DNA of 52,159 nucleotides. It comes from Candidatus Parcubacteria bacterium. GTDB lineage: Bacteria > Patescibacteriota > Minisyncoccia > Phycocordibacterales > UBA2100. The notes below the pieces were generated by a model. That model worked only from the letters and a program-made list of their open reading frames with translations. It was not told the DNA's origin and made no database searches. Positions 1 to 52,159 of the stretch are shown here, piece by piece (position 1 is the stretch's first letter; every line of letters begins with the position of its first letter). The stretch is taken from positions 1-52,159 of the forward strand of contig QZIY01000020.1 of assembly GCA_003599175.1 (NCBI GenBank). The letters run 5' to 3'. A program made the translations under genes and the position numbers.

Positions 1-208
1 GATCACTCACACTGCATTGCGCACGCAGTTGAATGGTTGCCATCTCGAAAGTATGGCATGGCGCGTATTTAGTTCAATGGTTAGTTGGGGATGGTATTAA
101 AACGTTAGCGTGCGGCAGGAACCGGCAGCTGTTTTTTCTGGCGAGGACTGTTTGAGCGACTAGGACGCGAGTTCCGCAGGCACAAAAAATGCTGCCACCC
201 GCTTCCCG

Positions 209-961
209 CTATCGTTTCGTTGCTTTGAGGATAAATCCCGTACCAAACCATTTGAGCGGTGTGCGATCGAGATATTCGAAGATGCGTGATTGGATGACGG
301 TGAGATGCGGGAGCCACAGATCGAAAGGATAGGGGATCAGTTTGAAATTGTAGTACACGGTTTCTGTCACGGTGAAGCCGTGTGCTTCCATAAGTCTCTT
401 CGCGCCTTTTGCGGTGTATTCGCGATGTGTCACGTTGCCAGGAGTCGGCTTTTTGCCAAAGAGACGCGCGATTTTGAGGAGTACTCGTCCAATGAAGCGG
501 AAAGGTGCGGGGCGATTAGGGAAGGTGATGATGGCAATACCTCCTTGGCGCAGAATTCGATGTGTCTCGTTCAAGTAGCGCGCCTGATCTTCGAGGTATT
601 CGATAAGACCCATTGCAATCGCGACATCAAATGCATTGTCTTCAAACGGCAAGCTGTAGGCATCGCCGACGACTGCTTCGATGTCCGGTGCCTCTCCGTA
701 TTCTTCCTTGGTTCGTGCGATCATCTCCGGTGCGGCATCAGTACAGGTAATGTGGCAGTTTTTGGCGCGGAGGCCCGGAATCATAACGCCGGGGCCGGAA
801 GCGATATCGACGACCTTCGTATTTTCGGGCACCATATCGAGCACCTTTTCGCGGCGTACGCGGAATGAATATCCTTCTGCCGTCACGCGGTCGTATTCCT
901 TGCGATACTCCACCGACTTATCGTTGAAATATTTTACTTCAGGACGTAGTGCTTCAGCCAT
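209..961 (-). CDS. class I SAM-dependent methyltransferase
   Basis: Motif VVDIASGPGVMIPGL...DAAPEMIARTKE, VAIAMGLIEYLED; Methyltransf_11-like. Confidence 0.85.
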   Translation of the reverse strand: MAEALRPEVKYFNDKSVEYRKEYDRVTAEGYSFRVRREKVLDMVPENTKVVDIASGPGVMIPGLRAKNCHITCTDAAPEMIARTKEEYGEAPDIEAVVGDAYSLPFEDNAFDVAIAMGLIEYLEDQARYLNETHRILRQGGIAIITFPNRPAPFRFIGRVLLKIARLFGKKPTPGNVTHREYTAKGAKRLMEAHGFTVTETVYYNFKLIPYPFDLWLPHLTVIQSRIFEYLDRTPLKWFGTGFILKATKR

Positions 962-2000
962 AGAAATGTTTGATACGTGACAGATATAATCGCATGCCGG
1001 CCACTATTGCTGCAAATGAGTGCATATCGTCATCCGTGCCATCCACCGCAATGCGCTTTAGAGAATAGGGTGGCGTCGTCGGGGTATTCACGCCTTGCTC
1101 GGTGGTGAGGGTATGGGTAAAGCCGATTTCTTTGCATAATTGTTCCGTCTTTTCAGTCCAATCGCCGGGCTGGCCGTTGGGGTAGGCGAAGATGGGGGAG
1201 ACGGAAAAGCCTGCGCTCTCGAGAGCGAGTTTACTAAGTGCGATTTCGCTGCGCGCTTCTTCAGGCGAGATCTTAGAGAGAATCGGGTGCGACTGTGTGT
1301 GCGCGCCGATCGCGTGTCCAGCCCCCGCCATCTCGCGCAGGTGGGATTCGGTGAGCGGTGCATACACACGTTTATCTCCTTCGAAGTTGGTGAGCGCTCG
1401 CGTCTCTTCTTCAAGCGCGCGAAGCGCTACCTCTCGTTCGTATGGCGACATGTGTTTGCAGCGCATGCGTAATTCATGATCTTTCCTTTCTTTATCCTCA
1501 CGTGAAGAAGCGCCAGCGCCACAGGCATATTCGAGCCGATCCACCCAGAGGGGCTTTTGCTCGAAGACGAAATCCGTTGTTACAAAAAAGGTTGCCGGCA
1601 GTTTCATCCGTTTCAGTGCGGCGCTCGCGTAGGTGTAGTTGTTTTCATACCCATCGTCGAACGTGATTGCGAGCACGTACGGCGGGAGTCGGCCTTCTTT
1701 TTGCAAACGGAGCGCTTCTTCGAGCGGGAGGATAGTGTAGTGGCTCTTCAAGAACGCGAGCTGCTTTTCGAAATGTTCGGGCGCGATGAATTTTTTGCGA
1801 TAATTGTAGAGATCATCGCGGCTCTCTTGAGGTGCGACGCCATGGTACAGTATCACGGTCAAGCCATCCCTATGGAACCATCGCAGGAGCTGAACGAATC
1901 CGCAGATGTCGAGAAGAAAGTACACGAGGCGCCTCATGCGGAGCATGTCAGTAAGATACAAGAAACAAGATACAATCACCAGGCAAAATTTAAACCTCAA
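954..2000 (-). CDS. polysaccharide deacetylase (NodB-like, CE4)
   Basis: VILYHGV...LAITFDDGYENNY...ATFFVTTDFV...IGAHTQSHPILS; actual start possibly at 1946 (MLRMRR). Confidence 0.85.
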   Translation of the reverse strand: MRFKFCLVIVSCFLYLTDMLRMRRLVYFLLDICGFVQLLRWFHRDGLTVILYHGVAPQESRDDLYNYRKKFIAPEHFEKQLAFLKSHYTILPLEEALRLQKEGRLPPYVLAITFDDGYENNYTYASAALKRMKLPATFFVTTDFVFEQKPLWVDRLEYACGAGASSREDKERKDHELRMRCKHMSPYEREVALRALEEETRALTNFEGDKRVYAPLTESHLREMAGAGHAIGAHTQSHPILSKISPEEARSEIALSKLALESAGFSVSPIFAYPNGQPGDWTEKTEQLCKEIGFTHTLTTEQGVNTPTTPPYSLKRIAVDGTDDDMHSFAAIVAGMRLYLSRIKHFYG

Positions 2001-2012
2001 TTTTCAGATCGG

Positions 2013-3077
2013 ATTCGGATTGTTGTCGTAGGGACGGAAACGGCTGTTTTTGACCCGCACTCCCCGGTACGCGAACGTATTTTGGCGTATACAGAAAAGT
2101 TTGCCTCGACCGACATTATCGTCATGTGCGGCGGGAAATTCGAAAAAGCGAGTCCACGCAAGGGCGTCACGCTCTACCCGACCAATTCGCGCTCGCGATT
2201 CAGGCGTGTCTTCGATGCGGTCCGCATCGGGAAGACGTTGGCTCCCGCAGATGTGGTGACCGTGCAGGATCCCTTTGAGACAGGGCTTGCGGGGCTCCTG
2301 ATCGCGCGGCACCTTGGCGCGAAATTGCATGTGCAGGTCCATACGGATTTTCTATCTCCGTCCTATGGCCGCGTGTCGCCCCTCAACATCGTGCGGCAGC
2401 GCATTGCCTCGTATGTGATCGCGCATGCCGATCGCATCCGAGTCGTGTCCGAAGACATCAAACAGGCGATCGAAGGACGCTACCGTCCGCGTGCACCGAT
2501 CTCTGTCTTGCCGATTTTTGTCGACATCGAAAAATTCAAGAGCGCGAGCGCGCTCGCTGATCTCGTACAGAAATTTGCCGGATACAAAACGCGTCTCCTC
2601 GTCGTTTCGCGACTCGAGCAAGAAAAAAATGTCGCACTCGCCGTTACCGCATTTGCAAAAGCGGCGCCAAAAGATGCGTGCCTCATCATCGTCGGCGATG
2701 GGCGGCAGCACGCGGCGCTCAAAAGACAGGCGCAAGATCTCGGGGTCATGGCGCGCGTCTTTTTCGAAGGCAGACAGGATGCGGCGCCGTACTACGCGCT
2801 CGCAGATCTCGTTCTCGTACCATCCGTCTATGAAGGATACGGACTCGTGATCATCGAGGCGCTTGCCGCAGGAAAGCCAGTCCTTTCGACCGATGTCGGC
2901 ATCGCGCGCGAAGCAGGAGCAATAGTTGTGACGCCTGAGCAGTTTGAGAATGCGCTCAAGGGGTGGTTTGAGAGTGGCCCACACACCGGGGCGCTCATAA
3001 AATATCCGTACGAGAGTTTTGAGGCATACGTGAAGGCGTATGGCGAGGATGTCGCGGCGACGTTTTCGGAGGGATGA
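2013..3077 (+). CDS. GT4-family glycosyltransferase
   Basis: C-terminal part of ORF 1557..3077: LLVVSRLEQEKNVALAVTAF...VPSVYEGYGLVIIEALAAGKPVLSTDVG; start uncertain, no ATG/GTG/TTG in frame near 2013. Confidence 0.8.
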   Translation: MRIVVVGTETAVFDPHSPVRERILAYTEKFASTDIIVMCGGKFEKASPRKGVTLYPTNSRSRFRRVFDAVRIGKTLAPADVVTVQDPFETGLAGLLIARHLGAKLHVQVHTDFLSPSYGRVSPLNIVRQRIASYVIAHADRIRVVSEDIKQAIEGRYRPRAPISVLPIFVDIEKFKSASALADLVQKFAGYKTRLLVVSRLEQEKNVALAVTAFAKAAPKDACLIIVGDGRQHAALKRQAQDLGVMARVFFEGRQDAAPYYALADLVLVPSVYEGYGLVIIEALAAGKPVLSTDVGIAREAGAIVVTPEQFENALKGWFESGPHTGALIKYPYESFEAYVKAYGEDVAATFSEG

Positions 3078-3110
3078 CAAACCCTTGATTTTGGCTACAA
3101 TGCGTCAACT

Positions 3111-3992
3111 ATGGCGTCCAAAAAACCGCTTATTGGCTTCATTGGGCAAGGATGGATCGGCAGCGCGTACGCTGATAATTTCGAAGAACGCGGCTATGAG
3201 GTCGTGCGTTACGCGCTCGAGAAAAAGTACGTAAAAAACAAGGACCGCATCGCAGAGTGCGACATTGTTTTTATCGCCGTGTGGACACCGACAACGCCGA
3301 AAGGTTTTGATATCTCTGTTGTCGAAAGTGTGTTGCCTTTGATTGGCAAGGGAAAAACGGCGGTCATCAAATCGACCATCTTGCCGGGTACAACGCAGAT
3401 GTTGCAGAAGAAGTTTCCTGATATCACGGTGTTGTTTGGCCCCGAATTCCTCTCCATCGCATCGCACGTACATGACGCTGCGCACCCGTTTGTAAATCTC
3501 GTCGGCATGCCAGTCGAGGATTCGAAGCACTACTTGGCGGCAGAGCGCGTGATGAAGGTATTGCCGAAGGCGCCGCATCAGGCGATTTGCAAAAGCGCAG
3601 AGGCGGAAATCTTTAAGTACACCCACAACGCGAGCGGCTACACGCAGGTGATTCTCTTCAATCTCATGTACGACCTTGCCGAAAAATTCGGCGCAAATTG
3701 GGACGTGATCAATCGTGCGGTGCAGGCCGACCCGCTGATCTCGAAGCGCTACTCGAATCCAGTGCACAAGAGTGGACGAGGTGCGGGCGGCGGCTGCTTC
3801 ATCAAAGACATGGCAGCACTTCGCGGCCATTTCAAAAAACACTTGCCCAAGGACAAAATGGCACTCAACGTGCTCTCGGCGATGGAGGCAAAAAATATTG
3901 AGCTCTTGACGTCGACCGACAAAGATCTTGATCTTTTGGAAGGAGTCTATGGAAAGGGGGTTTTGAAAAACAAGAAGCGTAGGGGAAAATAA
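3111..3992 (+). CDS. UDP-glucose/GDP-mannose dehydrogenase-like protein, short form
   Basis: IGFIGQGWIGSAYADNFEERGYEV; IKSTILPGTT; GPEFL; catalytic-Cys motif GGGCFIKDMAAL; lacks C-terminal UDP-binding domain. Confidence 0.8.
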   Translation: MASKKPLIGFIGQGWIGSAYADNFEERGYEVVRYALEKKYVKNKDRIAECDIVFIAVWTPTTPKGFDISVVESVLPLIGKGKTAVIKSTILPGTTQMLQKKFPDITVLFGPEFLSIASHVHDAAHPFVNLVGMPVEDSKHYLAAERVMKVLPKAPHQAICKSAEAEIFKYTHNASGYTQVILFNLMYDLAEKFGANWDVINRAVQADPLISKRYSNPVHKSGRGAGGGCFIKDMAALRGHFKKHLPKDKMALNVLSAMEAKNIELLTSTDKDLDLLEGVYGKGVLKNKKRRGK

Positions 3993-3996
3993 GCAC

Positions 3997-5028
3997 ATGA
4001 GACTCCTCATTACGACCCAGGCGGTCGACCAAGACGATCCGGTCCTTGGTTTTTTTGTACATTGGATTACGGAAATTGCCCAACACGTAGAAGCTGTCGA
4101 AGTGATTTGTCTCAAAGAAGGTCTGCACACGCTGCCCATGAACGTGCGTGTGCATTCTCTTGGTAAAGAAGAACGCCGCTCGCGTATTACGTACGTGTTT
4201 CGCTTTTTTCGCTATATGTACCGTTTGCGCCGAGATTACGATGCCGTGTTTGTGCACATGAATTCGGAGTACGTCGTACTGGGAGGGCTCTGGTGGCGCT
4301 TGTGGAACAAGCGCATCTACCTGTGGCGTAATCATTGGTCAGGGGGACTCAAGACAATGATCGCAATATGGTTTAGTACCAATGTGTTTTGCACGTCAAA
4401 GCACTCTTACACTGCGCAATTCAAAAAGACCAAGATTATGCCGATCGGTGTCGATATTGCGGCATTTGGTGCAACAGGTGACGTTGCGCGGACACCACAC
4501 TCGATTCTCTTTCTTGCCAGACTCGATGAAAGCAAGCGGCCCGATCTGTTCGTGGAAGCATTAGAGCGTTTGCACGAACGCGGTGTTGCCTTTACCGCGA
4601 GCATTGTTGGGAATCCGACAGATCCTTCGTCTGCCTATGCGCATGCGCTGCGCAATCGCGCCGCTACGCTTTCACTCGAAGGTGTGCTCACCCTGAAGCC
4701 AGGCGTCTCGTATAGAGAGGTGCCCAAAGTGTTCGCCGCGCACGATATCTTTGTCAATCTTTCGCGCTCAGGTATGTACGACAAAACCCTCGTCGAAGCC
4801 GCGGCAGCTGGCTGTCTCGTCCTTGCCTCGAGCGATGACTATGCTGCCGAGGTCGATCAGCGTCTCGTCTTTGCAGATGGTGATCTTGATGATCTAACAA
4901 AGAAGCTTGAGGCACTCCTCTCACTGCCAGAAACTGATCGCGCCGCGCTTCGCACACTGCTTGATGCGTTCGCACGCAAACATTCGCTTCCTGAGATGGC
5001 GAATCGCTTGGCGGAGGAGTTGGTATGA
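3997..5028 (+). CDS. GT4-family glycosyltransferase
   Basis: SILFLARLDESKRPDLFVEAL...VNLSRSGMYDKTLVEAAAAGCLVLAS. Confidence 0.8.
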   Translation: MRLLITTQAVDQDDPVLGFFVHWITEIAQHVEAVEVICLKEGLHTLPMNVRVHSLGKEERRSRITYVFRFFRYMYRLRRDYDAVFVHMNSEYVVLGGLWWRLWNKRIYLWRNHWSGGLKTMIAIWFSTNVFCTSKHSYTAQFKKTKIMPIGVDIAAFGATGDVARTPHSILFLARLDESKRPDLFVEALERLHERGVAFTASIVGNPTDPSSAYAHALRNRAATLSLEGVLTLKPGVSYREVPKVFAAHDIFVNLSRSGMYDKTLVEAAAAGCLVLASSDDYAAEVDQRLVFADGDLDDLTKKLEALLSLPETDRAALRTLLDAFARKHSLPEMANRLAEELV

Positions 5029-5810
5029 TCAAAATTCCATGCAGCGTTGCGATCCTCACACGCAATTCAGCGGAGACGCTCGAACGCGCACTTCTCAGTG
5101 TAAAAGATTTTTCCGACGTCTTGATTTGTGATGGTGGGTCCACTGATGCCACGGTCGATATTGCTTCTCGATATGGTGCACGTATCATACGTCAAGATGG
5201 AGCTTTTTTGTATGAGGATGGACGCATAGCGGATTACGGTGGTGTCCGCAACCAGTGTCTTCGTGCAGCGAAGGAGTCGTGGTTTTTCTACCTCGACTCA
5301 GACGAATATATCGATGCCGGGCTTGCGGCAGAAATCGCTCAGGTTGTGCGAGGCGAGAAGGCGGCATACTGGATCCCGCGGCGGTATGTTTTCAAAGGCA
5401 CCGTCATTACCTGTTCTACGGGGTATCCAAATCAACAAATGCGCCTCTTTCATATAGATGCGGTGCACGGATTTATCAAACGTGTGCATGAGCGTATTCA
5501 GCTCAAAGATGGTACTCCTGTGTTCTGGCTCAGGAATTACATGTACGTGCCGGTTGGGGACGACATTGCGGACGTAAGAGCAAAGTGGAACAGATACATC
5601 GCGCTTGAGGAAGTGCGGCAACCGCACATTACGATGAGAAAAGCGCTGGATCTTTTTTTGCACGAAGGCGCAATCGGTTTGCGTTTTTTTGTGCGTTGGT
5701 TGAGACTCATCTTTTGTCGTAAGACACGCATGCCCCTCAAAAACGAATTCATGCGCGTGTGGTATCAGTGGCAACTCATCAAAAGTGTCGCACGTCGTAC
5801 CCTGCGCTGA
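5025..5810 (+). CDS. GT2-family glycosyltransferase
   Basis: CSVAILTRNSAETLERALLSVKDFSDVLICDGGSTDAT...YLDSDEYI. Confidence 0.85.
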   Translation: MIKIPCSVAILTRNSAETLERALLSVKDFSDVLICDGGSTDATVDIASRYGARIIRQDGAFLYEDGRIADYGGVRNQCLRAAKESWFFYLDSDEYIDAGLAAEIAQVVRGEKAAYWIPRRYVFKGTVITCSTGYPNQQMRLFHIDAVHGFIKRVHERIQLKDGTPVFWLRNYMYVPVGDDIADVRAKWNRYIALEEVRQPHITMRKALDLFLHEGAIGLRFFVRWLRLIFCRKTRMPLKNEFMRVWYQWQLIKSVARRTLR

Positions 5811-5811
5811 T

Positions 5812-6867
5812 ATGCGTCTCGTCATTTTCATCAACAAATTCGGCATCGGCGGTGCGGAGCGGCTGGTGATTGACGAGGTGCACGAGCTTGTACGACGCGG
5901 CATTGACGTCACCGTCATTACACTGCGGGAAGATCGCGAGGAATCCGATCAATCGCTCGGATCGCCGTCTTTGGACATACACTCCGTCTTTTTTTCATCG
6001 CTTTTCGATGTGAGTGCATGGGTGACGCTTATTCGGGTGCTCTCGGACAGGCGCTTTGATGTGGCACTCACGCATTTATGGTTCGCCAACACGATTGGTC
6101 GCATCGCCGCATACGTCGCCGGTGTGCCGCGCATCTATGCATTCGAACATAATGTGTACGATCGTGTGAAAACGTGGAAACAATTTTTAATTGATCGGAT
6201 ACTGCAGTCGCTCTCGAGCGGCATCATTGCAGTCTCTCCCGCAGTACGGAATTCGCTGATTGCGCACGGTGTTACGGAAGAGAGAATCGTTGTTGTGCCC
6301 AATGGCATTGATGTATCGCGTTTTCGCAAAGAGGAGGAGCATGCGCCCAATCCTTTCTTCACTTTTTTATTTGTTGGGCGGTTGGTAGAACAAAAAGGGG
6401 TGGATGTACTGCTCGAGGCGTTTGGAAAACTGGATCATGCGGAACTCCATATCGTCGGAGATGGCACCCTTAAAAATGATCTTGAAAAAAAAGCGCGTAT
6501 GCTCCCGGGAAGTCGGATTGAATTTCTTGGAACTCGACGTGATGTACCTGCGCTCCTCTCTCGGGCCGACTGTTTCGTCTTTCCGTCGCGCTGGGAAGGA
6601 TACGGTCTCGCGATAGCAGAAGCCGCTGCGACAGGTCTTCCGATCATTGCGTCCGACGTGCCGGCGGTACGCGATCTTGTTGAACATGAGAAAGAGGCGA
6701 TTTTAGTACCACCAGGAGATGCCGCAGCACTGTCGATCGCGATGCAGCGCGTGATGGGTGATCACGCGCTGCGACAGCGGCTGGCACGAGCCGCTCGTGA
6801 ACGTGCGACACACTTCTCGATTGAGCGGCATATTGACGGACTTCTCCAAATCATTCAATTACAGTAA
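5812..6867 (+). CDS. GT4-family glycosyltransferase
   Basis: FINKFGIGGAERLVIDEVHEL...FLFVGRLVEQKGVDVLLEAF...FPSRWEGYGLAIAEAAATGLPIIASDV. Confidence 0.88.
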   Translation: MRLVIFINKFGIGGAERLVIDEVHELVRRGIDVTVITLREDREESDQSLGSPSLDIHSVFFSSLFDVSAWVTLIRVLSDRRFDVALTHLWFANTIGRIAAYVAGVPRIYAFEHNVYDRVKTWKQFLIDRILQSLSSGIIAVSPAVRNSLIAHGVTEERIVVVPNGIDVSRFRKEEEHAPNPFFTFLFVGRLVEQKGVDVLLEAFGKLDHAELHIVGDGTLKNDLEKKARMLPGSRIEFLGTRRDVPALLSRADCFVFPSRWEGYGLAIAEAAATGLPIIASDVPAVRDLVEHEKEAILVPPGDAAALSIAMQRVMGDHALRQRLARAARERATHFSIERHIDGLLQIIQLQ

Positions 6868-6893
6868 TTACTATATAATATAATGCGCGCACC

Positions 6894-7856
6894 ATGGTCT
6901 CCTCACGAATTGTTCCAGCCCATAGTATGAGCGCGCCTCGCCTGGTGAGCATAATTTTAAACTGGAACAACTACGAGCACACACACGCTTTTGCTCAGTC
7001 GCTTCGCAGTACGGCTTCCGACGAGCACGAGGTTGTCATCGTCGACAACAATTCGCCCAACAAATCGACTGAACGTATTCAAGCCGAATTTCCACAGTAC
7101 ACCTATATTTACAACGATACCAATGTCGGCATTGCGGCAGCCAACAATATCGCGATTCGGTATGCCGAAGAGCGCCGTGCGGCATTCGTGTTTCTCTTCA
7201 ATAACGATCTCGAAGTTATTGAGGCAGATTTCTTTAAAAAAATGCTCGCATATATGGACGCACATCCGCGCGTTGCTATGGCGGCGCCACAGCTACTCTT
7301 TCCCGATCGACGGGTGCAAATGTCCATAAAGCGCATTCCGACACCGTCAAATCAAATTTCGGAATTGCTTCGATTGCCACAAAGGAAGATAGATCTCTCA
7401 CGTCTCAAAAAAGAGGGGGGCACGATTCCGTCCAGTTATTTTGTTATGGCATCGGCACTTTTGGTGCGCGTCGATGCTCTCCGGGATATCGGACTCGAGG
7501 ATGAGCGTTTTGTTTTGGGATATGAGGATGTCGATTGGGTGAAGCGGGCTCACGAAGCGGCGAGGGAGGTGCACTTTGTGCCAAGGGCTACCATTCTCCA
7601 CCACCACGGTGTATCCTCCAAAAACGCCATGAGCAGAATGGACTTTTATTACGGTGAAAAACTACGCTTTTTAATGAAACATCACGCCTTTTTGCCAATT
7701 GCTTTGTTTCGTCTCGCCGTTTCGATAAGTTCGCTTGCGCGAGCGTTTTCCGGTAGACATATGCGTTCGCATCTGTACCTGGCCTACCGTATCTGGACAT
7801 ACCCTTGGACAAGCGCCGCTTATCGTATACCGTATACATTGCCCCAAACAGTATGA
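6894..7856 (+). CDS. GT2-family (rhamnosyltransferase-like) glycosyltransferase
   Basis: VSIILNWNNYEHT...VVIVDNNSPNKS...FLFNNDLEV...GYEDVDWVKRA; alternative start 6927. Confidence 0.87.
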   Translation: MVSSRIVPAHSMSAPRLVSIILNWNNYEHTHAFAQSLRSTASDEHEVVIVDNNSPNKSTERIQAEFPQYTYIYNDTNVGIAAANNIAIRYAEERRAAFVFLFNNDLEVIEADFFKKMLAYMDAHPRVAMAAPQLLFPDRRVQMSIKRIPTPSNQISELLRLPQRKIDLSRLKKEGGTIPSSYFVMASALLVRVDALRDIGLEDERFVLGYEDVDWVKRAHEAAREVHFVPRATILHHHGVSSKNAMSRMDFYYGEKLRFLMKHHAFLPIALFRLAVSISSLARAFSGRHMRSHLYLAYRIWTYPWTSAAYRIPYTLPQTV

Positions 7857-8917
7857 ATGACCTCCGAGGAGCTTTTGATGGACATAGCGTGTTGGTGTGT
7901 GGAGGCGCCGGATTTATTGGCTCCAATTTCATCCGTCAACTGCTTGCGGACAATACGTCGGTGCGTATTGCCAATCTTGACCTCTTGACCTATTCGGGCA
8001 ATCTCGAAAACCTTTCGGATATTCAACCGGATTCGCGGTACACCTTCATCGAAGGTGATATTGCCGACCCCCGCGTTATCGAAGAGATATTTGATCGATT
8101 TCGGCCAGAGTATGTCGTCAATTTTGCTGCGGAGACACATGTGGATCGCTCCATTCATGTGGGCGCACTCGAATTCATCCACACAAACGTTGAAGGGGTG
8201 TTCCATCTCCTTGAAGCAGCAAAAAAAGCGGGCTGTGTCCAAAAATATGTGCAGGTGTCGACTGATGAAGTATTCGGGAGTTTGCCGCTCGATTCTTCCG
8301 ATCGCTTTTCAGAGACAACACCGTTTGCGCCTACGTCACCGTATTCAGCGACAAAAGCAGGGGGTGACTTGCTGTGTCGCGCATATAACGAAACGTGGGG
8401 TATGCCCGTCGTCGTGACCCACTGCTCAAATAACTATGGCCCCTATCAATATCCTGAAAAATTAATTCCATTTTTTGTTCTCCGCATGTTGGAGGGCAAA
8501 AAACTCCCCATGTATGGTGATGGTAAGCACGTGCGCGATTGGATTTATGTGCTCGATCATTGCGATGCAATTGCTCGGTGCCTCCTTTCCGGAACGCCAG
8601 GAGGGGTGTATAACATCGGGGCAGATAACGAAATGAATAATCTGCAGATCGCGAAGCTCATTCTTGAATATTTCGGGAAAGATGAGTCGTGGATCGAATT
8701 TGTCGGTGATCGTCCTGGTCATGATCGTCGGTATGCGATCGACAGCTCGCTCATCCACCACGAGCTTGGCTGGAAACCACGGCATGATTTCGAGAGTGCA
8801 TTTAAATCAACGATCGAATGGTATGTCGATCATCAGGAATGGATTGAGCACGTGAGGAAGAAGACGGGCGTTTTTAATCCGCACATCGATTTGTGGCGAG
8901 GGCATGAAAAAGCATAA
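7853..8917 (+). CDS. rfbB: dTDP-glucose 4,6-dehydratase
   Basis: VCGGAGFIGSNFIRQLL; NFAAETHVDRSI; STDEVFGSLP; YSATKAGGDLL; CSNNYGPYQYPEKLIP. Confidence 0.93.
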   Translation: MNDLRGAFDGHSVLVCGGAGFIGSNFIRQLLADNTSVRIANLDLLTYSGNLENLSDIQPDSRYTFIEGDIADPRVIEEIFDRFRPEYVVNFAAETHVDRSIHVGALEFIHTNVEGVFHLLEAAKKAGCVQKYVQVSTDEVFGSLPLDSSDRFSETTPFAPTSPYSATKAGGDLLCRAYNETWGMPVVVTHCSNNYGPYQYPEKLIPFFVLRMLEGKKLPMYGDGKHVRDWIYVLDHCDAIARCLLSGTPGGVYNIGADNEMNNLQIAKLILEYFGKDESWIEFVGDRPGHDRRYAIDSSLIHHELGWKPRHDFESAFKSTIEWYVDHQEWIEHVRKKTGVFNPHIDLWRGHEKA

Positions 8918-8920
8918 TCT

Positions 8921-9655
8921 ATGAAAAAAATAAAAGGAGTCATATTAGCAGGAGGCTTAGGAACGCGGCTTGCGCCGCTGACGCGAATTACCAACAAACA
9001 CCTCTTGCCCGTCTACAACAAACCGATGATTCTCTACCCGCTCGAGACGCTCAAGCGGAGCGGCGTCACCGACATCATGATCGTGTGCGGTCGCGAGCAC
9101 GCAGGGCACTTTATGAATTTCTTGGGCTCTGGACAAGAATATGGCGTGAAAATTTCATACGCGCTCCAAGATCGAAACAATGGTGGAATTGCTGATGCGC
9201 TACGCTATGCAGAAGATTTTGTCGACGGTGATCACATTGCGGTGATTCTTGGGGATAATATTTTTGAGCGGAACTTCCGAAAAGAGCTCGCATCATTCAA
9301 GCGCGGAGCCATGGTTTTCTTTAAGGAAATGCCCGATCCGACACGTTTCGGCGTTCCGGTATTCAACAAGGCCGGACGAATTACAAAGATCGAAGAGAAG
9401 CCAAAAGAACCGCAATCCAACCTCGCACAAACTGGTTTTTATGTGTATGACAAGGATATTTTTCAGATTATCAGACAGTTAAAACCATCGGCACGCGGAG
9501 AACTTGAGATTACCGATGCCAATAATGTGTATCTGAAGCGCAAGCGCCTTGCTCATGCGGTGATTGCTGGTTTGTGGTCGGATGCCGGGACATTCGACTC
9601 GCTCCTCAGCGTTACCAATGAAATTGCGCAGCGTGCACAACGCGCACATGGATAA
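8921..9655 (+). CDS. rfbA: glucose-1-phosphate thymidylyltransferase
   Basis: GVILAGGLGTRLAPLTRITNKHLLPVYNKPMILYPLETL; ILGDNIFE; IEEKPKEPQSN. Confidence 0.93.
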   Translation: MKKIKGVILAGGLGTRLAPLTRITNKHLLPVYNKPMILYPLETLKRSGVTDIMIVCGREHAGHFMNFLGSGQEYGVKISYALQDRNNGGIADALRYAEDFVDGDHIAVILGDNIFERNFRKELASFKRGAMVFFKEMPDPTRFGVPVFNKAGRITKIEEKPKEPQSNLAQTGFYVYDKDIFQIIRQLKPSARGELEITDANNVYLKRKRLAHAVIAGLWSDAGTFDSLLSVTNEIAQRAQRAHG

Positions 9656-10481
9656 GCTCGACAAGACGAGAGTGCTGACCATCGGATCTTCCGGATTAAT
9701 AGGTTCGTATATCGACTTTGGTCTGCGGCCACATCGTGCTGAACTCGATGTGCTCGATCAGGTGGCACTCATGGCATTTGTACGTGCGGAGAAACCGCAT
9801 ACAATCATTCATCTTGCGGGAGCGACCGATACTCGCGCGTGCGAGCAGGATCCGGCAAAAGCGTATATGCGAAACGCAGTCAGTGCATATTATGTGGCGC
9901 TCGCCGCCAATGCGGTTGATGCCAAAGCCGTGTATGTCTCAACGTCACGCGTGTTTAACGGCAAAAAAAAGACGTCATATACGGAAGATGACATGCCGGA
10001 CCCACAAAGTATCTACGGACATTCCAAATATCTCGGCGAATCGGCGTTTCGCGCCGTTGCAAAAAAATACCTTGTTGCCCGCACGTGTTGGGTGTTTGGC
10101 GGAGGACCTAAGCGCGATTCAAAGTTTTATGGTTCGATTATTCGCGCGCTCAAGCAAGACCAGCGCGTGAGTGCGATCGATGATGTATATGGATCGCCAA
10201 CATACGCAAAAGATTTTATCGCGGCGCTCATGGATGCTATCGATTCCGGTGTGTCTGGTGTTGTTCACATCGGCAACACCGGCATAGCGAGCAGATATGA
10301 GAGTGCACTACTCGTCGCGCAGCGCCTCAAAAAGCCAGAGCTTGTCGAAAAACGGATGTACAGCGATACTCAAGGATATGACCTGCTGCCCGAGAACGAA
10401 TCGATCGTATCGGCACGCGTATCACTGCGGACTTGGCATGAGGCGCTCGCATCCTATTTGAAAGATGAATGGAGCATATGA
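9648..10481 (+). CDS. dTDP-4-dehydrorhamnose reductase-like NDP-4-ketosugar reductase
   Basis: RmlD-like SDR: IGSSGLIGSYI...HLAGATDTRACE...YVSTSRVFNG...YGHSKYLGE. Confidence 0.75.
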   Translation: MDKLDKTRVLTIGSSGLIGSYIDFGLRPHRAELDVLDQVALMAFVRAEKPHTIIHLAGATDTRACEQDPAKAYMRNAVSAYYVALAANAVDAKAVYVSTSRVFNGKKKTSYTEDDMPDPQSIYGHSKYLGESAFRAVAKKYLVARTCWVFGGGPKRDSKFYGSIIRALKQDQRVSAIDDVYGSPTYAKDFIAALMDAIDSGVSGVVHIGNTGIASRYESALLVAQRLKKPELVEKRMYSDTQGYDLLPENESIVSARVSLRTWHEALASYLKDEWSI

Positions 10482-11704
10482 GCGTTATACACAAAACCAC
10501 CTGCCGTATTTGCAAAGGGCCTGACCTCGTCAAAATCCTTGCGCTCGGTGACCATCCACCTGTCGACAATTTTCTCAGCGAGAAAGACATTGCGCGGGAA
10601 AAAAGGTACCCGCTTGATGTCTTTTTTTGCCGCGCCTGTAACCTGGTACAGCTTCTCGACGTGGTTTCCCCAGAAGAGCTCTTTCATGGCGATTATGCGT
10701 ACTTTTCATCCGCTTCCGAACCGCTAGTGCGGCATTTCGAACAGTATGCGAGTGATTTGAGGCAACGATTTTTGTCAGACGGTGACCTCGTTGTTGATAT
10801 AGGCAGTAATGATGGCGTTCTCCTTCAATTCCTTAAAGATTATCAGGTGCTCGGCATAGAGCCATCTGAAAATGTCGCACGGGCCGCGCGAGAGAAGGGC
10901 ATCGAAACGCTCGTTGCATTTTTCAACAGCTCGCTCGCGGATACGATCATTGCCTCTCACGGAAAGGCAAAAGTAATTACGGCGAACAATGTATTTGCAC
11001 ATATTGATGACATTGATGAAATTATTCGGGGGGTTCGCATACTTCTTGCCGACGACGGCGTCTATGCGTTTGAAGCGCATTATCTTCTTGATCTCATACA
11101 GAAGAAAGAATTTGACACGGTGTACCATGAGCATTTGTGCTATTACAGCGTGAAGCCACTCATCGAACTCTTTCGACGCTTTGAGATGGATATTTTTGAT
11201 GTCGAACGGCAGGAAACGCATGGCGGCTCGATTCGCGTGTATGCGGGAAAGAAAGGCGCACACTCGATCGAGCCTTCAGTCCAAACGCTCCTGCAGCTCG
11301 AAAAAGATGCCGGACTTCACGACGAACAAACATTCGCGGGATTCCAAAAGGAGGTGGAGTCGATTCGCGCAAAATTGCTCGAGGTCGTGCGCGAAGCACG
11401 TACAGAAGGTAAGAAAGTCATCGGTTACGGAGCGCCAGCAAAAGGGAATACACTCCTCAATTATTGTGGTTTTACAGCCGATGACATCGCATACATCACC
11501 GACACAACGCCGCACAAGATCGGCCTCCTCACGCCCGGCAGCCACATCCCCGTCGTCTCTCCCGATATCCTCAAGACAGAAACCCCCACGCTGATACTGC
11601 TTCTCGCCTGGAACTACAAAGACTACATTCTTGAAAAAGAGGCGGATGTGCGCAAACGCGGCGCACGCTTTATTATTCCCATACCGCGAGTTGAAATCGT
11701 ATGA
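10478..11704 (+). CDS. NDP-hexose C-methyltransferase (Methyltransf_13/14 type, zinc-binding N-terminus)
   Basis: CRICKGPDLVKILALGDHPPVDNFL, FCRACNLVQLLD, VDIGSNDGVLLQFL, HEHLCYYSV, GYGAPAKGNTLLNYCG. Confidence 0.88.
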   Translation: MSVIHKTTCRICKGPDLVKILALGDHPPVDNFLSEKDIAREKRYPLDVFFCRACNLVQLLDVVSPEELFHGDYAYFSSASEPLVRHFEQYASDLRQRFLSDGDLVVDIGSNDGVLLQFLKDYQVLGIEPSENVARAAREKGIETLVAFFNSSLADTIIASHGKAKVITANNVFAHIDDIDEIIRGVRILLADDGVYAFEAHYLLDLIQKKEFDTVYHEHLCYYSVKPLIELFRRFEMDIFDVERQETHGGSIRVYAGKKGAHSIEPSVQTLLQLEKDAGLHDEQTFAGFQKEVESIRAKLLEVVREARTEGKKVIGYGAPAKGNTLLNYCGFTADDIAYITDTTPHKIGLLTPGSHIPVVSPDILKTETPTLILLLAWNYKDYILEKEADVRKRGARFIIPIPRVEIV

Positions 11705-12435
11705 GCCTCAAGGATGATATTTTGAAATGCGTCGAACAGTCCGGGGCCACGATAGATCCGCTCATTGTACGCGCCGCAGAGCACGTTGAGGAGATGGCAG
11801 AAGGGGAGCATGACATTGATACGGTGCTCTCATGGCTTGCCGAAAAGCAGCGCGACTACCCCGCGCAAGTTGAAGAGGTTGGTGTGCGTGATTTGTCGTC
11901 ATGGAATGTCGATGAGAAGAGCGGCAATATCACGCACACATCCGGAAAATTTTTCTCGATCATCGGCGTACGCGTTAAAGGGGCGGGCGAGCGCGAAGTT
12001 GCTTCCTGGGATCAGCCCATGATGAAGCAGACTGAATGCAGTATTTCTGGCGTTATCGCGAAGCGCTTTGATGGCATACGAAAGTACCTTTTTTATGCCA
12101 AATTTGAGCCGGGTAATGTGAACCGTGTACAGCTCTCTCCTGCGCTCCAAGTGACGGAGAGCAACCTCGGGCGTGCGCATCAGGGAAAAAAACCGCGACT
12201 CGCTGAATACTTTGAAGGAGAGAAAGGGAAACTACTGACGAGTGTCGTTGATGTCGAAGACGGCGGACGCTTTTTTCAAAAGACAAATCGCACTATGATC
12301 GTCGAGGTCGCCGACAATGAGGATGTGCCGATGACCGATGATTACATCTGGCTTACGCTTCCGCAAATTCGACGGCTTCTTTTGGTCGACAACGTGATCA
12401 ATTCGCTCGCACGTGATGTGTGCGCCGTACTCTAA
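11701..12435 (+). CDS. NDP-hexose 2,3-dehydratase family, single-repeat (half-size)
   Basis: GKFFSIIGVRV...REVASWDQPMM...FYAKFEPGNVNRVQLSPALQVTESNLGRAHQG...FFQKTNRTMIVEV...WLTLPQIRRLL; EvaA/TylCVI-like. Confidence 0.82.
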   Translation: MSLKDDILKCVEQSGATIDPLIVRAAEHVEEMAEGEHDIDTVLSWLAEKQRDYPAQVEEVGVRDLSSWNVDEKSGNITHTSGKFFSIIGVRVKGAGEREVASWDQPMMKQTECSISGVIAKRFDGIRKYLFYAKFEPGNVNRVQLSPALQVTESNLGRAHQGKKPRLAEYFEGEKGKLLTSVVDVEDGGRFFQKTNRTMIVEVADNEDVPMTDDYIWLTLPQIRRLLLVDNVINSLARDVCAVL

Positions 12436-12438
12436 GCT

Positions 12439-13434
12439 ATGAAATTGCGAATCGGTATTCTCGGGTGTGCGAATATTGCAGCTAAATATGCGATACCCGC
12501 GTTTCAAGAAGTTGAAATCGCTGAACTTGTTGCGATTGCGAGCCGTGATGAGGATAAGGCGAAGACATGGGGAGCGCAGTATGGTCTTGAGGTGGAAAAC
12601 TATGAATCACTGATTGCGCGCGAGGACATTGATGTCATATATAGTCCGCTCCCGATTGGACTTCAGGAGGAGTGGGGCACAAGAGTGTTGAGTGTCGGTA
12701 AACATCTCATCTGCGAAAAATCGATCACGTACAGTCTCGATTCGGCGAAGCGTATGGTGGATTGCGCAAAGAGGAATGGTGTGGCGCTCTATGAAAATTT
12801 TGTCCCAGAATTCCATCCGCAACACGTGCGCATACAAGAACTCATCACTGATGGTGCGATCGGCAAACCGCACATATTTCAAGGATGGTATGGTTTCCCC
12901 CCATTTCCAGCCGAAGATATTCGCTACCGCGTGGATCTGAAAGGCGGTGCACTGAATGATGCCGGTTGCTACACTGTTTTCATGGCTCGTAAAATGCTCG
13001 CACAAGAGCCAATTGCGGTTACATGCAGACTTGCAGCCAATGGACACGAGGTGGACGTAGAAGGGTCTGCACTGCTTGAGTTTCCAAATGCAACCGCACA
13101 GCTTTCGTTTGGGTTCAATAATTTGTATCAAAACACCTACTCAATATGGGGTGAAAAAGGCCTCATCCGAACGGGGCGAGCCTACGCGCTACCGCCTACA
13201 CTCAAGCCGCCCGTTGAGCTCATTACGAACGATGGCAGTGCATCAAAGACGGACGTTGTAGACGTGCCCTCTGCAAATCAATTTGCGCTCAGTTTTGATT
13301 ATTTTTGCTGTGCGGTTTTGAATGACGATACACGTGCAAAGGACACAATGGCACAACGAATCTTGCAGCAGGCCCGCGTGCTCGAAGCGATGCGCATTTC
13401 GGCACGAGATCACCGTCGGGTTGAGCTTCTGTAG
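12439..13434 (+). CDS. Gfo/Idh/MocA-family oxidoreductase (candidate NDP-3-ketosugar reductase)
   Basis: RIGILGCANIAAKYAIPAF...YSPLPIGLQEEWGTRVLSVGKHLICEKS...GGALNDAGCYTV. Confidence 0.85.
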   Translation: MKLRIGILGCANIAAKYAIPAFQEVEIAELVAIASRDEDKAKTWGAQYGLEVENYESLIAREDIDVIYSPLPIGLQEEWGTRVLSVGKHLICEKSITYSLDSAKRMVDCAKRNGVALYENFVPEFHPQHVRIQELITDGAIGKPHIFQGWYGFPPFPAEDIRYRVDLKGGALNDAGCYTVFMARKMLAQEPIAVTCRLAANGHEVDVEGSALLEFPNATAQLSFGFNNLYQNTYSIWGEKGLIRTGRAYALPPTLKPPVELITNDGSASKTDVVDVPSANQFALSFDYFCCAVLNDDTRAKDTMAQRILQQARVLEAMRISARDHRRVELL

Positions 13435-13439
13435 CACAT

Positions 13440-14594
13440 ATGGCAATGCAAAGAAAACTGCGGATCGCACTCATTTACAGCGGGCGCTTTCCTGGTGAAA
13501 AGGCGGGAGCGCTTTTTGCCGCTAAAAGTGCGGAGGCGTTTGCAGAGCAGGGTGTCGAGGTGACACTCATTGTACCGAAGCGGCGCGATAGCATGAAGCA
13601 GACACCACAGCAGGTATGGGGCGTACCTGATTCCTTTGCCGTGCGTTTGTTGCCCGTCGTGAACCTCTTTCCCGTACGCTTCTTTGCACCAATTGCTTTT
13701 TTTGTAGCGCTCATCACGTATGTGCCGGTCGTTTTTCTCTATCTTCTCTTCAGCAGGCGTTCATTCGATCTCATCTACTCAAACGAGGCATACCCTTTGC
13801 TTGCGGCATCATTCCTTGCTCCATGTGTGTATGAACTCCACGATTTTCCACGACGAACGCTCTTTCTCTATCGCATCCTGTTCCGTCGCTTGCTGCTTAT
13901 CGTATCGACCAATGAATGGAAAAAACAACAACTCATCGAACGCTTTGGCGTCCCTGCGGAGCGCATCCTTGTTGAGCGCAATGCCGTCGATCTTGCCATA
14001 AATGATGTATCAAAAGAGACGGCGCGCACTCACCTCGGTCTGGAGGGTGATAGGTTCTATGTTGTATACACGGGCCAACTCTATAGCTGGAAAGGTACCG
14101 ACACACTGGCCGCGACCGCGACATTTCTTCCGAATGCGGTCATCGTGTTTGTGGGTGGCTTGGGACATGACCTTGAACGCTTCAAGGCACGGTGGGGACA
14201 GCAAAAAAATATTCGCATTGTTGGGCAGGTACCGCATGGCGAAGTTGTCTATTGGCAAAAGGCGGCCGACGTGCTTGTTATTCCGAATACGGCAAAAGAA
14301 GCTATTTCCGAGTTTTATACATCGCCAATGAAACTGTTCGAGTACATGGCTGCTGAGCGGCCGATTATTGCTTCTGACATTCCTTCCATCCGCGAGGTCT
14401 TGGGAGACGAGATGGCATACTTTGCAGAGCCCGATAATGCGAGTTCGTTTGCTTCGGCGATCACCGGAGCACTCGATAACCCGATGGGAGCGATAAAAAA
14501 AGCACGCTTAGCACGCGCGAATGTAGTGGCACATACCTGGCAAAAACGCTCTGCGCGTATTCTGGATGCTATACGATATGCTACAGACGGGTAA
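13440..14594 (+). CDS. GT4-family glycosyltransferase
   Basis: FYVVYTGQLYSWKGTDTLAA...VIPNTAKEAISEFYTSPMKLFEYMAAERPIIASDIPSIRE. Confidence 0.85.
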   Translation: MAMQRKLRIALIYSGRFPGEKAGALFAAKSAEAFAEQGVEVTLIVPKRRDSMKQTPQQVWGVPDSFAVRLLPVVNLFPVRFFAPIAFFVALITYVPVVFLYLLFSRRSFDLIYSNEAYPLLAASFLAPCVYELHDFPRRTLFLYRILFRRLLLIVSTNEWKKQQLIERFGVPAERILVERNAVDLAINDVSKETARTHLGLEGDRFYVVYTGQLYSWKGTDTLAATATFLPNAVIVFVGGLGHDLERFKARWGQQKNIRIVGQVPHGEVVYWQKAADVLVIPNTAKEAISEFYTSPMKLFEYMAAERPIIASDIPSIREVLGDEMAYFAEPDNASSFASAITGALDNPMGAIKKARLARANVVAHTWQKRSARILDAIRYATDG

Positions 14595-14630
14595 TTTCTC
14601 AAAGTTGTTAGCCGTGCTATGTTGCGAGAC

Positions 14631-15824
14631 ATGAAATCACAGGCTTCCCGGCGCCGTGTATCCGCACAAAAGCCATACCTTACCTTTGGCGCGCCCGATA
14701 TTGGAAAAGAAGAAATAGGTGCCGTTACGTCTGTCTTGCGATCTAGCTGGCTTGGCACGGGCCCAAAGACACATGATTTCGAGCATCTCGTCGGTAAGTA
14801 TACGGGGGCACAAGCTGCTTGCGCGCTCAATTCCGCAACCGCGGCTCTCCACCTTTCACTCGTCGGCCTTGGTATCGGAGCAGGCGATGAGGTGATTACG
14901 ACACCGCTTACCTTCTGTGCGAGCGCAAATGCGATCATCCATGCAGGAGCGACCCCGGTTTTCGTCGATGTCGAACGCGACTCCATGAACATCGATCCTA
15001 CAAAAATCGAGAAAGCGATCACGAAGAAAACCAAGGCGATATTGCCCGTCCATATGGCGGGGCGTCCCTGCAACATGGAGGCGATCAAGAAACTTGCCAG
15101 GAAGCACAAACTCTTCGTCATTGAAGATGCGGCGCATGCGCTTGGCGCTTCATACAAGGGCAAGAAGATCGGATCTCTCAGCGATGCGACCTGCTTTAGT
15201 TTTTATGTCACCAAAAATATTATCACTGGTGAAGGAGGCATGATTACAACCAATGATAAGCAATTTGCGGATCGCGTGCGCATTTTGTCGCTTCACGGCA
15301 TGTCGAAAGACGCTTGGAAGCGTTACAGTGCATCTGGCTACTCACACTATGAAGTTGTCGTACCCGGATTCAAATACAACCTCACCGATCTTGCTTCGGC
15401 AATCGGTATCGAACAAATGAAAAAGATCTCGCGATTCAACGCACGGCGGAAAAAGATTTGGGACATCTACTCCAAGGCATTTAAAGATTTGCCGGTGGTG
15501 CTCCCTGCGCCGATTCCCGCTGACATCGAGCATGCGCGACATCTCTATACGCTCTTGATCGATGAAAAGACCACGGGCCTTTCACGCGACGCCTTCATGC
15601 AGGCCTTGCATGAACGTGGAGTGGGGAGTGGTGTGCACTTCCGACCGGTTCATCTGCATGCATACTACCGCGAGCACTTCGGCTACAAAGAGGGTGATTT
15701 TCCACATGCGGAGTATATTGGCGAGCGAACCGTCTCCATTCCGTTTTCTTCTGCGCTTACCGACAGAGAAGTCTCGCGCGTGATCAAAGCAGTTCGAGAG
15801 GTTATCGAAGAACACCATGGCTAA
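14631..15824 (+). CDS. DegT/DnrJ/EryC1/StrS-family PLP sugar aminotransferase
   Basis: LGTGPKTHDFEHLVGKYTG; IEDAAHALGASYKGKKIGSLSDATCFSFYVTKNI (PLP Lys). Confidence 0.92.
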   Translation: MKSQASRRRVSAQKPYLTFGAPDIGKEEIGAVTSVLRSSWLGTGPKTHDFEHLVGKYTGAQAACALNSATAALHLSLVGLGIGAGDEVITTPLTFCASANAIIHAGATPVFVDVERDSMNIDPTKIEKAITKKTKAILPVHMAGRPCNMEAIKKLARKHKLFVIEDAAHALGASYKGKKIGSLSDATCFSFYVTKNIITGEGGMITTNDKQFADRVRILSLHGMSKDAWKRYSASGYSHYEVVVPGFKYNLTDLASAIGIEQMKKISRFNARRKKIWDIYSKAFKDLPVVLPAPIPADIEHARHLYTLLIDEKTTGLSRDAFMQALHERGVGSGVHFRPVHLHAYYREHFGYKEGDFPHAEYIGERTVSIPFSSALTDREVSRVIKAVREVIEEHHG

Positions 15825-16578
15825 CACGTACGCACTGAGTGGGAAACATATTCTTATTACGGGTGCCAACGGCCAACTTGGCAGTGGCCTCGCTGCTCGT
15901 TTTACACAAGAAGGCGCCATCGTGCATGTGTCCGATATACAGGAGATAATCACGCCAGATCTTGCAAAGGCACTCACTGCTCTCGGTGCCTCCTTCACCT
16001 ATCACAAGCTCGACATCTCCAAGGAATCCGATATCAAAAAAGTTGTCGACGAACTCCCGGCACTGAACGTACTCGTCAACAATGCGGGCATTGCCGTGTT
16101 CACACCTTTTGAAGAACGCACGCCGGAGGAACTTGATGCGGTGATGGATGTAAATATAAAAGGCACCATTCTTACGGCCAAAATATGTGCGGCGAAGATG
16201 ACGGGAAAAGACGGGAAAATTATCAATATCGGATCAATCTATGGCGTCGTGCCGGGTGACAAGCGCATCTATGGCGACTCGGGCCGCAACACCTCAGAAA
16301 TTTACGCTGCGACGAAGGCGGGTGTGATTCATCTCACCAAATACCTGGCTGCCTATCTTGCCGACAAGGGTATTACCGTCAATGCGGTTTCGCCGGGCGG
16401 CATTTTCAGTAATCAAAAAGATTTTTTTGTCGCCGAATACACCAACAAAACACCCCTCAAGCGGATGGCATCGGTCGACGATATCGCAAACGCCGTACTC
16501 TTTCTCGCCTCGAGTGATGCCGGCTATATCACCGGTCAAAACCTTGTTGTCGACGGCGGCTTTTCACTCAATCAATAG
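15817..16578 (+). CDS. short-chain dehydrogenase/reductase
   Basis: ILITGANGQLGSGLAARF; NVLVNNAGIAV; EIYAATKAGVIHLTKYLA; NAVSPGGI. Confidence 0.9.
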   Translation: MANTYALSGKHILITGANGQLGSGLAARFTQEGAIVHVSDIQEIITPDLAKALTALGASFTYHKLDISKESDIKKVVDELPALNVLVNNAGIAVFTPFEERTPEELDAVMDVNIKGTILTAKICAAKMTGKDGKIINIGSIYGVVPGDKRIYGDSGRNTSEIYAATKAGVIHLTKYLAAYLADKGITVNAVSPGGIFSNQKDFFVAEYTNKTPLKRMASVDDIANAVLFLASSDAGYITGQNLVVDGGFSLNQ

Positions 16579-16579
16579 T

Positions 16580-17407
16580 ATGTCGCTCGCAACACTCGGG
16601 ATCGGAAAAGGAAAAACATTTATCATCGCCGAAGTCGGTATCAATCACAATGGAGATTTCAAAAAAGCGGTCAAGCTGATCGACGAAGCGAAAAAAGCAG
16701 GCGCGGACGCGGTGAAGTTTCAGACCTATGTCACCGAAAAACGTGTTCCAAAAGATAGTCCAATCTACGGCATTTTGAAGCAATGCGAACTCTCGCAGGA
16801 GGATCAACGAAGGCTCAAAATACATGCGGATAAAAAAGGAATCCTCTTCTTCTCGACTCCCTTTGATGAAGAGAGCGTCACCTTTCTCAAAGATCTCAAT
16901 GTGCCGCTTCTCAAGATTGCGTCCTTTGATATCGTAAATCACAAGCTTCTTCGCGCGTGCGCGAAAACTAAGATCCCGATGATTATCTCGCGCGGCATGG
17001 CCTCACAATCGGAAATCGCTACTGCTGCCTCAATCTGCAAAAAGGTGGGCACCGAATTCGCGCTCTTGCACTGCGTTTCTGCCTATCCGGCACCCAAAAC
17101 ATCGGTGAATCTTCGCGCGATCGACGCTCTCAAAGCACAATACAAAGTCCCCGTCGGCTTTTCTGATCACACACTCGACATTGATGCATGCGTCTATGCG
17201 GTTGCCCGCGGCGCAGAGGTTTTGGAAAAGCACTTCACGCTTAATCGCAGAATGAAAGGGCCTGACCACCGGCTCTCGGCAGATCCGAAGATGCTCGCGC
17301 AGTTGGTGCAGCGTGTCCGAGAAGTAGAGGGGATGTTGGGCCGAGGTAAACTCGTGTCACTCCCTGTGGAGGCCGGTACTCGACAATATCGCCGCAAGAG
17401 TGTATGA
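16580..17407 (+). CDS. NeuB/SpsE-like nonulosonate synthase, no SAF domain
   Basis: FIIAEVGINHNGDFKKAVKLIDEAKKAGADAVKFQTY; LLHCVSAYPAP; GFSDHTLD; EKHFTL. Confidence 0.87.
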   Translation: MSLATLGIGKGKTFIIAEVGINHNGDFKKAVKLIDEAKKAGADAVKFQTYVTEKRVPKDSPIYGILKQCELSQEDQRRLKIHADKKGILFFSTPFDEESVTFLKDLNVPLLKIASFDIVNHKLLRACAKTKIPMIISRGMASQSEIATAASICKKVGTEFALLHCVSAYPAPKTSVNLRAIDALKAQYKVPVGFSDHTLDIDACVYAVARGAEVLEKHFTLNRRMKGPDHRLSADPKMLAQLVQRVREVEGMLGRGKLVSLPVEAGTRQYRRKSV

Positions 17408-18180
17408 AGTTTCAAATCGCGACGCCGCTCTCGACGATTTTTCAGAAGGCTTCTGTCGAAGAAAAAGATCGCATCATCGAACTCTCTGATGTTTTTGAAT
17501 ATCGTCACGGCATCGAAAGCGGTGTCGCTTCTGACAAGCCCCGCATCTATCACGCCGAGGAGAGCATCGTCGATCCCTGGAGTGATGCGGAGCTTGCAGA
17601 AATGAGCGACCGATTTTCGCGGGAGCACATCAAGTTCGTGACCTTCCACGTACCCACCTGCTACACGAAACCACCGATCAAGGATGGCTCGTACGTGCTA
17701 GGCGGTCGCGCGATGAGCGCAGATGAAATGCGAGCGAACGCGAAACAGAATGTGGAGCGCATGCGATCTGTCGGCGCACGCATCCCGATGGGCGCCGAGA
17801 ACAACAATTACTTCCCGACCGGCGCGTATGAAATCGTGACAGAGCCAGAATTTCTGACTGCCATCATGGAAGACAGCGGTTTCTCCTGGCTCCTCGATAT
17901 TGCACATGCGGAAATTACGGCGAAGCACACCAACGTGTCATTAGACGAGTATCTTTCAAAAATCGGTCTTGAACGCGTGGTACAGCTTCACTTGAGCGGC
18001 ATTACACGTACGCCGGAAGGGTATAAAGATTCGCATGGTCCCATGGCGGCGATCGACTGGGAGAACTTCGAGAAAATCGCAAAACAGTGCCACAACTTAC
18101 AGTATGTTACTCTCGAATACTACAAAGAACCAAGCGTCTTATTGCCGATGCTGGAGCGTCTCCATACGTATCAATCATGA
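17404..18180 (+). CDS. TIM-barrel protein, DUF692/MNIO-like
   Basis: GAENNNYFPTGAYEIVTEPEFLTAIMEDSGFSWLLDIAHAEITAKHTNVSLDEYLSKIGLERVVQLHLSG resembles the DUF692 (UPF0276) core. Confidence 0.6.
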   Translation: MKFQIATPLSTIFQKASVEEKDRIIELSDVFEYRHGIESGVASDKPRIYHAEESIVDPWSDAELAEMSDRFSREHIKFVTFHVPTCYTKPPIKDGSYVLGGRAMSADEMRANAKQNVERMRSVGARIPMGAENNNYFPTGAYEIVTEPEFLTAIMEDSGFSWLLDIAHAEITAKHTNVSLDEYLSKIGLERVVQLHLSGITRTPEGYKDSHGPMAAIDWENFEKIAKQCHNLQYVTLEYYKEPSVLLPMLERLHTYQS

Positions 18181-18905
18181 AAAAGCAATCGATCATCGAG
18201 TATCTTCCGTGGGACAGCGATTTCTTCAAGAAAAAAATCGCACGACTTTCACGCACATCGATAACCAAGCGACACATGAAGGAAGCAATCGCTGCAGCAA
18301 AAAAAGGAAACATCGAATGTCTCTACGCAACACTTGAAGCTGATGATCAGCGACATATCGAACTCGCAGAACAAAACGGTTTAGCACTTGTGGGGACGCG
18401 GGTAACGTACGCCTTCTCTGGTAAACTTCCCACCGCCAAATCTTCCGATGTCAGCATACGCGAGGGAACGGATGCCGATCGAGAAGATCTCTTGCGCCTC
18501 GCGGCGATCTTGAGTAGGGAAAGCCGCTTCGCGCGCGATCCGCACTTCGGTGCGACTGTTGCGAAGCGCTTGTATCGCACATGGATCGAAAAGCTTCTCT
18601 TTGATTCGTCGCCGCGCACAAGCGTACTCGTCGCCACGGTGAAAGGAAAGTTCGCCGGATTCATCGCCTCAAGCGTCCATGATGGCATGGCACATATCGA
18701 ACTTATCATCGTCGACGGCGCCTTTCGTGGCAAAGGAATCGGGAAACTCCTCATCGCTCAGAGCACCGCCCTGTATCGAAAACAAGGATTCACACAGATG
18801 CGCGTCTCCACCCAAGGCAGTAACATCGCAGCGCAGTCGCTCTACCAGTCGTGCGGTTTCCGTATCGCACGGATGGCGCTCGATTATCATAAGTGGTTCG
18901 TATGA
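18177..18905 (+). CDS. GNAT-family N-acetyltransferase (amino-sugar acetyltransferase-like)
   Basis: LPWDSDFFKKKIARL N-terminus as in RffC-like proteins; IVDGAFRGKGIGKLLIAQS; AQSLYQSCGF. Confidence 0.8.
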   Translation: MKKQSIIEYLPWDSDFFKKKIARLSRTSITKRHMKEAIAAAKKGNIECLYATLEADDQRHIELAEQNGLALVGTRVTYAFSGKLPTAKSSDVSIREGTDADREDLLRLAAILSRESRFARDPHFGATVAKRLYRTWIEKLLFDSSPRTSVLVATVKGKFAGFIASSVHDGMAHIELIIVDGAFRGKGIGKLLIAQSTALYRKQGFTQMRVSTQGSNIAAQSLYQSCGFRIARMALDYHKWFV

Positions 18906-19672
18906 GCACTATGGCGATCGTTCAGGCGCGCATGCAATCATCCCGTCTGCCAGGGAAGATTTTGTTACCACTTTCAGAAGAAAAAACGACACTCGAGTGC
19001 ATGCTCGATCGCGTGAAGCAGAGCGAGGAAATAGACCAGGTGGTCGTTGCCGTGAGCGATACTGAGGCAGATGCGCCGCTCCACCGCTTCCTCGAAAGAA
19101 TCGGACAGCCCTATGCTGTCGGAAGTGAAAACGATGTTTTGGACCGCTACTGGAGCGCAGCGAAAAAGTTTGCACATGTGGGAAGCACAATTGTGCGCCT
19201 TACATCGGATTGTCCGGTCATTGACCCCAAGGTTATCGACCGCGTGATTCGTTTCTACCAAGAAGGCCATTATGACTTTGTATCAAATTCGCTTGAACCC
19301 TATTCCTGGCCCGATGGTATGGATACCGAAGTATTTTCCTGCGAGCTTCTTGAACGTGCGGCAAAGGAAGCGACAAAGCCCTCGCATCGCGAGCATGTCA
19401 CGTTTTATTTCTGGCAGAACCCTGGCCTCTTCAAGATCGGCTACTTCAAAAACAGCTCCAACCAGTCCTCCTATCGGCTCACGCTTGATTACCCCGGGGA
19501 TTACGAAGTCTTGCGACGTATCCACAAGCATTTTGCTCCGCGTACCGATTTCACCGTTGCGGAGATTATTTCCTTTCTCGATGCCAATCCGGACGTTCGC
19601 GAGATGAATAGTGAGGCGGTCCGCAACGCTGGCTGGCAGAGCGCGCTCAAAAAAGATAGTATCCAAAAATAA
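18902..19672 (+). CDS. SpsF-like cytidylyltransferase
   Basis: MAIVQARMQSSRLPGKIL; GSENDVLDRYWSAAK; RLTSDCPVIDP; RLTLDYPGDYEVL. Confidence 0.87.
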   Translation: MSTMAIVQARMQSSRLPGKILLPLSEEKTTLECMLDRVKQSEEIDQVVVAVSDTEADAPLHRFLERIGQPYAVGSENDVLDRYWSAAKKFAHVGSTIVRLTSDCPVIDPKVIDRVIRFYQEGHYDFVSNSLEPYSWPDGMDTEVFSCELLERAAKEATKPSHREHVTFYFWQNPGLFKIGYFKNSSNQSSYRLTLDYPGDYEVLRRIHKHFAPRTDFTVAEIISFLDANPDVREMNSEAVRNAGWQSALKKDSIQK

Positions 19673-19678
19673 GCGTCT

Positions 19679-21019
19679 ATGAAAAAGGGGGAGATCAAGC
19701 TGACCAAGAATGGTACCGGCCAAAAGCTTTGGCGCAAGGCAAAAAAACTCATTCCCGGCGGCAACCAACTCCTTTCAAAGCGTATTGAGCGCTTCCTGCC
19801 GGAATACTGGCCTGCGTATCATGGCAGGGGAAAAGGGGCAGAGGTGTCGGATCTCGATGGCAACCGGTATCTCGACATGTGCATTATGGGCATCGGGACG
19901 CTCACGCTTGGCTACGCCGACCCTGATGTCGATCGCGCGGTGATCCAAACGATCAAAGGAGGATCTATGGGCACGTTGAATTCCCCGCAGGAGATTGAGC
20001 TTGCGGAGCTCCTGATAAAGCTTCATCCATGGGCACAGATGGTGCGTTATGCGCGAAGCGGAGGAGAATCCATGGCAATCGCGGCACGTATCGCGCGTGC
20101 ATATAGCGGCAAAGAAAAAATCGCATTCTGCGGCTACCACGGCTGGGCCGATTGGTACCTCGCAGCAAATCTTTCGAAGAAGGATGGGCTCGACGAGCAC
20201 CTGATGCGGGGTCTTGAGCCAAAAGGTGTGCCGCATGGACTGAAGGGCACTATTTTACCCTTTCGTTACAATCATTTTGAAGAACTAGAAAAGATTCTCA
20301 AAGAAAACGAGGGTGAGATCGCTGCGGTCATCATGGAGCCGGTGCACGGCGAAGAACCAACCGACGATTTCCTGAAAAAAATCCGCAACGTCACCAAGGA
20401 GCTCAGTATCCCCTTAGTGTTCGATGAAATCACGATGGGTTTTCGCCTCACCATGGGTGGCGCGCACCTCTTGTATGGCATCGAGCCGGACATGGCGATC
20501 TTTGCCAAAGGAATGAGCAATGGTTATCCAATGGCGGCGATCCTTGGTCGCGAGGAGATTATGCAGGCAGCGCAAGACACGTTTATCTCGAGCACGTACT
20601 GGACGGAAGCCATTGGCCCTACGGCGGCGCTTGCCACGATCAAGAAAATGAAAGACAAAAAAGTCCACAAGCACCTGCGGACTATCGGTGTTCTGGTGCG
20701 AGATGCGTGGCAGAGCGCATCGAAAAAACACGGCATCGAGATCGGCTTCAGTGGCCCTTTGTCGTTGCAGTTCTTCGCGTTTAAGGGGAAGGACGCAGGG
20801 GCATTGAAAACGCTCTTCGTGCAGGAGATGTTGCGCCGCGGTTTTCTTGCGTCGGATCTTTTTTATGCTTCGTACGCACACACCCCCGCGCACGTGAAAA
20901 AATACGCGGCAGCGATCGATGAAGTATTCGGTATCCTCAAGGAAGCACTCAATACTAACACCGTTGAAAAACGGCTCCTCGGCCCGATCGCCCGCGCTGG
21001 ATTCGAACGGCTCAATTAA
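19679..21019 (+). CDS. class III aminotransferase, glutamate-1-semialdehyde aminomutase-like
   Basis: DLDGNRYLDMCIMGIGTLTLGY; CGYHGWADWY; VFDEITMGFRL; FAKGMSNGYPMAAILG (PLP Lys). Confidence 0.87.
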   Translation: MKKGEIKLTKNGTGQKLWRKAKKLIPGGNQLLSKRIERFLPEYWPAYHGRGKGAEVSDLDGNRYLDMCIMGIGTLTLGYADPDVDRAVIQTIKGGSMGTLNSPQEIELAELLIKLHPWAQMVRYARSGGESMAIAARIARAYSGKEKIAFCGYHGWADWYLAANLSKKDGLDEHLMRGLEPKGVPHGLKGTILPFRYNHFEELEKILKENEGEIAAVIMEPVHGEEPTDDFLKKIRNVTKELSIPLVFDEITMGFRLTMGGAHLLYGIEPDMAIFAKGMSNGYPMAAILGREEIMQAAQDTFISSTYWTEAIGPTAALATIKKMKDKKVHKHLRTIGVLVRDAWQSASKKHGIEIGFSGPLSLQFFAFKGKDAGALKTLFVQEMLRRGFLASDLFYASYAHTPAHVKKYAAAIDEVFGILKEALNTNTVEKRLLGPIARAGFERLN

Positions 21020-21020
21020 C

Positions 21021-21368
21021 ATGGCAGGGGTGGGCATTGATATTGTTGAAGTTGCGCGGTTTCGCTCTCTTTGCACAAAAAAGGGTCGGACGAGCCAATT
21101 CGTTCATCGCGTGTTTAGCGATGAAGAACAATCATACTGCTTTGCGTTCAAAGACCCGGCACCGCATCTTGCCGGTATGTTTGCAGCGAAAGAAGCAATA
21201 CAAAAAGCGCTCGATCAATTCACTACCCCGCTCACGCAAGTAGAAGTGAGGCACAAAAAAAGTGGAAAACCAGAAATCTGGCTTCGCGGCAAACGGGCGA
21301 AGCATATTTTGATTTCCATATCGCACACTAAAAGTACCGCCTGTGCAGCTGCGTTTGCGACACGATAG
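21021..21368 (+). CDS. acpS: holo-[acyl-carrier-protein] synthase
   Basis: MAGVGIDIVEVARF; HLAGMFAAKEAIQKAL; SISHTKSTACAAAF. Confidence 0.9.
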   Translation: MAGVGIDIVEVARFRSLCTKKGRTSQFVHRVFSDEEQSYCFAFKDPAPHLAGMFAAKEAIQKALDQFTTPLTQVEVRHKKSGKPEIWLRGKRAKHILISISHTKSTACAAAFATR

Positions 21369-21372
21369 GATC

Positions 21373-22056
21373 TTACAGCGAGACGATTGTTTCTTGGGGG
21401 AGACGAATCAACGAACCTGACGGATACGAAGTACTGTCATTGCAAAGCCTTAAAATAATTGCTGCCACTTCCTCGGGCGTTGTCACCTGATCTGGCATTT
21501 TTGATTGCAAAAAAGTTGTCACTTTTTCGGGAAGATCACGATTCAAGCCACCAGACATGAATCCCGGCGCAACCGCATAGACGTTCCAGTCCTTTTCTTC
21601 GTGCGACAGCGTTTTTAGAAGTCCCTCAAGACCAGACTTGGCGGCTGCGTATGCGCCCACCGGTCCCGCATACTGGTGTGCTGCCTCGGATGTAATCCCG
21701 ATAAATGCCCCGCTTTTTCTCAGGTGTGGACGAATGGCTTTTGCAAGAAGATATGCACCGCGAGTCGCGGTTGCCATTGTAGAGTCGAATTGTTCAGCTG
21801 AAAGCGAAAGGAGCGGTACCCGATTAAGTTTTGGAGAGGCAGCATGTACGCATGCATCGACTCGTCCGTACCGAGCGATGATCTCGGCAATCGCGTCCTG
21901 TACCGATTGTTCGTTCGTTACATCGCAGTGAACACTGGGGTCTTGTGCGTTTAACGAGAGAGAAACAACATGCCACGCGCGCGCCTTAAAGAGGGTGCTG
22001 ATTGCGTTCCCGAGATATCCACTCCCTCCGGTAACGATAAGTACAGGTTCACTCAT
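21373..22056 (-). CDS. SDR, 3-oxoacyl-ACP reductase-like
   Basis: LIVTGGSGYLGNAIS; VHAASPKLNRV; YAAAKSGLEGLLKTLS; YAVAPGFM. Confidence 0.82.
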   Translation of the reverse strand: MSEPVLIVTGGSGYLGNAISTLFKARAWHVVSLSLNAQDPSVHCDVTNEQSVQDAIAEIIARYGRVDACVHAASPKLNRVPLLSLSAEQFDSTMATATRGAYLLAKAIRPHLRKSGAFIGITSEAAHQYAGPVGAYAAAKSGLEGLLKTLSHEEKDWNVYAVAPGFMSGGLNRDLPEKVTTFLQSKMPDQVTTPEEVAAIILRLCNDSTSYPSGSLIRLPQETIVSL

Positions 22057-22481
22057 ACGATTGTACGCACCTGGGAATGTACGACACCGGTAGCAACGAC
22101 ACGATCGCCGACACGCACGGTGATATCGATTGCAACAATGTTCGCCGACGTGCTTATGCTTGTCACGGCTCCGTCCACTTGAACGGTATCTCCGATGAAT
22201 ACCGGCTGTTTGAATTCAAGCGTTTCCTTCATCAAAAGCGCGTGTTTCCCCGGAAGCTGCATCCCGATGAGCTGCGAGACGAGTGCACCGAGAAAGAAAC
22301 CGTGTACGACACGTTTGCCAAACGGCGTATCAGTGGCGTAGGCGTCATCGACGTGGAGCGGATTCATATCGCCGCTCAGCGCGGCAAACGCGTCGATATC
22401 GGCTGCAGCCACAGTGCGCGTCAGACGTGCTGTATCGCCGATGCGAATATCATCCAGGGTGAGTTCTTGAACGCCCGTCAT
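22053..22481 (-). CDS. MaoC-like / (R)-specific enoyl hydratase
   Basis: FAALSGDMNPLHVDDAYATDTPFGKRVVHGFFLGALVSQLIG hot-dog hydratase motif. Confidence 0.88.
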   Translation of the reverse strand: MTGVQELTLDDIRIGDTARLTRTVAAADIDAFAALSGDMNPLHVDDAYATDTPFGKRVVHGFFLGALVSQLIGMQLPGKHALLMKETLEFKQPVFIGDTVQVDGAVTSISTSANIVAIDITVRVGDRVVATGVVHSQVRTIV

Positions 22482-22708
22482 AGCTCTATGCCTTTTTTAC
22501 GGAGCGCTCCCATGACATCGCCCAGGGACTGCATCGAAAGTACCTCCTGCATGTCGAAGACAACGCCATATTCTTTTTCAAGGTCTGCGATAAAGAGCAA
22601 GTAATTCATGGAATCCCACTCCGGTACATCCTTTGGCGTTAACTCTGGTCGGATGTCAGCCGCCGGAATCTTGAGTTGTTCGGTTACTATTATTTCGAAT
22701 GATTTCAT
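22478..22708 (-). CDS. acyl carrier protein
   Basis: VPEWDSMNYLLFIADLEKEYGV: phosphopantetheine Ser in DSM motif; start M at 22708 or 22723. Confidence 0.87.
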   Translation of the reverse strand: MKSFEIIVTEQLKIPAADIRPELTPKDVPEWDSMNYLLFIADLEKEYGVVFDMQEVLSMQSLGDVMGALRKKGIEL

Positions 22709-23739
22709 ACGAGTGTGACCCATGATGGCATGACAGCGGCATCGACCGCTACCGTATTCCCCGTAAAATTCTTTTCGATAAATATTTTAGCCGGCATATT
22801 TTTTTCGGTTGGCGTGAAGATGATGTCGAGGGTTTCGGCTCCTTCCGCGCGAGCACTTTCTGCGATCGCGGCAAGAAACGCTTCTTCGACGCCTCGGCCA
22901 ATGACACGGCAGGAAAGGAGCAGTGATTCAATGTGCCAAACCGGCGCGAGCTTTTGCACGAGCGCAAATGCGGTAATGCCGTAATCGCCGAATTTGTCGG
23001 TGACACGTGCACACAAGACAGCGTAATGCGGGTCACGAATAAACGCATCGATCTCCTCGACGGTGAGTGGTTTTTTGTTGGTATTGAACTGATTTGTTTT
23101 TTCGGTGAGTTGCGAAAGTCGCGCCACTTGGGCGGACGCATCTTTCAGAATTTCAACACGAAATCCAAGGCTTTTGAGAAATGCATCTCGATCAGTGAAT
23201 TGTTTTTCCGCCTCGCGGCGCAATCGTTCCGTCACGTACATATTGCCGCGCATTTTGTCTTCGTCGGTGATGACGTTGGCTTCGAAATAGGGGAGTGTAT
23301 GCAAAAACTGTGCATATTCTCTCGGATCCACCGGCAACTCCGGCGTCTCTACCTCAGGTACGAATTGTCGCATCGCGGCGCGGTTTTCTGGATTGTCGTC
23401 GAGGAAAACCATCGAGTCGAGACCAATGTTGAGTTCTTGGGCGATTGAGCGAATGTTTTCGGTCTTATCTGACCAATTGATGCGCATGGCTGCGAAATGG
23501 TTGCGTTTCAAAATCATGTTGGGATTAGCATCGATCACTTCCAAAGCGTCGCTTTCGTTGTTCGCACTCGCGATCGCCAGAATGATGCCGCGGTGATTGA
23601 GGTCGAGGAGTGCCTGCTGAAATGCGACGAAGTACGCCCCCGGTGGTGTGAGGCCAAGTGCTATGCCACGGGGACCATCTTCTCCAACAACCCCGCCCCA
23701 GAGCGTGTTGTCGAGATCAAGGACGATGCATTTTTTCAT
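22705..23739 (-). CDS. FkbH-like HAD-IIIC protein (acyl/glyceryl-ACP-forming family)
   Basis: CIVLDLDNTLWGGVVGEDG; FLDDNPENRAAMR; LTEKTNQFN; C-terminal GNAT-like part. Confidence 0.92.
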   Translation of the reverse strand: MKKCIVLDLDNTLWGGVVGEDGPRGIALGLTPPGAYFVAFQQALLDLNHRGIILAIASANNESDALEVIDANPNMILKRNHFAAMRINWSDKTENIRSIAQELNIGLDSMVFLDDNPENRAAMRQFVPEVETPELPVDPREYAQFLHTLPYFEANVITDEDKMRGNMYVTERLRREAEKQFTDRDAFLKSLGFRVEILKDASAQVARLSQLTEKTNQFNTNKKPLTVEEIDAFIRDPHYAVLCARVTDKFGDYGITAFALVQKLAPVWHIESLLLSCRVIGRGVEEAFLAAIAESARAEGAETLDIIFTPTEKNMPAKIFIEKNFTGNTVAVDAAVMPSWVTLV

Positions 23740-23793
23740 AGGGACTCGTACAGTATCGTTATACTACTTGAATTTACTCGCCCGCTCAACGAA

Positions 23794-24606
23794 CTACACA
23801 TTGCCTCGCAACTTGTCGATCGAGTGCTGTGCGAGGAGGAAGTACGGGTCTTCATCTAAAAGTCGCATGGCGATGTCATACAGGTCGGCAGCGCGCACCA
23901 CCTTAATGGTGCCGTTTCCGAACGTTTTCTCGTGGAGCGCGTGCGAGGCGCGCAGGTGTGGTTCGATTTTTTGCATCTCGTTGTCTACCTCTTGCTCGAG
24001 TGGTCGTGCGAAATACGTGCACCAATCCTTTCGCGTCTCATTGCCCTCGATAATGCTGCCCGTAAACGTTTTAAGGAATCGATAGGGGACTTTGTGCATT
24101 TGTTCGACATGAATGAGAAACGTGCAGTATTCAAAATCGACGCCGAACATAACGATTTTCGCATTGAGTTTGCGAAGATTGTCGAAGACGGATCCTTTGC
24201 CAAAGGTGTCCTTGCTTATGGTGAGTACCTCGTTCGTACGCTTGCCCCATGCGGCGATAGAGTGCATTGGCTGCAAAGAGCGCTTCACGCCGGGTTGCTG
24301 CCTAAAAAATTCGGACAGTGACCCGACGGTCGATCGGCTCTTTTGAACATCGAACGCTTCGCCTTTCCCCCAGCTAAAGCTGAAGGCGGGGAAGGTGACC
24401 GTACCGTCTTCGCCAACACTTTCTTTAAACGTCTCAATGAGCGCCGACAAAAAAGTATCTTTGTTTGGCGTTGCCAACTTACCGAACACTGCGATATCGG
24501 AGTGGATAAACAGCATATCGCCTTCTGCAACGCCGACTTCGCGCAAGGCGCGTAGCAAATCACTGTCAGTGAGATCTTCCTCATCGCACGTATAGAGAAG
24601 GGTCAT
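23794..24606 (-). CDS. AAC(3)/YokD-family N-acyltransferase
   Basis: GDMLFIHSDIAVFG; GEDGTVTFPAFSFSWGKGEAFD; RSLQPMHSIAAWG; FGVDFEYCTFLIHVEQM. Confidence 0.83.
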   Translation of the reverse strand: MTLLYTCDEEDLTDSDLLRALREVGVAEGDMLFIHSDIAVFGKLATPNKDTFLSALIETFKESVGEDGTVTFPAFSFSWGKGEAFDVQKSRSTVGSLSEFFRQQPGVKRSLQPMHSIAAWGKRTNEVLTISKDTFGKGSVFDNLRKLNAKIVMFGVDFEYCTFLIHVEQMHKVPYRFLKTFTGSIIEGNETRKDWCTYFARPLEQEVDNEMQKIEPHLRASHALHEKTFGNGTIKVVRAADLYDIAMRLLDEDPYFLLAQHSIDKLRGNV

Positions 24607-24728
24607 ATTTTTATTAAAGAGACTACGCCCGAACGGCAGAAAACTCAAGCTGATCAGGAGCATAGTACAAAAATGTTCGCCATAATGGCGAATGGCGGGA
24701 AGGCGTGGGGCACGCTATAGTAGCACCC

Positions 24729-26477
24729 ATGCAGCTTTTTAAAACGTTGATGTCGCAGTATCGATACCACATGGCGCTCTTGATTGTGCTTGGCTTTCTC
24801 TCCGGTGTGCTTGAAGGTCTCGGAATTACCGCCATCATTCCACTTTTTTCCTATCTTTTAGGGCAAGATGTTCCGGTCGGTAATAAAATAGTAAGCACCA
24901 TCGTCGGATTGTTTGACTACTTGCCGATTGCATATAGCCCAGTATCACTTCTTCTTTTCGTCATTGTGCTCTTTATCGTGCGCGCACTCGTTATGGTCGC
25001 TTTTTTTTATCTGCGCTCGCGCGTGTCTTCGAGCTATATGGTGCGTACCATGAACGATTTATGGAACAAAGTTCTTCATGCGAAGTGGGGTTTCTTACTA
25101 CACCAGCGGCTCGGTACGATCGATGTCACCATTTCGCGCGATGTGCGCAACGGTCAGTCGCTCCTTGAAAATATCTCGCAAGCCGTGCTCGTATTCACGA
25201 ACCTTATCATTTACATTTCGCTTGCAGTCTATATATCTCCTGCCATAACGCTTGCCACCGCCGTCGCCGGGACGCTCATGCTTTTCGTGTTACGGCCAAT
25301 CCGCAAGCGGATCAAGAAAAATTCTCGCGCCTTAAGCGGTATGGAGAAAGACATGTCGCACTTCCTCAATGAACATACACTCGGTCTCAAAGCTGTAAAA
25401 TCCGCCGCTGTGGAATCCGCCGTATATCGCGCAGGCCTCACATGGTTTGACGCATTTAAGCAACTTTTGATCAAATCTGTCTTTTTTGGCGCTGTCAGTT
25501 CGGCGTTTACCCAACCAGTCGCGCTCATATTTATGACCATCGTCTTTCTCTTCTTCTACGGCAAGGGCACACTCGAGCTCGGTACGTTTATCGCGCTCAT
25601 CTATCTCATTCAAAAGATTTTCGCCTACGTGGAATCGGGACAAGTTGCGCTGCATAGCATTCAGGATCGTCTCCCGTACGCAGAGCATGCTGCAGAATTT
25701 GCTCATACATTAGCGACAGAGGCGGAGCCAGATGATGGCGCACGACGTTTCGGCTTCCAGCGTGCAATTGAGTTTTCACATGTCGGGTTTTCATACACGG
25801 GAGAGAAAAAAGTGCTCGATGATGCTTCGTTCAGTATCGTGAAAGGGTCGCTCACGGGACTCATCGGGCCTTCGGGAAGTGGTAAAACATCGATTGCTGA
25901 TCTTCTCTTGCGTCTTTTTGAGCCGACGTCTGGCATCATATCGATAGACGGAGAAGATATTCGTTCATTTGATATTTCTGATTGGCGCCGCAGCATTGGC
26001 TATGTATCGCAAGACATGTTCCTCCTTAACGATACGGTTGCGGCAAACATCCGCTTCTATAACTCCGAGATGAGTGATGAAAATGTTCGTGAAGCAGCAC
26101 GATTTGCCAATTGCACTGAATTCATAGAAAAACTACCGCAAAAGTTTGAGACCGTTATCGGCGAACGGGGGATCATGCTCTCGCTGGGACAGCGGCAGCG
26201 CATAATACTCGCGCGCGTGCTTGCGCGAAAACCGGAAATATTGATCCTCGATGAAGCGACGAGCGCGCTCGATAACGAATCGGAGCGTCTTGTGCAAGAG
26301 GCGATTGAGGGTTTGAAACAGAACATTACGATTTTCATCATCGCGCACCGGCTCTCGACCGTTAGAGGCGTCGATATGCTTCTCGTTTTGCAAAACGGCC
26401 GGCTCGAAGAGAGGGGAACACCGCAGGAGTTGCTTGCAAATCCCGATTCCTATTTTTCACGGATGTACAAAAAATAA
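24729..26477 (+). CDS. ABC exporter, fused TMD-NBD (lipid/glycan exporter type)
   Basis: GLIGPSGSGKTSIADLLLRLFEPTSG Walker A; LSLGQRQRIILARVLARKPEILILDEATSALDNESE signature/Walker B. Confidence 0.93.
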   Translation: MQLFKTLMSQYRYHMALLIVLGFLSGVLEGLGITAIIPLFSYLLGQDVPVGNKIVSTIVGLFDYLPIAYSPVSLLLFVIVLFIVRALVMVAFFYLRSRVSSSYMVRTMNDLWNKVLHAKWGFLLHQRLGTIDVTISRDVRNGQSLLENISQAVLVFTNLIIYISLAVYISPAITLATAVAGTLMLFVLRPIRKRIKKNSRALSGMEKDMSHFLNEHTLGLKAVKSAAVESAVYRAGLTWFDAFKQLLIKSVFFGAVSSAFTQPVALIFMTIVFLFFYGKGTLELGTFIALIYLIQKIFAYVESGQVALHSIQDRLPYAEHAAEFAHTLATEAEPDDGARRFGFQRAIEFSHVGFSYTGEKKVLDDASFSIVKGSLTGLIGPSGSGKTSIADLLLRLFEPTSGIISIDGEDIRSFDISDWRRSIGYVSQDMFLLNDTVAANIRFYNSEMSDENVREAARFANCTEFIEKLPQKFETVIGERGIMLSLGQRQRIILARVLARKPEILILDEATSALDNESERLVQEAIEGLKQNITIFIIAHRLSTVRGVDMLLVLQNGRLEERGTPQELLANPDSYFSRMYKK

Positions 26478-26530
26478 CTTTCAGTATCGCATAGTGTATA
26501 CAGTACACATATAAGGTATCATTACATTGT

Positions 26531-26857
26531 ATGGATCTTGCGATGTCACTCGGTTGGCTTGCCACGTTTCTTTTTACAATCTGCTATGTGCCGCAGATTA
26601 TCAAGACTGTGAAAACACAGTCGGTGAGCGGTCTTAGTTTTTGGCTTCTTTTTATACAATTCATCGCCAACATAGTCGCATTTTGTTATGCAACGCTCAT
26701 CGCGCAGCCCCCGCTTCAAATCAAGTATATACTCGCGCTCTTTTTTCTTCTGATATGTATGGGCGTATATATTCGTGTGTATCGAAAAAATCCACCGCAG
26801 CGACAAATCTCATCGGCAGAATCGCTTCCCGATGCACCCGATCAAGTGGCCCTCTAA
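26531..26857 (+). CDS. PQ-loop repeat (SemiSWEET-like) membrane protein
   Basis: LATFLFTICYVPQIIKTVKTQSVSGLSFWLLFIQFIANI. Confidence 0.8.
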   Translation: MDLAMSLGWLATFLFTICYVPQIIKTVKTQSVSGLSFWLLFIQFIANIVAFCYATLIAQPPLQIKYILALFFLLICMGVYIRVYRKNPPQRQISSAESLPDAPDQVAL

Positions 26858-27375
26858 ATCAGTTTCTTCGCTCGCATTTCAGTCCAGAGCTTTTCGATAC
26901 TTTTATGCACGCTTGTTTCAGCCGAAATTCTGATATCTGGTCGCTCCGGTCGCTCGTACGGGCGATTGTCGCTCATACCGATGATCTCCATCTCACCCCT
27001 TTTCCCTTTTGCGTACAATCCCTTCACGTCGCGCTCGATACAAATGGAAAGCGGTGTATCTACAAAAACTTCAATATATTGATCACCTAAAAGAGCTCTC
27101 GAGTTTGCGCGATCTTCCGCATAAGGTGAAATCGCTGAAACAAGCACGAAATCATTGTCCGCGCTTTGTTTGAGTGCAAGTTCTGCGAGAAGGCGATTAT
27201 TCTTGCGTATATCGTCGCGCGAGAATCCGAGCGGTGTTGCATGTTTTTCACGGACATCATCGCCGTCGACGAGGCTAACGATTTTACGCGACGCTTCCAG
27301 TCGCGTTTTGAGCGCGCGGGCGAGCGTGGTTTTACCTGAACCAGACAGACCAGTGAACCACAAGATCCGACTCAT
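26854..27375 (-). CDS. cysC: adenylylsulfate (APS) kinase
   Basis: LWFTGLSGSGKTTLARAL; VDGDDVRE; GFSRDDIRKNNRL; EVFVDTPLSICIERDVKGLYAKG. Confidence 0.92.
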   Translation of the reverse strand: MSRILWFTGLSGSGKTTLARALKTRLEASRKIVSLVDGDDVREKHATPLGFSRDDIRKNNRLLAELALKQSADNDFVLVSAISPYAEDRANSRALLGDQYIEVFVDTPLSICIERDVKGLYAKGKRGEMEIIGMSDNRPYERPERPDIRISAETSVHKSIEKLWTEMRAKKLI

Positions 27376-27379
27376 AGTT

Positions 27380-29638
27380 TTATTCGACAAATACTTTTTT
27401 GCCGCGCTTGATCATGTCGATGATTGCTGAGGAAATTTCCGGACGCATAAACCATGCAGGTGGTTTTTTACCTGCAAGAAGCATCGCACGTACTTGTGTG
27501 CCACTGATGTTCAGTTTTTCGCTTTCTTTGTGTCTTAATCGCTGTTCGCCTTCGTGAATATGTTTTTTTTCCTTGGACGAATAAAATACTTGATTGAAAC
27601 GCACTGGAGATATATTGAGGTCGGGAAAACGATCGAAAATTTCGTGCGCTGCTGCCGGAGGATAGAACGACCCGATACCTGTATGATCTCGTCCGACGAT
27701 AAAATGACTGCAGCCGAAATTTTGACGGCACAGAGCAGTAAAAAGTGCTTCGCGCGGACCAGCGTAGCGTGAATAACTCGCGAAGGTCCCGAGTATAGCG
27801 CGTCCTTTGGGGTAGAATTGTTCACTCATGAGTGCATACGCAGCGATGATGGCCTCGGCCTCAAAATCACCTTTTTTCTTTTTGCCAATAACAGGATGAA
27901 TAAAAAGTCCATCTGCCGAAGAACGGCGAAGCGCTTCGAGCTGAATAAATTCGTGCCCACGATGAATTGCGTTCCTCGTGTGAAATGCAACGATCCGTGA
28001 CCATCCTCGTTCTGCAAATAAGCGTCGTGTCTGCCGCGGCGTGAGCTCGTATTTTTTGGTCGGCGAATCATATCGTCTGTAGAGTGTCACCGTGCCGCCT
28101 AAAAAGACAGGCCTCATCGCCAGTACCATGGCGACACCCGGGTGTGAGGGGTCAGTTGTCCCGTACACATGCTGCGCGAAATCTTTTTTATCGTACGCAT
28201 ATTTTTCTTTCAGATGGAGCACGGCTACAACGGTTCCTTTCTTGTTTTTGAGCGCGATATCAGATCCTTCTGTAAGACGCGCCGCTTCTTCGGTACTGAC
28301 ATCAAGTACAATCGGCATCGGCCATATGGCACCGCTTGGCATCCGCATATGCTTGAGCACAGAATCCAATTCTTTGTGCGTAAGAAAACCTTCGAGCGGA
28401 CTGAAGGTGCCGATGGCGATTTGCTCAATATCCATATGCTGTTCATCGGTAATCTGTATCGATTGCAATTTCCCATCGGGGGTGAGACCAAATGCAGCTT
28501 GCCGATCCACAAGCGTGCCACCATTAGGGGGAATGAGCATCTCGCCCGGATTACTGGTATGCAGATAGTTTGCCTTGTCGAGTGTGACGACGTATCGAGG
28601 ACGTGGTCGCGCATCTTCTGGCACGCTCTCTGCTTGATGAATCAATTTATTCAGCGTGTTAACCACCTCAATCGGATAGTCGCCGATCGCTGTTTCCGCT
28701 GCAAGTGTAACGCCGAAGGCGCCATCGAGGATCGTCTGCACCGTGTCATGTACCTCGGCGCGCGTAGGACTTTGTTTATGTACCATTGACTCAAGAAAAT
28801 TCGTCGCGACGAAGACTCCCTTGTTTTTTTTGCGCGCTCGGTCGATGATGATTTTTTGCGCAAAGGGGATTTTCTCGATCGGTACCTCGCGGCTCAAATC
28901 GCCGCGGTCGATCAGAAGGTAGTCAGATTTTTCTATGATCGCATCGAGTTGCTCGAGTGCTTCTGTGCACTCGATCTTCGAAATGATTTTCATGCGGCTC
29001 TTTGTCCGCTTTCGCACGAGATCCACTGCTTCTGGCGATCGCACGAACGAAACAGCAATGTGATCGACGCCTTCTTTGAGCGCTATTGCGATCGCATCTT
29101 CGTCTTTTGGTGAGAGTGTCGGAAGTTCAAAATTTTTTTTGGATGCCGTGTCGATGACAACACCTTTGTTGGCTCCCATGATGCCACCGGATAGTACCGT
29201 TGATACCACATACCCCTTCTGTGCGAGCATCGAAGTCTCGGTCACGCGCAGGACTACAGAATTGAAATCGATATATACGAGATCACCTTCAGCCAACTGT
29301 GGTACGATGGATTCAGGTTTGAGACAGATGCGTGTACTGTTGCCCCGAATCTGCTTTTGATAAATTTTGATCCTCGCGCCTTCCTCTAAGCGGATCTCGC
29401 CTCGTTCGTTTGCCCCGTTGCGCACCTGCGACCCTTCAGTATCCAATATGAAAGGTATGCCTACGTCGCGCGCAAGTTTCATAAAATAACCCTGATCTGC
29501 AATGCTTGAGTGCGACATATTGACACGCACGAAACCGACGCCCCGGTCTTTGAGCGCACGTAGATGATCTTTGGTATGAGTCGATGGCCCCAGCGTCACC
29601 ACGATCTTGGTTTTCTTGGGAGTCGGTCTGATTTTCAT
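27380..29638 (-). CDS. in-frame fusion: pyruvate kinase-like N-terminal domain plus ATP sulfurylase
   Basis: PK (about aa 1-340): VRVNMSHS, IISKIE, DRGDLSREVPIEKIPFAQK, ATNFLESM, SPTRAEVHDTVQTILDG, AAETAIGDYPIEVV. ATPS (about aa 345-752): LIPPNGGTLVDR, AIGTFSPLEGFLTHKE, FHTRNAIHRGHE, VGRDHTGIGSFY. Confidence 0.92.
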   Translation of the reverse strand: MKIRPTPKKTKIVVTLGPSTHTKDHLRALKDRGVGFVRVNMSHSSIADQGYFMKLARDVGIPFILDTEGSQVRNGANERGEIRLEEGARIKIYQKQIRGNSTRICLKPESIVPQLAEGDLVYIDFNSVVLRVTETSMLAQKGYVVSTVLSGGIMGANKGVVIDTASKKNFELPTLSPKDEDAIAIALKEGVDHIAVSFVRSPEAVDLVRKRTKSRMKIISKIECTEALEQLDAIIEKSDYLLIDRGDLSREVPIEKIPFAQKIIIDRARKKNKGVFVATNFLESMVHKQSPTRAEVHDTVQTILDGAFGVTLAAETAIGDYPIEVVNTLNKLIHQAESVPEDARPRPRYVVTLDKANYLHTSNPGEMLIPPNGGTLVDRQAAFGLTPDGKLQSIQITDEQHMDIEQIAIGTFSPLEGFLTHKELDSVLKHMRMPSGAIWPMPIVLDVSTEEAARLTEGSDIALKNKKGTVVAVLHLKEKYAYDKKDFAQHVYGTTDPSHPGVAMVLAMRPVFLGGTVTLYRRYDSPTKKYELTPRQTRRLFAERGWSRIVAFHTRNAIHRGHEFIQLEALRRSSADGLFIHPVIGKKKKGDFEAEAIIAAYALMSEQFYPKGRAILGTFASYSRYAGPREALFTALCRQNFGCSHFIVGRDHTGIGSFYPPAAAHEIFDRFPDLNISPVRFNQVFYSSKEKKHIHEGEQRLRHKESEKLNISGTQVRAMLLAGKKPPAWFMRPEISSAIIDMIKRGKKVFVE

Positions 29639-29730
29639 ACGAGATGCATGAAGGGGAGGTTTTTGTCCCGGACATCGAGGAATATACTATTATTGGAGAC
29701 ACGCGTCTACGGTATGATACAGTCCCGTGT

Positions 29731-30585
29731 ATGCGCCGCCTCATTTTTTTTCACCTTGCGAAAACGGGAGGAATCACCCTGCGACGTATCGCTGAGCGCC
29801 ACCTTCCCGAGGGTTACGCGTTCTACAATCTCTCGCTCAATCAAGCCGACAGCAAGGAGCTTGAGGAATTTCGAGCGCTACCCGAAACTAAAAAAGAGAA
29901 GATTGCCGTCCTTGCAGGCCACATGCCTTTTGGCATGGATAAAGAGTTGAGCGGGCCGTCAGATTACATCACGATGCTCCGAAACCCGCTCGACATCGTC
30001 GTATCGGAGTATTATTACCTGCACAACAGTCCGCTTAAAGATTGGCACCGCGCGATCGCGGATTTCAAGGCGATGAGTCTCGGTGATTTCGCACGGAGCG
30101 GATTCAATATAACGACGAACCATCAGACGCGCGTTCTTGCCAGAATATGGTCCACTTTTTTGGAACGATCCGTTCCCGTCGATGAAGCGGCATTTTCACG
30201 GGCGAAAGAATCCCTTCGGCGTGACTTTCTCTGCGTTGGCATCACGGAGCGTTTCGACGAGTCGCTCTTGGTCATGAAAAGGCGGCTCGGGTGGCGTAGT
30301 ATTTATTATTTTAGAGAAAACAAAACGCCGGGACGCAGGCCAACTAAAAGTATCGCACCGGGAGATCGTGATGCTATTCTTGAGCGCAATCATATTGACC
30401 TTGCACTATGGAAGTTTGCGAATGAGCTTTTGGATAAGGAAATCGAAGATTATGGGCCAAATTTTATGCGTGATTTGCGCCATTTTCAGCGGCGTAATTT
30501 TTGGTACCAGAAAGCGCGTCGTGTCGCCCTCTTGGCACGTGGTTTGATGTTCCGCCTTAAGAAACTTACGCACCTGCATGCTTGA
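29731..30585 (+). CDS. sulfotransferase family protein
   Basis: LIFFHLAKTGGITLRRI (5'-PSB-like loop) and MLRNPLDIVVSEYYYL (3'-PB-like). Confidence 0.83.
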   Translation: MRRLIFFHLAKTGGITLRRIAERHLPEGYAFYNLSLNQADSKELEEFRALPETKKEKIAVLAGHMPFGMDKELSGPSDYITMLRNPLDIVVSEYYYLHNSPLKDWHRAIADFKAMSLGDFARSGFNITTNHQTRVLARIWSTFLERSVPVDEAAFSRAKESLRRDFLCVGITERFDESLLVMKRRLGWRSIYYFRENKTPGRRPTKSIAPGDRDAILERNHIDLALWKFANELLDKEIEDYGPNFMRDLRHFQRRNFWYQKARRVALLARGLMFRLKKLTHLHA

Positions 30586-31300
30586 AGCATCACTCTGGGG
30601 CTTGCGCTATGTGAGGATGATCACTGAAACACCCGGCGTTTCGTCGATGGAGCGGCTGAAGCGGCGCTATGCATTCATTCACATTGTCTCGTTCACTCCC
30701 TCCTCTTTGCCGGGATTTTCCGAAACGGTAAAAAAGACGCCTCTCATTCGGCTCGATCGTCCCATTGAGGATATATTTGCCGCGTTCAATGACACGACTC
30801 GTAATGAAATTCGACGTACGGAAAAGATGCCAGAGCTCTCATTCGTGCACGGTGAACGTCATAGAGGAGATGCGTATTCGCTCTATCGAGCGTTTGAGCA
30901 TGCTCAGGGTCGCACGCCCAAACCAAAAAACGAAATCACCAGGAGTCTTCTGTTCACTGCATATTGGAAGGAAGAGTTGATTGCGACGGCGATTTGTTTT
31001 GAAGACGGTGGTTGGGTTCGTCTCTCGCATCTTGCGTCGCGTCGGCTCACGAATACTAAAGAATACTCGCATGCCATCATTGCGTATGCGTCGCGACGCT
31101 TGATGTACGAGATTTGCCGTTGGGGCAAGCAGCACGAGAAGCATTCATTCGATCTTGGCATCATCAACCTCTCCGATCCGTCGAAAAAGGGAATTGCGCA
31201 ATTCAAACAGTCCTTTGGCGGTCTGATCGTCGATACGTACATCTATCGCTGGAAGAGTCCGTTATTTCGCTTTGTGACGAGGTTGTGGTATCTCGATTAG
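30578..31300 (+). CDS. GNAT/FemAB-like acyltransferase-fold protein
   Basis: FAAFNDTTRNEIRRTEKM, LIATAICFEDGGWVRLSHLASRR, GIAQFKQSFGG. Confidence 0.6.
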   Translation: MLEASLWGLRYVRMITETPGVSSMERLKRRYAFIHIVSFTPSSLPGFSETVKKTPLIRLDRPIEDIFAAFNDTTRNEIRRTEKMPELSFVHGERHRGDAYSLYRAFEHAQGRTPKPKNEITRSLLFTAYWKEELIATAICFEDGGWVRLSHLASRRLTNTKEYSHAIIAYASRRLMYEICRWGKQHEKHSFDLGIINLSDPSKKGIAQFKQSFGGLIVDTYIYRWKSPLFRFVTRLWYLD

Positions 31301-31303
31301 CAT

Positions 31304-32665
31304 ATGAACATTTGCCTTTTCGGACACAGCTGGCATACGCTCACGCCTTACGAACCGCTGGTTAATCTTCTACGCGATCGTGGAATCACCTTTGAGATGC
31401 TCGTGTTGGCACCGCCCACGAGCGCATATTTTCAATCGCTCGAGGAATTTCAAAGACGTTTTCCGCAATTATCGGGATGGGAAAGAGGCGTATACTCGAC
31501 GCGCATCTTCGCGGTAATTCTCCGGATTCCTCTCATTGGTCCGCTCTTTGCCGCACTCCTGTTTCTTTTCATTGTGAGACGACGGTTTGCGCAGGCAAGA
31601 TACGATTGCATTGTCGTAAGCGGAGATCGCGGACTTTTTATCAACGTTATCTTGATCCGCGCCGCGAAGGCCGCAGGTGTCCCGGTTCTTTTGTACCCAC
31701 AAGAAGCATTTCAATCACATGATATGGACGCAAAGATTAAATCTGGAGCCGTCGCTCGTGCGACTGTGATGCGCACATTCGTGCGTCGTCTCACAACTGC
31801 GCTCTATAGTGCGAATTTCTCTCTCGTTGAGGGAGCGCCTTCATACAACTACGTGCCGAGCTATCTTTTGCCATTTGCGCTGTGGAATCGTATTGATACG
31901 CTCTTGCCGATTGATCCCTTCGTCCGCGGGACCAACCCAAACCTCTCAGCGGTGGCGGTCAATTCATCGGATCAAGGCGAAGAAATCAGACGAACACTCG
32001 GAGAGAACAACCGCTTTTTTGTAACTGGTTTCCCGGCATTTGATGCGGTAATGAAGCAACTTCGGATGCGCGATCAGACCCGGACCGATCTTCTGCACAT
32101 TCGCCCCAATCAGCGCGTGCTTCTTATCATTGGCACGCACCTGACCGAAAATTATGCTCCCCATGAATTTCCCGCCGCGTATCAGGAGATCGCTCGTATC
32201 TTTCGCCTACTGGTTGACGAATTACCGTCGGACGTGCTCATTGTGTACAAAAAACACCCACATCGCGAGATTCTCCAAGATATTCTCGCAATCGATCCAG
32301 CGTTGTCTGAGCGGATGCGCATTATTGGACGCGAGGCAGATACGTATCAGCTTGTTGGAGCCGCCGATGCAATCTTTATGTTTGCTTCCTCGGTTATTGG
32401 GTCTGCCATCGCAACAGATGCTCGCATCTGGCTCTATCATCTACCCAACCTGCGCGGGTTCGATGAATTTTATCACCCTTATCATTCACCGCCGCGACTC
32501 AACACTCGTGACGAACTACACAAGGTTTTGCCGCACTTTTTTGATCCACTATCGGAGGAGGAGAAAAAAGGGCGTGATATTGATCGTAGACATAACGGCA
32601 TTTATGATGGTCGCAATACCGAACGCATCTACGAGGCGATCTGTACAGTTGCTCGCACGTCATGA
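31304..32665 (+). CDS. GT-B-fold-like protein, putative glycosyltransferase/epimerase relative
   Basis: MNICLFGHSWHTLTPYEPLVNLLRDRGI; VLLIIGTH; IVYKKHPH; AADAIFMFASSVIGSAIA. Confidence 0.5.
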   Translation: MNICLFGHSWHTLTPYEPLVNLLRDRGITFEMLVLAPPTSAYFQSLEEFQRRFPQLSGWERGVYSTRIFAVILRIPLIGPLFAALLFLFIVRRRFAQARYDCIVVSGDRGLFINVILIRAAKAAGVPVLLYPQEAFQSHDMDAKIKSGAVARATVMRTFVRRLTTALYSANFSLVEGAPSYNYVPSYLLPFALWNRIDTLLPIDPFVRGTNPNLSAVAVNSSDQGEEIRRTLGENNRFFVTGFPAFDAVMKQLRMRDQTRTDLLHIRPNQRVLLIIGTHLTENYAPHEFPAAYQEIARIFRLLVDELPSDVLIVYKKHPHREILQDILAIDPALSERMRIIGREADTYQLVGAADAIFMFASSVIGSAIATDARIWLYHLPNLRGFDEFYHPYHSPPRLNTRDELHKVLPHFFDPLSEEEKKGRDIDRRHNGIYDGRNTERIYEAICTVARTS

Positions 32666-34032
32666 AAACCATCCTTTTCAATATTGACGAAGGCACCATG
32701 TCATACGCGCTTCTGCGCACGGGTTTTTTGAAGCGGATGGAGCGGGAGTCAACGATACGGCTCGTCGCGGTCGTACCTTCAAACAAGCTTGATTATTATC
32801 GCGAATCGTTCCGCACGATTCGCAATATCGAATTCACGACCGTGCCGTCGAATAGCTATCAAACAGTTGAAATTTTTTGGGACAATCTGTTTCGTCAAAA
32901 CATTCCAACGCGCACCAAGTCAAATCACCAGTGGCACTCATTTTATACGAACGGGAGTCTGATCTTTCGAAGCGTTCGACTCGTGGGAGTACGAACTTTG
33001 TGGCTCCTGGGACATCTATCGCTCTGGCGGCGTTTCTTGCGCTTTCTCTACGGTTTTACGCCGCATCGCGCATTTGACGCGGTGTTCGACAAGTACAAAC
33101 CGGATCTCCTTTTTGCCACTACCATGTACAGCATGAGAGACCTTGGCCTTATGAAAGCGGCTCGTGCGCATGGCGTCGCGATCGTCGGCATGGTCAAAAC
33201 ATGGGATAGTATTACGACGAAGTTTTTCATGCCGATCGCACCCGATTACATGATCGCCCATAATGAAATCATCAAGTCAGAAGCGGTGAAGTATCTTGAT
33301 TTTCCGGCCAGCAAAATTTTCGTGAGCGGTATTCCGCGGTTCGATTTTTATTTCAATGCAGACATCATACGGCGGCGCGCAGATTTTCTCGCGCAGCTCG
33401 GCTTACAATCCGATGACAAATATATCCTTTTCGCGGGAGACGCGCTGCATCAATATCCGGATCAATGCGAATTCATTGATTTTCTGGATCACACTATTAC
33501 AAAGGATCATTTTTTTGATGGATATACCATTCTGTACCGGCCGCATCCGCATTACGGCAAATGCGAAGGTGGCAGGGCGCGCTGGAAACGTGTCAAAGAG
33601 CAGCAACCCGCGACACGGGTAACAGAGGGGAGAGCTGCATGGGAGTTTGAAGAAAGCGACATCGCACTCATCAACAACACCATCTATCATGCCGCGGCTA
33701 TCTTGATGTTTGCCTCTACGATTGGTATCGAGACGGCACTCTATGATCGGCCCACGATTGGCGTTGCTTTTGATATGACGCCCGAACCAAACTATTATCT
33801 TTCCAATCGCCGCTACTATGACAGCGATCATTATCAAATACTCGACAAAAGCGGTGGCATTCCGCGCGCGCAGAGTCGCGAAGAAGTGATTGCGCTCCTC
33901 AAGGAAGCGATCGCGGAACCACACAAATACGCGGCGGGTAGAAAGCTGATCGTCGACAAAATGCTCGGATTCACCGACGGTCATTCCGCGGAGCGCATCG
34001 CACAGTTTCTCATTGACAAACTGAATCAGTAA
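32662..34032 (+). CDS. GT-B-fold-like protein, CDP-glycerol transferase/NeuC-like architecture
   Basis: YILFAGDALHQYPDQ; ILYRPHPHYGK; ILMFASTIGIETALYDRPTIGV. Confidence 0.5.
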   Translation: MKTILFNIDEGTMSYALLRTGFLKRMERESTIRLVAVVPSNKLDYYRESFRTIRNIEFTTVPSNSYQTVEIFWDNLFRQNIPTRTKSNHQWHSFYTNGSLIFRSVRLVGVRTLWLLGHLSLWRRFLRFLYGFTPHRAFDAVFDKYKPDLLFATTMYSMRDLGLMKAARAHGVAIVGMVKTWDSITTKFFMPIAPDYMIAHNEIIKSEAVKYLDFPASKIFVSGIPRFDFYFNADIIRRRADFLAQLGLQSDDKYILFAGDALHQYPDQCEFIDFLDHTITKDHFFDGYTILYRPHPHYGKCEGGRARWKRVKEQQPATRVTEGRAAWEFEESDIALINNTIYHAAAILMFASTIGIETALYDRPTIGVAFDMTPEPNYYLSNRRYYDSDHYQILDKSGGIPRAQSREEVIALLKEAIAEPHKYAAGRKLIVDKMLGFTDGHSAERIAQFLIDKLNQ

Positions 34033-34033
34033 T

Positions 34034-35005
34034 ATGCTCACGATCGTCATGTACCATTATGTGCGCGACATTGCAGGGTCACCGTATCCAGGTATTAGAG
34101 GGCGTACGCTCGGGGAATTCGACGGCCAACTTGAATATCTTTCTCGACATTACGTGCATGTGAGCTTGCAAGATGTGATGGATGCGGCAGGAGGAAGAAT
34201 GACGCTACCCGAGAACGCTTATCACCTGACATTTGATGACGGCCTTTCGGATCACTATCGGAACGTATTTCCGCGCCTTCGCGAGCGCGGCATTCCCGCA
34301 TCCTTCTATCCGCCCACCCAAAGCGCACTTAATTCAGTGGTCCTCGAAGTGCACAAAATCCAATTTTTACTTTCAGTCATCACCGATTATGGCGCGCTTG
34401 CGAATGAAATTTTTTCCATGGCTGCTGCTTACCGTTCAGAGTATGAATTTCCCTCTGAAGCAGGACTCCGTGCTCAGTTTGTCAACATCAGGAGTCGCTT
34501 TGATCCGCCCGAAGTCGTGTTGGTCAAGCGGCTGCTACAGACCGGTTTGCCCGGTCCAGTTCGCACTGGAGTCATCGGAGAGCTCTTCGCGCTTCATGTC
34601 ACAACCGATGAAGCTGCGTTTGCGCACGAACTCTATATGACAATGGAGGATATGCGGGAGATGTACAAGTCGGGCATGGAATTTGGAGGACATGGATATC
34701 GGCACGCACGAATGCATGGTATGAAACTCGACGAGCAGGAATTCGAGATCAAAAAAAGTCGGGAATTGATGCGTATGTTGCACGGCAGGGAGCAGCCGTG
34801 GGTGATGAACTACCCGTTTGGCAGTTACGACGAGGAAACAGTGCGGCTCGCGCAAAAATACCACGCGATTCTCGGACTCACGACCAAGGCAGAGCTGGTG
34901 CACGGTTTCGATCGTCCGCTCGAGCTTGAACGGCTCGATACGAATGACTTGCCGCTCTCCGGCGATGCGCCGATTTCAAGATGGACGGCGCAGGTGTTGG
35001 TGTGA
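34034..35005 (+). CDS. polysaccharide deacetylase family protein
   Basis: VMYHYVRDIAGS; YHLTFDDGLSDHYRNVFP; FGGHGYRHARM; MNYPFGSYDEETVRLA. Confidence 0.82.
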   Translation: MLTIVMYHYVRDIAGSPYPGIRGRTLGEFDGQLEYLSRHYVHVSLQDVMDAAGGRMTLPENAYHLTFDDGLSDHYRNVFPRLRERGIPASFYPPTQSALNSVVLEVHKIQFLLSVITDYGALANEIFSMAAAYRSEYEFPSEAGLRAQFVNIRSRFDPPEVVLVKRLLQTGLPGPVRTGVIGELFALHVTTDEAAFAHELYMTMEDMREMYKSGMEFGGHGYRHARMHGMKLDEQEFEIKKSRELMRMLHGREQPWVMNYPFGSYDEETVRLAQKYHAILGLTTKAELVHGFDRPLELERLDTNDLPLSGDAPISRWTAQVLV

Positions 35006-35017
35006 AATACTGATTAT

Positions 35018-35719
35018 ATGAACATCATTGCGCTCATCCTCGCCCGCGGCGGCAGCAAGCGGTTTCCGGGGAAAAATCTATACCCGCTGCTCGGAAAGCC
35101 CCTGATTGCACATTCTATCATCGCTGCGAAAGCGACGACGAAGATCGATCGGGTGATCGTCTCGACCGACAGCGAGGAAATTGCCGCGGTGGCGCGGGAA
35201 TATACCGCGGAAGTCCCATTCATGCGCCCCTCGGAACTTGCGAGCGATTCCGCAAAGGCGATTGACGTCGTGCGTCACATCATCGGGATGCTCGAACAAG
35301 ACGGTTATAAGGCCGGTTACGTTGTCACATTACAGCCAACAACACCCGTAATCGAACCGGCGCAGATCGATGCGGCGATCGAGCTTGCGATCGAGAAAAA
35401 TGCAGAGTCTGTCGTGAACGTATCGGAAATAGATACCATCAATCACCCGTACAACATCCGCGAAATTCGAGAGGATGGCACCGCGCATTTCTGGCAAGAA
35501 AAATTGCATTACGAGGCGCTCGGCAAAGATAGACCGAAGTTTTATCACGCTGCCAATCTGTGGCTATCGAGTTACGACACGGTGATGAAAGAGGGGAAAT
35601 TTGAAGGAGAAAAAAATTATCCCATCATCGTGCCGCCGATTTATTCGAGCGATATCGATTTTAAGGAAGATCTGGAACGACTTGAAGCCATCCTTTCCAG
35701 CTGGAAGAAAAACGGCTAG
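35018..35719 (+). CDS. neuA: CMP-sialate/legionaminate cytidylyltransferase
   Basis: IALILARGGSKRFPGKNLYPLLGKPLIAHSI; VIVSTDSEEIAAVA; VVTLQPTTPV. Confidence 0.88.
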   Translation: MNIIALILARGGSKRFPGKNLYPLLGKPLIAHSIIAAKATTKIDRVIVSTDSEEIAAVAREYTAEVPFMRPSELASDSAKAIDVVRHIIGMLEQDGYKAGYVVTLQPTTPVIEPAQIDAAIELAIEKNAESVVNVSEIDTINHPYNIREIREDGTAHFWQEKLHYEALGKDRPKFYHAANLWLSSYDTVMKEGKFEGEKNYPIIVPPIYSSDIDFKEDLERLEAILSSWKKNG

Positions 35720-35729
35720 TATCCAGACA

Positions 35730-36878
35730 ATGGCAGATAAGCGGACGATTGCGGTACTCACGGGGAAGCGCGGCGGATTCGGCGCGATGATTACGATGGT
35801 CGAAGCGCTGAAACGTGATCCAAAAATCAGCGTTGAGCCGATTACTACCGACATGCACCTGAACCCTTTTTTTGGTGATACGGTCAAGGAAGTTGAGAGA
35901 TCATATGGCCCGACCCATCGCGTACCGACCGATCAAAAAGACGACACGAGTGAAGAGCGAGCACAGACACTTGCGCGCACCATGGCGGGCATGGTCGATA
36001 TACTCTCGAAAATTAAACCTGATGTTTTGGTGACGTTGGGGGATCGCGGCGAAGTTTTGGCGGCAGCAAACGCCGCGCTCGAACTCAATATTCCAGTCGC
36101 CCACATCCTTGGAGGCGATACTGCAGGAAACCGAGATGGCGTACGTATCCATGCCATCACCAAACTTGCGCATTTGCATTTTCCAGCCAACAAAGACGCA
36201 TACAAACGCATCTTGAAATTAGGCGAAGAGAAATGGCGCGTCTTCGACTTTGGCTCTACCTATATCGATCTTGCGGTGCAGAAAAAGTTTACGCCGAATA
36301 CAGAAGTGCGGCGGAAGTACAACATCAAACCAGATGAGCCGTACCTTCTCTGCATTCAGCATCCGACGACGCTCGACGAAACCCGCTCATATGACGAAGC
36401 AAAGACGGTATACGAGGGGCTGAAGCGCACGGGTATGCGTACGATCATTGTCTGGCCATGCAGTGATCAAGGGTATTCACTCGTCCTCAAGGCACTCGAT
36501 GAGTATAAAAATGTGCCGCAATTCAGTATTCACAAAAATATCGAAGTACAGGATTTTTGGGGACTCATGGATGGTGCCTCTGCGATGGTAGGGAATTCTT
36601 CGAGCGGTCTCATGGAAACACCATACTTCAATCTGCCGTCCGTAACGGTCGGACACCGGCAAGACGGTCGAGCGCGAGACACCAATGGTATTGTGGTAGC
36701 TGAGCCGACGCCTGAAAAGGTCGAGAAGGCCGTTCTGAGAGCGATCTCACCCGCATTTAAGAAAAAGGTAAAAAATCATTTCGTCTTTGGCAAAGGAAAT
36801 GCGGGAGAGAAGATTGCTCATGTTCTCAAAACTATTCCACTGGGTGAAAAATTACTTCGCAAAAAAATAACGTTCTAA
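35730..36878 (+). CDS. neuC: UDP-GlcNAc 2-epimerase (hydrolysing type)
   Basis: PDVLVTLGDRGEVLAAANAALELNIPVAHILGGDTAGNRD; CIQHPTTLDE; MVGNSSSGLMETPYFNLPSVTVGHRQDGR. Confidence 0.87.
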   Translation: MADKRTIAVLTGKRGGFGAMITMVEALKRDPKISVEPITTDMHLNPFFGDTVKEVERSYGPTHRVPTDQKDDTSEERAQTLARTMAGMVDILSKIKPDVLVTLGDRGEVLAAANAALELNIPVAHILGGDTAGNRDGVRIHAITKLAHLHFPANKDAYKRILKLGEEKWRVFDFGSTYIDLAVQKKFTPNTEVRRKYNIKPDEPYLLCIQHPTTLDETRSYDEAKTVYEGLKRTGMRTIIVWPCSDQGYSLVLKALDEYKNVPQFSIHKNIEVQDFWGLMDGASAMVGNSSSGLMETPYFNLPSVTVGHRQDGRARDTNGIVVAEPTPEKVEKAVLRAISPAFKKKVKNHFVFGKGNAGEKIAHVLKTIPLGEKLLRKKITF

Positions 36879-36883
36879 AGATT

Positions 36884-37810
36884 ATGAAAGTTTTAGTCAC
36901 TGGAGGCGCAGGATTTATCGGGTCGCATGTCGTCGACAAGCTCCTTTCGGATGGACACTCGGTTGCCGTCGTCGATGATTTTTCGTCGGGCAATGAGCTG
37001 AATGTCCGCAAAGGCGTGACGTATCACCGCACCAATCTCAATGATCCGAAACTTGCGGACGTGCTGAGAGAGGAAAAACCGGAAGCGATTTGTCATTTGG
37101 CGGCAAAGACCAATATGCGCGAATCGCTCGACGATCCATTTTCGGATATCGAAGGCAATGTGCGCGGACTCGTGGCGCTTCTCGAACTGGCTACTAAAAA
37201 GTACCCGATCAAAAAGTTTGTCTTTTCCTGCACCGGCGGCGCACTCTATGGTGATCCGGAGTATGTGCCGGTCGATGAAAACCATCCCACACGCCCTACT
37301 TCGCCTTACGGCATCTCCAAACTCTCCGGAGAAAAGTATCTCTATTATTACAACGCCGTGCACAATCTTCCGAGCATCTCTCTTCGCTACAGTAATGTGT
37401 ACGGACCGCGCAATGAACGCAAAAAACACAACGGCGCTGTCACGGTGTTCATCCAGCGAGTCCTCAAGGGAGAGCCAATCAAGATCAACGGCAGTGGTGA
37501 GCAAACGCGCGACTTTATCTTCGTCGAAGATGTTGCCCGTGCAAATGCGGCAGCTGTATCCGCAGATATCAAAGGTGCTGATGTGTGCAATATAAGCGGC
37601 GGCTCCGAGACGAGCGTGAATAGCATGATCGAGATCATCGAAAAACACGCAGGCAAAAAAGCGCAGGTCGAGCATGCGCCCGAAATCAAAGGCGAAATCA
37701 TGCGAAGTTTCATGTCGAATCAGAAAGCAAAGGATGTATTGGGGTGGTCGCCGAGCGCGAGTGTGGACGACGGTATCAAAAAGACTGTCGAGTACTTCGT
37801 AACGCTATAA
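36884..37810 (+). CDS. NAD-dependent sugar epimerase/dehydratase (GalE-like)
   Basis: VLVTGGAGFIGSHVVDKLL; HLAAKTNMRES; GALYGDPEYVPVDE; YGISKLSGEKYL. Confidence 0.9.
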   Translation: MKVLVTGGAGFIGSHVVDKLLSDGHSVAVVDDFSSGNELNVRKGVTYHRTNLNDPKLADVLREEKPEAICHLAAKTNMRESLDDPFSDIEGNVRGLVALLELATKKYPIKKFVFSCTGGALYGDPEYVPVDENHPTRPTSPYGISKLSGEKYLYYYNAVHNLPSISLRYSNVYGPRNERKKHNGAVTVFIQRVLKGEPIKINGSGEQTRDFIFVEDVARANAAAVSADIKGADVCNISGGSETSVNSMIEIIEKHAGKKAQVEHAPEIKGEIMRSFMSNQKAKDVLGWSPSASVDDGIKKTVEYFVTL

Positions 37811-37818
37811 CAAAGAGA

Positions 37819-37845
37819 AAGAGGATCGGCAGAGCCGATCCTCTT
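37819..37845. terminator. bidirectional terminator-like hairpin between convergent genes
   Basis: AAGAGGATCGGC-AGA-GCCGATCCTCTT perfect 12-bp stem. Confidence 0.8.
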
Positions 37846-37864
37846 ATGAAATGAACTGATTTTG

Positions 37865-38908
37865 TTATTGGTGCGCAATCTGCTCCATCACGTCGGCCAT
37901 CGTTGCTACGGCGTACCCAGGGCGAGGTTGGGCATCGCCGTATATAAGACGCTGTCGCGTAAGCATCATAAGACGCTCGTTCGTCTCCTTGAGATAACGC
38001 AGTATCTCGATCCTGAGATATTGCGGATCATCGGAGGCGACAAGCGCGGCAAGGCCTTGCTCGATCGGCTCCCATGCTTTGTCTCCAATCAATACCTGCT
38101 TTCGCTCCTGCAGGACCGACGGCCAGAACTCGATATTTGGTATCCTACGGATCGCTGCGCCGATCCCGAGTTCAGAGAGGAAACTGACCACAAGGTCAGC
38201 CCCGATCAGAAGCTGTGGCCCAGACAGCTCATTGCGTGTGATCAGGCGAGCAGTTATATGCGGTATGCTGTTCAACTGCTCGATGAGTCGATCATATGTT
38301 TCATCTCCGTCATCACCCGGATGACGCGACAGCACGAAATAGAATTTCCGATCAGGCAGTCCGATGAGCGCGGATCCGAGACCGCCCCAGAGCGCGATGT
38401 TTTGCTGGGGGAATTTCGTACCGGGACTCACGATCAATGTCTGTGCGCCGACGCCGAGCTCCGCACGAACCGTCTCGCGGTCTTTTTCGGGAAAATAGTA
38501 CATTTCGTGCATTGGGTTTCCGCTTACAAAGATGCGTACACTTTCTTTGTATAATCGCGCCGCGCCTTTTTTATCGGACGGCCCTATCACCGCGAGGGCA
38601 TCGATATCTCGCATCGAGTCATCTTCATGTGGCCGATGGTATACGAGATGCGTGTCAGCGTATCGCATGATCGGCACGTTGTACCGATGTGCCGCGCTGA
38701 TAGCCATACGCTCGATCCTGCCGCCGATGTCTGGGTCGGTCGCGAAGCCGCTCCAGAGTACGTGCGCGCTTTGAACCTCTTGTCCGACGTCGCGCTCGGA
38801 TGCGCGCATCAAGAGCGTACCTTCGTGTTTGCGCAGCATGAGCTCTCCCAGCAGTTTTTGGGCTGCGTTTACGGCTGCGGGATCACCGCATGCGAGCACT
38901 ACTTTCAT
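37865..38908 (-). CDS. hypothetical protein, possible GT-B fold
   Basis: MKVVLACGDPAAVNAAQKLL...TLIVSPGTKFPQQN...FVLSRHPGD...GADLVVSFLSELGIGAAIRRIP; AGGAG 5' of ATG. Confidence 0.55.
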   Translation of the reverse strand: MKVVLACGDPAAVNAAQKLLGELMLRKHEGTLLMRASERDVGQEVQSAHVLWSGFATDPDIGGRIERMAISAAHRYNVPIMRYADTHLVYHRPHEDDSMRDIDALAVIGPSDKKGAARLYKESVRIFVSGNPMHEMYYFPEKDRETVRAELGVGAQTLIVSPGTKFPQQNIALWGGLGSALIGLPDRKFYFVLSRHPGDDGDETYDRLIEQLNSIPHITARLITRNELSGPQLLIGADLVVSFLSELGIGAAIRRIPNIEFWPSVLQERKQVLIGDKAWEPIEQGLAALVASDDPQYLRIEILRYLKETNERLMMLTRQRLIYGDAQPRPGYAVATMADVMEQIAHQ

Positions 38909-39038
38909 CTGCCTCTCCTATCAGGCAGGGAACTCAACTCAATATTTTATACAACATTTTGTATGAAAATCAAATTTTCAGCAAATTACATCATGAACAT
39001 TTGATGATTGAGAAAACGTTTGATACATTTATGTCTCT

Positions 39039-39719
39039 ATGACCCCTGACGAAAAAGCAGACATCTCACGTGCACTCATCAAACTCACGCTCGAACGATA
39101 CCCGCGCGTATTCCTCGCATGCTCTTTCGGCAAAGACTCTCGCGTCTTGGTGGATCTTGCGACCTCGGTGAAGCCCGATGTCGAGATTTGCGGCATCGAT
39201 ACAGGATACGAATTCAAAGAGACGCTGGAATTTGCCAATGAACTCATCGAAAAGCGCAACCTCAATTTCAAATGGCTTCGCCCCACGCCCGAAGATGTGA
39301 AGCGTATCGATGAATACTATGGCGACAGCTTCATCAAAGACGATCAGTACAAATGCTGCGAGATGAAAATTCCAGCGATCAATAATGTCATCGGCGGATA
39401 CGATGCGTGGATCACAGGTCTCCGACGCGATGAGACGGAATTCCGCAAAAACACGGGCCTTATTGAGCAGGGCAAGATCGTGAAGGTGAATCCCATTGCA
39501 TTTTGGAATCACGATGATATCTGGACCTACATCAAAGACCACAAGCTTGAATATCACCCACTCTACGACAAAGGTTATCCGTCACTCGGCTGCGAGCCGT
39601 GCACAAAGGAGGGGAAGAACCAGAGTGGGGGCGGGCGACAGGGTAAATTCGAGCGCGCGGGCCGCTTCACTGGTACCGGCAATCAGGGACAAGAGTGCGG
39701 TTTGCATACCATGGTCTAA
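39039..39719 (+). CDS. cysH: phospho-/adenylylsulfate reductase (CysH family, APS-reductase-type cysteines)
   Basis: FLACSFGKDSRVLVDLA; YKCCEMKIPA; WITGLRRDE; KVNPIAFWNHDDIWTYI; YPSLGCEPCT; ECGLH. Confidence 0.9.
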   Translation: MTPDEKADISRALIKLTLERYPRVFLACSFGKDSRVLVDLATSVKPDVEICGIDTGYEFKETLEFANELIEKRNLNFKWLRPTPEDVKRIDEYYGDSFIKDDQYKCCEMKIPAINNVIGGYDAWITGLRRDETEFRKNTGLIEQGKIVKVNPIAFWNHDDIWTYIKDHKLEYHPLYDKGYPSLGCEPCTKEGKNQSGGGRQGKFERAGRFTGTGNQGQECGLHTMV

Positions 39720-39737
39720 AGCGGTAGTGTTCAGACC

Positions 39738-40919
39738 ATGGCAATAAAAAGTAAGAAGCTCCGTGTGCTCGTTTTGGGCGGTGATGGCTATCTGGGCTGG
39801 CCGACGGCGATGTATTTTTCCAATCGAGGTCACGAGGTCGCGGTTGTCGACAATTTCAATAAGCGAAAGTGGGAAGCGGAAGTTGATGCGGAGCCATTGA
39901 TGCCCATCCCATCACTTCAGGAGCGCATCCGTATCTGGAAGAAAACAACCGGCAAGAAAATCAAAATGTATGTCGGCGATCTCTGTCATGAGCGTTTTGT
40001 CGCGCGCGTGTTCGATGAGTTCAAGCCCGACACGATCATTCACTTTGGTGAGCAACCCTCAGCACCTTTCTCAATGATCGGCAACGAACGAGCAGTGGAG
40101 ACGCAGGTCAACAATGTTGTCGGCAATTTGAATGTAATCTTTGCGATGAAGCGCTCGACACCGAATGCACATCTTGTGAAGCTCGGCACGATGGGCGAAT
40201 ATGGCACGCCGAATATTGATATCGAAGAAGGATGGCTCGACATTACTCACAAGGGGCGCAGAGATCGTCTTCTCTTTCCCAAAAAGCCGGGGTCCTTCTA
40301 TCATCTCTCGAAAGTCCATGACAGCCACAATCTCGAATTTGCATGCCGCACGTGGGATCTTGCGGTGACCGATCTCAATCAGGGTGTCGTATATGGCATT
40401 GAGACGGAAGAGACAAAGATGGCGCCTGGTCTTCACACCTCATTCCACTACGATGATATTTTCGGTACCGCACTCAACCGCTTTTGTGTACAGGCGGTCG
40501 CTGGCTTGCCGATCACGCCGTATGGCAAAGGTGGACAGAAACGCGGGTTTCTCAACATCGTCGATACGCTCCGCTGCGTCGAGCTCGCAGCGCTCCACCC
40601 GGCGAAAAAGGGCGAGTTTCGCGTCTTCAACCAATTCACTGAAGTTTTTAGCGTCAACGAACTTGCAGAAACGGTGAAAGAGGCGGCGAAGAAAATGAAC
40701 ATCAAGGCGACAGTCAAGCACATCAAAAACCCGCGCAAGGAGCAGGAAGAGCACTACTACAAGCCGGTGCACACCGGCTTGCCTAAGCTCGGTCTCAAAC
40801 CGCACCTCCTCTCCGACGTCTTGGTCGAGAGCATGATCGCCAAAATCATTGAGCACAAAGATCACATTGAGGAAGAAATCATCATGCCGCGCGTGGTGTG
40901 GGAGAAAAAGAAGAACTAA
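39738..40919 (+). CDS. sqdB: UDP-sulfoquinovose synthase (SQD1/SqdB)
   Basis: VLGGDGYLGWPTAMY; HFGEQPSAPFSMI; KLGTMGEYGTPNIDIEEG; SFYHLSKVHDSHNLEF; TDLNQGVVYG; FGTALNRFCVQA; GEFRVFNQFTEVFSVNELA; EEHYY. Confidence 0.95.
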   Translation: MAIKSKKLRVLVLGGDGYLGWPTAMYFSNRGHEVAVVDNFNKRKWEAEVDAEPLMPIPSLQERIRIWKKTTGKKIKMYVGDLCHERFVARVFDEFKPDTIIHFGEQPSAPFSMIGNERAVETQVNNVVGNLNVIFAMKRSTPNAHLVKLGTMGEYGTPNIDIEEGWLDITHKGRRDRLLFPKKPGSFYHLSKVHDSHNLEFACRTWDLAVTDLNQGVVYGIETEETKMAPGLHTSFHYDDIFGTALNRFCVQAVAGLPITPYGKGGQKRGFLNIVDTLRCVELAALHPAKKGEFRVFNQFTEVFSVNELAETVKEAAKKMNIKATVKHIKNPRKEQEEHYYKPVHTGLPKLGLKPHLLSDVLVESMIAKIIEHKDHIEEEIIMPRVVWEKKKN

Positions 40920-40955
40920 CTTTCTTTTTTTTTAGGAGACCGCTAGACTGCCGGT

Positions 40956-41978
40956 ATGAGCAAAAAGGTCTCCTTAAACGGTAGGATGGTGGGCGAAGGC
41001 GAGCCCGTGTACATCATCGCTGAAGGTGGGCTTACGAATTGGGGGCAGCTCGATTTGGCAAAAAAGCAGGCGGATGCCGCTTTGGTGGCGAAATGCGACT
41101 CGGTGAAATATCAGGCACAGACGACCGAAGCACTGGTCTCGAAAGTTGCCTCGCCGTATTGGTACGATCGGCTCAAATATAAAGAGCTACCGCATGATCA
41201 ATTGCGCGAGCTGATGGAGTATTGTAAGGAAATCGGCATCCAAGGATTTATCACGGCGCATACGGAAGTCGATCTCGAATTTCTTGACAAAGATTTAAAT
41301 ATTCCATTTCACAAAATCGGGTCAGGCGAATCACTCAACTTCGAATTTTTGGAAAAAGTTGGTGCGTGCAAAAAACCGGTCATCATGTCGCTCGGACTTC
41401 ATGTATCGATCGACGAAGTCAAAGAATCTGTTGCAGCGCTCGAGCGGGGAGGTACGCGCGACATTGTGCTCATGCATTGCAACACTATCTACCCGACTCC
41501 GTGGGAGATCATGGATCTTTCAATCATTCAAAAATTGAAAGAGACTTTTGATTATCCGATTGGCTATTCGGATCACACACCGGGCTGGCACATTCCTCTC
41601 GCTGCCGTTGCGCTCGGTGCCACTGTGATCGAGAAGCATCTTTCGTTTGACCTCACCGACGAACGCTCATTTGACTCTGCGGTTTCGTGCACACCAGAAA
41701 CCTTGATTACGATGGTGGAACAATTGAGGCAAGTAGATGCGGCAAGATTTGATCGCAAGGGCGAGCGGCCAAACGCTATTTTGAAAGGGCGTGAATGGGC
41801 GCGGCAATCGATCGTGGCGACGACGAACATCGCAAAGGGAACTGAGATCACTCGCGAGATGCTTACGGTAAAGCGACCAGGAACAGGACTCCCGCCGGAA
41901 AAGGTTGCAGACATCGTCGGCAAAACGGCGACGCGAAATATCGGTGAAGACGAATTGATTCTGGAATCTGACTTTTAA
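40956..41978 (+). CDS. neuB: NeuB-family nonulosonate synthase with SAF domain
   Basis: YIIAEGGLTNWGQLDLAKKQADAA; HKIGSGE; LMHCNTIYPTP; IGYSDHTPG; EKHLSFD; SAF-like IVATTNIAKGTEITREMLTVKRPGTGL. Confidence 0.9.
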   Translation: MSKKVSLNGRMVGEGEPVYIIAEGGLTNWGQLDLAKKQADAALVAKCDSVKYQAQTTEALVSKVASPYWYDRLKYKELPHDQLRELMEYCKEIGIQGFITAHTEVDLEFLDKDLNIPFHKIGSGESLNFEFLEKVGACKKPVIMSLGLHVSIDEVKESVAALERGGTRDIVLMHCNTIYPTPWEIMDLSIIQKLKETFDYPIGYSDHTPGWHIPLAAVALGATVIEKHLSFDLTDERSFDSAVSCTPETLITMVEQLRQVDAARFDRKGERPNAILKGREWARQSIVATTNIAKGTEITREMLTVKRPGTGLPPEKVADIVGKTATRNIGEDELILESDF

Positions 41979-41987
41979 TCCCACGCC

Positions 41988-43451
41988 ATGATCCTTTTTT
42001 TTCGCGAGCATCGTCGTGTGTTGATTGCACTTCTTTTTGTACTCCTCATACATCAGGCGTCGTTTCTCTATTTTGATCACTTGAGTGCCCAAAATCCGAC
42101 CGCCTCGGCATATCCGATTTTTGCAGGGGATTCGGCAACGTATGTGGAGATGAGTGAATCGCTGCTTGTGGGGAAGGGACTTGCCGGGGAAGACGGAGCT
42201 CTACAGCGCGCATACCCGCCGGGGTATGCTGCATTTTTGGCTGTTTCGAAAGCGATCACTGGCTCATATACCTTTGCTGCGATCATACAAATCTTTGCAA
42301 CGCTCGGGGCTGCGTTCTTGATCTATCTCATGACGCTGAAGTTTGTCTCAAGGGGGTGGGCGATCGCAGCGGCAATGTTCTACGGCCTTGATCCGTCGGT
42401 CATCTTTGCATCGACGACACTGTTTTCTGATGCGCTCTTTAGCGCGATGATCGTCGCGGTCGTGTACATGCTCTTTTTTGCGGAGCGTCCGCCCGTCCTA
42501 GTGCGATCTGCAATTGCCGGGTTTTTGCTCGATGCCGCAACTCTCGTTCGGCCGATAGGAGAATTTTTGCTAATTGTGCTACCGGTTCTCTTCGTGATAT
42601 TGAGTTGGATCGAAATACGTACGCGGGGAAGGAAAGGAAAAATTATGATATATCATAATTTTTTACCTGCGGTCGTATGCGCGCTCACGGCACTTATCAT
42701 TGTAGTGCCTTGGGTGTATCGCAACTATTCGATCTTCGGTGTGCCCGAAATAGCGCACGTCGGCGCGAATAATCTTCTGTACTACAACGCGCGACAATTT
42801 CTACTGTTTGAAGAAATGAACACGCTGAATCCTCTGGCGGCGCTTAAGGCAGCACGCGCACAAACAGATCTGCAGCTTGCGGCCGTTGATGCGCGAATAG
42901 CTGAGGAGCTAGAAAAGGCGACGCCGCCGGGTCAGATGAGCACGAATTATGAAGGCGCTGTCGCAAAGCGTCTTCTTCTCGAGCATCCGATTTTGTACGG
43001 CTACTACCACAGTGTCAACATCGTACCGTTTTTCATCACAAGCTCTGTCGCTGCATATCAGCAGTATGTTATGCAGGCGAGAGATTCGAGTGGATTTTAT
43101 GCGCCGACGTTTTCAGCGCTCTGGCAAAACCTGCGGGATATGAAAGATAGGTTCGCGACACGCGATTGGGGAGGACTCGTTGCAGCGGCCAGCGCTGTTG
43201 CACCTATTGCACTCGAAATGCTTTTCTGGATCATCGTGACGTTGCTTGCCGCTGGTGCAGTGATGCTGCGGTGGCGCGATCCGCGCGTCATCCTTTTTGC
43301 GCTCTTGGTGTTGTATTTTGCGTTCCTCACCGGGCCTGTTGCGATCGCACGTTATCGCATTCCAGCGGAACCGTACCTCTTTATCCTTGCGGGGATTGCG
43401 CTTTCGGCACTCGTTGATCGTATCAAAGCAACATATGGTTCCACTCGATAA
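41988..43451 (+). CDS. multi-TM PMT/ArnT-like glycosyltransferase
   Basis: GDSATYVEMSESLLVGKGL...YPPGYAAFLAV; many TM helices. Confidence 0.75.
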   Translation: MILFFREHRRVLIALLFVLLIHQASFLYFDHLSAQNPTASAYPIFAGDSATYVEMSESLLVGKGLAGEDGALQRAYPPGYAAFLAVSKAITGSYTFAAIIQIFATLGAAFLIYLMTLKFVSRGWAIAAAMFYGLDPSVIFASTTLFSDALFSAMIVAVVYMLFFAERPPVLVRSAIAGFLLDAATLVRPIGEFLLIVLPVLFVILSWIEIRTRGRKGKIMIYHNFLPAVVCALTALIIVVPWVYRNYSIFGVPEIAHVGANNLLYYNARQFLLFEEMNTLNPLAALKAARAQTDLQLAAVDARIAEELEKATPPGQMSTNYEGAVAKRLLLEHPILYGYYHSVNIVPFFITSSVAAYQQYVMQARDSSGFYAPTFSALWQNLRDMKDRFATRDWGGLVAAASAVAPIALEMLFWIIVTLLAAGAVMLRWRDPRVILFALLVLYFAFLTGPVAIARYRIPAEPYLFILAGIALSALVDRIKATYGSTR

Positions 43452-44517
43452 TCAGGCTCGTATATTCGTCGGATTTGTCGTTGCACTCATCGTGCTCTAT
43501 GCCATTGCGTTCGTCGTCTTGCAGCCGGCGCTGCGCACCGGCGGGGATGCGCCTTCATATGTTGCGGGAGCCGAGGTGCTCTCCGGAGGCGCGCCGAACG
43601 CCGACTTTATGGTTAATCGCATATTGACCGCTCCCTTGACGCTCACGGGAATTGCGATCTTCAAGTACATAACGGGTGATTACTACGAGGGCTGGGTGAT
43701 TCTCAACGCTATATTCTTTTTTGCACTCGGTCTTGTTAGTTTTTTCATGCTACGAACTTTTTTCGGATCAAAGGTTGCCGCGATTGGCGCGATCTTGCTG
43801 TGCGCGAATTACGACGTCCTCACTTTCGGCATTGCGCCGCTCTCCGATATAGGCGGATGGTTTTTTTATCTCCTCGCGCTTTTCTTTATTACAAAATTCG
43901 TAGCCGGAGAGTCTGAGTGCAATTTTGTATACGCAGGGCTTGCGATCGGCTTTGGCGCGCTTTTCAAAGAGTATGCGTTCCTCGCCGTGATACCGATTGC
44001 GGCGCTTCTCTTGTATGAATATGGTCGCGATCTGCGCGAACTCGTGAAGCATGCATTTCTTCCGGCGCTCGCCGCAACGCTCCCGGTGCTTATCACACAT
44101 GTTGCAGTGTTCTTTACCCTTCATTACACGTACCTCGATTGGTATCTATACAATAAGCATCAGTACGCGTACCAGAGCTGGCTTCCCAATGCGATCAAAA
44201 GTTTTGGCTCGGTGCTGAATCTCTTGGCTATTCCCGCGGCATTGGGGTTCGCATTGTTCGTGTGGTCATGGAAACTCGATCGTTTTGCAGTGTTTGTCGT
44301 CTCACTCATCATTCCAGCGCTATGGATTCTCGTGTGGCCGTCAATCACGCAGCGCGTTGTCTTCCTTGCAGTGCCAACGGCAGTCATCTTAAGCTGCATC
44401 GCTTTCAAGCGGTACGAGCGATATATATGGTGGTTTGCGCCGATCCTCCTTATCTATGTGGCGATTTCACTCACGCTTGATGCCTATCTCCTCGGGGTTA
44501 TAAACTTGCCGCTCTGA
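43435..44517 (+). CDS. multi-TM membrane protein, PMT/GT39-like
   Basis: GGDAPSYVAGAEVLSGGAPNADFMVNRIL; many TM helices. Confidence 0.6.
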   Translation: MVPLDNQARIFVGFVVALIVLYAIAFVVLQPALRTGGDAPSYVAGAEVLSGGAPNADFMVNRILTAPLTLTGIAIFKYITGDYYEGWVILNAIFFFALGLVSFFMLRTFFGSKVAAIGAILLCANYDVLTFGIAPLSDIGGWFFYLLALFFITKFVAGESECNFVYAGLAIGFGALFKEYAFLAVIPIAALLLYEYGRDLRELVKHAFLPALAATLPVLITHVAVFFTLHYTYLDWYLYNKHQYAYQSWLPNAIKSFGSVLNLLAIPAALGFALFVWSWKLDRFAVFVVSLIIPALWILVWPSITQRVVFLAVPTAVILSCIAFKRYERYIWWFAPILLIYVAISLTLDAYLLGVINLPL

Positions 44518-44533
44518 GGTATACTGGCAGCAT

Positions 44534-45601
44534 ATGACCAAGGCGCTGCTCCGACAGATTTTTCTCATCGCGCTCGTGATCGGATCGGGTGTCTTGGTCT
44601 TCTACATATTGGCGCCCTTCCTGGCGCCGATTGCGCTCGGCATCATCTTTGCGGTTCTCCTCCACCCGCTCTATCTCAAAATCTGCGATGCGATCGGCGG
44701 CCAAGAAACGCTCGGTTCGCTCCTCACGGTGCTTTTCTGCGGTCTCGTACTTCTCATCCCCGTCGGTTACCTTGGGTTTCAACTCATCCAGGAAGCGCAA
44801 GGGATCTACATGAACATAGCGGGAGGAGGCCTCCAGACAGTGCAATTGCAATTTCTCCAGCGCGTCGAGCCCTGGCTGACCGCATACATCCCCGACGCAC
44901 TGCCATGGCTCCTGCAATCGATGCAAGATATCAGTTCGTACACGCAACAGGGGATCGTGTGGCTCATGCAGCATATGGGTGTCGCGTTTTCGGGCATCTC
45001 CTCATTTTTCCTCCAGACATTTATTTTCCTCATGACGCTCTACTACCTCCTGCGCGATGGCGGCCGCTTGAAGCGCGTGATCATCGAGAACAGTCCGCTC
45101 TCCAGAGAAGATGACGAAATGGTGTTTGCCGAACTCGGCCGTTCGGTGAACTCGGTCGTGAAAGGCAAGCTCCTGATCGCCATCATCCAGGGCATCTTTG
45201 CGGGCATCGGACTTGCGGTCTTTGGCGTCCCCAACTCGATTTTCTGGGGACTCGTCGCGACGCTCTTCTCACTGATTCCGCCTTTTGGTACCGCATTTGT
45301 GCTGGCGCCCGCTGTTTTGTATCTCTTTGCGATCGGAACGATTCCCGCCGCTATCGGGCTCGCGATCTGGAGCGGTATTGCCGGCCTCATCGACAACGTG
45401 CTTGGGCCGAAGCTTATGACTTCGGGTACACAATTCCACCCGCTTCTCATGCTTGTCTCCGTCCTCGGGGGTCTTGCCTTTTTCGGCCCCGTCGGACTTT
45501 TCTTGGGTCCCATTGCCGTTTCGTTCTTCCTCACGCTCCTTTCGCTCTATCGACACTTCCTTGAAGGAGCGCCGATGCCGGTGTCAGAATCGACACCATG
45601 A
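44534..45601 (+). CDS. AI-2E transporter (PerM) family membrane protein
   Basis: YILAPFLAPIALGIIFAVLLHPLY; VVKGKLLIAIIQGIFAGIGLAVFGVPNSIFWGL; GPVGLFLGPIAVSFF. Confidence 0.9.
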   Translation: MTKALLRQIFLIALVIGSGVLVFYILAPFLAPIALGIIFAVLLHPLYLKICDAIGGQETLGSLLTVLFCGLVLLIPVGYLGFQLIQEAQGIYMNIAGGGLQTVQLQFLQRVEPWLTAYIPDALPWLLQSMQDISSYTQQGIVWLMQHMGVAFSGISSFFLQTFIFLMTLYYLLRDGGRLKRVIIENSPLSREDDEMVFAELGRSVNSVVKGKLLIAIIQGIFAGIGLAVFGVPNSIFWGLVATLFSLIPPFGTAFVLAPAVLYLFAIGTIPAAIGLAIWSGIAGLIDNVLGPKLMTSGTQFHPLLMLVSVLGGLAFFGPVGLFLGPIAVSFFLTLLSLYRHFLEGAPMPVSESTP

Positions 45602-46053
45602 CGGACACTGAAATCGTGACATCGCCCGAAACGCAAAAAGCACCGAGCATGATGACGCTCGGATCTCCCGCGCTTCATGAATTCATCCGTTATTTCGCCG
45701 CGTCGCTCATCGCGCTTGTCGTCGATATTGTCGGCTTGTGGCTGCTTACGGAATTCTTGGATGTGCCATATCTCGTCTCCGCTGCGATATCCTTCCTCCT
45801 CGGCCTCATCATCGTCTACATCGCAAGCATCTACTGGGTATTCGAAGCACGTTCGATACGGAGCCCTGCCGCCGAATTCGGCATCTTTCTCGTGATTGGT
45901 CTTATAGGTCTCGGAATCAACGAGCTGATACTCGGACTCTTGACTGAATACGCCGGGCTCTACTACATGATCTCCAAAATCGCGAGCGTGTTCGTCGTCT
46001 TTACGTGGAACTTCTTCGCGCGGAAATACGTGCTTTTTGCAAAGGCGCGATAA
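45598..46053 (+). CDS. GtrA-like flippase
   Basis: FIRYFAASLIALVVDIVGLWLLTEF; YYMISKIASVFVVFTWNFFARKYVLF. Confidence 0.88.
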   Translation: MTDTEIVTSPETQKAPSMMTLGSPALHEFIRYFAASLIALVVDIVGLWLLTEFLDVPYLVSAAISFLLGLIIVYIASIYWVFEARSIRSPAAEFGIFLVIGLIGLGINELILGLLTEYAGLYYMISKIASVFVVFTWNFFARKYVLFAKAR

Positions 46054-46065
46054 GCATTGTATAAT
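46037..46065 (+). promoter_or_regulatory. sigma70-type promoter
   Basis: TTGCAA-N17-TATAAT upstream of the SD-led gene at 46098 (GGAAGGAGAGAAG-ATG). Confidence 0.7.
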
Positions 46066-46097
46066 AAACAAAGCCAACACAACGGGAAGGAGAGAAG

Positions 46098-46622
46098 ATG
46101 GCTCGCCATCTGATATGTCCGGTGCTCAAGTCGCCGTGGCCAGAGGGTCGCATTGGTCCTGAAAAATACCAGGATTTTTATAGGGTCGCTGTCCAAGCCA
46201 TAGAGTGGCAAAAACTCTTCGGGAAGGACGCAGACTTGCTCGTTGTGAGCACATTCCGCCGAGGCGACTTCGACGAGGCGGATTACTATGCTGCTCTGCT
46301 TGATCGTCTCGGTGGCGAACGGATTCGCGTGATTCGTGAAGGAGTTGAAACGGTCGGGCAAATTGGAACAGCGCTTTGTACAGCGCGACTCGAACAGGCC
46401 CGTCTGCACCTTGGATCCACCGTACCGCATTTGCCACGAGTGCGGTGGCTGACTCGTAAAAATGTAAACGTGCATCATTTCGCTGTTGCCGGGATTCCGC
46501 GTCCGGCGGAATTTTTTACGGATATCATTCTCGCAATCGCATTTCCCGTGCTCGATGCATTGGGGAGACGAGAGTGGTTTCTCGCGAAAACGACGGAGAG
46601 GAGGTCAGTGGGGAAGCTATAG
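46098..46622 (+). CDS. hypothetical protein
   Basis: ORF with clear promoter and Shine-Dalgarno; no family recognised. Confidence 0.65.
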   Translation: MARHLICPVLKSPWPEGRIGPEKYQDFYRVAVQAIEWQKLFGKDADLLVVSTFRRGDFDEADYYAALLDRLGGERIRVIREGVETVGQIGTALCTARLEQARLHLGSTVPHLPRVRWLTRKNVNVHHFAVAGIPRPAEFFTDIILAIAFPVLDALGRREWFLAKTTERRSVGKL

Positions 46623-46640
46623 ATTGATTTGGCTTACTTG

Positions 46641-46674
46641 AAAGGCCCGGTGCCGTGTGCATCGCGGCCTTTTT
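46641..46674 (+). terminator. rho-independent terminator
   Basis: AAAGGCC-CGGTGC-CGTGT-GCATCG-c-GGCCTTTTT. Confidence 0.8.
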
Positions 46675-46707
46675 AATGTGCCTCTCTACCGCTACGATGA
46701 ATCGTTC

Positions 46708-46759
46708 ATGGCGCAAGAGAGCAAAAAACCGATCATTATTGGCGCGGGGCCAGCGGGAC
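46708..46759 (+). pseudogene. 5' fragment of the FAD-dependent oxidoreductase gene at 47355
   Basis: ATGGCGCAAGAGAGCAAAAAACCGATCATTATTGGCGCGGGGCCAGCGGGACT vs 47355 ATGACACAAGAGAGCAAAAAAGCGATCATTATTGGCGCGGGGCCAGCGGGGCT, near identical. Confidence 0.9.
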
Positions 46760-46770
46760 TTTATAAACCA

Positions 46771-46799
46771 TTTACACTTCATCTCGTTCGAATTATGAT
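46771..46799 (+). promoter_or_regulatory. promoter of the TA cassette
   Basis: TTTACA-N17-TATGAT, ATG 6 nt downstream. Confidence 0.75.
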
Positions 46800-46805
46800 G
46801 CGCAT

Positions 46806-46976
46806 ATGACATCTGCAACAAAACGATTCATCATTTCCCTGATGGGAGGCAAACACAAAAAAAACCGTGAGGCGACTTTTTTTGAACGCGCACGCCGAAA
46901 TATTGTCAAACGCAAGAAACATGTCGGTCGCGACGTATCTTCCCGGATAGACGCGATTGTCTATGGAGCAGAATAG
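46806..46976 (+). CDS. putative antitoxin (56 aa, basic)
   Basis: [56 protein letters not shown]; overlaps the PIN gene start; absent from the supplied ORF track. Confidence 0.65.
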   Translation: MTSATKRFIISLMGGKHKKNREATFFERARRNIVKRKKHVGRDVSSRIDAIVYGAE

Positions 46977-47358
46977 ATTCCTTATCGACAGCTCCGTTTT
47001 CGTCGCCTTCTATTACGAAGGAGATGCGCAGCATACAGATGCCCTTCGCGTCATGGCAGACATCTCCGCTCAAGTGCTTATAGTTCATCCATATGTTATT
47101 CAAGAGACAGCAACGGTTCTTGCATATCGCCTCGGCATGCCCGTAGCCAAGGCATTTGTTACCGACGTCATGAAAGCGAAAAACGTTCTCATTCCTGCCG
47201 CAGACGTATACAGAGATGCCGCTTTTTTCCTCGATTACTCCAAGAAGATGTCGTTTACGGACATTGCGTTGATCGGATTGGCTCGTTCAATGGGAGTGCC
47301 CATTGTTACGTTCGATAAGCAAATGTTATCCGCCTTTTCTCAAACGCGGCGGATATGA
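46963..47358 (+). CDS. PIN-domain toxin/RNase (VapC-like)
   Basis: [58 protein letters not shown]. Confidence 0.85.
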
Positions 47359-48920
47359 CACAAGAGAGCAAAAAAGCGATCATTATTGGCGCGGGGCCAG
47401 CGGGGCTCACTGCCGCATACGAGCTTTTGAAGCGCACTGATATCAAGCCGATCGTGCTTGAGCGTGATCCGGTGTACGTCGGTGGTATTTCAAAAACGGT
47501 CAACTACAAGGGCAACCGCATCGACATCGGCGGACATCGCTTTTTCTCCAAATCCGACGTGATTATGAAATGGTGGGGCGAAATGCTGCCGGTCAAAACA
47601 GACGACGCTGCGGGAAAAAATATTACGTACCAAAACACCACGCGCGCACTCACCGAAGGCATGCCGATTGCAACGGGCGCGGAGGGAGACCGCGTGATGC
47701 ATGTGAGGCCGCGCAAGACGCGCATTGTGTACGGTGGCAAATTTTTTGCGTATCCGGTCGAGCTTTCTTTGAATACGCTTCTCAATCTTGGATTCTGGAA
47801 GGTACTCAGGATAGGAATTACCTATACCAAGGCCGTACTATTTCCGATTCGGCCAGAAAAGACGCTCGAAGATTTTTTTATCAATCGCTTCGGCACCGAG
47901 CTCTACAAAACGTTTTTCAAATCGTATACGGAAAAGGTGTGGGGCGTCTCCTGCAAAGAGATGTCGGCAGAATGGGGTGCGCAGCGCGTGAAAGGGCTTT
48001 CGATTATCAAGGCCGTGCAGCATGCCGCGAAAAAGGTGATGCAGATTGGGCCGCTCTCGGGAAAATCGGTCGAAACCTCACTCATCGAACAATTTTTGTA
48101 TCCTACATATGGCCCCGGATATATGTGGGAAATCGTTGCGGAAAAGATAAAGGAAATGGGTGGTCAAATCGTGATGGGTGCGAGTGTAGAACGAGTGCAG
48201 TGCGTGGAGGGTGGATTTGTGGTCACCGCAAAAACCACGGAAGGTAGGAAAGACTATGCGGGCGAATACGTGTTTTCGACGACCGATGTGAAAGCGCTTG
48301 CGCGCATGATGGAGCCAGCACTTCCTGAAGACGTGCGAAAGATCGCGGACGCTCTACAGTATCGCGATTTTCTCACCGTCGGGCTTCTCTTGCGCGATAA
48401 GCCCAAAGAGCCAAACGGAGAACTACTTCTCGATACATGGATGTACGTGCATGAGCCGGGCGTCGATGTAGGCCGCCTGCAGCTCTTTCACAACTGGAAT
48501 CCGCACATGGTCGCCAATCAGTCTCACGGTTGGATCGGGCTCGAATATTTTTGCAATGAGGGCGATGCGCTTTGGAATCGCGACGATGCGGAGTTGGTAA
48601 AGCAGGGCGAAAGAGAATTGCGTCACATTGGTCTTCTTAAAGACAATGTGGTTCTGGATGGTACCGTACTCCGCCAACCAAAAGCGTATCCCGGCTATTT
48701 CGGCGCATACGCGGAGTTTCCAAAGGTGCGCGCCGCATTCGACGCGATTCCAAACCTCTTCTTGATCGGCCGCAATGGTATGCATCGCTACAACAATCAG
48801 GACCACTCTATGCTCGCAGCGATCGGCGCCGTCGACAACGTAATCGAAGGAAGAACGAATAATTCAAATCTGTGGCAAATTAACACGGAAGAGGAATATC
48901 ACGAGGAAAAGAAGGTATAA
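47355..48920 (+). CDS. FAD-dependent amine-oxidase/UDP-galactopyranose-mutase-like protein
   Basis: [79 protein letters not shown]. Confidence 0.88.
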
Positions 48921-48966
48921 AAAGATAAGTTGTAGAGAAGGAAGCTGCCGTGATAGCATTGCCCTA

Positions 48967-51057
48967 ATGAAGGTGGCTCAGGACGTGTTGCGATGGATCG
49001 TTATAGCAATGGTCTTTGCACTTCCCATTGTGCCCTTTATCGTCGCCGACGGCCTGTTTTTTCCCTACATCGTCGGCAAGAATTTTGTCTTCCGCATCCT
49101 CGTCGAGATCATGGCCTCTTTCTGGCTCGCGCTTGCTGTCTGTATGCCGCAGTACCGGCCGCGACGATCGTGGGTACTCGGTGCATTCGCGCTCTTCGTA
49201 CTCATCATTGGCATTGCCGATGTTTTTGGTGCGTATCCATTCAAGAGCATCTGGAGCAACTTCGAGCGCATGGAAGGGTGGGTGACGCTCGCGCACATGC
49301 TTGCGTACCTCGTTGTGACCGCGTCGGTCTTGAATACTGAGAATTTCTGGCGGCGACTGTTCCAGATATCGATCATTGCGTCGATGCTCCTTTCGCTCAA
49401 GGGATTCATGCAGGTCGTGGGTCTCGCCGCGCTCGGACAAGGAGGAGCCGCAGGACTTACCGCTCGTATCGATGCCACCTTCGGGAATCCGATTTATCTC
49501 GCCGCCTACATGCTCTTCCATATTTTCATTGCGGCGATGTTCTGGATGCAGATGCGCACCGTGCGTCCGGCAAAGGAGCAGCTGTGGCCGGCCATTTTTT
49601 ACTGCTCCGCAATCGTCTTGGATACCACTGCGCTCCTTCTCACGGGTACGCGCGGTACGATGCTCGGTCTTATCGGCGGTGCCTTCCTCACACTCCTTCT
49701 CCTCGCCCTCGGGTCGAGAAATAGGACGTGGCGCTACGCTGTCGTGGGCTTTTTTGCCGGCCTTGTTGTCTTCGGTGGTGCTGTATGGGCCGCACGCGAT
49801 AGCGCGATCGTGCAGAATGTCGTCTTCCTCAATCGTCTTTCATCGATTTCTCTCGGCGAGGCGACCGTGAAGGCGCGCTTTCTCAATATGGGGATGGCGT
49901 GGGAGGGTGTGAAGGAGCGGCCGATACTCGGTTGGGGGCAGGAGAACTATGCACTCGTCTTCGACAAGTACTACGACCCGCGCATGTACGCACAGGAGCA
50001 GTGGTTTGACCGCGTGCACAACAGCATCTTCGATTGGTGGATTGCGGGGGGCACGCTCGGCCTCCTCGCGTTCCTGGGCGTTTTCGCGGCTACGCTCTGG
50101 GTCCTCTGGCGACCGAGCGGCGAGCGAGGAAGTACTGAGCTCAGCAGAGCGAACGTGAGATCGATTTTTGGCTTCGGCGGTGCGAGCGCGTTCACGCACG
50201 AAGAGAGGAGCGTTCTCACGGGCCTCCTCGCCGGCTATTTCTTCCACAATCTCACGGTCTTCGACAACATCACGAGTTCGATACTTTTTATAACGGTGCT
50301 CGGATATATCGCGTATCGCGAAATCGCTGCATCTGCGGCCGCGCCAATCGTAAAAGCAGTATTCATTCCGGAAAAGATGCTTCCTATTGTTGGGATTGCA
50401 GGTGTGATTCTTATGTTCGTTTCGATTTGGGGCATCAACGGGAGCGCATATACAGCGAATGCGACACTCATCCAGGCAATGCAAGGGCAGCCGGGCGGCG
50501 TCGCGCAAAATCTCGAGCTGTTTAAAAAAACCATTTCCTACCAATCACTCGGCACACAGGAGGCGCGCGAACAGCTCGCCCAAATCACACAGGCAGTTCT
50601 CGGATCAAATCAAGTCTCTGACGAACTTAAAACGCAATTTGTGCAACTTGCGGTGAGTGAGCTCGATGCGCAAGCGGCGGCTTCTCCACTTGATGCGCGC
50701 TTTCCCTTGTTTGCGGGCGGCGTGTTGGATGCTGCAGGTCTCTACAAAGAGGCGACCGGTTACTACCAAAAAGCACATGAGCTCTCGCCGGGCAAGCAAT
50801 CGATTTTGTATCAACTGGGACAGAATGCCATGTTGCAAAACAACGAAACGGACGCCGTCCGGTATTTCAAGGAGGCGTATGAACTGGAGAAATCAAACTT
50901 CACAGCGCTCAAATACTACGTCGCGATTTTATACATGGCCGGAGACTCTGATGAAGCACTCGAGGTGCTCGAGACGGCAGCCGCTTCGTATCCGCAGCAG
51001 AAGGCGGGGGTTGAAGAGCTCATGCAGGAGGTAAAGAATAAGACGCTCAAGCTTTAG
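48967..51057 (+). CDS. O-antigen ligase/polymerase (Wzy/WaaL/PglL-like) with C-terminal TPR region
   Basis: GTRGTMLGLIGG; PILGWGQENYALVFDKYY; QWFDRVHNSIFDWWIAGGTLGLLAFLGVF; C-terminal YKEATGYYQKAHELSPGKQ TPRs. Confidence 0.88.
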   Translation: MKVAQDVLRWIVIAMVFALPIVPFIVADGLFFPYIVGKNFVFRILVEIMASFWLALAVCMPQYRPRRSWVLGAFALFVLIIGIADVFGAYPFKSIWSNFERMEGWVTLAHMLAYLVVTASVLNTENFWRRLFQISIIASMLLSLKGFMQVVGLAALGQGGAAGLTARIDATFGNPIYLAAYMLFHIFIAAMFWMQMRTVRPAKEQLWPAIFYCSAIVLDTTALLLTGTRGTMLGLIGGAFLTLLLLALGSRNRTWRYAVVGFFAGLVVFGGAVWAARDSAIVQNVVFLNRLSSISLGEATVKARFLNMGMAWEGVKERPILGWGQENYALVFDKYYDPRMYAQEQWFDRVHNSIFDWWIAGGTLGLLAFLGVFAATLWVLWRPSGERGSTELSRANVRSIFGFGGASAFTHEERSVLTGLLAGYFFHNLTVFDNITSSILFITVLGYIAYREIAASAAAPIVKAVFIPEKMLPIVGIAGVILMFVSIWGINGSAYTANATLIQAMQGQPGGVAQNLELFKKTISYQSLGTQEAREQLAQITQAVLGSNQVSDELKTQFVQLAVSELDAQAAASPLDARFPLFAGGVLDAAGLYKEATGYYQKAHELSPGKQSILYQLGQNAMLQNNETDAVRYFKEAYELEKSNFTALKYYVAILYMAGDSDEALEVLETAAASYPQQKAGVEELMQEVKNKTLKL

Positions 51058-51099
51058 CTCTAGCGCATTTTTCAGGGATTGGTACGATGATAAAAGAGG

Positions 51100-51186
51100 A
51101 AGCTCCGTAGAGCGGAGGGCGGCGGCACTCACATAAGACTTTCACTTTGGAGCTCGCACCCGTCCTCCGCTTTGTGGGGCTTTTTT
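51100..51186 (+). ncRNA. structured RNA candidate or elaborate terminator downstream of the ligase gene
   Basis: AAGCTCC-GTAG-AGCGGAGGGCGG ... CCGTCCTCCGCT-TTGT-GGGGCTT-TTTT: two coaxial helices with a symmetric internal loop, then a T-run. Confidence 0.5.
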
Positions 51187-51203
51187 GTTTCTGTAAAAAG
51201 GTT

Positions 51204-51209
51204 TATACT
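51204..51209 (+). promoter_or_regulatory. putative -10 element
   Basis: TATACT; weak -35. Confidence 0.45.
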
Positions 51210-51261
51210 TGCCGTGTTGAGTGCCCACAAGATTGTGAGTACTTCCAAGATCGAAAGTCGC

Positions 51262-51295
51262 GAAGTATCCCGCTCACGCGGGATTCTTCGTTTTT
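51262..51295 (+). terminator. rho-independent terminator
   Basis: GAAGTATCCCGC-TCAC-GCGGGATTCTTC-G-TTTTT. Confidence 0.88.
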
Positions 51296-51348
51296 AAAGT
51301 TTTCAGAATAGGAGACGGAGAGTCCTGCTTCGCTAAAGCTACGCAGGA

Positions 51349-51392
51349 TAAAAAGAAAACATATGAACAACTGTTCATATGTTTTCTTTTTA
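51349..51392. repeat. 21-bp perfect inverted repeat
   Basis: TAAAAAGAAAACATATGAACA-AC-TGTTCATATGTTTTCTTTTTA. Confidence 0.95.
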
Positions 51393-51394
51393 AG

Positions 51395-51403
51395 TTATCC
51401 ACA
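51395..51403 (+). promoter_or_regulatory. DnaA-box consensus match (single)
   Basis: TTATCCACA exact match. Confidence 0.4.
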
Positions 51404-51523
51404 CATGCATAGTAAATTCACACATTGTGCATACTTCGGTGCAATAATTATTAAAACGCATTGCATACATTTACTTTTATGCGTGCGGGTCGAACTTAGC
51501 ATCAAAAAAATTTAAATAATCCT

Positions 51524-51589
51524 ATGGCAGCTAAAAAGCGCAAGAAGGCAGCAAAGAAGAAGAAGGCGACGAAGAAGAAGCGCGTCTAG
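51524..51589 (+). CDS. 21-aa Lys/Arg/Ala peptide
   Basis: ATGGCAGCTAAAAAGCGC... = MAAKKRKKAAKKKKATKKKRV, followed by a strong terminator. Confidence 0.55.
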   Translation: MAAKKRKKAAKKKKATKKKRV

Positions 51590-51610
51590 TCTTTCTTCTA
51601 GAAGAAAGAA

Positions 51611-51643
51611 AACAATCCCTCCGAGCGGAGGGGTTGTTTTTTT
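51611..51643 (+). terminator. rho-independent terminator
   Basis: AACAATCCCTCC-GAGC-GGAGGGGTTGTT-TTTTT. Confidence 0.88.
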
Positions 51644-51698
51644 GATATAGGGGCTCTTAGCATTCGAAGGTCTTTTGCGGTAGGATAATGGACTACAT

Positions 51699-52159
51699 AT
51701 GGCGTTTTGGAATAAGTGGTTTTCCGAAGACAGTGGTGCCCTGAAGCGAGCGATGCCGATCGTGGAAGCGACCAATGCGCACGAAGCGACAATGAAAGCG
51801 CTCTCGGACGAGCAGTTGAAGCAGAAAACAGCCGAATTTAAGGAGCGCCTTGCGAAGGGCGAGGATCTGGAAAAACTGGCGCCAGAAGCATTTGCCGCAG
51901 TGCGCGAGGCCGCCCGCCGAACCCTCGGGCTTCGGCACTTCGATGTGCAGCTCATCGGCGGCATTATCCTCCATCGTCGTGGAATCGCCGAAATGAAAAC
52001 CGGCGAAGGAAAAACGCTCGTCGCCACCTTGCCCGTCTATCTCAACGCACTCACGGGCAAGGGTGTCCATGTCATTACCGTCAACGACTACCTCTCACGC
52101 CGCGACGGCGTATGGATGGGTCAGGTGTACCACGCGCTCGGTATGACGGTCGGTATCAT
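51699..52159 (+). CDS. secA: preprotein translocase subunit SecA, 5' part (truncated by window edge)
   Basis: [26 protein letters not shown]...[59 protein letters not shown]. Confidence 0.95.

Follow-up and report, generated by a model that had tools for sequence, protein, structure and literature searches.

The window, which is the whole 52,159-nucleotide stretch of Candidatus Parcubacteria DNA analysed here, carries a six-gene cassette that sits within a surface-glycan locus. Five of the genes are on the minus strand and are transcribed in the order AAC(3)-like, FkbH, ACP, MaoC, SDR, and the sixth, acpS, is on the plus strand, which confirms the gene placement of the initial annotation. The AAC(3)-fold (Antibiotic_NAT) acyltransferase-like gene (23794-24606, minus strand) has a possible alternative start at an upstream ATG at 24663. 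It is separated by 54 bp from the gene of a short-form FkbH (22705-23739, minus), which is followed by those of a stand-alone acyl carrier protein (ACP; 22478-22723, minus), a MaoC hot-dog hydratase/dehydratase (22053-22481, minus) and an SDR ketoreductase (21373-22056, minus). As had been described, the last four genes overlap at their starts and stops, FkbH and ACP by 19 bp, ACP and MaoC as well as MaoC and SDR by 4 bp each, and the gene of an AcpS-type phosphopantetheinyl transferase (acpS; 21021-21368, plus) is convergent with SDR, its end lying 4 bp from the SDR stop.

Since acpS starts 1 bp past the end of a class-III (GSA-like) aminotransferase gene (19679-21019, plus; Aminotran_3, 150 bits), it is here part of a plus-strand sugar operon, which it terminates. 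The same linked amino-sugar operon contains an SpsF/CMP-sugar synthetase-like cytidylyltransferase (18893-19672, plus; CTP_transf_3, 84 bits) and a WecD-like GNAT acyltransferase (18087-18905, plus; NF008212 with 102 bits, under the equivalog cut-off, and Acetyltransf_1 with 65 bits). The aminotransferase, homologues of which are also found near fkbH in L034 and L036, could plausibly supply the sugar amine. In the majority of the other CPR cassettes, acpS is located directly upstream of fkbH in a common operon.

FkbH matches TIGR01686 with 300 bits (cut-off 147) over nearly the full model. It consists of a HAD phosphatase and a GNAT-like transferase, and the N-terminal domain of the FkbHs of ~550-610 aa is absent; the short CPR FkbHs form a single clade in the FkbH tree (SH-aLRT 100). 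In the structure model (pLDDT 91), the HAD half matches the BF1531 phosphatase and the other half has the GNAT fold. Alignment with relatives shows the HAD-IIIC motifs I-IV (DLDNTLWGG, Ser, Lys, DD) and the Cys of SCRVIGR to be intact. FkbH-like enzymes are held to form glyceryl-ACP from 1,3-bisphosphoglycerate (1,3-BPG; PMC7489565). We propose the same loading of glyceryl from 1,3-BPG here, which is consistent with the overlapping adjacent ACP gene and with the PGK found in the window genome. The PP-binding match of the ACP, at 21.5 bits, is barely above the cut-off of 20.8; its WDS motif (WDSM) contains the serine, which is invariant in 25 relatives, and homologues in CPR match down to E 4e-28. 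AcpS is recognized by ACPS PF01648 (54 bits) and TIGR00556 (68 bits).

The sequence motifs of MaoC and SDR are likewise in place. The MaoC protein (PF01575, 81 bits) has the (R)-specific enoyl-CoA hydratase 1iq6 as its closest PDB match (E 9e-27), and the Asp-His hydratase motif GDxNPLH is present as GDMNPLH, with D and H conserved in each relative displayed. The SDR (adh_short_C2, 116 bits) keeps a nucleotide motif of the TGxxGxxG type (TGGSGYLG) and the S-Y-K triad (S in ITSEA; YAAAK).

A ketoacyl-ACP synthase was searched for with PF00109, with 14 of 14 controls positive. A profile search of the window genome (88% complete) gave no match at E <= 1, and no match was found at E <= 0.1 in eight other short-FkbH cassette genomes. 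A FabH-C match in the window genome (E 0.05) is below the cut-off and was dismissed as chance, and the PF00109 matches in the genomes of L020 and L022 are short, partial and probably thiolase-like. The cassette ACP is the sole ACP found in the window genome, and each of the nine cassette-bearing genomes tested has one credible ACP, at the cassette, with sub-cut-off extras in one genome only. A complete FAS or PKS elsewhere that could use this ACP was thus looked for in the window genome and not found. As nine of nine cassette genomes are without a ketoacyl-ACP synthase and have a single credible ACP, this ACP does not serve fatty acids or polyketides. According to published descriptions, CPR bacteria cannot make membrane lipids, and Parcubacteria have been noted that possess some FAS-II homologues and no ACP machinery (PMC7242380).

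The order AcpS-FkbH-ACP-MaoC-SDR recurs, contiguous in most cases, in ten other distinct Patescibacteria loci (L004, L005, L006, L008, L009, L010, L012, L104, L105 and L108), so the neighbourhood is conserved. Among loci with FkbH and ACP, both MaoC and SDR are present in 16, MaoC alone in 3, SDR alone in 2 and neither in 12 (Fisher p = 9e-5, a value that takes no account of kinship among loci), and the MaoC/SDR trait makes 8 changes over the FkbH tree. Such recurrence in other genomes, together with the joint occurrence of MaoC and SDR, shows that the arrangement is not due to chance. Gene content is nearly nested, from FkbH and ACP, through the addition of MaoC (L011, L015, L020, L110), to that of MaoC and SDR; in L007, SDR is present without MaoC and the contig terminates inside SDR. 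The final acyltransferase differs between genomes, being an AAC(3), a GNAT or an MBOAT. A methyltransferase lies within the cassette operon of L010, so the products may differ between genomes. Recurrence and the missing ketoacyl synthase support an ACP system that is self-contained, includes an AcpS and is conserved as a unit.

Gene fusions are found in several of the loci. MaoC is fused to SDR near FkbH-ACP in L024, L028, L031, L034 and L077, and to AAC(3) beside FkbH-ACP in L015. The first genes of two trans-AT type PKS have the order MaoC-(hot-dog)-SDR-FkbH-ACP-KS; MaoC-SDR-FkbH precede the first KS, which places MaoC and SDR there ahead of any condensation. The best MaoC:SDR tblastn matches on plasmids are mostly ordinary neighbouring MaoC and SDR genes. 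A Burkholderia plasmid FkbH locus has a ketosynthase/FabH cluster and no MaoC-SDR. OY725877 was examined via its FkbH match.

The initial annotation had MaoC and SDR interconverting hydroxy-, enoyl- and ketoacyl-ACP. Such chemistry at the beta carbon needs a condensing enzyme, and none was found. Glyceryl-ACP itself is the more likely substrate, giving pyruvyl- and then lactyl-ACP, because a condensing enzyme is absent and because, in PKS loading modules, MaoC-SDR-FkbH come ahead of the first KS. In FR901464 and lankacidin, DH-KR proteins turn glyceryl-S-ACP into lactyl-S-ACP (PMC4765723). The likeness, by gene content and layout, lies in a glyceryl-ACP-forming FkbH, an ACP, a dehydratase and a ketoreductase, and the MaoC:SDR fusions match the bifunctional DH-KR layout. 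Unlike those starter systems, the CPR cassette has discrete genes, its own AcpS and no polyketide synthase, and the pathway apparently ends on a surface sugar. The gene set of a lactyl-ACP pathway (FkbH, ACP, dehydratase and ketoreductase) is complete in a host with no KS.

We consider it probable that this carrier-protein cassette is fed by glycolysis, not by fatty-acid synthesis, and provides a C3 hydroxyacyl (lactyl) group for surface-glycan decoration. From the gene content, the conserved order, the fusions, the absence of a ketoacyl synthase and the motifs, intact except in AAC(3), we infer the following reactions, product, acceptor and final enzyme. AcpS would attach phosphopantetheine to the ACP, and FkbH would dephosphorylate 1,3-bisphosphoglycerate and move the glyceryl group to the ACP. 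MaoC would dehydrate glyceryl-ACP to the enol of pyruvyl-ACP, the alpha-ketone of which would be reduced by SDR to give lactyl-ACP. An exchangeable acyltransferase would then pass the group to the acceptor, an amino sugar in the case of AAC(3) or GNAT, and a hydroxyl in that of MBOAT in other genomes. A CMP- or NDP-amino sugar produced by the flanking genes is the probable acceptor in the window. The literature searched yielded no account of N-lactoyl surface sugars linked to genes of this sort. In DltABCD D-alanylation, a carrier protein and an MBOAT likewise supply the cell surface with a small acyl group; there, unlike in the CPR cassette, the amino acid is loaded by an adenylating enzyme. 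An MBOAT is present in L006, L010, L011 and L012, but none is adjacent in the window.

The AAC(3)-like protein of the window matches PF02522 with 136 bits against a cut-off of 25, and its model (pLDDT 86) shows an intact fold with a TM of 0.7-0.8 to AAC(3) structures. The TxxHxxE motif has a catalytic role in the AAC(3) family (PMC8956665). In the window, it is replaced by TFLIHVE: the catalytic His has become Ile165, the next position is His166 and Glu168 is kept. This His is kept in every other AAC(3) relative examined and lost in the window copy only, which makes the role of the latter doubtful; among the solved structures are those of the active-site mutants H168A (meta-AAC0038) and H183A/G (BA2930). 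Catalytic residues are thus preserved in FkbH (motifs and Cys) and partly lost in AAC(3). Transfer by AAC(3) to an amino sugar, as first suggested, is not established for the window protein, although the neighbourhood is unchanged in relatives whose AAC(3) is intact.

It is a real possibility, though not the one we favour, that the copy in the window is in decay or has taken on another function. The ACP half would still work, AAC(3) would be inactive, and transfer would be carried out by the WecD-like GNAT, a candidate alternative enzyme for this step, or by none. Besides the lost His, the position of acpS in the sugar operon with this GNAT fits such a change. However, the AAC(3) reading frame is open, the fold and Glu168 are intact, a His is found at 166, the gene still adjoins fkbH, and the motifs of FkbH, ACP, MaoC and SDR are undamaged. 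Decay or changed function is compatible with the lactyl pathway, but limits it.

Less expected is the transfer of the FkbH-loaded glyceryl group unchanged or O-methylated, with MaoC and SDR serving another step or thioester; we regard this glyceroyl decoration as unlikely. Such a transfer may occur for di-O-methylglyceroyl on Campylobacter pseudaminic acid: di-O-methylglyceroyl-Pse requires Cj1295 (PMC3068675), and cj1302, a gene close by in C. jejuni, encodes an FkbH domain (PMC7099621). The Cj1295-cj1302 flagellin glycosylation genes and CA_C2195-CA_C2199 of Clostridium acetobutylicum (PMC4000134) resemble the cassette in having an FkbH domain and an N-acetyltransferase in a surface-glycan locus, the latter also with an ACP. 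Unlike in the cassette, no MaoC and SDR pair was found in the published descriptions of either. The Cj1295 family, DUF4910 (PF16254), is present in L005, L014, L015, L033 and L036; L014 combines it with FkbH, ACP and AAC(3) and is without MaoC/SDR, a kind of set that the Clostridium genes share, and the methyltransferase of L010 also fits an O-methylated group. Against this, a profile search of the window genome found nothing for PF16254, and MaoC and SDR, fused together or joined to AAC(3), are neighbours of FkbH and ACP in many lineages.

A 3-hydroxyacyl decoration (e.g., 3-hydroxybutanoyl), made by ordinary MaoC/SDR beta-carbon chemistry on an acyl group from CoA or from the host, is quite improbable. 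MaoC is like PhaJ (1iq6) and SDR like FabG, and in Flavobacterium psychrophilum the formation of 3,5-dihydroxyhexanoyl-Qui4N has been ascribed to an ACP, a reductase and two ketoacyl synthases (PMC6519341). The wfp genes of this species are comparable in that a dedicated ACP and a reductase are proposed to build a hydroxyacyl for an amino sugar; they differ in using two ketoacyl-ACP synthases and a PglD-like transferase, and no FkbH is named. In the CPR loci, FkbH would be left without a role, and a ketoacyl synthase is absent from the nine cassette genomes and lies near only 1 of the 16 FkbH+ACP+MaoC+SDR loci. A pathway to a methoxymalonyl-ACP-like extender unit, already disfavoured, shares FkbH and a stand-alone ACP with the cassette (PMC7489565) and is hardly credible, as it would need two dehydrogenases oxidising the C3 hydroxyl, an O-methyltransferase and a PKS consuming the product. 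Such a pathway does not include MaoC, and a ketosynthase is missing from the host.

The lactyl pathway is hence retained. From the initial interpretation, the dedicated ACP system is supported, the beta-carbon chemistry of MaoC/SDR is the less likely reading, and the transfer by the window AAC(3) is doubtful. In its broadest form, to which we give even credence, a Patescibacteria lineage without fatty-acid synthesis would use its sole ACP to convert an intermediate of glycolysis into a lactyl thioester for surface decoration, by a portable module that takes AAC(3), GNAT or MBOAT and has the enzyme set of some PKS loading modules. This is the converse of the published Parcubacteria case, as AcpS and ACP are present without a condensing enzyme and another task for them is evident. 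Finding an ACP or AcpS in a CPR genome is thus not enough to conclude that lipids are synthesised. The pathway would link glycan decoration with polyketide starter chemistry, and it offers a testable route from glycolysis to surface modification in bacteria that are thought to live on host surfaces.

Organization of the window genes follows the initial annotation. According to gene calls and profile searches, genes of the AAC(3)-like, FkbH, ACP, MaoC, SDR and AcpS families occupy positions 21021-24606. Each of the last four minus-strand genes overlaps its neighbour, and acpS is convergent with the SDR gene, 4 bp from its stop. Because acpS begins 1 bp past the class-III aminotransferase gene, it is here the last gene of the plus-strand sugar operon. 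In most other Patescibacteria cassettes compared, it is found directly upstream of fkbH.

Relatives came from scanning a genome collection with the FkbH of the window and from two genome searches (loci are numbered L, with locus-internal coordinates). The cassette is a real conserved unit. The order AcpS, FkbH, ACP, MaoC, SDR recurs in ten other Patescibacteria loci (L004, L005, L006, L008, L009, L010, L012, L104, L105 and L108), two of which contain one additional gene within the set, a GNAT (L009) or a methyltransferase (L010). Judging from equal gene lengths, L102, L103, L106 and L107 are apparently the same genomes as L005, L006, L008 and L011. FkbH is uncommon, being present in 13/397 genomes of the order and 2/380 of the phylum, and the CPR proteins of the short type (about 345 aa) group as a single clade in the FkbH tree (SH-aLRT 100). 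On a contig that bears the label Nanoarchaeota (L013:6912-9791), genes for AcpS, FkbH (600 aa) and ACP also lie near one another; this is either an archaeal ACP system or a binning error.

The idea that this ACP serves something other than lipid synthesis is well supported, with the reservation that the cassette-bearing genomes are mostly MAGs. The genome of the window (921 kb, 88% complete), which encodes PGK, has no ketoacyl-synthase family match at E <= 1, while 14/14 control genomes were positive; the enzyme is also absent from eight other short-FkbH cassette genomes tested. The cassette ACP is the sole PP-binding match in eight of nine genomes, the ninth having two extra matches below cut-off. 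A study of Patescibacteria gene transfer using nzgw-named MAGs lists acpP among the transferred genes (PMC12455944), which may be an ACP of the cassette kind, not a lipid ACP. The cassette locus L007 comes from such a MAG (isolate nzgw472).

MaoC and SDR accompany FkbH and ACP jointly far above expectation under independence: both occur in 16 loci, MaoC only in 3, SDR only in 2 and neither in 12 (p = 9e-5, relatedness of loci ignored). The four-gene combination is spread over Patescibacteria, Bacteroidota, Omnitrophota, Nitrospinota, Hyphomicrobiales, Pelagibacteraceae and one Subdoligranulum plasmid, and an Erwinia rhapontici plasmid carries a broken cluster annotated AAC(3)-FkbH-MaoC-SDR-ACP. 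Near FkbH and ACP, MaoC and SDR are fused into a single protein in L024, L028, L031, L034 and L077, and L015 has an adjoining MaoC:AAC(3) fusion. A ketoacyl synthase is nearby in only one of the 16 four-gene loci (L031). Gene content is nearly nested, from FkbH and ACP alone, to addition of MaoC (L011, L015, L020, L110), to MaoC and SDR, as expected if the enzymes act in the order FkbH, MaoC, SDR. The exceptions are L007, whose contig end falls within SDR, and L019, which has FabH.

In plasmids of Streptomyces anulatus (L093:3856-12999) and Ensifer canadensis (L094:3817-12951), a trans-AT type PKS opens with a gene encoding MaoC, a second hot-dog segment, SDR, FkbH and ACP, followed by the first KS. 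With this placement ahead of the KS, the simplest reading is that dehydratase and reductase work on the unit loaded by FkbH, and lactyl starter units are predicted for both loading modules. According to a review, FR901464 and lankacidin biosynthesis use bifunctional DH-KR proteins to turn glyceryl-S-ACP into lactyl-S-ACP (PMC4765723). By the same logic, the cassette would convert glyceryl-ACP to pyruvyl-ACP and then to lactyl-ACP, requiring neither malonyl-CoA nor a ketosynthase. Pyruvyl-ACP as the intermediate follows from chemical reasoning. Computation shows the genes with their order, conservation, fusions and motifs, the lack of a ketoacyl synthase and the presence of PGK; all cassette reactions, lactyl as the product and a sugar as acceptor are inferred.

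The window AAC(3) shares 43% identity with the L005 enzyme. Its structure model is of good quality (pLDDT 86) and resembles AAC(3) structures. Antibiotic_NAT enzymes use a His/Glu dyad in a TxxHxxE motif, reported to be fully invariant among the proteins compared in one study (PMC8956665). The window motif reads T-F-L-I-H-V-E, with Ile165 at the His position and a His one residue on, whereas the other aligned homologues, cassette-linked or order-level, keep the first His. A second common His (RSxHP) is Gln, at a position also variable in the Erwinia protein. Given this replacement, either the window AAC(3) is inactive or mechanistically altered, or the WecD-like GNAT encoded in the neighbouring sugar operon has taken over its function.

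Genes nearby (DegT aminotransferase, SDR, NeuB-like, TIM barrel, GNAT, cytidylyltransferase and class-III aminotransferase, the last also near fkbH in L034 and L036) point, by sequence, to a putative CMP-activated amino nonulosonate-like sugar. Two separate NeuB-containing sugar-acid gene sets are present (14619-21019 and 35018-41978), each with its own cytidylyltransferase. The TIM-barrel protein (17404-18180, plus strand) lies within the sugar operon and matches MbnB/TglH/ChrH RiPP-modifying enzymes at 48 bits; it is perhaps a relative of the sugar isomerase-like kind. An APS kinase gene (26854-27390) adjoins a gene (27380-29638, minus strand) whose 752-aa product joins a pyruvate kinase barrel to PUA_2 and ATP-sulfurylase domains, an odd fusion. 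Gal-3-O-sulfotransferase-like (29644-30585) and PAPS-reductase-domain (39039-39719) genes are also present, and the group as a whole makes a sulfated glycan likely.

A known parallel exists for every enzyme and every step. Glyceryl-ACP is known from tetronate and methoxymalonyl pathways (PMC7489565) and lactyl-ACP as a polyketide starter (PMC4765723); Campylobacter pseudaminic acid carries glyceroyl (PMC3068675), and Flavobacterium sugars bear an ACP-made hydroxyacyl (PMC6519341). Within the collection of papers searched, we found no report of these enzymes being combined in a bacterium that lacks fatty-acid synthesis, nor of a lactyl-ACP cassette serving surface glycans.

The transferase partner varies among loci. 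An AAC(3) is located downstream of SDR, with a DUF4910 protein, in L005 and downstream of MaoC in L110; L009 has its GNAT within the operon. DUF4910 (Cj1295 family) stands beside AAC(3) and FkbH-ACP in unrelated phyla (L005:11177-12475, L015:5253-6533, L033:9306-10655), and a family search found none in the window genome. An MBOAT and its following gene lie beside the cassette in L006 (10450-11910), L012 (10451-11989), L010 (6197-7798, minus strand) and L011 (2702-4147), which suggests Dlt/Alg-like O-acylation at the cell surface, supplied by the FkbH-loaded ACP. This variety of AAC(3), GNAT and MBOAT partners suggests that the cassette is a donor module, compatible with several acceptors.

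Follow-up and report, generated by a model that had tools for sequence, protein, structure and literature searches.

Sulfate activation is an uphill process, and the pulls known for it are APS kinase/pyrophosphatase and the CysN GTPase. A stretch of 52,159 nucleotides from a Candidatus Parcubacteria bacterium (contig QZIY01000020.1, assembly GCA_003599175.1), referred to here as the window, codes for a protein in which pyruvate kinase (PK) is joined to ATP sulfurylase (ATPS). What would a PEP-consuming kinase contribute to a sulfate-activating enzyme? An initial sequence-only reading suggested that the fusion could regenerate ATP locally and pull the unfavourable sulfurylase reaction. Our present results lead us to propose that PK-ATPS is probably a PAPS-synthesis enzyme, in which PEP drives regeneration of ATP from the ADP of APS kinase and which feeds glycan sulfation. 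In the window, PAPS probably also feeds sulfoquinovose synthesis, as indicated by CysH and SQD1 genes.

Architecture of the fusion protein

The minus-strand ORF running from 29638 to 27380 is uninterrupted in the ORF analysis of the window and codes for 752 amino acids. Its assignment as a PK-ATPS fusion (27380..29638, minus strand) is based on Pfam and NCBIfam profiles, PDB matches, an AlphaFold model and homologues. Residues 1-345 (28604..29638, minus strand) form the A and B domains of PK, as delimited by conservation and by the Pfam PK barrel (residues 8-326, E 1e-68; PF00224 scores 232 bits against a cut-off of 30). The ATPS part, with PUA_2 and catalytic domains, takes up residues ~372-752 (27380..28525, minus strand), where Pfam places PUA_2 at residues 388-521 (E 1e-45) and ATP-sulfurylase at residues 529-740 (E 2e-77). 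Both NCBIfam ATPS models score above their cut-offs (TIGR00339, 347.9 versus 322.95; NF003166, 429 versus 387). Pfam gives no PK_C match in the fusion, ATPS beginning after residue ~370; because of this lack of the PK C-domain, the NCBIfam PK model TIGR01064 stays, as expected, under its full-length cut-off (285.9 versus 306.4). The C-domain is dispensable for PK catalysis. ORF and Pfam domains together confirm the initial description of a single 752-residue chain composed of a PK without C-domain and a complete ATPS, and the motifs named in it (K221 in IISKIE, D247 in DRGDL, ATNFLESM, RNAIHRGHE and GRDHTG) are all present.

The closest solved structure of the ATPS half is Methanothermococcus ATPS (8a8d; phmmer 1e-97, ~42% identity; Foldseek TM 0.93 on target), while the PK half is closest to bacterial PKs. 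AlphaFold models the whole chain with confidence (pLDDT 90.9, pTM 0.89), including the arrangement of the two domains. A chance ORF is ruled out by the three Pfam domains and this model. An assembly chimera is ruled out as well: PK and ATPS share one ORF at 43 loci, the window included, and full-length homologues with 40-59% identity come from many independent assemblies, among them complete Sinorhizobium/Ensifer replicons. Scans for sigma-70 promoters and terminators gave chance level only.

Distribution and origin of the family

The 43 loci, found by a genome scan with the PK part followed by ORF analysis, answer the question whether the domain combination exists elsewhere; the count takes in the window, two rhizobial plasmids and one CPR genome (L113) from the phylum sample. 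CPR hosts belong to Kaiser-, Falkow-, Yanofsky-, Giovannoni-, Magasanik- and Sungibacteria, archaeal hosts to Woesearchaeota plus one other archaeon, and further hosts to Chloroflexi, Omnitrophota, Marinimicrobia, Alpha- and 'Delta'proteobacteria, Planctomycetota and KSB1, so that the family spans about ten phyla. Its occurrence is sporadic: only 2 of 384 sampled genomes of the window's phylum carry the fusion, the window's own included. In every fused locus found, PK is N-terminal to ATPS. Ten proteins (nine loci and L113) are triple fusions with APS kinase as a third domain; the AlphaFold model of one of them (L070) has pLDDT 87.3 and pTM 0.74. In a 1069-residue KSB1 protein (L072:4106-7315), a sulfotransferase precedes PK and ATPS in a single chain. 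The same KSB1 genome (G483) has a second PK match (C51), in an ORF of PK-ATPS length.

Some matches are partial. A Nitriliruptorales contig stops inside the PK part of its match, and the Phaeobacter match (H10) is fragmentary, with three pieces that cover ATPS only. Magnetovibrio encodes a stand-alone 337-residue PK of the fused clade near aroA and cmk (L068:10007-11020), which may be a split-off or an ancestral form. Phage or plasmid cargo was rejected as an explanation, as phage matches reach the PK part only and the relevant plasmid matches are rhizobial megaplasmids.

In the PK-domain tree, the 42 clade rows form a single clade (SH-aLRT 100) against 47 ordinary PKs, and in the ATPS-domain tree the 38 fused rows likewise form one (100/99) against 16 unfused ATPS, the controls in both being of narrow taxon range and the rows coming from a search that started from the fused PK. 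Both trees divide broadly into CPR/archaea/Chloroflexi/Marinimicrobia on one side and Proteobacteria/Planctomycetota/KSB1 on the other; the two halves have therefore travelled together. A single clade for each domain is most simply read as one origin of the fusion and disfavours repeated convergent fusions.

We found no description of a fusion of PK with ATPS or PAPS synthase in the open-access PMC literature, which agrees with the initial remark that no characterised example was known. Judged from its sequences, PK-ATPS is a real and conserved family, undescribed as far as this literature shows, whose function we infer.

Active sites of the two halves

The catalytic and metal-binding residues of PK (R38, N40, S42, D66, R73, K221, E223, R245, G246, D247, T279) are invariant, as are H43 and K158 on the nucleotide side; conservation was scored over 42-44 rows, with threonine at the fourth K+ ligand in 41. 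A degenerate PK is thus ruled out, and because these residues are invariant PK activity of the fusion is likely. The clade also has a strict signature of its own: E68 (K/Q in ordinary PKs), Q71 (E/K), D244 directly before RGD (A in all ordinary PKs compared), S249 (G) and N280 (Q). By motif alignment, E68 and Q71 correspond to rabbit PK positions 114 and 117, which gives the fused PK the set T113/E114/Q117, in contrast to T/K/E in K+-dependent and L/Q/K in K+-independent PKs. A published survey reports Glu or Lys as the only residues at position 117 in bacteria and eukaryotes, with others in Crenarchaeota (PMC4374775). Given that survey, the Q117-type fused PK looks like a third bacterial type, and its signature changes might reflect a shift in cation use or in specificity.

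In the ATPS half, RN and both histidines of QXRN...HXXH and also GRDH are retained, but the full combination of QXRN...HXXH with GRDHA does not occur in the fused clade. Three changes are clade-specific, Q to H (38/38), H to T (38/38) and GRDHA to GRDHT/S (37/38), whereas all 16 unfused ATPS keep Q and A at these positions. The window protein carries them as H553, T634 and T653. The sulfate bound by Sat is held between Q199 and A299 (PMC3779200). As this Q and A are replaced, the fused ATPS is, on alignment, a divergent Sat subfamily; its substrate is presumably still sulfate, though the replacement of Q by H and of A by T/S in the pocket could point to an altered acceptor. Both halves appear strongly constrained yet retuned, since core residues are retained while the clade-specific changes are invariant.

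Retuning of this kind might also be expected if the PK domain were a sensor or scaffold that binds PEP, ADP or ATP and gates the sulfurylase by energy state without turnover. There is precedent in fungal ATPS, where an inactive APS-kinase-like domain gates the enzyme by PAPS, and the clade-specific changes around the PK active site and the confident two-domain AlphaFold arrangement fit as well. Regulatory pseudo-enzymes, however, usually lose some catalytic residues, and here at least 42 rows retain all of them without change, K221, R38, R73 and the metal-binding E223 and D247 included; we regard a sensor as unlikely, and an active PK within a PAPS-making enzyme as the better account.

Gene neighbourhood

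The gene following the fusion in the window codes for a cysC-like APS kinase (26854..27375, minus strand; PF01583, 1.3e-43), which shares 50% identity with the APS kinase domain of a triple fusion (L034). Its ATG lies 4 nt past the TAA stop of the fusion, so that of the initial statement that the fusion overlaps or abuts cysC the abutting holds; an overlap exists only in the longer form given by the ORF caller, with a TTG start at 27390. On the opposite side, a divergent sulfotransferase of the Gal-3-O-sulfotransferase family is encoded at 29644..30585 (plus strand; PF06990, 1.6e-10, above cut-off), probably starting at an internal ATG at 29731. Further away on the plus strand lie genes for a CysH-type phosphoadenylyl-sulfate reductase (39039..39719; PRK02090, 190 bits versus a cut-off of 154; PDB PAPS reductases, 2.7e-33) and an SQD1-like UDP-sulfoquinovose synthase (39738..40919; phmmer 9.4e-151 to SQD1, 1i24), the latter scoring 480.7 bits with NF041015, under the strict cut-off of 575. 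This pair in a CPR glycan locus suggests sulfoquinovose-bearing glycans or lipids, with CysH as a possible second PAPS consumer giving sulfite.

The fusion belongs to a long glycan locus that also encodes NeuC- and NeuB-like enzymes, a cytidylyltransferase, a deacetylase and glycosyl/glycerophosphotransferase-like proteins. Two NeuB-like synthases, the NeuC-like epimerase and the cytidylyltransferase lie at 16358-17407, 35018-36878 and 40956-41978, a set which by its gene content is one for nonulosonic (sialic-like) acid synthesis. The locus also holds an FkbH-domain protein (22705-23739, minus strand) and a holo-ACP-synthase-like protein (20919-21368, plus strand), both unusual among surface-sugar genes.

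Across the family, a sulfotransferase-like gene lies within five genes at 22 of 44 clade loci and at none of the 39 loci of ordinary PKs (Fisher p 3e-8), in a comparison where many clade loci are on short contigs, the loci are partly non-independent and the seeds for detection were the sulfotransferases of the fused loci. In a separate Pfam neighbour tally, sulfotransferases and APS kinase are the leading families at fused loci, and both are absent from the 25 families listed for control PK loci. Most loci have APS kinase next to PK-ATPS or joined to it; several have none nearby. Inositol_P/CysQ-like genes are also among the commonest neighbours, presumably for PAP recycling.

Proposed pathway

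ATPS would first convert ATP and sulfate to APS and PPi; APS kinase, supplied by the next gene or a third domain, would then phosphorylate APS with a second ATP to give PAPS and ADP, and the PK domain would re-phosphorylate this ADP using PEP. ADP would thereby be kept low and ATP high at the site, pulling the unfavourable ATPS step, with sulfate + ATP + PEP -> PAPS + PPi + pyruvate as the net reaction. PAPS would be used by sulfotransferases acting on surface glycans, in the window through O-sulfation by the sulfotransferase encoded at 29644, and, also in the window, by CysH, whose sulfite would pass into UDP-sulfoquinovose via SQD1.

This reading is based on the domains, their conservation, one clade per domain, gene context, and the triple and sulfotransferase fusions. 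APS kinase is the next gene in the window and is part of the chain in the 10 triple fusions. Domains and adjacent or fused APS kinase strongly support PK-ATPS as a real enzyme with a link to APS kinase, as first suggested, and the role in PAPS supply gains support from the triple fusions, the sulfotransferase fusion, and sulfotransferase and CysQ-like neighbours. From these data we infer PK catalysis and its local coupling to PAPS synthesis. With human PAPS synthase in vitro, PAPS was 'practically missing' without PK/PEP ATP regeneration and strongly increased with it (PMC9885120). The genome of the window encodes enolase, which would supply PEP; no soluble pyrophosphatase of the PF00719 family, which would remove PPi and so add to the pull, was found in this 88% complete genome. 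Against the PAPS-synthase reading we count the latter result, the clade-specific changes in the PK and ATPS pockets, the loci without nearby APS kinase, and the attachment of PK directly to ATPS when it is APS kinase that produces the ADP.

The initial idea of ATP regeneration pulling the sulfurylase needs one restriction: ATPS releases PPi and not ADP, and the pull must therefore pass through APS kinase, a route that the triple fusions fit. Direct chemical or conformational coupling, in which PEP-driven PK turnover would promote APS formation or release on ATPS in a CysN-like manner with APS kinase unneeded, would fit the invariant position of PK before ATPS, the loci without nearby APS kinase and the invariant clade-specific changes in both active sites. 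Yet ATPS releases no ADP, such coupling has no structural support, and most loci have APS kinase adjacent or fused; we consider it improbable compared with regeneration through APS kinase.

PK complement of the hosts

No PK besides the fusion was found in the window's genome (G000), nor more generally in 10 of the 11 CPR-type genomes and the two archaeal genomes tested, all incomplete assemblies. Larger free-living hosts mostly have a canonical PK besides the fusion, two lacking one in the available assembly; because of this second enzyme, the fused PK is not the glycolytic one in most of them. That it is chiefly the cell's glycolytic PK, with an ATPS link that is incidental or serves co-expression, accords with no other PK having been found in most of the CPR and archaeal hosts tested, but it is very improbable in view of the canonical PK of most free-living hosts, the location in glycan and sulfation loci and not with glycolysis, and an ATPS part conserved as well as the PK part in a fusion that persists across phyla. 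To the sequence-only reading our comparisons thus add an apparent single origin, a remodelled sulfate pocket, a glycan-sulfation context and the status of the fusion as the only PK found in most of these CPR and archaeal hosts.

Relation to known systems

Bifunctional PAPS synthases (animal PAPSS, Aquifex 2gks and the CPR Sat-CysC proteins L114-L116) resemble PK-ATPS in that ATPS and APS kinase are joined or adjacent and make PAPS, but lack a PK domain. All unfused ATPS examined have the ordinary Q, H and A in the sulfate pocket, unlike PK-ATPS; the archaeal-type single-domain ATPS 8a8d is also unfused and has the ordinary Q in the aligned motif. In CysDN/CysNC, an extra energy-supplying module serves sulfate activation, as proposed here, through GTP hydrolysis instead of phosphoryl transfer from PEP. 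CysD is an ATP-PPase-type enzyme whose fold is unrelated to Sat-type ATPS, and the fusion protein holds PK, PUA_2 and ATPS domains only, with neither CysN nor CysD. Engineered PAPS-regeneration cascades (PAPSS1 with PK/PEP; PMC9885120) employ the same ATP regeneration, with the enzymes supplied individually in vitro and not as one natural protein.

The family thus suggests a third pull on sulfate activation, on-board ATP regeneration from PEP, as chemists add to enzymatic sulfation. It points to sulfated surface glycans in CPR bacteria and woesearchaea, here perhaps sulfoquinovose-bearing, and may offer a single-chain catalyst for making PAPS. A broader proposal, which we hold tentatively and slightly on the side of doubt, is that PK-ATPS represents a new sulfate-activating class, in which PEP, acting through a fused and adapted PK in place of GTP, would power PAPS formation for glycan sulfation at a remodelled sulfate pocket, and which gene transfer would have carried between CPR, archaea and free-living bacteria.

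With pyruvate kinase (EC 2.7.1.40) the fused PK has in common the A and B domains and the full catalytic residue set, differing in the D that replaces the ordinary A before RGD. PKs without a C-domain (PRK06739 and the 340-354-residue CPR forms L128, L132, L133 and L135) share the A/B domains but fall into a separate clade. PK-like proteins of ~270-310 residues, matching mainly PK residues 173-338, occur in the genus and family of the window's genome (L013-L026); frequent in that CPR family, they appear to be PKs that lack the B domain or are shortened in some other way.
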